A DNA stretch of 36,657 bases from Actinomycetota bacterium. GTDB taxonomy: Bacteria > Actinomycetota > Actinomycetes > Actinomycetales > Kineosporiaceae. Positions 1 to 36,657 of this stretch are shown here, in pieces. Below the pieces are notes generated by a model, which saw only the letters and a program-made list of their open reading frames with translations, searched no databases and was not told the DNA's origin. The stretch's first letter is position 1; each line of letters starts with the position of its first letter. The DNA lies in the NCBI GenBank assembly GCA_030837345.1, contig JAUPKQ010000122.1, positions 1 through 36,657 on the forward strand, written 5' to 3'. The position numbers and the translations under genes were made by a program.

Positions 1-1648
1 ACTGCTGGTTCGCCTGGCCGTTGCAGTCCCAGATGATCGCCTGAGTGCCGTCCGCCGTCCCGGCCCCCGACGCGTCGAGGCACTTCGCGCCGTTGTACAC
101 CGTGAGCTGCCGCCCTTGGGTATACGTCCACGCCTGCCCGGCGCCGCCGCCGCAGTCGAACAGCTGCACCTGCGTCCCATTGGCGGTGGCCGCATTCGGC
201 ACGTCCACGCACCGCCCGGACTGGGCACCTCTCACCTGCCCACTCACGTCGGACGAGGGGGTAGGACTGGGGCTCGGATCGGAACCGCCGGACGGTGGCA
301 GCAACGTCACGGTGAAGGTGTCCTCGACTGTGGTGTGCGGCACGGTCACGGTCGTGCCGTTGTCCGACAGCGTCACCACGGCGTCCCTGACCGTCACCGG
401 GCCGGTCACCGCGCCACCGCCGTTGTACGGCACCCGCTGGACGAGGACCCGCACCTGGTTGTTCACGACGATGCCGCTGACGGCGTCGAGGCGCTGGAGG
501 GACAGCGAGACGTTACCGGTGGTCTTGTTTCCACCGACGAGCACCTTCGCCACGCCGGTGTCCTTGGTGGCGAACCCGTCATAGCTGCGGCTCGCGGTGA
601 CCGGGACGATCTGGCCGGTCTGGGAGCCGTAGAAGCTGTAGACCCACCACTCGCCCTTGGGCCGGTACTGCCCTGCCGAGTCACGAGTGAGCAGGCTGGC
701 CAGATCGTTGTGCAGGTTCGAGCCACCGGCCCAGTTGGCCCGCAGCCCGTCCGCGCCGGCCCGTTCGAGCCGGGAGATGTACCACGCACCGCCCGCCGGG
801 TTCTGCTCGTTCGACGCCCCGTACTCGTTGATCTGGTAGGGCTTGGCGTGCGCGATCCCGCGCGAGTTCAGGGAGGAGTTCGCCGCTTCCACGTTCCCCA
901 CCGGATCTCCAGGCAGCGAATGCCAGCTCATGATGTCCGGGACGACGTTGCCGGCCTTGACGTAGTCCAAGTACTGGGTCCACCAGGAGGTGCCGGTCGA
1001 CGGGACTCCGGCGAGGCTGGGGCCGACGATCGCCTGGTTGGGGAAGGCTGCTCGGACTCGCTGGTAACCGCGCCTCCACATCTCGAAGTACTGGGACTGG
1101 GACCGGTTCCAGAACATCGACAGGTTCGGCTCGTTCCACAGGTCCCACTGCACCGGTACCCCGGTCGAGCGCACGTCACTGATGAGCCGGGTCAGGAAGG
1201 CGTCGTAGTCACCCCAGTCCCCGTTGTCACCGGGGAACCGGGAGATCCCGTACCCGTCGGCGCCCCAGAGGTCGTGGACCAGGAGGACGAACTCGCCGCC
1301 CAGCGCCCGGGTCCGCAGCAGTTGGGCTTGGGTGGCCTTCCAGCGCCGGTCGTAGCGCCCCGACACCCAGCCTCCCGGAGCGTCCAGCTGCGCGCCTCCC
1401 GCCCGCATGAACCGGAACTTCACATCAGTGAAGAAGCGGTCGGGAGGATTCGCGCCGTCCTCGGACATCCCGTAGATCCAGCCGGAGGCCCGATGAGTCG
1501 GCGCCCCGGAACCGCTGGCGAAGCTGACACTCATCGACTCGTCGGCGGCGGCCGCTGGGCTGCTCAGAGCCGTCAGGGACGCCGTAACGGTGGCCGCGGT
1601 CAGGCAGGCCGCCCACGTCCACCGGCTGCGGCGGGATAACGTTCCCAT
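1..1648 (-). CDS. Secreted clan GH-A-type glycoside hydrolase with CBM13 tail (3' end cut by window)
   Basis: The 5' end is complete and the 3' end runs off the window, so 549 codons are visible. The ATG at 1648 is preceded by a purine-rich Shine-Dalgarno (AGGAAAGGA). Residues 1-35 form a Sec signal peptide (RRSRW, hydrophobic core, AAAADE cleavage region). The catalytic part looks like a (beta/alpha)8 glycosidase of GH39-like type. WNEPN puts the likely acid/base at E173 and INEYG the likely nucleophile at E275, as is usual for clan A. A Ser/Pro linker near residue 460 leads to a ricin-type beta-trefoil (CBM13, GRCVDV, CLDASG, NGQANQQW) that continues past position 1. The gene lies 46 bp downstream of the beta-helix gene on the same strand, so it is probably the second gene of that operon. 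The substrate is inferred to be a plant-type polysaccharide; the GH family number is uncertain. Confidence 0.85.
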   Translation of the reverse strand, partial: MGTLSRRSRWTWAACLTAATVTASLTALSSPAAAADESMSVSFASGSGAPTHRASGWIYGMSEDGANPPDRFFTDVKFRFMRAGGAQLDAPGGWVSGRYDRRWKATQAQLLRTRALGGEFVLLVHDLWGADGYGISRFPGDNGDWGDYDAFLTRLISDVRSTGVPVQWDLWNEPNLSMFWNRSQSQYFEMWRRGYQRVRAAFPNQAIVGPSLAGVPSTGTSWWTQYLDYVKAGNVVPDIMSWHSLPGDPVGNVEAANSSLNSRGIAHAKPYQINEYGASNEQNPAGGAWYISRLERAGADGLRANWAGGSNLHNDLASLLTRDSAGQYRPKGEWWVYSFYGSQTGQIVPVTASRSYDGFATKDTGVAKVLVGGNKTTGNVSLSLQRLDAVSGIVVNNQVRVLVQRVPYNGGGAVTGPVTVRDAVVTLSDNGTTVTVPHTTVEDTFTVTLLPPSGGSDPSPSPTPSSDVSGQVRGAQSGRCVDVPNAATANGTQVQLFDCGGGAGQAWTYTQGRQLTVYNGAKCLDASGAGTADGTQAIIWDCNGQANQQ

Positions 1649-1694
1649 GATGGGGATTCCTTTCCTTGATCGCGCTGTTCGAGAACGCCGCTGG

Positions 1695-4106
1695 TCAGCC
1701 CAGGCTCCACTGCTGGTTCGCCTGGCCGTTGCACGACCAGAGGACGATCTTGGTTCCGTTCGCCGTGGCCGCTCCGGTGGCGTCCAGGCACAATCCGGAC
1801 TGCGCCCCGGTGATGGCGCCGTCGGAGGTGACGTTCCACTGCTGGTTCGCCTGGCCGTTGCAGTCCCAGATGATCGCGGCGGTGCCGTTGGCCGTCCCTG
1901 CCCCCGACGCATCCAGGCACTTGCCCCCGAGCACCGTCAGCTGCCTGCCCGACGTGTACGTCCACCGCTGGTTCGAGCCGCTCCCGCAGTCCTGCAGCTG
2001 TGTCTGGGTACCGTTGGCCTGGCTCGATCCGGGCACCTCCACGCACCGGCCGGACGCTGCCCCCCGGATGAGGACGTTCTCCTTCTGGTCTCCCCCGCCG
2101 GAGGACTGCGTGCCGGCGGAGGCCATGACCGACCGGGCTGCCGCGGGCCAGTTACCGTTCGAGACGGTGACGTTGCCGGAGACGGTGTTCCCGCGGTCAC
2201 CGTTCCCGATCCACGTCGTGCCGTTCGTGGTCCAGTTGTTCGTCACCGTGAGGTTGCCGGTGGTGTTGCGTCCGTTGGAGTTGGCGGTGGACCAGGTGCC
2301 GATGGCGGAGAAGACGTTGCCGGTCGCGGTGAAGTAGCGCGACCCCTCGTCGAAGTACAGGCCGAAGTAATTGTTCGTCCGCAGGCAGTAGTTTCCGCTG
2401 ATAACCGCGTTCGGGTTCGCGGAGAGAGCGTAGACGCAGCCACCGTCATTCATCTGCTGCATGATGTCGTGAACGTAGTTCCCGGTGATCTGGTTGTTCG
2501 TGGCCGTGGTGGCGGTGCTGTACCGGGGCTGGTAGTTGTACAGGCCCCGATCGGCATATTCATTGCTGCCGCCGGCGTCGTTGGCACCCCACCCGTATCC
2601 GGCCGCTATGCCGGAATAGGGCATGTTGTAGACCTCGTTGTGACTGATCACCGCGTCGGTGACGTAGGTCGGCAGGAACGACGTGATCCCCCGGTAGTCG
2701 TTACCGATGTCGTGCACGGTGTTCCTGCTGATCGTCAGGCCCCGGTTGATCATGCGAGGGTCGCTGGGGTGGTGGGCGTCGGCCCGCACCCCGCCTGCCA
2801 CGATCGCCCCGGCCGCATCCCACATGAACAGCGAGTCCGACACGGTCACGGCGCTCGTGCCGAGCCCGACGCCGCTGGCGTGCGCGTTGGCGTCGTTGCC
2901 GATACCCAGGGCGTTCTGGCCCAGGTTGACGAACCGGTCGCCGGCGAACGTGATGCCGCTGGCCGCCGACACCTGAACGGCGGCCGGCATCTGGCTCCAG
3001 CGCGGGCGTGTCGCCTCGAACTGGGCGCAGCCGGAGGTGCAGGATCCGAAGGTCGGCCACGGCCAGTCGCCCTCGAGATAGGCGCCGGTCTGCTGGTCGG
3101 CGAAGCCCTCGTCGCCGCTGGGCCGCAGCCAGCTCGTCCCGCTGAACGTGATGCCGGAGAAGGAGATGTCCTGCGCGGGGGCGTCATAGGTGCCGCCGAT
3201 GTTCACCAGCGACTCCAGCAGCGGGAGCTCCACATCAGCGGCGGCCAGGTCCTGCCCGGAGCGGGGGATGTACGACAGGACGCCGGTGCCCGGGTTGAGG
3301 TACCACTCACCGGGAGAGTCGAGGAACTCGTAGGCGTTCTCCAGGTACATCGGACCCGCCCGGAAAGGCTTAGTGAACGTGTCGTAACCGAAGTGGTTGT
3401 TGTTCCATCCGGGCTGCCGCATGGTGAGGAAGTTGCCGCTGAGGCTCTTCACCGTCGCGTACCGGTCGGTCCACGAGTTCACCGTCTCCACCTCGACGCG
3501 GCCGGCGTTCGCGACGTTGTTGAGGTAGCCCAGCGCCCCATTATTGATCTTCAGGCCGCTGGCGGTAGCGGTGAAGTCGGACCGGTTGACCTCGGTGCGT
3601 GCCCGCGTCGCAGGCAGCCCGTCGACGTACAGCTGCCGGGTGTCCACCCCGGTTCCGACGCTGGCCTGCCAGATGTTGAGCTTCGCGTCGACACGTGACC
3701 AGCCGGTGACCTGACGCGCCCCGGAGAGCACCGGATGGGCTGCGGGAGCGGCCTGCCAGATGACCCGGTGTCCGCCGGTGCCCGAGTCGGCCGAGGTCAG
3801 GCGCAACGGCGCCTGCAGCCGGTACACGCCATCGGCGAGTTGGACGGAGATATCGCCCTGCCCACCATCGGCCAGGGACCGCACCGTGGTCTGCGCGGTG
3901 GCCAGGGAGCAGGGCGCGGACGCCGAACAGCTGGTACCGCTGCCCGAGGTGGACACGTAGATCGTCGTGGCCACCGCCGCCGCGGAGGGTGCCGCCATCC
4001 CCCAGGCGGCGGACGCGACCACCGTACTCACCACCGACCCCGCGAAGACCCGTGCCCGCGCCATGTGCCGGCGACCGGCCGCCCCGTCGCCCCAGAACCC
4101 GTTCAT
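1695..4106 (-). CDS. Secreted right-handed parallel beta-helix protein with C-terminal CBM13
   Basis: 803 codons. The N-terminus is a signal peptide; the hydrophobic segment starts after MARARVF, so an internal ATG at 4064 is an alternative start. The ATG at 4106 has a G-rich stretch (GAGGGGGG) 12 bases upstream. After the mature N-terminus (TIYVSTSGSG, then LADGVYRL) come repeated beta-helix coils (ITFSGT, ITFAGDRFVNLGQNALGI, VISHNEVYNMPYSGI, NQITGNYVHDI), typical of secreted polysaccharide lyases and GH families with this fold such as GH120 and GH141. A conserved-looking segment, NDGGCVY followed by GLYFDEGSRYF, may carry catalytic acids. Residues from about 680 form a three-lobed CBM13 (three CxD/QxW units, last one NGQANQQWSLG). 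It is the first gene of a LacI-controlled operon with the downstream glycosidase. Its exact activity cannot be assigned. Confidence 0.85.
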   Translation of the reverse strand: MNGFWGDGAAGRRHMARARVFAGSVVSTVVASAAWGMAAPSAAAVATTIYVSTSGSGTSCSASAPCSLATAQTTVRSLADGGQGDISVQLADGVYRLQAPLRLTSADSGTGGHRVIWQAAPAAHPVLSGARQVTGWSRVDAKLNIWQASVGTGVDTRQLYVDGLPATRARTEVNRSDFTATASGLKINNGALGYLNNVANAGRVEVETVNSWTDRYATVKSLSGNFLTMRQPGWNNNHFGYDTFTKPFRAGPMYLENAYEFLDSPGEWYLNPGTGVLSYIPRSGQDLAAADVELPLLESLVNIGGTYDAPAQDISFSGITFSGTSWLRPSGDEGFADQQTGAYLEGDWPWPTFGSCTSGCAQFEATRPRWSQMPAAVQVSAASGITFAGDRFVNLGQNALGIGNDANAHASGVGLGTSAVTVSDSLFMWDAAGAIVAGGVRADAHHPSDPRMINRGLTISRNTVHDIGNDYRGITSFLPTYVTDAVISHNEVYNMPYSGIAAGYGWGANDAGGSNEYADRGLYNYQPRYSTATTATNNQITGNYVHDIMQQMNDGGCVYALSANPNAVISGNYCLRTNNYFGLYFDEGSRYFTATGNVFSAIGTWSTANSNGRNTTGNLTVTNNWTTNGTTWIGNGDRGNTVSGNVTVSNGNWPAAARSVMASAGTQSSGGGDQKENVLIRGAASGRCVEVPGSSQANGTQTQLQDCGSGSNQRWTYTSGRQLTVLGGKCLDASGAGTANGTAAIIWDCNGQANQQWNVTSDGAITGAQSGLCLDATGAATANGTKIVLWSCNGQANQQWSLG

Positions 4107-4218
4107 CCCGATCCGCCCCCCTCAGCCGCGACGTCGCGGTCACGGTCCACCGTCGGGTGACCCGGTTCCCCGACGTGCGCAGCGGGAAGGACATACGTCG
4201 CGAAGGTTCGCGACGCTG

Positions 4219-4232
4219 TCGAACCGGTTCGA
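4219..4232. promoter_or_regulatory. Palindromic LacI-family operator candidate
   Basis: TCGAACCGGTTCGA is a perfect 14-bp palindrome with a central CG step, the form expected for LacI/GalR-family operators. It lies just downstream of the predicted -10 box of the minus-strand promoter, at about +10 to +23 of the transcript, where a bound repressor would block initiation. The lacI-type gene next door is the obvious candidate ligand; that link is inferred. Confidence 0.6.
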
Positions 4233-4247
4233 CTGTTGTGAGTCGGC

Positions 4248-4276
4248 AACATAGGACACGCCACCTATGCCGTCAA
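4248..4276 (-). promoter_or_regulatory. SigA-type promoter of the beta-helix/glycosidase operon
   Basis: Read on the minus strand, TTGACG (4276-4271), 17 bases and TATGTT (4253-4248) form a close match to the housekeeping -35/-10 consensus with ideal spacing. Transcription would start near 4241, leaving a leader of about 135 bases before the ATG at 4106. The palindromic operator at 4219-4232 lies in the initially transcribed region. Confidence 0.6.
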
Positions 4277-4393
4277 GGACCAATTCGTCTCGAACACCAC
4301 ATTTTCATCAGTCAAGATCGGGCTATATAGGGCATTTGACCCTCGCTAGTTGGATGACACAACGATCCCGGACATCAGTCGTCGAGCACTGAA

Positions 4394-4405
4394 CGAATCG
4401 GTTCG
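4394..4405. promoter_or_regulatory. Imperfect second operator-like site
   Basis: CGAATCGGTTCG matches the core of the perfect palindrome at 4219-4232 with one mismatched pair. The two centres are about 174 bp apart, a distance compatible with DNA looping by a tetrameric or paired LacI-family repressor. This is weak evidence on its own. Confidence 0.3.
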
Positions 4406-4487
4406 ATGGCCTGGAGCATGGCGCTGCCTTCCGCCTGCGGGAACGGCCCCGGGACCGGCCGGGCAGCGGCCGGAGGCCGCACAGCCA

Positions 4488-4506
4488 TCCTGACCAGCGG
4501 TCAGGA
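4488..4506 (-). terminator. Perfect 8-bp-stem hairpin downstream of the lacI-type gene
   Basis: TCCTGACC, a 3-base loop AGC, then GGTCAGGA: a perfect stem about 190 bases past the lacI-type stop codon. It has no clear U-tract, which is common for actinobacterial terminators. It could instead be a protein-binding palindrome. Confidence 0.35.
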
Positions 4507-4695
4507 CACCATCCCCCCAGGCCGCCGCCACGGCCCGGCGTCCCCGTCTGGCCCTGCCCGGCCCGCGGCCCGGGCCAGGTCACCACCGTGCACGGGAGCA
4601 GGCCCGCGATCGGTGCCCGCGGAGGAGGACGGCCCGTTCGCCGGTGCCCCGACAACCGCCTGGCACCGGCTCCGTCCTGAAAGGTTTTCCCGGGC

Positions 4696-5706
4696 TCACC
4701 GGGCAGGTGCGGGCCCGGTGCTGGACCGCAGGGAAATCGGAGGGGTGAGCAACAGGTGCCGTGATGGCGAGGTAGGCGCGGCCATGCGCTCGAGGAGCAG
4801 GCTCACCGCATAGGCGCCCATCTCGGTGGGCACGTCCGCGGCGGTGAGCGGGGGCCGGAAGTCCTCGGCCCGGTGCGGGGCGACGACCCCGGCGATGGAC
4901 AGGTCGCGAGGGACCCTGAGGCGGGCACGATCGAGACCTCTCTGGATGCCGGGCAGGGCCGCCTCGTTGATGGTGACGATCGCGGTGGCTGCGGGGTGGT
5001 GCTCGCGCAGCTGCTCCACGCAGGACTCGCCCGAGGCGGGATCGTCACCACAACACAGGTCGACCCAGGCCAGACCGCGCTCGACGGCGGCCTCGGTGAA
5101 CCCGGTGAGCGCGCGCTGCGCCGGTCCGTAGCCGCCGGCGACGAGTTCGGCGGAGCGGTTGATCAAGGCGACATACCGGTGGCCGAGATCGGCCAGGTGG
5201 TGGACGCACCGGGCGACGAGGGTGGTGAAGTCGAGGTCGACCCACCAGGTGCCGTCCGGGTGGGCGGTATGGCCGATGGTGACGAACGGCAGGCCCGTCC
5301 GCTCCAGCCGGCTGACCCGCTCGTCCTCCAGCCGGATCTCCATCAGGACGACACCGTCAACTCGCCGGCCGCTGACGACCCGCTCGAAGGAACGGTCGTG
5401 GTCGCCGCCGGACGGCGAGAGCAGCACGTCGAAGTCGGCGCGGGCTGCGGCTTCGACGACGCTGGCGACGAAGTGAAGTTGCATGTCCGTCAGCCGCAGG
5501 CTGGCCGGTGGGATGACCAGCCCCAGGGTGCGGGTACGCCCCTCCTTCAGGGCCCGGGCCGCCGCGTTGGGCCGGTAGTCGAGCTCCTCGATCACGGCCT
5601 GGATGCGCCTGCGGGTCTCCGGTGAGACAGTCCGCTTGCCGCTCAGCGCGTACGAGACAGTGCTGCGGGACACGCCAGCCCGCCGGGCGATCTCACCGAT
5701 GTTCAT
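4696..5706 (-). CDS. LacI/GalR-family transcriptional repressor
   Basis: 336 aa. The ATG at 5706 is chosen because it begins exactly at the canonical LacI DNA-binding domain (IGEIARRAGVSRSTVSYAL, then YRPNAAARAL hinge) and has a G-rich leader (GGGGGTGCGGG); the open frame extends much further upstream without family similarity. Residues 1-55 are the helix-turn-helix and hinge helix. Residues 60-330 are a periplasmic-binding-protein-like effector domain (TLGLVIPPASL, RRVDGVVLMEI, DLSIAGVV, then PTEMGAYAVSLLLERM). It faces the same direction as the secreted-enzyme operon downstream, and a palindrome typical of its family lies at that operon's promoter. It probably represses the two enzymes until an oligosaccharide inducer appears; the ligand is unknown. 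Confidence 0.93.
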   Translation of the reverse strand: MNIGEIARRAGVSRSTVSYALSGKRTVSPETRRRIQAVIEELDYRPNAAARALKEGRTRTLGLVIPPASLRLTDMQLHFVASVVEAAARADFDVLLSPSGGDHDRSFERVVSGRRVDGVVLMEIRLEDERVSRLERTGLPFVTIGHTAHPDGTWWVDLDFTTLVARCVHHLADLGHRYVALINRSAELVAGGYGPAQRALTGFTEAAVERGLAWVDLCCGDDPASGESCVEQLREHHPAATAIVTINEAALPGIQRGLDRARLRVPRDLSIAGVVAPHRAEDFRPPLTAADVPTEMGAYAVSLLLERMAAPTSPSRHLLLTPPISLRSSTGPAPAR

Positions 5707-5991
5707 CCCGCACCCCCACGCGCGTGCGGACAGCGTGTCGGGTGCCGTGCCGCCGCTGCGGAAGGGTAGCAAGCGGCGGCGGTCAGACCGGACAAGCAGG
5801 TGATGTCTCCGCAGCCATCTTGCGTGGCGGCAACGCACTGGAGCCGTGTTCCGGCGCAGCGCACGAGGCCGCCACAAGTCGCGAGATACGAGCACACGTT
5901 GAGCGGCGCAATACCAGACGGCCAGGTAGGAGCACGGGACAACTCTCCCGTCTGCGCGTACCAAGATCGACACGGTGTTGGCGGCGGCCGA

Positions 5992-5997
5992 TAGGGT
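5992..5997 (+). promoter_or_regulatory. -10 box of a probably leaderless Nudix transcript
   Basis: TAGGGT fits the actinobacterial TANNNT -10 motif and ends 6 bases before the ATG at 6004, the spacing seen for leaderless mRNAs. A weak -35 (GACACG, 5969-5974) sits 17 bases upstream. A GGAG just before the ATG is too close to act as a standard ribosome-binding site. Confidence 0.4.
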
Positions 5998-6003
5998 GGA
6001 GCG

Positions 6004-6558
6004 ATGAGTCGACCCTCCCAACCGAACGAATTGACGCGATGGACCATCCACGGTGAGCGCGTTGTGGATGACAGTCGACGCGGGCGGCTGAGTATCGCCG
6101 AGGTGGAACTCCCCGATGGTGTTCGCTTTGAGCAGTACGTTCTGCGGATGCCGAAGGCTTCCATTGTGTCCGTGGTCAACGACGGCTCGGTCTTGATGAT
6201 GTGGCGGCACAGGTTCGTCATTGATCGTTGGGTCTGGGAACTGCCGGGCGGGTACGTGGACGAGGCGGAGGATCCGGCCGCCACGGCTGCTCGCGAGGTC
6301 GAGGAGGAGACGGGGTGGCGCCCGTTGGCTTTGGAGCGGGTCGCAGCTTTTCAGCCGATGGTGTCGACCATCGATTCGGAGAATTTAATCTTCGTTTCGA
6401 GGGGTGCCGAGCTGACGGGTACCCCTCGTGACATCAACGAGGCAGAGCGGATCTCGTGGATTCCGTTGTCCGATATCGAGTCCATGATGCAGCGGGGTGA
6501 GATCGTGGGGTCATCGTCCATGGTCGCACTGCTGTGGACGTTGGCCCGCTACCGATAG
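6004..6558 (+). CDS. Nudix hydrolase, ADP-ribose pyrophosphatase-like
   Basis: 184 aa. The Nudix box is complete in the second third of the protein: GG-YVDEAED, then AAREVEEETGW, giving the GX5EX7REUXEEXGU metal-binding signature. The flanking layout (WELPGG before, QPMVSTIDSENLIFV after) resembles ADP-ribose/nucleoside-diphosphate-sugar pyrophosphatases; the substrate cannot be read from sequence. Its last 48 bases overlap the 3' end of the convergent XRE regulator gene. Codon use is clearly less GC3-biased than in genes after 8841, suggesting a different history. A second Nudix gene lies 4.6 kb away in the same island (11179-11604). Confidence 0.93.
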   Translation: MSRPSQPNELTRWTIHGERVVDDSRRGRLSIAEVELPDGVRFEQYVLRMPKASIVSVVNDGSVLMMWRHRFVIDRWVWELPGGYVDEAEDPAATAAREVEEETGWRPLALERVAAFQPMVSTIDSENLIFVSRGAELTGTPRDINEAERISWIPLSDIESMMQRGEIVGSSSMVALLWTLARYR

Positions 6559-8049
6559 AACGCCACCGGCGGACTCTTTGAGGGCGGCAACCGCCGGGGA
6601 GTCCTTGAATCTGTCCAACTCATTCAGAAGATCACGGATATAGTCAAGGGCGCGTGCCGAGCGTAATCCGCCGATGATGTCCAGCGCCTGGCTCCCAACC
6701 GCGCATGCGGTTTCGACCTCGTCGGCTTGCGCGTGGGCGTTCGCCAGGAGAGCCAGATTGAAGGCGCGTCCGCGGATGTAGGCGTCGTTCATGTCGAGTG
6801 ATCGTTGGGCGAAGTGCTTGGCCGGTCCGGGTTTCCGGAGTTCCTTGAAGCAGTGTCCGAACTTGGCTGCGAGGTAGGCTTCGTCGAAATAGCCGATCCA
6901 CTGCGGGTCAGCTTGTCGGTCGGCCCGATCCAGGGTGGTTTCGGCTGCCGTAAGGGCTCGGGAGCATGCTCGTTCGTCTCCGGCGCGGGCGTGAGCGTGT
7001 GCCTCCATCACGAACGCCTCGGCCAGCAGCGCGTCATGCCCTCGCTCTCTGGCGGTCTTGCCCGCAGCCCGAGCGAGGTCGATGCCTCCGTTGTTGTCTC
7101 GAACGTAGGTTGCTTGGTGGCTGAGACCCGAAAGGATCTCGGCGCCCAGGAGACGGTCATCGCACGCCAGAGCGAGGCGCAGGGCTTGGGTCATGTAGCG
7201 CTGGCCCAGACCGTGCAGCCCGGCGTCGTAACTCATCCACCCGGCCAGCAGCATGGCCTCGGATGTGGCACTGAGTAACAGCTCCCCTGTCGCGGAGTCA
7301 TAGCGTCCGGCATGCAGCAGTGGAGCGACCTCATCGGACAGGAACCGCAGGATGTACTCCCGCGCGTGGCCTCCCCCGAAACGGTTGTCCAATGATCGGA
7401 AGGTTCGTGTCATCTCGCGGATATTCACGACGTGTGCCCGCCCCACCGTAAACGTACCCGTGTCGCTGGCCGTCGTCTCGGGTTGCCCGATGAACCATTG
7501 GAGGGCCGGGATTGCCGTCGTTGTCGCCGAGTATGCGGCACTCCGCAGGAACTGACGACGCTCCACGTCTAGACTCCATTCATCGGCAGCTTGGTCAAAT
7601 GCTTCTAGCCAGCACCCACGGAACGACACGGAGCCGGGAAATTCCGTCTCGTCCACCCTTGCGGGTGGCTCCACGGATACCGGGAGCCGGAACCATAGTC
7701 GCGACGGAGGGACGGACAGCAAGTCTGCCCAATGGCCGAGCTTGTCGATATGCACCATCGGCGGTCCGGTCTCAATGCGGCTCAGCTGCGCCTGGGTGAT
7801 TCCGGCGGCAAGTGCCATCTCTTCCTGAGTGATGAACATTCGTCCGCGAGACGCATGCAAGCGGTATTCGCGGATCACGCGTCCCATGTGGCGTTGCTGC
7901 AATGCTCGCAGCATCGTTTCATGTTCCCAGAAGCCGCCGGGAAGAGGAACCTTCGGCAACGAACCACCGCACCGGACGCAGCGCCCCAGCGCCCGTCCCG
8001 ACTCGGACGCATCGACGCAACCGCACGCGGTCGCGTCGGTCGACGACAT
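6511..8049 (-). CDS. XRE-family regulator with N-terminal Cys cluster and TPR-like C-terminus
   Basis: 512 aa. Residues 1-30 carry four cysteines (CGC, then CVRC) that could form a small zinc ribbon. Residues 70-120 hold a Cro/C1-type helix-turn-helix (TQEEMALAAGITQAQLSRIE). A segment around RRQFLRSAAYSATTTAIPAL resembles a Tat motif but is internal and occurs in many actinobacterial XRE-TPR proteins, so export is unlikely. The rest is alpha-helical with TPR-like repeats (FVMEAHAHARAGDERACSRAL; AKFGHCFKELRKPGPAKHFAQ). The ATG at 8049 has only a weak GAGG upstream. It is divergent from the resolvase-like/sulfotransferase operon across an inverted repeat and convergent with the Nudix gene. It probably regulates the island, through a peptide or protein ligand bound by the TPRs. 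Confidence 0.88.
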   Translation of the reverse strand: MSSTDATACGCVDASESGRALGRCVRCGGSLPKVPLPGGFWEHETMLRALQQRHMGRVIREYRLHASRGRMFITQEEMALAAGITQAQLSRIETGPPMVHIDKLGHWADLLSVPPSRLWFRLPVSVEPPARVDETEFPGSVSFRGCWLEAFDQAADEWSLDVERRQFLRSAAYSATTTAIPALQWFIGQPETTASDTGTFTVGRAHVVNIREMTRTFRSLDNRFGGGHAREYILRFLSDEVAPLLHAGRYDSATGELLLSATSEAMLLAGWMSYDAGLHGLGQRYMTQALRLALACDDRLLGAEILSGLSHQATYVRDNNGGIDLARAAGKTARERGHDALLAEAFVMEAHAHARAGDERACSRALTAAETTLDRADRQADPQWIGYFDEAYLAAKFGHCFKELRKPGPAKHFAQRSLDMNDAYIRGRAFNLALLANAHAQADEVETACAVGSQALDIIGGLRSARALDYIRDLLNELDRFKDSPAVAALKESAGGVLSVAGQRPQQCDHGR

Positions 8050-8129
8050 GGGCGCCTCGCTTGGATCGCCAACGTTGATGTTGCGTGGTCAGCATCATAG
8101 GCCGATTCCCCGGACATGGCGGTCGTATA

Positions 8130-8181
8130 CGTCCGGCGTATATCGGAATGCGGATCCGATCATGGCGATATACGCCGGACG
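8130..8181. promoter_or_regulatory. Perfect 16-bp inverted repeat in the divergent promoter region
   Basis: Arms CGTCCGGCGTATATCG (8130-8145) and its exact reverse complement (8166-8181) are separated by 20 bases that contain a further palindrome, CGGATCCG (8151-8158). The palindrome CGTATACG (8124-8131) overlaps the left edge. The region 8050-8265 separates the XRE gene (-) from the resolvase-like/sulfotransferase operon (+). This is the natural place for an operator controlling both directions, with the XRE protein as the likely binder (inference). A hairpin role is less likely, since the element is well upstream of both coding starts. Confidence 0.6.
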
Positions 8182-8265
8182 CCCACAAAGTCGCTGTAAC
8201 AGTTCACGACGACCACCCGCCCGGGGCGGCACGCACATGGTGACCCCGAGGCCTAGGGGGGACCG

Positions 8266-8844
8266 ATGCAGACCAGACCCGACGACCTCGCCCGTCGTCC
8301 GTGGACCGCTCCCCGAGACGGCGGGGCGGACGGCAGCGCCTTGACGCGCCGTCCGTCCCGTCCACCACGCACCGGCCTCAGAGTCCCGGTGGCCTTCGGC
8401 TACGTGCAGAGCGTCTCCTCCGAGACGGCGGGCACCTGCGCAGAGCGGATTCGCTCCCTGGAGGCGACCGCACAGCTCTACGGCTGGGCGCTGACCGAGA
8501 CAATCATCGACGACGACCCCACCCAGCCCATGATCGGATTCCGGCGCCTGAGGGCGACCGCCCTCGCAGCAGACACAAGCGGCGGATCGCCGGACTCCGT
8601 GCTTCTCCTCTCGTGGAGAGATCTCGCGGACGCCGTCGAGGATGCCGACCGCCTACGGCGCCGCTTCGAGCACGTCACCGGCGCCCCCATCGTGATCGCC
8701 TCCACCATACGGCCGTACCAGACACCCGCCTCCAACTCCACAACTCGTCGTGCGACCAATTCGGACCCTCCGAAGAGCGCCCTTACCGTGACCCCATCCA
8801 CCCCCGCGCTGGGCACTACCGTCCTCGCGCGGAGGGCTCGATGA
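8266..8844 (+). CDS. Small resolvase-like protein, probably catalytically inactive
   Basis: 192 aa. The ATG at 8266 has a strong G-rich ribosome-binding site (AGGGGGGA) close upstream. Residues 45-145 follow the serine-recombinase N-terminal fold pattern: FGYVQSVSSETAG, ERIRSLEATAQLYGW, then PDSVLLLSWRDLADAVEDADRLRRRF and APIVIAST. A serine is present near the usual position, but the arginine-rich LDRLGR motif is replaced by SWRDLAD and no DNA-binding C-terminal domain follows, so recombination is unlikely. The tail is low-complexity Thr/Pro. Its stop overlaps the next start as ATGA (8841-8844), so it is translationally coupled to the sulfotransferase-FGE gene. Its role is unknown; a scaffold or DNA-binding accessory is possible. 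Confidence 0.75.
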   Translation: MQTRPDDLARRPWTAPRDGGADGSALTRRPSRPPRTGLRVPVAFGYVQSVSSETAGTCAERIRSLEATAQLYGWALTETIIDDDPTQPMIGFRRLRATALAADTSGGSPDSVLLLSWRDLADAVEDADRLRRRFEHVTGAPIVIASTIRPYQTPASNSTTRRATNSDPPKSALTVTPSTPALGTTVLARRAR

Positions 8845-11168
8845 CCGGCCACCGGGCCCAGCGCCCCGACCTGCTCCGCAGCGACGAGATGGCCCCTTCT
8901 TCTTCCTTGTCGTCGCCCGTTGCGTCGTCGCCGCCGATGCGGCCTCTCGCGACGCCAACCGCGCCCGCTGTGGCTCAGCCCTCCTCGACTACCCCGGCAG
9001 CGGGGAACAGCATGACGGTGGGATATCCGCCGTTACTTGTGTGCGGAACCGCTGAGCGTGTGGGCAGCAACTGGCTGTCGGACACGCTGCGATCACGGAT
9101 GGCTCAGCACAACGAACCGCTGCGCCAGCAACTGGCTGCCTCCCACCCGTTGTCCGCGCTCAACCCGACGTTGGCACCGCCGTCGCGGCTACCGCTGCGA
9201 GCCGACGGCGGCCTCGAGCTGGAGATCGCGGATAACTATGGACGCTGGTGGACACAGGTCCGGCGGGAACTGGACCCCTTCGCGGCGTACTGGCTGGCCG
9301 TGTTCACGGCCGCCAAGTTCTCACCGACGCCGCAGATGGTCAAGGAGACCAACCTCTTCCACGCCTGGCCTGTGTTCCTCGGCCTCTTCCCCGGCGCCGC
9401 CGTGGTGGTCTTGTCGCGCAGCCCCGTGGGTGTGGCGAGTTCCTTCGCCCGAGGTCACCTCTACGAGCGGTGGGACTATCCGACGCGGTACCGCACCCTG
9501 GCAGCCGCCAGCGCCGCGAGCCCGTCCGGGCCGCCGTGGGGTCTGTTGTTGCCAGATGATGAGCCACCAAGCCATGTCGGACTGACCCGGCTGACGGTGC
9601 TGAACGCCCTCCTACTGGCTCATGCCCTGGACGACCGTCCCCACGGGCACGTGCCCTACGAGTCCGCTCTGTATGACCCCGGGCTGGGGGTACGGGTCGT
9701 GGCTGAGCAGCTGCGTCCTCACCTGCCGGTGGAGATGCTCGCCCCGCTACTGTTCACCACTTCGTCGAGCGACCACACGACACGCAGAGCCGATGACACG
9801 AGAGCCCTCCCGCAGTCCGCCCACCCGTCCGGAACACCAGGGCAAGCCGAGGCCGTTGTGCCGGACGTGGACCGGCTGGACGACACCTACGCCACCGTCT
9901 CGCGCACCAGCGATCTGCTGGCTCACCTGGACGCGAGCACCGCCGACCATGTGCGCGCCGAGACCGCCGCAACGCTGGATACCGGAGCGACGCTCTGCCC
10001 TCCCGCGGTGGTGGCGCGGGCCTGCTCCTGGCTGTCCGGCGACCACCTCTACCAGTTGGCCCCGCTCGATTCGCCCTCGACCAGGACGGCCCAGCCCCAC
10101 CGCGCCCAGGTCACTTCCTCAGTCGGCCGAGACGCTTCCGACAGCTACACCGACTCGGGCGGCGGTGCGTCTGCCTGGACGCCCGCGCCGGGCCTCTCCC
10201 AGCTGACCTGGCCTCTCACGTGGAGAGCGGCTCTGATCAGCAACAACGAGTTCGCCCGGTTCCTCGATGACCTGGCCACCGCCGGACTGCGCAACGTCCA
10301 CGCCAGCACACACCTCCTGGCCTTGACCTGCATGCCGCACCAACGCGGCGGACGCCTCCACCCCGCCGGATACGGGCATCGGATCAGCCCCGGTTACGGC
10401 GACCACCCCGTCTACTGGGTCACGTGGATCGGCGCCGCCGCGTATGCGGCGCTCGTCGGCGCCCGGCTCCCCACCCGCGCCGAGGCCCACGTCCTCACCC
10501 GGGGCCGCCTCGGCCACCTGCGCCAGGTCCGCGACAAGCTCGGCGACCACCGTCCGACGACGGCAACGCAAGGGCGGTCCCGCGGTGAGCTACCCCAAGA
10601 GCTGGCGAGGTTGAACGTCGGATACCGGTACGGCGATGTCCTGCCCGTCCTTGAGACCGCTGCCGACGCCGAGACGCATGGAAGGATCCACCACGCGCTG
10701 GGCAACCTGGCCGTCTGGTGCCTCGACGGTCCCGCTCCGACACCATCCGGTTCGACGCCAACGATAGGTCGCCCGACCCAGCGTTGGCTGCACGGCGCCG
10801 CCTGGAACACCCCCGTCGGCACCGCTGACGATGGCAACGATCTTCTCGACAGGCTGGACACCGAACTGAGCACCCTAATCGCACGGCACCTGACAGGCGC
10901 ATCCCGCAGCGTGGGCATCCGTTTAGTCCGCGACCTCGACCATCCCCGCAACCCGGTCCCGATCGACGAACTCGCCCACCTCCTGAACACCTGGCTCGCC
11001 GACCTACCGCCAGCAGCCTGCCTACCCGACCACCCAGGCAGCGCTTTGCCCCCGCCCTACGCACCCCTGGAGAACGCCTTGATCGAAGCCCTGGCCCCTC
11101 CACCACCCCACGGCTGCGTCCCGAAGACACCAGCCCGGCCGGTACAGGCATCCGGACACGGCGAGTAG
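8841..11168 (+). CDS. Sulfotransferase-like domain fused to an FGE/SUMF1-like domain
   Basis: 775 aa. The ATG at 8841 is chosen over the longer upstream frame because GGAGG lies 6 bases before it and it overlaps the previous stop. Residues 1-60 are a disordered Ser/Pro region. Residues 60-340 look like a PAPS-dependent sulfotransferase: LLVCGTAERVGSNWLSDTL (5'-phosphosulfate loop) and VVVLSRSPVGVASSFARG (3'-phosphate motif, R193). Residues 455-695 resemble the C-type-lectin-like FGE fold: ISNNEFARFLDDL, HPVYWVTWIGAAAYAALVGARLPTRAEA, GNLAVWCLDG, WLHGAAW, SVGIRLVRD. The paired copper-binding cysteines expected in the terminal part of true FGEs are absent, so this half may bind a ligand rather than oxidise cysteine. 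A Nudix hydrolase follows 10 bases later. I know of no characterised protein with this architecture. Confidence 0.72.
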   Translation: MTGHRAQRPDLLRSDEMAPSSSLSSPVASSPPMRPLATPTAPAVAQPSSTTPAAGNSMTVGYPPLLVCGTAERVGSNWLSDTLRSRMAQHNEPLRQQLAASHPLSALNPTLAPPSRLPLRADGGLELEIADNYGRWWTQVRRELDPFAAYWLAVFTAAKFSPTPQMVKETNLFHAWPVFLGLFPGAAVVVLSRSPVGVASSFARGHLYERWDYPTRYRTLAAASAASPSGPPWGLLLPDDEPPSHVGLTRLTVLNALLLAHALDDRPHGHVPYESALYDPGLGVRVVAEQLRPHLPVEMLAPLLFTTSSSDHTTRRADDTRALPQSAHPSGTPGQAEAVVPDVDRLDDTYATVSRTSDLLAHLDASTADHVRAETAATLDTGATLCPPAVVARACSWLSGDHLYQLAPLDSPSTRTAQPHRAQVTSSVGRDASDSYTDSGGGASAWTPAPGLSQLTWPLTWRAALISNNEFARFLDDLATAGLRNVHASTHLLALTCMPHQRGGRLHPAGYGHRISPGYGDHPVYWVTWIGAAAYAALVGARLPTRAEAHVLTRGRLGHLRQVRDKLGDHRPTTATQGRSRGELPQELARLNVGYRYGDVLPVLETAADAETHGRIHHALGNLAVWCLDGPAPTPSGSTPTIGRPTQRWLHGAAWNTPVGTADDGNDLLDRLDTELSTLIARHLTGASRSVGIRLVRDLDHPRNPVPIDELAHLLNTWLADLPPAACLPDHPGSALPPPYAPLENALIEALAPPPPHGCVPKTPARPVQASGHGE

Positions 11169-11178
11169 GTTGCGGGCC

Positions 11179-11604
11179 ATGAAAGTGCGCGTGACCGGCG
11201 TCGTCATCGACAACGGCGAACTTCTCCTGCTGGATCAGGACACCGACACCGGCCGCTCTTTCTCCCTCCCCGGCGGCAAAGTCGACCCCGGCGAGACCCT
11301 CCACGCAGCCCTCGTGCGCGAGATGCGCGAGGAGACCGGCCTGGACGTCGAGGTCGGCCGTCTGCTGTACATCTGCGATCACCCGACGGCCGACGTCCTG
11401 CACATCACCCTCGAAGCCCACGTGCGCGGCGGCACCCTGGGCCCCGCCACCGGCAGCGACACCCAGCCCATCCGCGGCGTCCGCTACGTCCCCCTCGAGC
11501 AACTGCCCGACCACGGCTTCACCACCCGCTTCCGCGACCTCGCCGCCACCGGCTTCCCCAACGCCGGCAGCTACCAAGGACTCAAGACCAACATCGGCCT
11601 GTGA
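11179..11604 (+). CDS. Nudix hydrolase, MutT-like
   Basis: 141 aa. The ATG at 11179 is chosen because family similarity begins at VRVTGVVIDNGELLLLDQD; a TTG three codons upstream is the alternative. A perfect Nudix box follows: GGKVDPGET, then VREMREETGL. It starts 10 bases after the sulfotransferase-FGE stop, so it is the third gene of that operon. Sulfotransferases release 3',5'-ADP (PAP), and some pathways use nucleotide phosphohydrolases to process nucleotide by-products, so a housekeeping role for the fused enzyme is conceivable, though Nudix enzymes do not normally cleave PAP. Substrate not determinable. Confidence 0.92.
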   Translation: MKVRVTGVVIDNGELLLLDQDTDTGRSFSLPGGKVDPGETLHAALVREMREETGLDVEVGRLLYICDHPTADVLHITLEAHVRGGTLGPATGSDTQPIRGVRYVPLEQLPDHGFTTRFRDLAATGFPNAGSYQGLKTNIGL

Positions 11605-11630
11605 ACCGCACAGCCACTGGCCCCGAGCCA

Positions 11631-11711
11631 TCACCGCACCTCCAGATCGACCAGGCCCGGCAGGAGGGCGGCAAACGCCGCCGAGGTGGTGTCACGCAGC
11701 CTCGTGGGCAT
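11631..11711 (-). CDS. Possible 26-aa small ORF with a strong ribosome-binding site
   Basis: ATG at 11711 preceded by GAAGGAG at 6-base spacing, encoding a 26-residue peptide that begins MPTRLRDTTS and ends VDLEVR. The Shine-Dalgarno is much better than chance, but the peptide matches nothing I recognise. It may be the surviving 5' end of a deleted gene, since a WYL-regulator remnant lies immediately upstream on the same strand. Confidence 0.35.
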   Translation of the reverse strand: MPTRLRDTTSAAFAALLPGLVDLEVR

Positions 11712-11742
11712 AGCCAGCTCCTTCACCCGTGAACAGCCCTGC

Positions 11743-11955
11743 TCATGCGCCCGGACGGGCTGATGCCCACTGTTCCAGCCGCCCGGCGAGGTCTCGGACG
11801 CCGGCCCGCAGTTCCTCGGGGCGCTCCACCTCGAACGGCAGGTCCAGCCCCGCCAGCGTCGCGGGCACCCAGTCGAGCCGCTCGGCGCGCAGTTCGACCC
11901 GCACCCAGGTGACACGAGCACGGTCTTCATCGTGAACTGCGACGGCACCGTTCAG
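11743..11955 (-). pseudogene. C-terminal remnant of a WYL/YafY-type transcriptional regulator
   Basis: About 70 codons ending in RAERLDWVPATLAGLDLPFEVERPEELR, then VRDLAGRLEQW, a typical C-terminal end of actinobacterial DeoR/YafY-like regulators with WYL domains. The HTH and main WYL domain are missing; the reading frame upstream runs into antisense of kdpE. No credible start or ribosome-binding site was found. It appears to be debris from a deletion between the Nudix operon and kdpE. The 5' boundary given is approximate. Confidence 0.6.
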
Positions 11956-11999
11956 GTCGTGGCGTCCTCCGCCGACCCGGTCGTGATCGTCACAGCGCC

Positions 12000-12704
12000 T
12001 CAGCGGTCGGGCTGGAAGCGGAAACCCATACCCGGCTCGGTCAGCAGGTACCGCGGCCGGGCCGGATCGGGTTCCAGCTTGCGGCGCAACTGGGCCATGT
12101 AGACGCGCAGGTTGGTCGGTTGGTCGACGTAGGCGGATCCCCACACCTCGACGAGCAGGAACCGCTGGGTGAGCAGCTTTCCCGGTTGTCTGAGGATCAC
12201 CTCCAGCAGGTGCCACTCGGTGGGGGTGAGCCGTATCGACTCGCTGCCGCCCTCCGCGTCCGGCCTGGTCACCTGGTGGGCGGCGAGATCGACGGTCACG
12301 TCCCCCAAACGGACGACGGGGTCGGCCGGGGAGGCGTCAGCGGCACCCGACCGCCGGGTGATGGCCCGCATCCGGGCCAGGAGCTCCTCCATGCCGAACG
12401 GCTTGGTGACGTAGTCGTCCGCACCGGCGTCCAGGGCCTCGACCTTGTCGGCGCTGCCGGTCCTGCCGGACAGGACGATGATCGGGACGGCGGTCCATCC
12501 GCGCAGCCCGTGGATCACCTCCACGCCGTCCCTGTCGGGCAGACCGAGGTCCAGAACGACGATGTCCGGGGGATGCACGGCAGCCAGTCTGAGCGCGTCC
12601 GCGCCGTTGGACGCGACGTGCACCTCGTAGTCGCGCGCGCGCAGGTTGATGCGCAGGGCCCGCAGCAGCTGAGGTTCGTCGTCGACGACGAGGACCCGCG
12701 TCAC
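12000..12704 (-). CDS. kdpE: OmpR-family response regulator KdpE
   Basis: 234 aa. The receiver domain (MTRVLVVDDEPQLLRAL, DIVVLDLGLPDRDG with the phospho-acceptor Asp, VLSGR, YVTKPF) is followed by a winged-helix DNA-binding domain (VDLAAHQVTR, LTPTEWHLLEVI, PTNLRVYMAQLRRKLEPDPARPRYLLTEPGMGFRF). The last motif is characteristic of KdpE. The start overlaps the kdpD stop by four bases (ATGA), so the pair is translationally coupled. No kdpFABC genes are in the window; a KimA-like potassium transporter is divergently encoded instead and is the probable target. Confidence 0.92.
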   Translation of the reverse strand: MTRVLVVDDEPQLLRALRINLRARDYEVHVASNGADALRLAAVHPPDIVVLDLGLPDRDGVEVIHGLRGWTAVPIIVLSGRTGSADKVEALDAGADDYVTKPFGMEELLARMRAITRRSGAADASPADPVVRLGDVTVDLAAHQVTRPDAEGGSESIRLTPTEWHLLEVILRQPGKLLTQRFLLVEVWGSAYVDQPTNLRVYMAQLRRKLEPDPARPRYLLTEPGMGFRFQPDR

Positions 12705-14227
12705 CTGTCTGGCTCCTTCTGATCGCCGCGCTCACGCCGGCCGGGTTCCGCGGCTTCCAGCGCTTCGTCCCAGGCCGCGGGCAGGGTGAGGAGCATGGTG
12801 AGGCCACCGCCGGGTGTGTCCTCGGCCTCAAGCGTGCCGTTCATCGCCTCGACCAACCCTCGGGAGAGGGCGAGGCCGAGCCCGAGGCCTGTCGTGTTGT
12901 CGGTGTCCCCGAGCCGCTGGAAGGGCACGAAGATGCGCTCCTTGTCCTGCTCCGGCACCCCACGACCCCGGTCGATCACACGGATCTCGACATGGTCCTC
13001 GACGGCGCCGGCCGTCACCAGAGACGTGTTGCCGGCCGGGGCGTGACGCAGGGCGTTGCCGATGACGTTGACGAGGGCACGGGCGAGCAGCGCGGCATCG
13101 GCCATCACCGGCGGAGTGTCCTCGGACAGCCGGACCTCGATCTGTCCCTCCTCCGCGGCGAGCTCGTCCAGAGCGGGCGGGATCAGATCCTCAAGCCAGA
13201 CGGGCTCGGTCGTCACGGTGAGCACACCGGCCTGCAACCGGGACAGGTCGAGCAGATCGGACACCAAATGGGTGAGCCGCCCGAGGCTCTCGTCGGCCGT
13301 CGCCAGGAGTTCCCGCCGTTCCTGCCCGGTCCAGTCGACGTCGCAGGCCTGCAGGCTGTTCACCGCAGCGCGAGCGGAGGCCAGCGGCGTCCGCAGGTCG
13401 TGGCCCAGGGCCGCCAGCAGAGCGTCACGCAACCGCTCGGTCGCCTCCAGACGGGTGGCGTGGGCCGCCGCCCGGGCGAGCCGATCCCGTTCGAGGAGGC
13501 CCTGTACCTGAGCGGCGAAAGCCCGCAGCATCATGCGGTCGCCGGTCGCCAGCAGGCGCCCGGACAGGGCGAGCACGAGATTGTCCCCCGCCGGCATGCT
13601 GACGTCCGCCTCCACCGGAACGGCGGGTGGTAGTACTCCCCGGGCGTCGACGACCCGCCAGGACGCCGGAGCGGCCTGACCCGGCGACGGCACGACCCGC
13701 TCCAGGAGACTGACCGACGTCATGCCGAAGGCCGATCGGACATGTTCGAGCAACGTGGGCAACGCCTCCTCGCCCCGCAGAACCCCACTGGCCATCGCCG
13801 CCAGCGACCGGGATTCCGCGGAGGCCCTCGACGCCCGGCAGGCGAGCGTCGCCGCTCGCTGTACGACGGTACTCACCAACCCCGCGACCAGGACGAACAC
13901 CACAAGGGTGATCACATTGTGCGGCTCGGACACCAGAAGGGTGTGCAGTGGCGGAATGAAGAAGTAGTTCAGCAACGTCGACCCGATCACCGCACTGATC
14001 AGGGCAGGCCACAGACCACCGACCATAGCGGTGACCACCACCGCGAGCAGCAGCACGAGGGAGTCTCCGGCGAGGCCCACCCAGGTGTCCGCGACCTTCA
14101 ACCCCACCGTGAGCGCCACGGGGAGGGACACGCCGACCACGAGACCGGTCACCCGCCGCCACCGAGGCAACCCGACCGCGAGCGGCGGGATGACCAGCCT
14201 GGGGCTTTCCATCCGGGTTGCCACCAC
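12701..14227 (-). CDS. kdpD: Short KdpD-type histidine kinase lacking the N-terminal sensor
   Basis: 508 aa, against about 850-900 for full-length KdpD. The N-terminal KdpD signature domain and USP domain are absent. The protein begins with the DUF4118-type membrane region (helices near residues 27-45, 56-82, 104-122; LNYFFIPPLHTL). A GAF-like region follows, then the H-box (LGHDLRTPLAS, H276), an N-box (NVIGNALRHAP) and G-boxes (DRGRGVPEQD; TGLGLGLAL). GTG at 14227 or 14224 is favoured by AAGGTGAG just upstream; ATG at 14212 is an alternative. Divergent from the potassium transporter, with direct repeats between. Sensing would have to rely on the membrane/GAF part or on partner proteins. Confidence 0.9.
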   Translation of the reverse strand: MVATRMESPRLVIPPLAVGLPRWRRVTGLVVGVSLPVALTVGLKVADTWVGLAGDSLVLLLAVVVTAMVGGLWPALISAVIGSTLLNYFFIPPLHTLLVSEPHNVITLVVFVLVAGLVSTVVQRAATLACRASRASAESRSLAAMASGVLRGEEALPTLLEHVRSAFGMTSVSLLERVVPSPGQAAPASWRVVDARGVLPPAVPVEADVSMPAGDNLVLALSGRLLATGDRMMLRAFAAQVQGLLERDRLARAAAHATRLEATERLRDALLAALGHDLRTPLASARAAVNSLQACDVDWTGQERRELLATADESLGRLTHLVSDLLDLSRLQAGVLTVTTEPVWLEDLIPPALDELAAEEGQIEVRLSEDTPPVMADAALLARALVNVIGNALRHAPAGNTSLVTAGAVEDHVEIRVIDRGRGVPEQDKERIFVPFQRLGDTDNTTGLGLGLALSRGLVEAMNGTLEAEDTPGGGLTMLLTLPAAWDEALEAAEPGRRERGDQKEPDR

Positions 14228-14269
14228 ACCTCACCTTTTCAGACCCGCGACCCATCGTCCCTGGTGGAA

Positions 14270-14289
14270 ACCCTTACGGAACCCTTACG
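14270..14289. promoter_or_regulatory. 11-bp-spaced direct repeat, candidate KdpE binding site
   Basis: ACCCTTACG occurs at 14270-14278 and again at 14281-14289, exactly 11 bp apart. OmpR-family dimers bind tandem half-sites spaced by one helical turn. The site lies between kdpD (-) and the transporter gene (+), 16 bases upstream of a TTGCAC element (14306-14311) that may be the transporter's -35 box, a good position for an activator. Confidence 0.55.
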
Positions 14290-14344
14290 CGCCCCGCCAG
14301 TTCCCTTGCACCGACCCAACACACCCCGATCTACCGTCCGACGC

Positions 14345-16579
14345 ATGGTACGTGGTGTGTCGATCGTGAAGCGGCTCCTCGTGGGCCGGCCGATGAACAG
14401 CGAGAACCTCGGGGAGACCCTGCTGCGCAAGCGGATCGCGTTGCCGGTCTTCGCCTCCGACCCTCTCTCGTCCGTCGCCTACGCCACGGAGGAGATCCTC
14501 AAGGTCCTCGCCCTCGGCGCTCTCACCTATCTCTACCTCACGCCCTGGATTGCCCTGGGCGTCGTCATCCTGATGACCGTCGTGGTGATCTCGTACCGGC
14601 AGGTCGTCCACGCCTATCCGGGCGGCGGAGGCTCCTACGAGGTGGTCACGCAGAACCTCGGCCGGTCCGCCGGAATGGTGGTCGCGGCCTCGCTGATGGT
14701 CGACTACATCATGACGGTCGCGGTCTCGGTCGCCGCGGGCGTCGACAACATCATCTCGGCGGCTCCCGGCCTGAACACGCACCGGGTGCTCATGGCGGTG
14801 GGATTCGTCGTCCTGCTCACAACCATGAACCTGCGGGGAGTACGCGAATCGGGCACCACCTTCGCGATCCCCACCTACCTGTTCATCACCGGCATTCTCG
14901 GGATGATCGTGGTGGGCCTGGGGCAGACGCTGCTGGGACACGCTCCCGTCGCCGAGAGCGCGGGGTTCGAGATCCACCCCCAGCACATCGGGTTGACCGG
15001 TGTGGGCCTGCTCTTCCTCGCCCTGCGCGCCTTCTCCTCCGGATGCACCGCCCTCACGGGCGTCGAGGCGATCAGTAACGGAGTTCCCGCCTTCCGCCCG
15101 CCGAAAGCGGCCAACGCCGCCCGGACGCTCGTCGCGATGGGCACGATCGCGGTGACCATGTTCGCGGGGATCACCGCTCTCGCGGTCGTGTCACGAGTCC
15201 GGGTCGCCGAGCGCACCTGCGACATCGTCAACTTCCCGGGTGACTGCACCGCCGACCCCCAACGCACCGTCATCGCGCAACTGGCCTCCGCCGTCTTCGG
15301 CGGGCCGCACAGCCCTCTCTTCTTCTTCATCCAGGCCGCCACGGCCCTGGTCCTCATCCTCGCGGCGAACACCGCGTACAACGGTTTCCCGATGCTCGCG
15401 TCGATCCTGGCCCGCCACAACCTCATGCCCCGCCAGCTCCGGACACGCGGTGACAGGCTGGCGTACAGCAACGGCATCCTGATGCTCGCGATCATCGCCG
15501 GCGGCCTGCTGTTCGTCTACCAGGCCTCGGTGACCCGGCTGATCCAGCTGTACATCCTCGGCGTGTTCACCTCGTTCACGCTCAGCCAGATCGGCATGGT
15601 CCGGCACTGGAACGCCGAGCTGCGCACCGTGGCCGCCCCCGGGGTCCGCGGGCAGATCACCATCTCGCGCCTGGTCAACGCCGCCGGAGCCAGCCTGACC
15701 GGATTGGTGCTCGTCATCGTGCTCGCCACCAAGTTCACCGGTGGCGCCTACCTCGTCGTCATCGCCGTCCCCGTGCTCGTCCTCTTGATGCGCGGGATCA
15801 ACCGGCACTACTCCCGGGTGGCCGAGGACCTCCGGCCGAGCCCTCACGGACGGCAGCTGCCCAGCCGGGTGCATGCCGTCGTCCTCGTGTCGACACTCCA
15901 CCAGCCCGCGCTCCGCGCCCTCTCCTACGCCCGGGCGACGCGGCCGTCGACGTTGACCGCCCTCACCGTCCGCGCGGACCCCGACGAGACCGATGCCCTC
16001 CAGGACCTCTGGATAGCAGCTGATCTCCCGGTGCCGTTGACGATCCTCGACTCGCCCTACCGCGAGATCACCGAACCGATCATCGATCACATCACCCGCA
16101 TCCGCCGGGAGAGCCCTCGCGACCTCGTCGTGGTGTTCGTCCCGGAATACGTCGTCGGTCACTGGTGGGAGGAGCTCCTCCACAACCAGAGCGCGCTCCG
16201 CCTCAAACTCCGGCTGCGGCTGCTGAGTGGCGTCATGGTCACCAGCGTGCCGTTCCTCCTTGAGTCCGCCTCGGCGTCGAAGCAAGATCCTCTACCCGCC
16301 CGGCGGTGGCACCGGCCCGACGGCGGAACCGGCGCTCCTGGGCCTGCTCGTCGACTCGACGTGCGCCACCCGGCCGTCAGTTCGACGATGGGAACCGCCG
16401 CCTTCGCCAACCCGGCAGGCGGACACCCCGAAGCGGGCAGCGACCCACAGCGCACGCACGACGAAGGAGCGACATCACAGGGGAGTTCCCACCCTGTGGG
16501 TCACCGAGACCAAGGGAGGCCGACGGCGCCGCGCAGCAGGTACACCGGAACGGCGACGACCTCCCGGGCGAGCGAGTAG
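14345..16579 (+). CDS. APC-superfamily potassium transporter, KimA-like
   Basis: 744 aa from the ATG at 14345; no Shine-Dalgarno is visible, so the mRNA may be leaderless. The family N-terminus MNSENLGETLLRKRIALPVFASDPLSSVAYA is followed by about 12 membrane helices with the APC motif YPGGGGSYEV and AFSSGCTALTGVEAISNGVPAF. A soluble domain of about 170 aa (VHAVVLVSTLHQPALRAL to VVVFVPEYVVGHWWEELLHNQSALRLKLRL) matches the USP-like cytoplasmic part of Bacillus KimA, a high-affinity K+ importer. Homologues normally end near TSVPFLL (about residue 640); here an unrelated Pro/Arg/Gly-rich tail of about 100 residues follows and overlaps the convergent DUF218 gene by 79 bases. It is probably under KdpDE control. 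Confidence 0.88.
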   Translation: MVRGVSIVKRLLVGRPMNSENLGETLLRKRIALPVFASDPLSSVAYATEEILKVLALGALTYLYLTPWIALGVVILMTVVVISYRQVVHAYPGGGGSYEVVTQNLGRSAGMVVAASLMVDYIMTVAVSVAAGVDNIISAAPGLNTHRVLMAVGFVVLLTTMNLRGVRESGTTFAIPTYLFITGILGMIVVGLGQTLLGHAPVAESAGFEIHPQHIGLTGVGLLFLALRAFSSGCTALTGVEAISNGVPAFRPPKAANAARTLVAMGTIAVTMFAGITALAVVSRVRVAERTCDIVNFPGDCTADPQRTVIAQLASAVFGGPHSPLFFFIQAATALVLILAANTAYNGFPMLASILARHNLMPRQLRTRGDRLAYSNGILMLAIIAGGLLFVYQASVTRLIQLYILGVFTSFTLSQIGMVRHWNAELRTVAAPGVRGQITISRLVNAAGASLTGLVLVIVLATKFTGGAYLVVIAVPVLVLLMRGINRHYSRVAEDLRPSPHGRQLPSRVHAVVLVSTLHQPALRALSYARATRPSTLTALTVRADPDETDALQDLWIAADLPVPLTILDSPYREITEPIIDHITRIRRESPRDLVVVFVPEYVVGHWWEELLHNQSALRLKLRLRLLSGVMVTSVPFLLESASASKQDPLPARRWHRPDGGTGAPGPARRLDVRHPAVSSTMGTAAFANPAGGHPEAGSDPQRTHDEGATSQGSSHPVGHRDQGRPTAPRSRYTGTATTSRASE

Positions 16580-17091
16580 GCATCCCTCCTCTCCAGGATC
16601 CGGGCGTGCCGGGAGCCGACGACGTCGACACCGTGCTGTTCGAGCGCCAGGTGAGTCCGTGCGACGTGGAAGAACTGGGTGGCGACGAGCGCCGTGCGGA
16701 AGTGACGCTCACGCAGGACGGCGGCGGTGTGGACGGCGGTGGCCTCCGTGTCCACGCCCGCGCTGTCCTCGACGACGGCGGACCGAGGCACCCCCCGGTC
16801 CACGAGGTAGCGGGCCATCACCGCGGCCTCGTCGAAACCCTCCGAGCCGGTGGCTCCACTGACGATGATCAGGTCGGCACAGCCTCTCCGCCGGAGCCAG
16901 AGGGCGGCGTCGAGCCGTGCCCGGAGCCTGGGGCTGGGGGTCCCGTCGGCGTCGACGGTGTTCCCCGGGACGACGATCGCGTCGGCGTGAACGGCGCGGT
17001 CACGCACCCCCGCACCACCCAGGACGGCGGCGCCCGCCAGAGGGGCGAGGACGAGAACCATCGCGGCGACCAGCGACCGGCGGCGTGTCAC
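16501..17091 (-). CDS. DUF218 / YdcF-SanA-family membrane-anchored protein
   Basis: 196 aa from a GTG at 17091; the ribosome-binding site is poor and an ATG at 17061 is possible. Residues 5-27 form one N-terminal hydrophobic helix (SLVAAMVLVLAPLAGAAVL). The DUF218 core is complete: DAIVVPGNTV, RLRARLDAALWL, LIIVSGATGSEG, DEAAVMARYLVDRGVP, VVEDSAGVDTEATAV, ALVATQFFHVARTHLAL. Family members such as SanA and YdcF act in envelope biogenesis and vancomycin tolerance, with unclear biochemistry. It is convergent with and overlaps the transporter's extended tail, and divergent from the methyltransferase gene. Confidence 0.85.
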   Translation of the reverse strand: MTRRRSLVAAMVLVLAPLAGAAVLGGAGVRDRAVHADAIVVPGNTVDADGTPSPRLRARLDAALWLRRRGCADLIIVSGATGSEGFDEAAVMARYLVDRGVPRSAVVEDSAGVDTEATAVHTAAVLRERHFRTALVATQFFHVARTHLALEQHGVDVVGSRHARILERRDAYSLAREVVAVPVYLLRGAVGLPWSR

Positions 17092-17234
17092 CGTCGCCGA
17101 ACCCGAACGATCCTCACGCCTCGGCCGCAGAGGGCTGCCAGCGGCGTCCGCTCTCCGCGGCCGGGGGAAGAATCCCTGCGTGAGGATGGTTTCGATGACG
17201 TCCGGGAAGATGCCCTGAGAGAAAAGAGGCCAAC

Positions 17235-17843
17235 GTGTTCGAGCCGGAGGACTGGGACGAGCGGTACAGCGGGGAGGAGAAGATCTGGAGCGGGAACCCC
17301 AACGCCCAGCTGGTCGCCGAGGTGTCGGCTCTGACGCCCGGCACCGCGCTCGACGTCGGGTGCGGGGAGGGCGGTGACGTCATCTGGCTCGCACGGCAGG
17401 GCTGGCGCGTCACGGGCGCCGACTTCTCGGCCGTCGGACTGGCCCGCGCGGCCCGGCACGCGGCCGAGGCGGGGGTCGGTGACAGCCTCGGCTGGTGGCA
17501 GATCGACGCCCGGGCCTTCTCGGCCGGCGGACGGTCCTTCGACCTCGTCACCACCCACTTCCTGCATCCGCCGGACGGCGGAATGGTCGAGGTCGCCCGG
17601 CGGCTGTCCGACGCCGTCGCCCCGGGCGGACACCTGCTCGTCGTGGGCCACGCGCCCTCGGAGACCTTCACCCACCTCGACGCGAGCAGGCGTGCGGCGA
17701 TGTTCCTCGCCGAAGACCTGCTGCCAGGCCTTCCGGGTGGTTTCGACGTCCTCGTCGCCGAGCAGAGGCCACGAACGGTCACCCACGACGGTGTGGAGAT
17801 CGGCATCCATGACTCCACCCTCCTCGCCCGCCGCCGGAGCTGA
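17235..17843 (+). CDS. Class I SAM-dependent methyltransferase
   Basis: 202 aa from a GTG at 17235 with AAAGAGG 5 bases upstream. It opens with WDERYSGEEKIWSGNPN, typical of the TehB/SAM-methyltransferase group, then motif I ALDVGCGEGGDVIWLARQGW, DFSAVGLARA, and FDLVTTHFLHPP and LSDAAPGG-type post motifs (SDAVAPGGHLLVVGH). The fold is clear; the acceptor is unknown, with small-molecule or tellurite-type detoxification as the usual guess. Monocistronic, divergent from the DUF218 gene over a 143-bp gap. Confidence 0.88.
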   Translation: MFEPEDWDERYSGEEKIWSGNPNAQLVAEVSALTPGTALDVGCGEGGDVIWLARQGWRVTGADFSAVGLARAARHAAEAGVGDSLGWWQIDARAFSAGGRSFDLVTTHFLHPPDGGMVEVARRLSDAVAPGGHLLVVGHAPSETFTHLDASRRAAMFLAEDLLPGLPGGFDVLVAEQRPRTVTHDGVEIGIHDSTLLARRRS

Positions 17844-18795
17844 TGGAGGAAGCACGGTTTCCGTAACCCCGATCCTCGATCACCGGCGTCTGACATCAAT
17901 CCCCCGTGAATCATCAATAGTTCGACCGTTGAGGTATTTGAGGGGCCGAAGGTGACCGAAGGTCGCCGAAGATGACGACAAATACCCGTGACAAGTGAGT
18001 TGAATCGGGCTTAACGTGTCCAATGGTCGGGCGAACACACCGCAGCCCACCTCATTAAAAGATCATTTAGCCCGGTGCGGTACGTCCCACGTCCGGACGA
18101 GGGCACGGTCGGGGTCACGCCCTGCGGGGCGGACAGGACGTGGCCCCGGTCAACTCCGCGGACGCTCCTCACGGTCGACCCCACCGGTGTCGCGAGGATC
18201 CCCACGACACCGGAAGAGTGCGCGGCGACGAGAACCCGGCAATCATCACCCCGCGCGTGACGTGATCGGCGTTCCTGAAAATCGTTCAGACAATCACCGA
18301 ACGTCGCGAATCAACAACAGAACGGAATCGTCGATCTTATCTTTCGTCACAGCAGGCCGGAGCGTGGGCCGACTTGTCAGCAAGGGAAGTCAGGAGGCAT
18401 CCTGTCAACCGGACGCTTGCTTGAGGTTTACGCTCCATTAAGCTCTCGTTAAGCGTAAGATGACGTTGATCATTTATTCACATCGGCCTATGTATTGCCA
18501 CAACGAGGCCCGCCCGAAGGAGGACGCAACGGCACACCTGAAACACAGAGCTACCATCTAGCCTGTCTCCTTGCTCACACGCAACATTTTCGAGAAAAGC
18601 CCTGGCGGAAGTCGGGCCGCTACCTCTACCTTGTCCGCCAGGCCCAGCCACAATCGCTGCGATCCACTGATCGGGAAAGCCCGAGCCCGGCCAGCCGCCT
18701 TGCAGACCCCCGCACGCCAGCAGCTTCCCGAGCTGCACGGCCAGGCGACCGCATCAACACTCGCCCTGGCCGGCCGGAGAGGACGTGATTGAGCC
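17844..18795. other. 952-bp gene-free region with AT-rich islands and repeats
   Basis: No credible gene: open frames here lack ribosome-binding sites and family similarity. It is unusual in this dense window for its AT-rich patches (17880-18010, 18270-18360, 18420-18500). It holds the repeat block at 17933-17986, TTAAGC direct repeats near 18438 and 18450, and two small predicted stems (GACTT/AAGTC at 18371-18391 and CAGGA/TCCTG at 18391-18404). It lies upstream of a cell-wall lytic-transglycosylase gene, so a long regulatory leader or a small RNA is plausible, though not shown. Confidence 0.55.
17933..17986. repeat. Triple 10-bp direct repeat bracketed by an 8-bp inverted repeat
   Basis: GGTATTTG (17933-17940) and its reverse complement CAAATACC (17979-17986) enclose three consecutive 10-bp units with core CCGAAG (17946-17955, 17956-17965, 17966-17975). 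A 10-bp period puts each unit on the same helical face, as in multimeric regulator sites. Whole-element hairpin formation is also possible. Confidence 0.55.
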
Positions 18796-20529
18796 ATGCC
18801 CGACACGGGCTCGGCCAGGGCCAGCACCCACGCCGGTGATTCCCCTCGCCGTGACGCCGGTGCCCTCCCGGGCGGTTCCGCCACCGGCGACGCCGCCTGC
18901 ACCTGTTCCTCCCGCCGGACCGGGGCGACCCCCCAGGGGCCTGCGGCGACCCCCGAGGGACAGGACACGCTCGCGGGCACGGTCCTCGACCCGGGAGACC
19001 CGATCCCCTTCGAACGCCGGCAGGATCGTCGTCCGGCGGGGCGCACCATCACGATCAGCTTCCCGCACCCCCGCACGGTGATGGCCCTGATCGCCCTGAA
19101 ACTGGCGCGGCTCGCGGCCCGATTGGCCGCTCCTCCACCGAAGCAGCCCCGCCAAGGTCCGCACGGACGGGGTCCGGCGGGTGGCCGGGGCGGGATCACC
19201 GGTTTCGTCTTCGGTGAGAACGGCCTTCCCCGGGCGGCCACCGTGGCCGTCGCCCTTCTCGCCGTCCTGTCGCTGACCCTCACCAGCGACAAACCCGCGG
19301 CGGCGCCCGGCGGCCGCACCACGGCCGCGGACCAGTCGCTGCCAGGGCCGGAGATCCTCCCCGGCGACTCCCTGGGCTCTGAGGACGCGCTCGGAACCAC
19401 CACGCCGAGCGACCAGGTCTCCCCGACGGGTATGGACCAGACCTTCTCCCCCGCGTCCTCCCCCTCCTCACCCGTGTCGCTGCCGGCGGCCTCGCCGCCC
19501 CTGCCGATCATGTCCGTCTCGCCTCCCCTGCCCGGCTCGCAACCGGCCGTCCCGCAGACGAAAACCGCGGTGATCCCTCCGGCCGCGCCGTCCGGACCGT
19601 TGCCCGCGGCGGCGAAGGTCGGGCAGTCGACGGCATCCCAGCAACTGGCGGCGTCCGGGGTACCGGCCCGCGCGCGAACCAGCTACACCAACGCCTCGAC
19701 GCAGATGGCCACCCTCGCCCCGGGCTGCAAGATTCCGTGGACACTCGTCGCCGCGATCGGGCGCATCGAGTCCAACCACGGCCGCATCAACCGCTCGTAC
19801 CTCGTCGCCGACGGCCGGGCCGAACCCGCCATCTACGGCGTCCTGCTCGACGGAACCACGCGGGGCACCGCGGTGATCCGCGACAGCGACCGTGGGGCCC
19901 TCGACGCCAACACCCAGTTCGACCGGGCGGTCGGGCCCATGCAGTTCCTGCCGGGTACCTGGCAGGCCTACGCCCTGGACGGCGACAGCGACGGCAAGAC
20001 CGACCCCCAGGACCTCGACGACGCGGCGCTGACCGCCGGACGCTTCCTCTGCGCGGGCGCCACCGGCGGAGCCGATCTCAGTACCGAGACCGGACAGTGG
20101 AACGCCGCCTACCGTTACAACCGGTCGACCAGTTACGCCAACCTCGTGCTGGCGCTGTCGACGACCTACGCGACCGGAAAGCCCGCCACCGTCGTCAACC
20201 CGCCGAAGGGGGCGACGACGAACCCGGCGACCGTCACGATCACCGCCACGCCGGTGATGCCCGCGGTGACGACGACCACGACGGCCGTCCCGAAGGCGCC
20301 GGCCACGACGCCCACGGGTCTTCCGACGACGACCACGACGACGACCACCTCGGGAGAGACGACCGACCCCTCGACGACCACGGCGACGACCACCTCGGCG
20401 GAGACGACCGACCCGTCGACCACCGCGAGCGTCACCACCCCCAACCCCTCGGTCGTGGTCACGGTGACGGTCAGCGTGACCACGGTGACCGTCACGGGGA
20501 AGAGACCGGTGACCACACCACGACGGTGA
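18796..20529 (+). CDS. Lytic-transglycosylase-like protein, membrane-anchored, with Thr-rich tail
   Basis: 577 aa. ATG at 18796; GAGAGGAC lies about 11 bases upstream. Residues 1-150 are an unusual basic, Pro/Gly-rich, presumably cytoplasmic region. One helix at about 150-170 (AATVAVALLAVLSLTL) anchors it, followed by a Ser/Pro linker. Residues 295-455 are the catalytic domain of the MltB/SLT type: IPWTLVAAIGRIESNHG (likely catalytic Glu in ESNHG), AVGPMQFLPGTWQAY, DGKTDPQDLDDAALTAGRFLC, WNAAYRYNRSTSYANLVL. It would cleave peptidoglycan glycan strands outside the membrane. The last 100 residues are Thr/Ser/Val-rich with a tandem 15-aa repeat, resembling a cell-wall-spanning or glycosylated stalk. 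The long N-terminus is not typical, so a later start cannot be excluded. Confidence 0.83.
   Translation: MPDTGSARASTHAGDSPRRDAGALPGGSATGDAACTCSSRRTGATPQGPAATPEGQDTLAGTVLDPGDPIPFERRQDRRPAGRTITISFPHPRTVMALIALKLARLAARLAAPPPKQPRQGPHGRGPAGGRGGITGFVFGENGLPRAATVAVALLAVLSLTLTSDKPAAAPGGRTTAADQSLPGPEILPGDSLGSEDALGTTTPSDQVSPTGMDQTFSPASSPSSPVSLPAASPPLPIMSVSPPLPGSQPAVPQTKTAVIPPAAPSGPLPAAAKVGQSTASQQLAASGVPARARTSYTNASTQMATLAPGCKIPWTLVAAIGRIESNHGRINRSYLVADGRAEPAIYGVLLDGTTRGTAVIRDSDRGALDANTQFDRAVGPMQFLPGTWQAYALDGDSDGKTDPQDLDDAALTAGRFLCAGATGGADLSTETGQWNAAYRYNRSTSYANLVLALSTTYATGKPATVVNPPKGATTNPATVTITATPVMPAVTTTTTAVPKAPATTPTGLPTTTTTTTTSGETTDPSTTTATTTSAETTDPSTTASVTTPNPSVVVTVTVSVTTVTVTGKRPVTTPRR
20340..20429 (+). 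repeat. Two-copy 45-bp tandem repeat coding the Thr-rich tail
   Basis: Units start at 20340 and 20385 and encode TTTSGETTDPSTTTA and TTTSAETTDPSTTAS. Few base differences separate the copies, indicating recent in-frame duplication; copy number may vary between strains. Confidence 0.7.
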
Positions 20530-20595
20530 AGACCAACAGAAACCGGGCCGCGGGAACCGGACCACGGGAACCGGGCGGCTGTCCGGGGCACGGCT

Positions 20596-20601
20596 TACTG
20601 T
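20596..20601 (+). promoter_or_regulatory. TANNNT -10 box just before the GNAT gene
   Basis: TACTGT ends 7 bases before the ATG at 20609, where no Shine-Dalgarno is present, suggesting a leaderless transcript. No clear -35 is seen. Confidence 0.3.
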
Positions 20602-20608
20602 GCGAGGC

Positions 20609-21103
20609 ATGACATCTCGTCCCGGCCGGTTCCCGCGAGGCCCGAGGGTGGAGACTTTCTCCACCCTCTCGGCGGAGGAGCTCTACGCCCTGCTCCGCCT
20701 GCGCGGCGACGTCTTCGTGTGCGAGCAGGACTGCGCGTACCAGGATCTGGACGGGCGTGACCTCGCGCCGGGGACCCAACACGTCTGGTTCGAGGACGAC
20801 GCGGGTCCCGTCGCCTATCTCCGGGTCCTCGAGGAGGCGACGGGCCTTCGCCTCGGCCGGGTGTGCACGCGCCGGGAGGCCCGTGGCCACGGCCTCGCCG
20901 CGGGCCTCGTCGCCCACACCCTGGACCGGCATCCCGGTGTTCCCGTGGTCCTCGCCGCCCAGGCGCATCTGGTCGGCTTCTACTCCCGCTTCGGATTCGC
21001 CCCCGCGGGAGCGGAATTCGTCGAGAACGACATCCGGCACATCCCGATGCGTCGTCCGCCCGGCTCCGCCGCCACCGGGTCACGACAGACCACCCGGTCC
21101 TGA
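20609..21103 (+). CDS. GNAT acetyltransferase, ElaA-like
   Basis: 164 aa. Start ATG at 20609; a GTG three codons earlier is possible. ElaA-family pattern: LSAEELYALLRLRGDVFVCEQDCAYQDLDGRD, then HVWFEDDAGPVAYLRVL, the acetyl-CoA loop RVCTRREARGHGLAAGLV (R/Q-x-x-G-x-G/A type), and VGFYSRFGFAPAGAEFVENDIRHIPM. Members transfer acetyl from acetyl-CoA to an unknown amine. It stands alone between the transglycosylase and phytase genes on the same strand. Confidence 0.9.
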   Translation: MTSRPGRFPRGPRVETFSTLSAEELYALLRLRGDVFVCEQDCAYQDLDGRDLAPGTQHVWFEDDAGPVAYLRVLEEATGLRLGRVCTRREARGHGLAAGLVAHTLDRHPGVPVVLAAQAHLVGFYSRFGFAPAGAEFVENDIRHIPMRRPPGSAATGSRQTTRS

Positions 21104-21205
21104 CAGGGCCACCCGGCGCCGGCCGCTGTCCCCCCGGATCAAGGCTGTGTACGCTGTCGCAAACACCGTGGCCCAGGTGTCGTTCGGTCACGATTGCGAG
21201 GCGGC

Positions 21206-22306
21206 GTGCGCGTACTACGAACACTGATGGTCATGGCATCGGCGAGTCTGACGGTCGTCGGTGTCCAGGCAGCCCCGGTCTTCGCCGCCGACGGTGGTGG
21301 TGGGGGCGGCGCGCCGACGGCGACGGTGTCGGCCGTCGCCGAGACCGTCGTCTTCCCCGGTGCGTCCGGTGATGTGGCGGACGATGTGGCGATCTGGCGG
21401 AATCCGGCTCAGCCGGACAAGAGCCTGATTCTCGCCGACAACAAGGCCGACGAGGGCGGTGTCGCCGTCCATCGCCTCGACGGCAGTCTCGCCCACTACG
21501 AGCGCACCGGGAGCATCGGCAACATCGACCTGCGCACGGTCGGCGTCGGTGGCCAGAACGTCGTGCTCGTCGGTGCCAACGACCGGTCCGCCGACACCTT
21601 GCGGTTCTGGACCCTCGATACCGAGAAGGGAACCCTGACGGGGACGGAGGCACGCTCGTTGAAGACCGTCACCTCCAACTACGGGTTCTGCCTCGGGCAC
21701 GACTCCGCCCACACCCACACGTACGCCTTCACGTCGTCCGAGTCCGGCACGATGGAGCAGTACGAGCTCTGGGTGAACTCGGGCCGGATCGACGCCGTCA
21801 AGCTGCGCTCCTTCGCCGTCGGTTCCCTGACCGAGGGCTGCGCGGTCGACGACGCCACGGGGTCGCTGTACGTGGGCGAGGAGGACGTCGGCATCTGGAG
21901 GTACGACGTCGACCCGACGACGGGCGACCGCCGGACGGCGATCGACAAGGTCGGCGGGAGGCTCACCGCCGACGTCGAGGGTCTCTCCACCGTCCGGGGC
22001 GCGGACGGCAAGGGCGTGCTGATCGCGTCCAGCCAGGGCGACTCGACGTTCTCGATGTACGGGCTGGACGACGACCGCTCCTTCGTCGGCCGGTTCCGGG
22101 TCGCGGGCGCCGGGGACGTCGACGACGTCACCGAGACCGACGGGCTCGCCGCCTTCCCGGGGAGTTTCGGTCCGTCGTACCCGAACGGCCTCCTCGTGGT
22201 CCACGACGCCTCGAACCAGAAACCCGGTGGCGGCGGCGAGGAGCCGAACTCCAACCTGAAGTTCGTGCGGCTCGACCAGGTGGTCAAGCTCTCCCCGTCA
22301 TCCTGA
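21206..22306 (+). CDS. Secreted beta-propeller (alkaline) phytase
   Basis: 366 aa from a GTG at 21206, chosen because it opens a Sec signal peptide (MRVLRTLMVMASASLTVVGVQAAPVFAAD) and has GCGAGG just upstream; TTG at 21194 and ATG at 21227 are alternatives. Beta-propeller phytase hallmarks follow: DDVAIWRNPAQPDKSLILADNK, GGVAVHRLDGS, NVVLVGANDRS, GFCLGHD, TEGCAVDDATGSLYVGEEDVGIWRYDV, DVEGLSTVRG, LIASSQGDSTFSMY, TDGLAAFPG and FPNGLLVVHD-like PNGLLVVHDASN. These acidic loops bind the calcium needed for phytate hydrolysis. Length is normal for the family. Its 3' end overlaps the convergent receiver gene by 23 bases. It would release phosphate from inositol phosphates outside the cell. Confidence 0.93.
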   Translation: MRVLRTLMVMASASLTVVGVQAAPVFAADGGGGGGAPTATVSAVAETVVFPGASGDVADDVAIWRNPAQPDKSLILADNKADEGGVAVHRLDGSLAHYERTGSIGNIDLRTVGVGGQNVVLVGANDRSADTLRFWTLDTEKGTLTGTEARSLKTVTSNYGFCLGHDSAHTHTYAFTSSESGTMEQYELWVNSGRIDAVKLRSFAVGSLTEGCAVDDATGSLYVGEEDVGIWRYDVDPTTGDRRTAIDKVGGRLTADVEGLSTVRGADGKGVLIASSQGDSTFSMYGLDDDRSFVGRFRVAGAGDVDDVTETDGLAAFPGSFGPSYPNGLLVVHDASNQKPGGGGEEPNSNLKFVRLDQVVKLSPSS

Positions 22307-22751
22307 GCGCGCACCGTTCGAGTTCACCGCGCAGGTCCGCGGGCACGACCGGTTTGGTGAGGAAACCGTCCATGCCCGCGGCCAGGCACCGGTCGCGGTC
22401 CGCGTCGACGGTCGAGGCGGACAGCGCGAGGATCACCGGCGGCCCCTCTCCGGAGCGCTCCCTGATGCGGCGAGTCGCCTCGACTCCGTCGATCCCGGGC
22501 ATCTGGAGATCCATGAGGACGACGTCGAACGGCTCCGCCGCGGCGGCCTCGACGGCGGACTCGCCGTCCTCGACGGCCACCGAGGCGATGCCGAACTTCT
22601 TCCGGAGCACCAGTTGGAGAATCTGGCGGTTGACCACGTTGTCCTCCACCACGAGCACCCGCAGCCGCTCCAGGGGAGCTTCTCCGGCCGCCTCGGGCTC
22701 CCCCTGCGGGGACCCCTCCCCCGCCGGAGGCCGGTTCGTCGATGTCACCAT
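22284..22751 (-). CDS. Stand-alone CheY-like response regulator
   Basis: 155 aa. A disordered N-terminus of about 28 residues precedes one receiver domain: LRVLVVEDNVVNRQIL (acidic pair), FDVVLMDLQMPGIDG (phospho-acceptor Asp in MDLQMP), LALSAS and GMDGFLTKPV (Lys). The EDNVVNRQ and MDLQMP forms are typical of receivers in hybrid kinases and phosphorelays, so it may take phosphate from an Hpt domain, for instance the Hpt protein encoded divergently at 25136. No output domain. Its ATG overlaps the stop of the upstream glycosidase-like gene by 7 bases, so the two are co-translated. Confidence 0.9.
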   Translation of the reverse strand: MVTSTNRPPAGEGSPQGEPEAAGEAPLERLRVLVVEDNVVNRQILQLVLRKKFGIASVAVEDGESAVEAAAAEPFDVVLMDLQMPGIDGVEATRRIRERSGEGPPVILALSASTVDADRDRCLAAGMDGFLTKPVVPADLRGELERCALRMTGRA

Positions 22752-24931
22752 GACCGTGTGGTCGGCACGGAACCGGTCCCGCTGGAGCCCGACGCGCGCC
22801 CGAGCGCGTCCACGAGCGGCTGGATCCCCGGCTTGCGCCGCTCACGGTAGGAGACGCGGTCCCAGGGCTGCCACTGGAGGGCACGGACCGCCTCGTTGAC
22901 GCCGTCGGCGTCCACCCGCACCCCGACGGCCGGGACCGCCCGGCCGGTGACCGTGGATCCGGTGACTACCACGGCCGTCCGGGACGACGGGTCCCCGATC
23001 CCGAGCAGCCCCCACGGCAGGCGGAGCTCGACACCGGCGTCGTCGCGACGCCAGGTGCTCCGGTTGTCGTACTCCGCGGAGGCGGGGTCCCAGACCCCCT
23101 CGCGGAGCGTCCCCACCGGCTGGTACTCCGCCCGGCGGGTGGTGCCTGTCGCCCGGTCGACGGTCTCGCCGCTGATCACCAGGATCTGCGGGCACCAGCC
23201 CTTGACGCACCGGGCCGCAAGCTCCGCGGGCACCGTCGTCGGGAACTCGAGACGGGCGAGGTCCTGGTCGCTCCGCACCCATACGGTGGCGGCGTCCGAC
23301 GCGACGTCGACCACGACGGCGACATCGCTCGCGCCGTCCGGAGCGGTCGACCCGGGCAGGGAGGCGGGCCCGCCGGGGATGACGTCCAGCCCGAGGCGCA
23401 CCGGCGTCCTCGACGTGCCGGCCCGGTGGAGAACGATCCGGACGTACGACGGGTCGACGGCGGCGGAGACCCGCACGCCCGCCGCCGTGCCGAGATCGGC
23501 CGGCATCGCGGAGGTCAGCGGGTCGGTCGCGAGGACGCCGAAGAACTGCTCGTTCGTCAGGACGTCGTGCCACAGCTGACGCCTGTCGGCGGGGATCTGC
23601 CGCGCCGTCGTGTTCCAGGTGCGCTTGAACCACTCGTCGGTCCACGAGAACAGGAACGCCCCCGCGACCTTCTCCTCCCGGATCACGTCGAGGAGGTCCG
23701 CGTCGATCCGTAGCATCTCGCTCTCCGAGTGCCCTCCCTGGTCCCGCTGGAGCGGAGCCGCGTGGGCGTTCCCCAGCGACGAGGGGACGCCGAACTCGCT
23801 CACGATCATCGGAACGGCACCGTGGTGGGCCCGCAGACGCCGGAGGTACCCGGCGTAGGGGTCCGTCCGGCCACCGCGGGAGACCTGGACCTCCGGCTCG
23901 TACCGCAGGAAGTCCGGGTAGTACGGATAGATGTGGTAGCTCGCGAACGTCCCGGCGGGCCACGCCGTCGTCGGCACGAGATGGTTCGCGTCGACCGGCA
24001 CGAGGTCCTCACCCTCCCGGGGCTCGGTGGGATGCCGCAGCGGGTCCAGGGTCGGCCAGTTGATGAACGCGAGCGGGGCCGCGTACCCGCGGGACGCGAG
24101 GGCCCCCGCGAGCTCCTCCATGCGGGCGCCGAGCCATCGCTCGGTGGGGGTCGCGTCCGGGGTGCTCCTGAAGTACGTCCCGACGACGGCGGGCGCGGCG
24201 GCGGACACGGCGGCGTGCGCGGCGTCCGTGCTGCGGACGGCGTAGGGATCGAGCTCCGCGCCGTAGATCCAGCCGGCGACCCACTCGGCGACGGACTCGC
24301 TCCACCGCCCGGACGCCCGGCCCGGGCGGGGGCTGCGGACGAGGTCACCGTGGACGGCGGCCACGGCCTCCAGGATCTCCCCCCGCATCGCCGTGGTCAC
24401 CGCGGGGTCGTAGAGGTCGCCCTTCTCCACATACGACTCGTCGGGGAGGTAGACACCCTGCACCAGGTACAGCGGTGCCGCCGCGTGGGCCCGGTTGTAC
24501 CGGGCGAGCTCGGAGTAGAAGGCCGGAGGATGAATGGTGTAGATCCGGATCGACCGGAATCCCAGCTCGGCGATCTCGGGGAACCACCGCCGGTAGTCGG
24601 CGGCCTCCAGCGCGAGTTCGCCGGGCTGGTGCCCGGGCACGGTCGCCCCGAGGTTCACCCCGGCCAGGAAATCCACCTCTCCGCCCGCCGTGTGCAGCCG
24701 GAACCGTCCGCCGTCGGCGTCGGCCAGCACGCTCAGGCCGACGGCCCGCCGGGGGGCGGGAGCCCACGACCGGTTGAGGGCCACCGGCCGGAACCCGGGG
24801 TCCGCCGGGGGCGCCGGGAACCCCGCCGGGAGCCCGGCGCCCCCGCCCTGGCTGCACGCCGCCGGGATCAGGGCCGCCACGGCGAGCAGGAGGCCGGTCC
24901 ACCGGCAGGTCGTCCTCACGACAGAAGTCAT
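22745..24931 (-). CDS. Exported glycosidase-like (beta/alpha)8 lipoprotein
   Basis: 728 aa. ATG at 24931 is chosen because it opens a signal sequence (RRT-rich N-region, LLLAVAALIPAAC) and has GGGAG 7 bases upstream; the frame is open far beyond but antisense to the divergent gene. The Cys after IPAA may be a lipobox, though Pro at -3 is atypical. Residues 60-410 look like a clan-A glycosidase barrel: DFLAGVNLGATVPG, GFRSIRIYTIHPPAFY, WIYGAELDP (candidate acid/base E226), YHIYPYYPDFL, MIVSEFGVPSS (candidate nucleophile E379) and AGAFLFSWTDEWFKRTWN. The C-terminal 250 residues are beta-rich, possibly carbohydrate-binding. It is first in an operon with the receiver gene and divergent from the Hpt/HEAT/GT2 operon, so it may trim or release the polymer made there. 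Confidence 0.82.
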   Translation of the reverse strand: MTSVVRTTCRWTGLLLAVAALIPAACSQGGGAGLPAGFPAPPADPGFRPVALNRSWAPAPRRAVGLSVLADADGGRFRLHTAGGEVDFLAGVNLGATVPGHQPGELALEAADYRRWFPEIAELGFRSIRIYTIHPPAFYSELARYNRAHAAAPLYLVQGVYLPDESYVEKGDLYDPAVTTAMRGEILEAVAAVHGDLVRSPRPGRASGRWSESVAEWVAGWIYGAELDPYAVRSTDAAHAAVSAAAPAVVGTYFRSTPDATPTERWLGARMEELAGALASRGYAAPLAFINWPTLDPLRHPTEPREGEDLVPVDANHLVPTTAWPAGTFASYHIYPYYPDFLRYEPEVQVSRGGRTDPYAGYLRRLRAHHGAVPMIVSEFGVPSSLGNAHAAPLQRDQGGHSESEMLRIDADLLDVIREEKVAGAFLFSWTDEWFKRTWNTTARQIPADRRQLWHDVLTNEQFFGVLATDPLTSAMPADLGTAAGVRVSAAVDPSYVRIVLHRAGTSRTPVRLGLDVIPGGPASLPGSTAPDGASDVAVVVDVASDAATVWVRSDQDLARLEFPTTVPAELAARCVKGWCPQILVISGETVDRATGTTRRAEYQPVGTLREGVWDPASAEYDNRSTWRRDDAGVELRLPWGLLGIGDPSSRTAVVVTGSTVTGRAVPAVGVRVDADGVNEAVRALQWQPWDRVSYRERRKPGIQPLVDALGRASGSSGTGSVPTTRSW

Positions 24932-24990
24932 CGGTCGCTCCCGCACCCCGCCTGAAGCCGTCCCCGCCCGGAGCCGATTGGTCTCTCCGG

Positions 24991-25024
24991 ACCTTTCAGT
25001 CGAGGAGGTCGAAGACCGAAAGGT
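24991..25024. promoter_or_regulatory. Hairpin-shaped element in the divergent promoter region, with FliA-like boxes
   Basis: ACCTTTC-a-GTC (24991-25001) pairs with GAC-c-GAAAGGT (25014-25024) around a 12-base loop. Within it, TTCA (24995-24998), 15 bases and GACCGAAA (25014-25021) resemble the FliA/WhiG consensus (CTCA/TAAA, N15, GCCGATAA) for the plus-strand operon at 25136. By symmetry the minus strand has TTCG, 15 bases and GACTGAAA, pointing at the glycosidase/receiver operon. Either a repressor operator or a bidirectional motility-sigma promoter would fit. Confidence 0.45.
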
Positions 25025-25135
25025 GTGAGGACAGGGTCCTCGGCCCGGTGGGAGGTGTCCGGTTTGGGCGTGCAACGCGACGGGACCGGTCCGGTCCGTC
25101 CGGGGTCCGGGCAGCCCCGGGACACAGGAACGGGC

Positions 25136-27121
25136 ATGGATGACGTGGCCCCTCCGGACGGCGGTCTCGGGGCGGCTCTCGCCGGGCTGTGGGTGGAGAA
25201 CCGGCCGGCGATCGAACAGCAACTCCTGCGGATCGAGGCGGCCGCGGGCGCGGCGCTCCGGGACGCCCTCACCCCCTCGCAGCAGCAGGAGGGGCGGGTG
25301 GCCGCGCACCAGCTCGCCGGGTCCCTCGGCTCGTTCGGATTCCACGAGGGCACCCGTGTCGCCCGTCAGCTGGAGGCCCTGCTGCGGCAGGCCGTCCCCG
25401 AGGCGCGGGCGCTCTCGGAGGGCGCGGTCGCCCTCCGGGAGCTCGTCCTGGAGCAGCCGCCGATCGAGGTGTCCGCCCTCGTCAAGGACGAGGACGAGGA
25501 GCCCGAGCACCGTCTGCTGATCGTCTCCGACGACCTCGCCTACGCGGACGACCTCGAACGCGAGGCACGGCTCCTCGGGCACCAGGTGTATTCGCTGCCC
25601 CACCCTCTGCCGAAGGTTCTCGAACGCGGCACGACCGCGGCGATCGTCGATCTGGGCCGGGGCGGGGGCGCGTTCCTGGACCGGGCCGAACGGGACGGGA
25701 TCGGCGTCCCGTTCTTCGCCATCACCGACGCCACGGATTTCGGCACCCGGTCGCGGCTGCTGAGGCTGAGGACGCTCGGCGTCTTCCGCCGGACGGACCA
25801 CACCCGTCACATCCTCCAGTTCGCGGTCGCCGCTCTGGAGGACGCCGAGCCAGCCGAGCACGTCACGGTCCTCGCCGTGGCACAGGACGCGGTGATGTGC
25901 GGGGCCATCGCCCAGGCGCTGTCCGACGAGAGAACCGAGGTCTCGATCGCGACCGACCTCGAATCATGCTGGAACGCCCTCCACGAGGTCCGCCCGTCCG
26001 TCGTCGTCACGCACTGGACGACGACGGGTCCGAAGGTCGCGCATCTCCTGCGCACGGACCCGCGGTGGTCGTCCCTCCCCCTGATCGGGGTCGCCGAATC
26101 CGAGTCCGTGCCGTCCCTCGAGTCGGCCGCCGAAGCGGGAGCGATCACCGTCCAGGCCCGGGACGGCGGTGTCCCCGGGCTGCGGGCCGGGGTGAGCGCC
26201 GTCCTGACCCAGGCCTCCCGCCTCACCCGGCTCTCCGAGTTCGATCCCTCGACGGGGTGCGACCGGTGGGAGGACGCCGAGCGGAGCATCGACCGCCTGC
26301 TGCGGATCGGGGAGCGGACCGCGCTCAACGTCGTCATCGCCCAGGTCGAGGTGCGCTCCGACCCCTCGGACGGTGTCGGGGCGAACAGCCTCCAGGACCT
26401 GCTGGTGCACCAGGTGGTCCACCACATCCGGCGTGCTCTCCGCCGGGAGGACGTCATCACCCGTAACGGTGACGGGCGGCTGACCCTCGCGCTCTACAAC
26501 TGTCCCGCCGACATCGCCGTCAAACGGCTCCTGGGAGTCCTGCACGCGGTGGAGATCTCCCGCGAACGGACGTTCCGGCCCCTGCACGTGCGCGCCGGGG
26601 TCGCCGTCCGGCCGAGGGACGGCGCCGACCTGCCGGCGCTGCTCCGCGCCTCGGAACGCGCCCTGAGCGCGACGACCCCCGGCCGTCCCGTCCTGGACGC
26701 CGAGACCTTCGAGGAGTCGCAGGCCCCGCAGGGCGACAAGGGCACTGTCGACGTCGTGATCGTCGAGGACGACCCCGCCGTCGCCTCGCTGATCAACCAC
26801 GCGCTCGGTCTGCGTCAGCTCACCTCCCTCTGGATCGCCGACGGCTCGGAGGCCGCGCTCCGGCTCTGTTCGGGCGAGGTGAATCCCCGGCTCGTCCTGC
26901 TCGACATCGGGCTTCCCGGCCTCGACGGATTCGGCGTGATGTCCCGCCTGAAGCAGGCGAGGGTGCTCGATACCGTCCCCGTGATCGTCCTCACCGCCCG
27001 GTACCAGGAGGCGGAGACGCTGCGTGCCTTCGAACTGGGCGCCACCGACCACATGACCAAACCGTTCAGCATCCCGGTGCTCCTCAACCGGATCGAACGC
27101 GTCCTCGGGCAACGGACGTGA
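25136..27121 (+). CDS. Hpt-REC-REC-GGDEF-like-REC signalling scaffold
   Basis: 661 aa. ATG at 25136 with AGGAA 5 bases upstream. Residues 10-100 are an Hpt domain (VAAHQLAGSLGSFGF, H58). Residues 125-245 are a receiver-like domain (RLLIVSDDLAYADDLE, AAIVDLGRG). Residues 250-370 are a second receiver fold in which the phospho-acceptor position is His (VVVTHW), so it is probably not phosphorylated. Residues 385-525 follow the GGDEF cyclase fold, but the signature reads NGDGR, so it is unlikely to make c-di-GMP. Residues 538-661 are an intact receiver (VVIVEDDPAV, VLLDIGLPGLDG with D590, TKPF). No DNA-binding domain. Its stop overlaps the HEAT-protein GTG (GTGA), and a GT2 follows, so it is best read as the regulator of polysaccharide synthesis. 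Confidence 0.85.
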   Translation: MDDVAPPDGGLGAALAGLWVENRPAIEQQLLRIEAAAGAALRDALTPSQQQEGRVAAHQLAGSLGSFGFHEGTRVARQLEALLRQAVPEARALSEGAVALRELVLEQPPIEVSALVKDEDEEPEHRLLIVSDDLAYADDLEREARLLGHQVYSLPHPLPKVLERGTTAAIVDLGRGGGAFLDRAERDGIGVPFFAITDATDFGTRSRLLRLRTLGVFRRTDHTRHILQFAVAALEDAEPAEHVTVLAVAQDAVMCGAIAQALSDERTEVSIATDLESCWNALHEVRPSVVVTHWTTTGPKVAHLLRTDPRWSSLPLIGVAESESVPSLESAAEAGAITVQARDGGVPGLRAGVSAVLTQASRLTRLSEFDPSTGCDRWEDAERSIDRLLRIGERTALNVVIAQVEVRSDPSDGVGANSLQDLLVHQVVHHIRRALRREDVITRNGDGRLTLALYNCPADIAVKRLLGVLHAVEISRERTFRPLHVRAGVAVRPRDGADLPALLRASERALSATTPGRPVLDAETFEESQAPQGDKGTVDVVIVEDDPAVASLINHALGLRQLTSLWIADGSEAALRLCSGEVNPRLVLLDIGLPGLDGFGVMSRLKQARVLDTVPVIVLTARYQEAETLRAFELGATDHMTKPFSIPVLLNRIERVLGQRT

Positions 27122-28191
27122 CCGCCTCCGGACTCGTCACCGTGATCGGCCAGGTGATGCTCGGGATCTACGGACTTCTGCTCCTGCTGCTGGTGGCCGG
27201 GGTGCTCCGGACGGCGCACCGGGCCCGGCGGGCCCGCGTGACGGACGAGGTGAGCCACGAGATCCTCGCGGCGCTGGCCGACCACGAGACGGCCCCGGAC
27301 GACCGGGCCGCCGCGGCCGCGCTGGCCCGGATCGCGGACACGGCGCGAACACTGCGCGGAACCGAGGTCCGCCTCACCCTGATGGCGGTGGCGACGGCGG
27401 TCGGGGGCGAGTCGCTCGCGGCGCTGCGCGACGTCGCCGACCGCCTGGGCCTGATCGCGCAGGCGGAGCGGTCGGCACGTCACCGGTCCTGGGTGGAACG
27501 CCTGCTGGCGGCGAGATTCCTCACCGCCTTGTCCGTCACCTCCGGGACGGTCCGGCTGCTGCTGCGCGACCCGCACTGCGCGGTCCGGGCCCAGGCTGCC
27601 GCCTGGGTGACCGTGAACGACTCCCCCGAGACGGTCGGCGTCCTCGGGACGCTTCTCGTCGACCCGGATCCGCGATGCCGGTTCGCCGCGAAGGACACCC
27701 TCGCCCGTCTCGGCACGCGCGCGAGCGCCCAGGTCGAGAGCCTGCTGCGCAGTCCCGACCCGATAGTGCGGCGGAGCGCCCTGGAGATCGCGGGCGCCGC
27801 CGGTGACCCCGTCTACCTGCCGGCGCTGCGGGAGATCGCCCTCACCGGCGAACCCGCGCACCAGGCGCTGGCGGCCACGGCCCTCGGGGCCACCGGGGAT
27901 CCCGAAGTCACCGGCGTCCTCCGGGACCTCCTCGGGCACCCGGACGCGACGGTCCGCCACCACACGGTGACGGCACTCGCGGCGACCGCGGACTGGCGGC
28001 ACGCGGCCGACATCGTGCCGCTCCTCCACGACAGGTCCCACACGGTCCGCAGGGCGGCGGGGATGGGGTTGCTCCGGCTCGGCGCACCGGGGCTGATCCT
28101 TTTGCGCGAGGCCGCGTCACGCGATTCCGAGGAGTCCCCGGTCGCGCAGCAGATTCTGCAGTATCACGACTTCGCCAGCGGAAGGGTCTGA
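27118..28191 (+). CDS. Membrane-anchored HEAT-repeat protein
   Basis: 357 aa from a GTG at 27118 that overlaps the upstream stop. One N-terminal helix (VIGQVMLGIYGLLLLLLVAGVL, residues 8-30) puts the remainder in the cytoplasm (RTAHRARRAR follows). Residues 120-357 are tandem HEAT/PBS-lyase-type repeats: LLRDPHCAVRAQAAAWVTV, LLVDPDPRCRFAAKDTLARLG, LLRSPDPIVRRSALEIAGAAG, LLGHPDATVRHHTVTALAA, LLHDRSHTVRRAAGMGLLRLG. Such repeats mediate protein-protein contacts. Position between the signalling scaffold and the glycosyltransferase, with overlaps on both sides (GTGA and TGATG), suggests an adaptor that links signal to synthase. Confidence 0.85.
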   Translation: MTASGLVTVIGQVMLGIYGLLLLLLVAGVLRTAHRARRARVTDEVSHEILAALADHETAPDDRAAAAALARIADTARTLRGTEVRLTLMAVATAVGGESLAALRDVADRLGLIAQAERSARHRSWVERLLAARFLTALSVTSGTVRLLLRDPHCAVRAQAAAWVTVNDSPETVGVLGTLLVDPDPRCRFAAKDTLARLGTRASAQVESLLRSPDPIVRRSALEIAGAAGDPVYLPALREIALTGEPAHQALAATALGATGDPEVTGVLRDLLGHPDATVRHHTVTALAATADWRHAADIVPLLHDRSHTVRRAAGMGLLRLGAPGLILLREAASRDSEESPVAQQILQYHDFASGRV

Positions 28192-29618
28192 TGTCCGACG
28201 TCGTCCTGAGGGCGTCGAGGTTCCTGTTCCTCGTCGGCAATGTGACAGTCCTCTTCTACTTCGCCCTCACCAGCACGTTCTACCTGTTCCTCATGATGTC
28301 GGCGGCCCTTGACCTGCGGCGCGCCTACCTCCGGGATCATGGCGAGCTGCTGGCCCGCTTCCTGTCCTCGGAGTTCCTTCCGACGATCACTGTGCTCGTC
28401 CCCGCCCACGACGAGGCGCCGACGATCGAGAACAGCGTCCGCTCGCTCCTCACCCTCAGCTACCCGCAGCTGGAGATCGTGGTCGTCGACGACGGCTCGG
28501 CCGACGCGACCCTCGACACCCTCGTCACCGCGTTCGAGCTGCGGCCGGTGCCGTTGCCCTTCGACGCGCTGATCCCCTCCACGCCCGTCGAGACGGTCTA
28601 CCGCTCCTACCGCCACCCGAACCTCCTCGTCGGCGCCAAGACGAACGGGGGGAAGGCCGATGCGCTCAACGCCGCCCTCTGCCTGGCGGGCGGCGACCTC
28701 GTCTGCGCCGTCGACGCCGACACGATCATCGACGTCGAGGCCCTCCAGCGGTTGGTCCTGCCGTTCATCGGGTCGGACGACGCGATCGCCTCCGGGGCGA
28801 CGATCCGGGTGGCCAACGGATGCCGGGTCCGTGACGGCAGGGTGATCGAGGATCGGCTGCCGCACTCCTTCCTCGCCGTCCTCCAGGCCGTCGAGTACCT
28901 CAGATGCTTCCTGTTCGGCCGGGTGGGGTGGAACCGGATCGGCGGGAACCTGGTGATCTCCGGCGCCTTCGGGCTGTTCCGGCGGGACGCTCTCGTCCAG
29001 GCCGGTGGGTACGCGAGGACGGTCGGCGAGGACGTCGAACTCGTCGTCCGCCTGCGCCGTCGCCGCCGGGAGCAGGGGCTGCCGGCCGGTGTCCACTTCG
29101 TCCCCGACCCCATCGCCTGGACCGAGGTGCCCGAGAACCTCCGCACCCTCGCCAGCCAGCGCGAACGGTGGCACCGGGGACTGACCGACACCCTCTGGCG
29201 CCACCGCACGATGATGTTCAACCCGCGGTACGGGGTGCTCGGCGTCTTCGTCTTCCCGGTGTTCCTCGGGGTGGAGTGGCTCGCCCCCGTCGCCGAGGCC
29301 GTCGGGATCCTCTCGCTCCCCGCCGGGCTCGCCCTGCACGCCGTCAACATCCCGTTCGCACTGACGCTCCTGCTGGTCTCCATCGGCTTCTCGGCCCTGC
29401 TGTCCACCCTCGCCGTCCTGCTGGAGGAGATCACCTACTCCCGCTACCGGCGCCGGCGCGACCGGGTGGTCCTCCTCGCCGGCGCGCTCGTCGAGAACCT
29501 CGGCTACCGGCAGCTCACCGTGTTCTGGCGTCTTCGGGGCATCGCCAACCAGCTGCGCGGCAAGACGCACTGGGGCACGATGCCCCGCCGGGGGTTCACC
29601 CCCGCCCGCCGGAGCTGA
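28191..29618 (+). CDS. Processive family-2 glycosyltransferase (exopolysaccharide synthase)
   Basis: 475 aa; ATG at 28191 shares its first base with the upstream stop (TGATG). An N-terminal helix (residues 12-38) is followed by the GT-A domain: ITVLVPAHDEAPTIENS, VVVDDGSAD (D100/D101), KTNGGKADALNAAL, AVDADTII (DXD, D175/D177), ISGAFGLFRRDAL, VGEDVELVVRLRR (E280/D281), SQRERWHRG (QXXRW motif, Q323-W327). The last motif marks processive synthases such as PgaC, hyaluronan and cellulose synthases. Three or four C-terminal helices (352-408, 426-436) would form the translocation pore. No PilZ domain. The polymer is unknown. Confidence 0.92.
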   Translation: MSDVVLRASRFLFLVGNVTVLFYFALTSTFYLFLMMSAALDLRRAYLRDHGELLARFLSSEFLPTITVLVPAHDEAPTIENSVRSLLTLSYPQLEIVVVDDGSADATLDTLVTAFELRPVPLPFDALIPSTPVETVYRSYRHPNLLVGAKTNGGKADALNAALCLAGGDLVCAVDADTIIDVEALQRLVLPFIGSDDAIASGATIRVANGCRVRDGRVIEDRLPHSFLAVLQAVEYLRCFLFGRVGWNRIGGNLVISGAFGLFRRDALVQAGGYARTVGEDVELVVRLRRRRREQGLPAGVHFVPDPIAWTEVPENLRTLASQRERWHRGLTDTLWRHRTMMFNPRYGVLGVFVFPVFLGVEWLAPVAEAVGILSLPAGLALHAVNIPFALTLLLVSIGFSALLSTLAVLLEEITYSRYRRRRDRVVLLAGALVENLGYRQLTVFWRLRGIANQLRGKTHWGTMPRRGFTPARRS

Positions 29619-29639
29619 CGCCACCCGCCGGAGCTGACG
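29605..29639 (+). repeat. 16-bp direct duplication at the GT2 stop codon
   Basis: CCCGCCGGAGCTGACG occurs at 29605-29620 and 29624-29639, a 19-bp-offset duplication that repeats the last codons and stop of the GT2 gene. It fills most of the 38 bases between the GT2 stop and the convergent chemoreceptor stop. Replication slippage is the simplest explanation. Confidence 0.6.
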
Positions 29640-29656
29640 GCAGGGGAACGACGCGG

Positions 29657-31267
29657 TCAGACCCGGAAGTGCGCGACCATCTTCTCGAGGTCACGGGCCA
29701 TCTCGCTGAGCCGGACCACGGACTCACGGGACTGGGCGACGCTGTCACCGGCCACCTGCGAGGCGGAGGCGAGCCCGGCGATGTTGGCGGCGATCCCGCC
29801 CGATCCCTCGGCCGCCGCCGCGACGCTGACATTCATCTGGGCCGTGGTGGTGCTCTGCTCCTCGACCGCGCCGGCGATGCTCGCCTGGAACTCGTTGATC
29901 TGCTGGATGACCGCGCTGATACGGGCGATCGCGGCGACCACTCCCTCGGTGTCCGCCTGGATCGTCGCCACCTGACGGGCGATGTCCTCGGTGGCCCGGC
30001 CGGTCTCACCGGCCAGCTCCTTCACCTCACCGGCCACCACGGCGAAGCCCTTGCCGGACTCCCCCGCCCGGGCGGCCTCGATGGTGGCGTTCAGGGCGAG
30101 CAGATTGGTCTGTTCGGCGATCAAGGTGATCACCTTGACGACGTCCGCGATCTGCTCCGACGACTCCCCGAGCTTGGCGATCTGGGCGGTGGCGGCATCC
30201 GCGATCCCGACGGCGTGCTCGACGACCTTGACCGCTTCCTGCGCGCTCCGGGCGATCGCCCGGATCGACTCCCCGATCTCCTCCGACCCCTTCGCCACGA
30301 CGTTGACGCTGTTCGAGACCTGCCCGGCGGCGATCGACACGGCCTGGGCCTGCGCCGAGGTGTGCTGGGCGGACGCCGCGACCGAGTCCGAGGTCTCGGC
30401 GATCCCCTCGGCGGTGCCCGAGAGGGCACCGATCGACCTGGCGACCGACGCCACCACGGACCGCATGTCCTCCTGGGCCGCGTTCAGGGAGCGGGCCATC
30501 TCCCCGACCTCGTCCGCCGAGCGCACCTCCACGCCACGGGTGAGGTCACCGCTCGCCATCGCGTCCAGCACCGCCCGCACCGACAGCAGGGAGCGGATGA
30601 TGCTGTTGATCACGAACCAGGACACCACGCTGACGAGCAGGACGGTGAGCGCGAAGGTGACCCACTGGATCCGCTGTCCCGAAGCGCGGTCGGCGGCCGT
30701 CGCCTTCGCGCTCTCGGCCACGCTTTTCAGGAACTGGGCGCGCTCGTTCGCGATGACGGTGCTGACCAGGTAGTTGTCGACGTCGATCCGTGCCCACGAC
30801 TGCCGGGCCTGCGCCTGGTCGAGCGCGGCGCTGTCGACGTACCGGGTGACGGTCGTGACGTAGTCGTCGACGACCGTGCGGATCCGCCGCACCGACCGCG
30901 TCTCCCGCGGCGGGAGCGCGATGGCGGAGAGCTGCCGCACCAGGGTCGTCGCCTCCTGGACCCGTTGCTCCAGCCTGGCGGGCTGCGACCGGGGATCGTC
31001 GCGGATCACCGCCTGGAGCCCGTTCACCTTCAGGTCGCTCGCGACCCGGTCCAGTTGCAGCACCAGACCGGACGCCGCGTCGAGCCGTGACTGCGCGGCG
31101 TCGGCGTTCGCGGTGCCGCGGTTGTTCGCCGTGGCCACCCCCACCGAGATCAGCAGCGCGATCAGGCTGACGGCGACCAGGGCGCCGAGCTTGACCCGGA
31201 TCGACAGGTCCAGCAGCCACTGGAGCGCCGGACGCTTCCGGCCCGGGGACGACGTGGCGAGATCCAT
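29657..31267 (-). CDS. Methyl-accepting chemotaxis protein
   Basis: 536 aa. TM1 is at about 25-47 ([20 protein letters not shown]), followed by a four-helix-bundle sensor of about 150 residues, TM2 at 203-222 ([19 protein letters not shown]), HAMP to about 276 ([29 protein letters not shown]) and the long coiled-coil signalling domain. The hairpin tip is conserved ([38 protein letters not shown]). No C-terminal CheR/CheB pentapeptide is seen. It starts 27 bases after the binding-protein stop, so the two form an operon. No cheA, cheW, cheY or flagellar genes are in the window; they would be elsewhere. Presence implies motility or an equivalent surface behaviour. Confidence 0.93.
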
Positions 31268-31294
31268 GAGATGTCCTTCACTCGGTTCGAGGGG

Positions 31295-32389
31295 TCAGCT
31301 CCGGATCTGCTCGGCGGAAAAGACCCCACCGTCGACGAGGATCCGCTGGTAGTTGGCCTTCGTGACGCTCACGGGAGCGAGCAGGAACGTCGGTACGACC
31401 TTGGCGCCGTTGTGGTACTGGGTCGTGTCGTTCACCTCGGGGGTCCCTCCGGTGAGCACGGAGTTGACCATCTGGACGGCGACCTTGGCCAGCTCCCGCA
31501 TGTCCTTGTCGATCGTGTGGCCCTGGATGCCCTTGGCGATGAGCTTCACCGAGTCGAGCTGGGCGTCCTGGCCGGTGATCGCCGGGTACGGCCGCGACGG
31601 CTTCCCGTAGCCCGCGTCGCCCAGCGCCTGAATGATGCCCCGGGCGAGCCCGTCGTTGGGGGACAGCACCGCGTCCACCCGCCGGCCGGCGTAGTGCGCG
31701 GTGAGGAGTTTCGCCATCCGGGCTCTGGCGTCCTCCCCTTTCCAGCCGGGGATCGCGACCTGGGAGAACGCCGTCTCCTTGCTGACGACGACCAGCTTCC
31801 CCGAGGCGAGGTACGGCCTCAGCCCGGCCATCGCACCCTTGAAGAAGTAGGTGGCGTTGTTGTCGTTCGGCGATCCGGCGAACAGCTCGATGGTGAACGG
31901 CCCTTTGCCGGCGGCCAGCCCCAGGGTGTCGATCAGGTACTCGGCCTGAAGGGTCCCGACCTTCGCGTTGTCGTACGCGGCGTAGTAGTCGACGTGCGCG
32001 CTGCCGCGGATCAGCCGGTCGAAGGAGATCACCGGAATGTCCTTGGCCCCGGCGGCGTCGAGCGGCGCGGCGAGAACCGTGCCGTCGACCGCCCCGATGA
32101 CGAGCGCCCGGGGGTTCTTCCCGATGATGCCCTCAAGCTGCGTCTTCTGGGTCTGGGCGTCGTTCTCCGCGTTGACGAGCTCGGGCCGGTAGCCGAGCAG
32201 GCGCAGCTGCTCGGCGATGATGACGCCGTCCTTCTCCCAGTGGTCGTCCTTCGTCGGCATCAGCACGCCGACGAGACCGCGGTCGACGTCGGGGAGATCC
32301 TCCAAGAGGGACGCACCGGAACAACCGGACAGCATCAGGACCCCCAAGACCATCACCCCGAGTGACCGGCTGACAGTTCTCGATCTCAC
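31295..32389 (-). CDS. Sugar-binding lipoprotein, periplasmic-binding-protein type (ChvE-like)
   Basis: 364 aa. GTG at 32389 is chosen because AGGGGAGG lies 6-7 bases upstream and it opens a lipoprotein signal (VSRSLGVMVLGVLMLSGC, lipobox LSGC). The mature part is a peripl_BP_4 fold: GVLMPTKDDHWEKDG, LVNAENDAQTQKTQLEGII, ALVIGAVDGTVLAAPLDAAGAKDIPVISFDRLI, YAAYDNAKVGTLQAEYLI, VDAVLSPNDGLARGIIQAL, ITGQDAQLDSVKLIAKG. This is closest to ChvE/multiple-sugar binding proteins. No permease or ATPase follows; instead the next gene is a chemoreceptor. It may present a sugar to that receptor rather than feed a transporter. Confidence 0.92.
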   Translation of the reverse strand: MRSRTVSRSLGVMVLGVLMLSGCSGASLLEDLPDVDRGLVGVLMPTKDDHWEKDGVIIAEQLRLLGYRPELVNAENDAQTQKTQLEGIIGKNPRALVIGAVDGTVLAAPLDAAGAKDIPVISFDRLIRGSAHVDYYAAYDNAKVGTLQAEYLIDTLGLAAGKGPFTIELFAGSPNDNNATYFFKGAMAGLRPYLASGKLVVVSKETAFSQVAIPGWKGEDARARMAKLLTAHYAGRRVDAVLSPNDGLARGIIQALGDAGYGKPSRPYPAITGQDAQLDSVKLIAKGIQGHTIDKDMRELAKVAVQMVNSVLTGGTPEVNDTTQYHNGAKVVPTFLLAPVSVTKANYQRILVDGGVFSAEQIRS

Positions 32390-32447
32390 GGTGGGCCTCC
32401 CCTGGCCTGGTGACAGCCCTCGCCCTCCAGTTCTCCTCATCCTCCTC

Positions 32448-32475
32448 ATATCGGAAAGTGACATCCCGGGCTGAA
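32448..32475 (-). promoter_or_regulatory. FliA/WhiG-like promoter of the binding-protein/chemoreceptor operon
   Basis: On the minus strand, TTCA (32475-32472), 16 bases and TCCGATAT (32455-32448) match the motility sigma consensus (CTCA/TAAA, N15-17, GCCGATAA) at 3 of 4 and 6 of 8 positions. The leader to the GTG at 32389 would be about 50 bases. A chemotaxis gene is an expected target for this sigma factor. Confidence 0.5.
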
Positions 32476-32619
32476 CCGTTCGACGGGAACCCCTCGGTGA
32501 GCGGCCGGTTCCCACGTCACCTGAACGGTCGGTCCCTGCACAGGTCCCGACATCCCAATTCGGGTCGGACACATACTCGGACCACGGGGAGTCACAACGA
32601 CGACAAGTCGGAGGAAGCG

Positions 32620-32823
32620 ATGTCGACAACACCTGAGCAGCTCCTGACGCCCGCCGAAGTCGCGGCGTTGTTCCGGGTCGACCCCAAGACGGTCACCCGC
32701 TGGGCGAACGCCGGCCGTCTGACCTCGGTACGGACCCTCGGTGGTCACCGCCGGTTCCGGGAGGCCGAGGTGCGGGCCCTGCTGGAGGGAGCCATCCCGG
32801 CCCAGCGGCCGTCCGCCGAGTGA
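32620..32823 (+). CDS. bldC: BldC-family MerR-like DNA-binding protein
   Basis: 67 aa, the usual size for BldC (68 in Streptomyces coelicolor). ATG at 32620 with GGAGG 5 bases upstream. LLTPAEVAALFRVDPKTVTRWANAGRLTSVRTLGGHRRFREAEVRALLEG covers the whole winged helix-turn-helix and matches BldC almost residue for residue. BldC binds DNA as head-to-tail oligomers and, in Streptomyces, delays sporulation. Divergent from the binding-protein/chemoreceptor operon over 230 bp, so that operon is a possible target. Confidence 0.95.
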   Translation: MSTTPEQLLTPAEVAALFRVDPKTVTRWANAGRLTSVRTLGGHRRFREAEVRALLEGAIPAQRPSAE

Positions 32824-32920
32824 GCGACCGGACCTTTTGATCGAGGGGGATCCCTCACCGGCGGTTGAGGTGGGAGGGGGCGGGGAGAGTCTGAGGCCCT
32901 GCCCCTACGGCGCCCGGACG

Positions 32921-34168
32921 TCAGGGCTTCGTCGCGGTGACCTCGTACTCGAAGAGCGCCTTGTTGCTGTTGCGTTTACGAATCGTGTTCACGGAAACGT
33001 GCCGGTAGCCGAGCGAGCGCATCATCTCGGCGTACCATTCCTGCGCCGGGACGACGTTCCCGTAGAAACTGCTGTTCCCGACGACGTAACAGACGGAACC
33101 ACCGGGTTTGACATGCGCCGTGGCGACCAGAAAATGGTGCCACATATCATGGAAATACTTGTGCACGTACGTCGCGAGAACAGACCCGTTCTTTCCCCCG
33201 CTCTCCCGGATCCGCGTGCACACCGCCGTGAGGACGTCGTCGACGGGGGTCGGCGTCTCCGGCTCCCACGTGTGGAGTTTCGAGGTCGCCGTCCCCCAGG
33301 TGCCGCCGATCGCCCGCCAGTCGAGCCGCCCGGCGTCCGGGGGCGCGTCGAGGAACCGCAACCAGTACATGTACGGCCGGAGTTCACGGATGTACGACAT
33401 GCGGTTGACGTACGGCGGGGACGTCAGCAGCAGGTCACAGGGTTCGAAGTCCCGAAGGGCCACGCGGGAGTCACCCTGCCGGACGGCCGCCCGGCCCGGC
33501 AGGCCGTGCCCGGCATCGACGACCAGGGCGGACACCTCGTCGGCGAAACGGCCGGCCGTGGCGCGGGCGACGGCGGGGGCGGAGACGGCGGGCTCGTCCG
33601 GGGAGCTCCGGAAGGACATCGACTGATGGTTGAACGCGGCGTTCGACACCCCGATGAGAGTGCGGCAGAACGCGAGGTCCAGCAGGTCCCGGACGGGTCC
33701 TTCCGGGCTCTCGACGTCGATCCCGCGGCGGAGGGCGGCGAGGCCGAGCAGGGCACCCGGCGTCCACCAGCGATCGATGCGGTGAAGGGCGGGACACCAC
33801 AGGGCGTCCCCGTCGTCCACCAGGTGACGGGCGAGATCCACGACGGACCCGGACACCGCCGTCACGTCGTCGCGGACATCCAGCGGGTAGGAAGCGGTCT
33901 TCGCCCGTCCCAGCCACACGAGGAACGGGTTGACGTCGACGCTCTGTCCCACGTGTCCGAGTTCGGCGGCGGCGAGCGGCGTGGTGCCGGTACCCGAGAA
34001 CGGGTCCGTGACGACCGACCCCGGCGGCAGGTCCCTCACCTTGTCGCGCACGAGCCGGACGCCGTACGCGGGTGTGAGGCGCAGCCACCCGTGCCGCCCG
34101 GCGGCCGCGTTCGCCCGGAACGTCAGCTGCGGATTTCGGTCGACCAGGGCCCGGTCGCCGACCGCCAC
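32921..34168 (-). CDS. Orphan SPPY-type DNA methyltransferase-like protein
   Basis: 415 aa from a GTG at 34168 with TGGAGG 4 bases upstream. SAM-binding motif I TDPFSGTGTTPLAA is at residues 54-67 and catalytic motif IV LLTSPPYVNRMSYIRELRPYMYWL at 248-271, with about 180 residues between them. SPPY is characteristic of N4-cytosine (and some N6-adenine) DNA methyltransferases, but there motif IV usually precedes motif I; here the order is I then IV with a large insertion, more like the alpha arrangement. No restriction endonuclease or specificity subunit is adjacent. An RNA-modifying activity cannot be excluded. Confidence 0.8.
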   Translation of the reverse strand: MAVGDRALVDRNPQLTFRANAAAGRHGWLRLTPAYGVRLVRDKVRDLPPGSVVTDPFSGTGTTPLAAAELGHVGQSVDVNPFLVWLGRAKTASYPLDVRDDVTAVSGSVVDLARHLVDDGDALWCPALHRIDRWWTPGALLGLAALRRGIDVESPEGPVRDLLDLAFCRTLIGVSNAAFNHQSMSFRSSPDEPAVSAPAVARATAGRFADEVSALVVDAGHGLPGRAAVRQGDSRVALRDFEPCDLLLTSPPYVNRMSYIRELRPYMYWLRFLDAPPDAGRLDWRAIGGTWGTATSKLHTWEPETPTPVDDVLTAVCTRIRESGGKNGSVLATYVHKYFHDMWHHFLVATAHVKPGGSVCYVVGNSSFYGNVVPAQEWYAEMMRSLGYRHVSVNTIRKRNSNKALFEYEVTATKP

Positions 34169-34171
34169 AAC

Positions 34172-34219
34172 ACCTCCAGGAACATCGGGGAACCTCCAGG
34201 AACGTCGGGGAACCTCCCG
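34172..34219. repeat. 20-bp tandem repeat (2.4 copies) at the methyltransferase start
   Basis: Units at 34172-34191 and 34192-34211 differ at one base, with a partial third at 34212-34219. On the minus strand each unit contains TGGAGG (partial third: GGGAGG), so the ribosome-binding site of the methyltransferase gene lies inside the first unit and is repeated upstream. The array may be an operator or a slippage-prone element affecting expression. Confidence 0.7.
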
Positions 34220-34273
34220 GTCCCACCGGGCGCCACACGCTACCTCACCGGTCGAAACACGGGATCTTCGGGA

Positions 34274-35338
34274 TCAGAACAAGGACAACTGCCGCGCCTC
34301 GACCTGCCCCCGGCCGGTGACGGTACGGGTGGCGGGGGCGGCGAGGCCAACGGGGGCGGCAGCGGCGACGGCGGGGCGGGGCGTCCGGGGGTAGGCGTCC
34401 GGCCCCGGCCACCGGGAGGGCGTCCCGCCGAGGAGGGCCCACAGCGACGGGCCGAGCCGGATCTCGCGCGCCCGCAGCGCCGCACGGACCCGCTCCCGGT
34501 CGAGCGGCAAGCGCATCGCGTCCGCCGGGGGAAGCTCGATCCCCGCGTGCATCGTCATCAGGCGCCGGTTGAGGACGACGGCGGCGCGGCCCGCGACGGA
34601 GGCGAGGGCGGCCGTCGCGGCGAGCCCGATCACGGCGGCAACGTCCCCGCGGCGCCCGCCGTCGAGGGCCACGTACGCGTCGTCCAGGGTGCCGAACGCC
34701 GTCAGCAACCGGGACGCCGTCGCGGGCCCGATCCCCGTCACCCCCGGAAGGTTGTCCGAGGCGTCGCCGCGCAGGGCGGCGTAGTCGCGGTACTGCCCGG
34801 GAGTGACCTTGAAGGCCCGGACGAGTTCCTCCGGGGTGAGCACGGGTGAGGCGTCGATCCCGCCCTTGACCAGGCGGAGCACCGACGTGGTGTCGTCGAT
34901 CAGGGCGAAGGCGTCACGATCGCTGGTCACCAGCGTGGTACGCCATCCGTCGCGCCGTCCGAGGGCCGCCGCACCGGCGAGAACGTCGTCCGCCTCCAGA
35001 CCCGGCGCGACGACCACACAGATCCCCGCCTCACGCAGCAGGACGGGCGCGGCGTCGAGCTGCTCGGCGAGGTCCGGCGCCTTGGCCGCACGCTGCGCCT
35101 TGTACGAGGGGCAGTCCGCCTTGCGCACCGAATGCGTCCGGCAGTCGAACCCGACGACGAGTGCGGCCGGCTCCAGCCGCGCCGCGGCGGAGGCGATGAA
35201 CGTCATCAGCCCCCGTAACGCCCAGGTCGGCCGTCCCCTCGCGTCCCGATCGTCCCCCGGCAGCATCGCGTGATGCGCCCGGTGGAGCACGCTGTCGCCG
35301 TCGACGGCGAGCAACAGCGGCGGAGGGCGGTCTGGCAC
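34274..35338 (-). CDS. 5'-3' exonuclease / flap endonuclease (Pol I N-terminal domain type)
   Basis: 354 aa from a GTG at 35338, chosen because homology begins at LLLAVDGDSVLHRAHHA; no good ribosome-binding site is visible. The metal-binding acidic residues are in place: AVDGDS, VVGFDCRTHSVRKADCPSYKAQR, LEADDVLA, TSDRDAFALID. The helix-3-turn-helix GDASDNLPGVTGIGPATASRLL binds the DNA backbone. The protein stops after about 290 conserved residues plus a Pro/Ala-rich tail ending QLSLF; no polymerase domain. It acts as a stand-alone exonuclease in RNA-primer removal or repair. The next gene on this strand is the methyltransferase, 105 bp downstream. Confidence 0.92.
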   Translation of the reverse strand: MPDRPPPLLLAVDGDSVLHRAHHAMLPGDDRDARGRPTWALRGLMTFIASAAARLEPAALVVGFDCRTHSVRKADCPSYKAQRAAKAPDLAEQLDAAPVLLREAGICVVVAPGLEADDVLAGAAALGRRDGWRTTLVTSDRDAFALIDDTTSVLRLVKGGIDASPVLTPEELVRAFKVTPGQYRDYAALRGDASDNLPGVTGIGPATASRLLTAFGTLDDAYVALDGGRRGDVAAVIGLAATAALASVAGRAAVVLNRRLMTMHAGIELPPADAMRLPLDRERVRAALRAREIRLGPSLWALLGGTPSRWPGPDAYPRTPRPAVAAAAPVGLAAPATRTVTGRGQVEARQLSLF

Positions 35339-35376
35339 CCGCCCAGCATGCCGTCTCCGCCGGGGGAAGGCGTGCC

Positions 35377-35907
35377 TCAAAGGGCGTAGACCGGTGTGAC
35401 GATCGCCCGGGCGAGGGTGTGGAAGGCGAGATGGAACGAGACGGCGGCGGCCGAGACGTTCTCGTCGACGGGGACCGGCGGCACGTCGAGGGCGTGGACG
35501 GCGAAGTAGTACCGGTGCGGCCCGTCGCCCGAAGGAGGCGCGGCACCGTCGTACGCACGCCGTCCGAAGTCGTTGCGCACGTGGAACGCCCCGGGGGGAA
35601 GCCCCGCGCCACCGACCGCTCCGGCGTCCGCCGGGAGGGAGGTGACGTCCGCGCCCAGGCCGACGAGCACCCAGTGCCAGAACCCGCACGGCGTCGGGGC
35701 GTCGGGGTCGAAGCAGGTGACCACGAAGCTCGCCGCCTCCTCCGGCGCCCCGGACCAGGCGAGCCGTGGTGACCGGTTGCCACCGGCGTGGACGAAGGCC
35801 TCGGCCAGCTGGACGCCGTCGGCGACGTCCTCGCTGGTCACCGTGAAACTGCCGACAGACGGCAACAGGGAGTACGGGTCAGGGGCCTGGGGACGGTCGA
35901 GGGACAT
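35377..35907 (-). CDS. PEBP / YbhB-YbcL (Raf-kinase-inhibitor-like) protein
   Basis: 176 aa. ATG at 35907 preceded by a near-perfect GAAGGAGG. Family motifs: GGNRSPRLAWSGAPEEAASFVVTCFDPDAPTPCGFWHWVLVGL (DPDAP and GxxHW), then NDFGRRAYDGAAPPSGDGPHRYYFAVHALDVP (the anion-pocket PPxGDGPHRY) and HLAFHTLARA. No signal peptide, so cytoplasmic. Molecular role in bacteria is unclear. It precedes the exonuclease gene by 38 bp on the same strand. Confidence 0.93.
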   Translation of the reverse strand: MSLDRPQAPDPYSLLPSVGSFTVTSEDVADGVQLAEAFVHAGGNRSPRLAWSGAPEEAASFVVTCFDPDAPTPCGFWHWVLVGLGADVTSLPADAGAVGGAGLPPGAFHVRNDFGRRAYDGAAPPSGDGPHRYYFAVHALDVPPVPVDENVSAAAVSFHLAFHTLARAIVTPVYAL

Positions 35908-35934
35908 GTTGTCCTCCTTCAGATGTCACGTTAC

Positions 35935-35954
35935 GGACATTCTTGCGAACGTCC
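35935..35954. promoter_or_regulatory. Imperfect palindrome within the PEBP gene promoter
   Basis: Arms GGACATTC (35935-35942) and GAACGTCC (35947-35954) are inverted with one mismatch and a 4-base centre. On the minus strand a TANNNT -10 box, TAACGT (35933-35928), directly follows, so the palindrome occupies the -35/-10 spacer of the probable PEBP promoter, a repressor-type position. A second stem (GCGAAGC/GCTTCGC, 35975-35995) lies further upstream. Confidence 0.45.
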
Positions 35955-36150
35955 GGCACGACGTCAGGCGTGTCGCGAAGCCTCCGGCGCTTCGCCTCAA
36001 GGACTGATTCCTCGGGGGGCGAAACCGCGCGGACGACGCCGCACCTGGCCCTCATGACCCGCCGGTCCGTCGGCCTCCTCGCTGATCCGACAATATCGTG
36101 TCCCCCGCCCCTCCACGGCGGCTGTCCCCGGGAAACGGCAGACTGGGCCC

Positions 36151-36657
36151 ATGCAGAACGCCGCGCCACCGAAGACCAGTGAACAGGGCGGAGCCCTCCC
36201 CGATCTCGCCTGGTACGCCTGGCTGTCCATCGCGGCCGCCATCGTCACGATCGCCCTGAAGTCGGGGGCCTACCTGCTGACCGGATCGGTCGGCCTGCTC
36301 TCTGACGCGGCCGAATCCGTGGTCAACCTCGTCGCGGCGGTCGTGGCCCTCATCGCCTTGAACGTCGCGGCGCGGCCCGCGGACGACAACCATCACTACG
36401 GGCACGGCAAGGCCGAGTACTTCTCAGCGGGCCTCGAAGGTCTGATGATCTTCGTCGCCGCCGCGGTCATCGTCGTCAGCGCGATCGAGCGGTTCCTCAA
36501 CCCCCGTCCCCTCGAGAGCGTCGGACTCGGGCTGACCATCTCGGTGGTCGCCTCCGTCATCAACGGGCTGGTCGGGGCCGCCCTCGTCCGGGCCGGCCGG
36601 GCCCGCCGGGCGGTGACGCTGTCGGCCGACGGCTAACGCCTCAGGACCGACGTCTGG
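36151..36657 (+). pseudogene. Cation diffusion facilitator transporter with in-frame stop (runs off window)
   Basis: ATG at 36151, no clear ribosome-binding site. 161 residues are readable: LSIAAAIVTIALKSGAYLLTGSVGLLSDAAESVVNLVAA and HHYGHGKAEYFSAGLEG are classic CDF (FieF/CzcD-type) motifs with metal-binding His/Asp residues, and four membrane helices are visible. A TAA at 36634-36636 interrupts the conserved SADG-xx-LLTDVWTS block, yet the same frame continues as R-L-R-T-D-V-W to the window end, exactly where homologues read on. So the gene is either nonsense-mutated or has a sequencing error at one codon. A functional CDF needs the following helices. Confidence 0.75.

What the first reader, a model, noticed from the sequence alone, without database searches (positions are those of the whole stretch)
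22284..29618. Candidate undescribed polysaccharide system: Hpt/REC scaffold, HEAT adaptor, GT2 synthase, glycosidase lipoprotein and receiver
Seen: two divergent operons. The plus operon overlaps at each junction (GTGA, TGATG); the minus operon overlaps by 7 bp. Known: QXXRW family-2 transferases make extracellular polymers and are often gated by second messengers or partner proteins. Inferred: Hpt H58 and the receivers form a phosphorelay, the HEAT protein conveys the signal to the synthase, and the exported glycosidase processes the polymer. No PilZ or intact GGDEF is present, so control would be phosphorelay-based rather than by c-di-GMP.
Basis: partly seen in the sequence, partly recalled or inferred. 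Interest (0 to 1): 0.78.

Follow-up and report, generated by a model that had tools for sequence, protein, structure and literature searches.

The report
Receiver–HEAT–GT2 polysaccharide synthase cassette
A set of neighbouring genes that probably makes a sugar polymer on the cell surface, switched by a phosphate-relay signal through an unusual helical-repeat adaptor protein, is repeated in many bacterial phyla and in salt-loving archaea, yet the papers searched here do not describe it.

Summary
In detail: all five genes, the overlapping junctions, Hpt H58, QXXRW and a degenerate GGDEF are in the sequence. With the GT2 synthase alone as bait, the gene directly upstream matches Pfam HEAT families in 61 of 66 loci examined; beside more distant GT2s no HEAT family reached 2 of 32. 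A receiver lies nearby in 23 of 36 such loci against 4 of 28 controls. One clear HEAT–GT2 fusion exists, plus three whose HEAT match is sub-threshold. The module occurs in nine bacterial phyla by these data, and by RefSeq annotation in Deinococcus and three haloarchaeal genera. The "glycosidase" is a GH157-like TIM barrel found beside the module in Bacillota and Actinomycetota; diderms carry a TPR/YaiO outer-membrane barrel. Among 296 genomes of the own phylum all 20 with the glycosidase also have the GT2. Best reading: a synthase-dependent extracellular polysaccharide machine whose GT2 is switched by a response regulator through a membrane-anchored HEAT solenoid. Polymer identity and direct contacts are inferred. 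The exclusion of c-di-GMP is not supported. Nine literature searches found no description.

The parts
22284..22751 (-). Stand-alone receiver (155 aa); membership of the module uncertain
   Evidence: PF00072 E 1.3e-26; phosphoacceptor Asp, Ser and Lys present at the expected columns; overlaps the glycosidase gene by 7 bp.
22745..24931 (-). Exported, membrane-anchored clan GH-A-like TIM-barrel protein (728 aa) with C-terminal beta-rich part; candidate catalytic E226 and E379 (by eye)
   Evidence: No Pfam or NCBIfam hit. AF2 pLDDT 82.8, pTM 0.85. Nearest solved fold GH157 (Foldseek E 1e-12; Z 29-33, rmsd 2.4-2.6 over about 320 residues). Homologues beside HEAT-GT2 in Bacillota and the own phylum. 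Residue positions.
24932..25135 (.). Divergent intergenic region, presumed shared promoter region
   Evidence: Position only; no promoter was tested.
25136..27121 (+). Hpt - degenerate receiver-like - degenerate GGDEF (GDGRL, RxxD kept) - intact receiver protein
   Evidence: similar order in L027 and Hpt-REC-GGDEF-REC in L055.
27118..28191 (+). HEAT-repeat protein with one N-terminal transmembrane stretch (by eye)
   Evidence: PF13646 E 9.9e-26; equivalent gene directly upstream of GT2 in 61 of 66 GT2-baited loci examined; fused to GT2 in L128, and probably in L065, L067, L080.
28191..29618 (+). Processive-type family-2 glycosyltransferase (475 aa; DxD, QXXRW, hydrophobic C-terminal half)
   Evidence: PF13641 E 1.4e-21; invariant motifs in A1; nearest NCBIfam model PgaC_IcaA at 113.6 bits, cut-off 422.3.

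Best explanation
The plus-strand operon plus the divergent glycosidase form a synthase-dependent extracellular polysaccharide machine. SHOWN: a conserved gene module (membrane-anchored HEAT protein directly before a processive-type GT2, often with a response regulator), joined in Bacillota and Actinomycetota by a membrane-anchored GH157-like protein and in diderms by a TPR/YaiO outer-membrane barrel. INFERRED: the GT2 polymerises a sugar nucleotide (possibly UDP-HexNAc) and extrudes the chain. A histidine kinase feeds phosphate through Hpt H58 to the receiver of 25136-27121. The phosphorylated receiver docks on the HEAT solenoid, which sits beside the GT2 at the membrane and switches polymerisation after translation, the role PilZ plays for c-di-GMP in cellulose synthase (recalled). 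The anchored glycosidase trims, transfers or releases the chain at the surface; in diderms the barrel exports it.
For: HEAT families directly upstream in 61/66 GT2-baited loci by Pfam (41/44, 20/22); no HEAT family in 2 or more of 32 control genes. By script, HEAT upstream in 40/43 and 26/26 GT2-baited loci with at least 1.2 kb upstream, against 2/35 distant GT2s. A clear HEAT-GT2 fusion in L128 (HEAT_2 103 bits) and three fusion-like ORFs L065, L067, L080 (HEAT_2 16.0, 21.4, 24.3 bits, cut-off 27.7). Receiver nearby in 23/36 named-genome loci against 4/28 controls, P 9e-5, phosphoacceptor Asp mostly intact. RefSeq annotates response regulator-HEAT-GT2 in Haloarcula and Salinirubellus, and response regulator-YaiO-HEAT-GT2-Hpt in Mesorhizobium. 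YaiO domain in 8 of 9 barrel candidates. All 20 glycosidase-positive genomes of 296 are GT2-positive, 15 of them within about 5 kb. Precedent in print: a haloarchaeal HEAT_PBS protein is one of three reported partners of CheY, CheD, CheC2 and Fla proteins and is needed for motor switching (PMC2666748); receiver-GT2 fusions in Methanobacteriaceae (PMC5847659).
Against: No complex, phosphotransfer or polymer was tested. 13 of 44 loci with 3 kb on both sides show no receiver nearby. Receivers of L065, L066 and L080 have Glu in place of the phosphoacceptor Asp. GGDEF/EAL genes lie near 10 of 44 loci against 1 of 28 controls. 29 of 49 GT2-positive genomes lack a detected glycosidase. The fusion model's pTM of 0.71 does not fix a HEAT-GT2 interface. 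Of 20 window proteins scanned with Pfam the only histidine kinase is 12701-14227, paired with its own regulator.
Confidence: 0.63

Rival explanations
1. The synthase is chiefly c-di-GMP controlled: the degenerate GGDEF in the window protein (or HEAT or GT2 itself) binds c-di-GMP, and the receiver only tunes that branch.
For: RxxD kept five residues before the dead GGDEF site, also in L028 by eye; Hpt-REC-GGDEF(intact GGEEF)-REC in L055; EAL proteins beside gut clostridial modules without a receiver nearby, L070, L072, L075, L079; NfrB is a c-di-GMP-controlled GT2 (PMC8669469).
Against: 25 of 44 loci have a receiver nearby and no GGDEF/EAL. RxxD is not kept in L027 or L055 by eye. Haloarchaeal members exist, while archaeal regulators with GGDEF/EAL outputs are reported absent (PMC5847659).
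Confidence: 0.17
2. HEAT is a structural or assembly subunit of the synthase (stability, localisation, coupling to the exporter); the receiver acts elsewhere or indirectly.
For: HEAT is more constant than the receiver (61/66 loci; receiver 31/44 loci). Fusions join HEAT to GT2; no ORF carried both a receiver and a HEAT match.
Against: A receiver gene precedes HEAT in unrelated phyla and in archaea, and a HEAT protein acting next to CheY has precedent.
Confidence: 0.2
3. The GT2 makes a membrane glycolipid or a short periplasmic glucan, not an exported polymer.
For: A sulfatase-fold (LTA-synthase/MdoB-like) domain is fused to GT2 in L060, adjacent in L044 and two genes on in Emticicia.
Against: QXXRW, a TPR/YaiO barrel in diderms, and PgaC_IcaA as nearest family model.
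Confidence: 0.12

Closest known systems
PNAG synthase systems (PgaABCD / IcaADBC)
   Same: Processive GT2; in diderms a TPR/beta-barrel protein (weak PgaA TPR matches in several of the barrels).
   Different: GT2 scores 113.6 against the PgaC_IcaA cut-off of 422.3; HEAT and receiver present; PgaD/IcaD and deacetylase partners of the known systems (recalled) were not seen in the loci looked at.
Bacterial cellulose synthase BcsA/B/C
   Same: GT2 with QXXRW; TPR-barrel exporter (recalled).
   Different: No PilZ domain in the Pfam scan of the GT2; short 475-aa GT2; separate HEAT protein.
NfrB-NfrA-YbcH (phage N4 receptor glycan), PMC8669469 (passages read)
   Same: GT2 synthase plus TPR/barrel outer-membrane protein; control at the synthase.
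   Different: NfrB carries a C-terminal MshEN c-di-GMP domain; no such hit here, but a separate HEAT protein and receiver.
Receiver-GT2 fusions of Methanobacteriaceae (MTH_548), PMC5847659 (passages read)
   Same: Receiver physically linked to a BcsA-like PF13641 GT2.
   Different: HEAT is not mentioned in the passage; not compared in sequence here.
Haloarchaeal HEAT_PBS switch protein OE2401F, PMC2666748 (passages read)
   Same: HEAT protein working between chemotaxis proteins (CheY among the partners of the group) and a membrane machine.
   Different: Acts on flagellar switching; not compared in sequence here.
GH157 glycoside hydrolases (LaGH157, 9g4n/9fz9/9g5g)
   Same: TIM-barrel fold, Z 29-33.
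   Different: 15% identity over the aligned part; extra C-terminal beta-rich part and N-terminal anchor.
B. subtilis YdaJKLMN (recalled, no call)
   Same: Degenerate GGDEF protein, GT2 and glycosidase together.
   Different: As recalled it has no HEAT protein and no receiver.

Membership tests
Synthase-dependent exopolysaccharide system | Processive GT2 with DxD and QXXRW plus TM helices | tested here: met
   Invariant D175, D177, Q323, R324, R326, W327 in A1; long C-terminal helices in the model of a related GT2.
Synthase-dependent exopolysaccharide system | Outer-membrane TPR/barrel exporter in diderm members | tested here: met
   TIGR04390 YaiO barrel in 8 of 9 candidates; RefSeq YaiO in Mesorhizobium and Emticicia. 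Not applicable to the window's own phylum.
Synthase-dependent exopolysaccharide system | Extracellular polymer made | not testable with these tools
   Needs a mutant or an in vitro synthase assay.
PNAG synthase PgaC/IcaA | Score above the NCBIfam TIGR03937 cut-off | tested here: not met
   113.6 bits, cut-off 422.3.
c-di-GMP/PilZ-controlled cellulose synthase | PilZ domain on the synthase | tested here: not met
   No PilZ in the Pfam scan at E 0.01.
NfrBA system | MshEN domain on the GT2 | tested here: not met
   No such hit in the Pfam scan of GT2 at E 0.01.
Active diguanylate cyclase | GGDEF/GGEEF active site | tested here: not met
   Site reads GDGRL; Pfam 22.1 bits, cut-off 23.8.
c-di-GMP receptor of degenerate-GGDEF type | Binds c-di-GMP through the RxxD I-site | tested here: inconclusive
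   RRED present at the right spacing; binding not testable.
Histidine phosphotransfer protein | Hpt fold with the phosphoacceptor His motif | tested here: met
   PF01627 E 5.7e-7; H58 in AAHQLAG.
Response regulator | Intact acidic pair, Asp, Thr/Ser, Lys | tested here: met
   D, D, D, T, K at the expected columns of the C-terminal receiver of 25136-27121.
HEAT-repeat protein | Pfam HEAT repeats above cut-off | tested here: met
   PF13646 90.3 bits, cut-off 27.7.
GH157 | Family-level sequence similarity | tested here: inconclusive
   Nearest fold, but no Pfam or NCBIfam hit and no CAZy models on hand.
Bacterial lipoprotein | Canonical lipobox | tested here: inconclusive
   Cys preceded by PAA in the window protein; not conserved in homologues (by eye).

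The most novel reading that the evidence does not exclude
A previously unnamed, cross-domain class of polysaccharide synthase machine in which two-component phosphorelays act directly, after translation, on the synthase through a membrane-anchored HEAT solenoid (receiver, HEAT, GT2): a phosphorylation-based counterpart of c-di-GMP/PilZ control. Monoderms add a new GH157-like surface hydrolase family, diderms a YaiO barrel.
Probability: 0.5. Interest if true: 0.86.

Novelty: new variant of a known kind. Interest (0 to 1): 0.72.

Why it matters
The synthase-dependent polysaccharide systems best known to the author (cellulose, PNAG, Pel, alginate; recalled) are gated by c-di-GMP. Here a widespread module, in nine bacterial phyla by these data plus Deinococcus and haloarchaea by annotation, carries a HEAT adaptor and often a response regulator at the synthase. 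It would give a partner to some of the many stand-alone receivers whose targets are unknown; the archaeal census says most receiver-only regulators lie in no conserved neighbourhood (PMC5847659, passage). It predicts a polymer in many organisms and adds an unclassified exported hydrolase-like family. Each prediction can be tested by single gene deletions in a harmless host.

Tried and rejected
Chance co-location: rejected by the GT2-baited surveys, the control GT2s and the glycosidase co-occurrence. Filing the GT2 as PgaC, as the XrtG-associated transferase (92.4 against 363.95) or as NodC (55.7 against 550): far below cut-offs. Sequence search of the glycosidase in PDB: best E 0.27. Alignment A4 put unfused HEAT proteins under the GT2 part, so it was dropped and A5 used. 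The fusion model has pTM 0.71; no coordinates or PAE are at hand, so no interface claim is made. Own genome, GT2 query: three further weak matches, best E 8.7e-9, not pursued. Literature: nine answered searches on HEAT with GT2, receiver, YaiO or exopolysaccharide listed no paper that I recognised as describing the module; titles and abstract starts only were seen, except passages of PMC10434189, PMC8669469, PMC2666748, PMC12419801, PMC5847659, PMC8250860 (EpsE-GT2 stalk cluster, different) and PMC11893276. The library holds open-licence papers only. Phage collection: one unannotated faecal record, not followed.

Biases told. Ten loci (within L027-L037) were fetched with HEAT as bait and are left out of the 61/66, 40/43, 26/26 and 23/36 counts; they are inside 31/44, 10/44, 16/44 and 21/84. 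The GT2-baited set has 74 loci. 44 upstream genes (complete, same strand, 250-450 aa, plus L083) gave 41 HEAT_2. For the other 30, the longest same-strand ORF ending near the GT2 was taken: 22 found, 20 match HEAT; the two misses should be L080 (its HEAT is in the GT2 ORF, so the gene taken is the regulator) and L069 (a 104-aa ORF), but the output does not name them. The last eight: L049, L120, L125, L146 at contig ends (0-273 bases upstream), L065, L067, L128 fused, L043 (Nitrospirota) a true miss. The HEAT and YaiO models were partly trained on loci they score; Pfam and NCBIfam are the independent checks. Control set A6: 32 of 33 listed upstream genes, either strand (L091, cut by a contig end, left out; L089 had none); only the first 25 of 63 families were shown, so a single weaker HEAT hit, as for L090 by script, is not excluded. 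The 2/35 are L084, a truncated true member, and L090. L058 has TPR but no YaiO hit in NCBIfam, so my YaiO model can cross-react with TPR; five low-scoring loci also hit it. Many of the 84 loci have only 1.5 kb flanks; among the 44 with 3 kb on both sides the glycosidase is seen in 12 and YaiO in 18. L069 (Myxococcota) has a YaiO-type hit and a partial glycosidase ORF about 6.9 kb away, outside the 6-kb limit. On the tree the high-scoring set needs two changes, not one. The phylum name of the window genome is given by no call: five WhiB genes, a family that rang only in Corynebacterium among 14 control genomes, and the nearest named GT2 (Patulibacter) point to Actinomycetota.

Full report
WHAT IS THERE. 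The window is one contig of an unnamed 4.35-Mb genome (97% complete, 269 contigs). Its phylum is inferred, not given: five WhiB genes and the nearest named GT2 relative, Patulibacter, point to Actinomycetota. The five genes of the finding are real. Third-position GC is 0.88-0.95 in their frames, Pfam recognises receiver, Hpt, receiver, HEAT and GT2, and the stated junctions are exact. H58 is the Hpt histidine counted from the ATG at 25136. The GGDEF domain is dead at its active site (GDGRL) but keeps RxxD. The 728-aa exported protein has no Pfam or NCBIfam hit.

NEIGHBOURHOOD SURVEY. A first search with the HEAT protein in 58 relatives gave matches in 14 genomes and ten loci in other genomes where a receiver, HEAT and GT2 lie in tandem. 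Because HEAT was the bait there, these are kept out of the HEAT counts. With a GT2 alignment as bait (A1), 80 named-genome loci were fetched (a capped list). They fall into a high-scoring set (384 bits or more, 45 loci) and a low-scoring set (209.7 or less, 35 loci). A separate GT2 search found it (E up to 1e-40) in 49 of 296 genomes of the own phylum, of which 29 loci were read. Of these 74 GT2-baited loci, 66 gave an upstream gene or ORF for Pfam, and 61 of the 66 match HEAT families (41 of 44; 20 of 22). The other eight are four contig ends, three fusions and one true miss, L043. Of 32 genes upstream of low-scoring GT2s, no HEAT family reached two members. A script with home-made models gave 40/43 and 26/26 for the two GT2-baited sets and 2/35 for the low set, Fisher P 3e-21. 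On a tree of 118 GT2s the high set needs two changes.

TAXONOMIC REACH. HEAT is found with them in all but the Nitrospirota locus; the Mycoplasmatota case is a fusion with a sub-threshold HEAT match. RefSeq annotation of plasmids, an independent source, reads response regulator - HEAT repeat protein - GT2 in Haloarcula and Salinirubellus. Halosolutus has the same with one extra small gene, followed by a nucleotidyltransferase and GlmS. Mesorhizobium has response regulator - YaiO - HEAT - GT2 - Hpt, Erythrobacter response regulator - TPR - HEAT - GT2, Deinococcus TPR - HEAT - GT2 without a regulator. Emticicia has a response regulator, an unnamed protein and GT2, then YaiO and an LTA-synthase-family gene, with no HEAT annotated. 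Seven of the 14 plasmid records found were opened.

SIGNALLING PART. Among loci with 3 kb on both sides, a receiver lies nearby in 31 of 44 (23 of 36 without the HEAT-baited ones) against 4 of 28 controls. It lies upstream on the same strand in 26 of 44, and 18 of 36. Histidine kinases lie nearby in 16 of 44 against 4 of 28. The phosphoacceptor Asp is kept in most of these receivers; Glu replaces it in L065, L066 and L080. Hpt is a separate neighbouring gene in Caulobacteraceae L045, Parvibaculum L059 and Mesorhizobium. The large regulator of the window is a lineage form of this gene. L027 has receivers and a GGDEF domain in the same order with an Hpt-like start by eye. Jeotgalibacillus L055 has Hpt (at the cut-off), receiver, GGDEF with GGEEF, and receiver. 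Four gut clostridial loci without a receiver nearby (L070, L072, L075, L079) have a neighbouring EAL protein, three of the four also with a GGDEF match. GGDEF/EAL genes lie near 10 of 44 loci against 1 of 28.

LINK BETWEEN HEAT AND GT2. In L128 HEAT (103 bits) and GT2 are one open reading frame. In L065, L067 and L080 a GT2 is preceded in the same frame by about 480 residues whose HEAT_2 matches are below the cut-off (16.0, 21.4, 24.3 against 27.7 bits). A model of the L065 ORF (pLDDT 82.3, pTM 0.71) shows a long N-terminal helix, an alpha solenoid, further long helices and the GT domain, which supports a HEAT-like region but does not fix an interface. In print, a haloarchaeal HEAT_PBS protein is one of three reported partners of CheY, CheD, CheC2 and flagellar accessory proteins and is needed for motor switching (PMC2666748, passages). 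Receiver-GT2 fusions are reported in Methanobacteriaceae (PMC5847659, passage). Together these make receiver, HEAT, GT2 the most economical signal path, but it is inference.

EXPORT AND PROCESSING PART. In diderm loci a TPR/outer-membrane barrel sits in the cassette; 8 of 9 candidates match the YaiO barrel model. In Bacillota and the own phylum the glycosidase homologue sits there instead. By script each is found in 21 of 84 loci and never both within 6 kb, with the L069 and flank-length caveats given elsewhere. In 296 genomes of the own phylum the glycosidase (E up to 1e-20) occurs in 20, all of which have the GT2 (49 of 296). Fifteen of the twenty have it within about 5 kb of the GT2 on the same contig, five elsewhere; P 3e-17 without the own genome. 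The other 29 GT2-positive genomes gave no glycosidase match, so it is not obligatory. The model of the window glycosidase (pLDDT 82.8, pTM 0.85) is nearest to GH157. In the alignment (by eye) a Glu at position 226 is kept in nearly all rows that span it; Glu 379 is absent in L072, L075 and L111, so some gut members may be inactive as hydrolases. Hints to the polymer conflict: PgaC/IcaA is the nearest GT2 model and GlmS a neighbour in Halosolutus (amino sugar); the nearest fold, GH157, was solved with laminari-oligosaccharides (beta-1,3-glucan); a UDP-sugar dehydrogenase follows in Brevibacillus L064 (uronic acid). No identity is claimed.

JUDGEMENT. The finding is a real, widely conserved module whose parts spell synthase-dependent polysaccharide production, with control by phosphorylation through a HEAT adaptor as the likeliest mechanism. 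It works like c-di-GMP-gated synthases but fails the membership tests of PgaC, PilZ-cellulose synthase and NfrB. Nine literature searches in an open-licence library listed no description of the module; subscription papers and preprints were not searchable.

Noticed in passing
window 21194-22306 (+): Phytase-family protein (PF02333 E 1.3e-66) converging on, and overlapping by 23 bp, the short receiver gene.
   Followed up: no
window 29657-31267 (-) and 31295-32632 (-): Chemoreceptor (HAMP plus MCPsignal) and a periplasmic sugar-binding protein (Peripla_BP_4) downstream of the GT2, convergent with it.
   Followed up: no
window 12000-14227 (-): OmpR-type regulator and DUF4118 (KdpD-like) histidine kinase pair, next to an ORF with an amino-acid permease domain on the other strand.
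   Followed up: no
window 1695-4106 (-): 803-aa protein with a ricin-type lectin domain and a weak GH141 insertion-domain match.
   Followed up: no
Genes upstream of low-scoring GT2s L085-L119: 5 of 32 carry TackOD1, in L085 together with a receiver match: perhaps a second receiver-linked adaptor beside a different GT2 clade.
   Followed up: no
L065, L066, L080: Receiver of the cassette has Glu where the phosphoacceptor Asp should be, as if locked in a phosphorylated-like state.
   Followed up: partly
L044, L060, Emticicia L181: A sulfatase-fold LTA-synthase/MdoB-like domain is adjacent to (L044), fused to (L060) or near (Emticicia) the GT2 in Bacteroidota, suggesting phosphoglycerol decoration of the glycan.
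   Followed up: partly
L072, L075, L111: Glycosidase homologues of gut Clostridia lack the Glu aligned with E379, possibly binding rather than cleaving.
   Followed up: no
L057 1594-6865: Two glycosidase homologues in tandem before HEAT-GT2, the second more diverged.
   Followed up: no
Phage record MT836222.1 6808-8196: An unannotated 11.8-kb faecal 'Bacteriophage sp.' record encodes a 34% identical GT2; may be a bacterial fragment.
   Followed up: no
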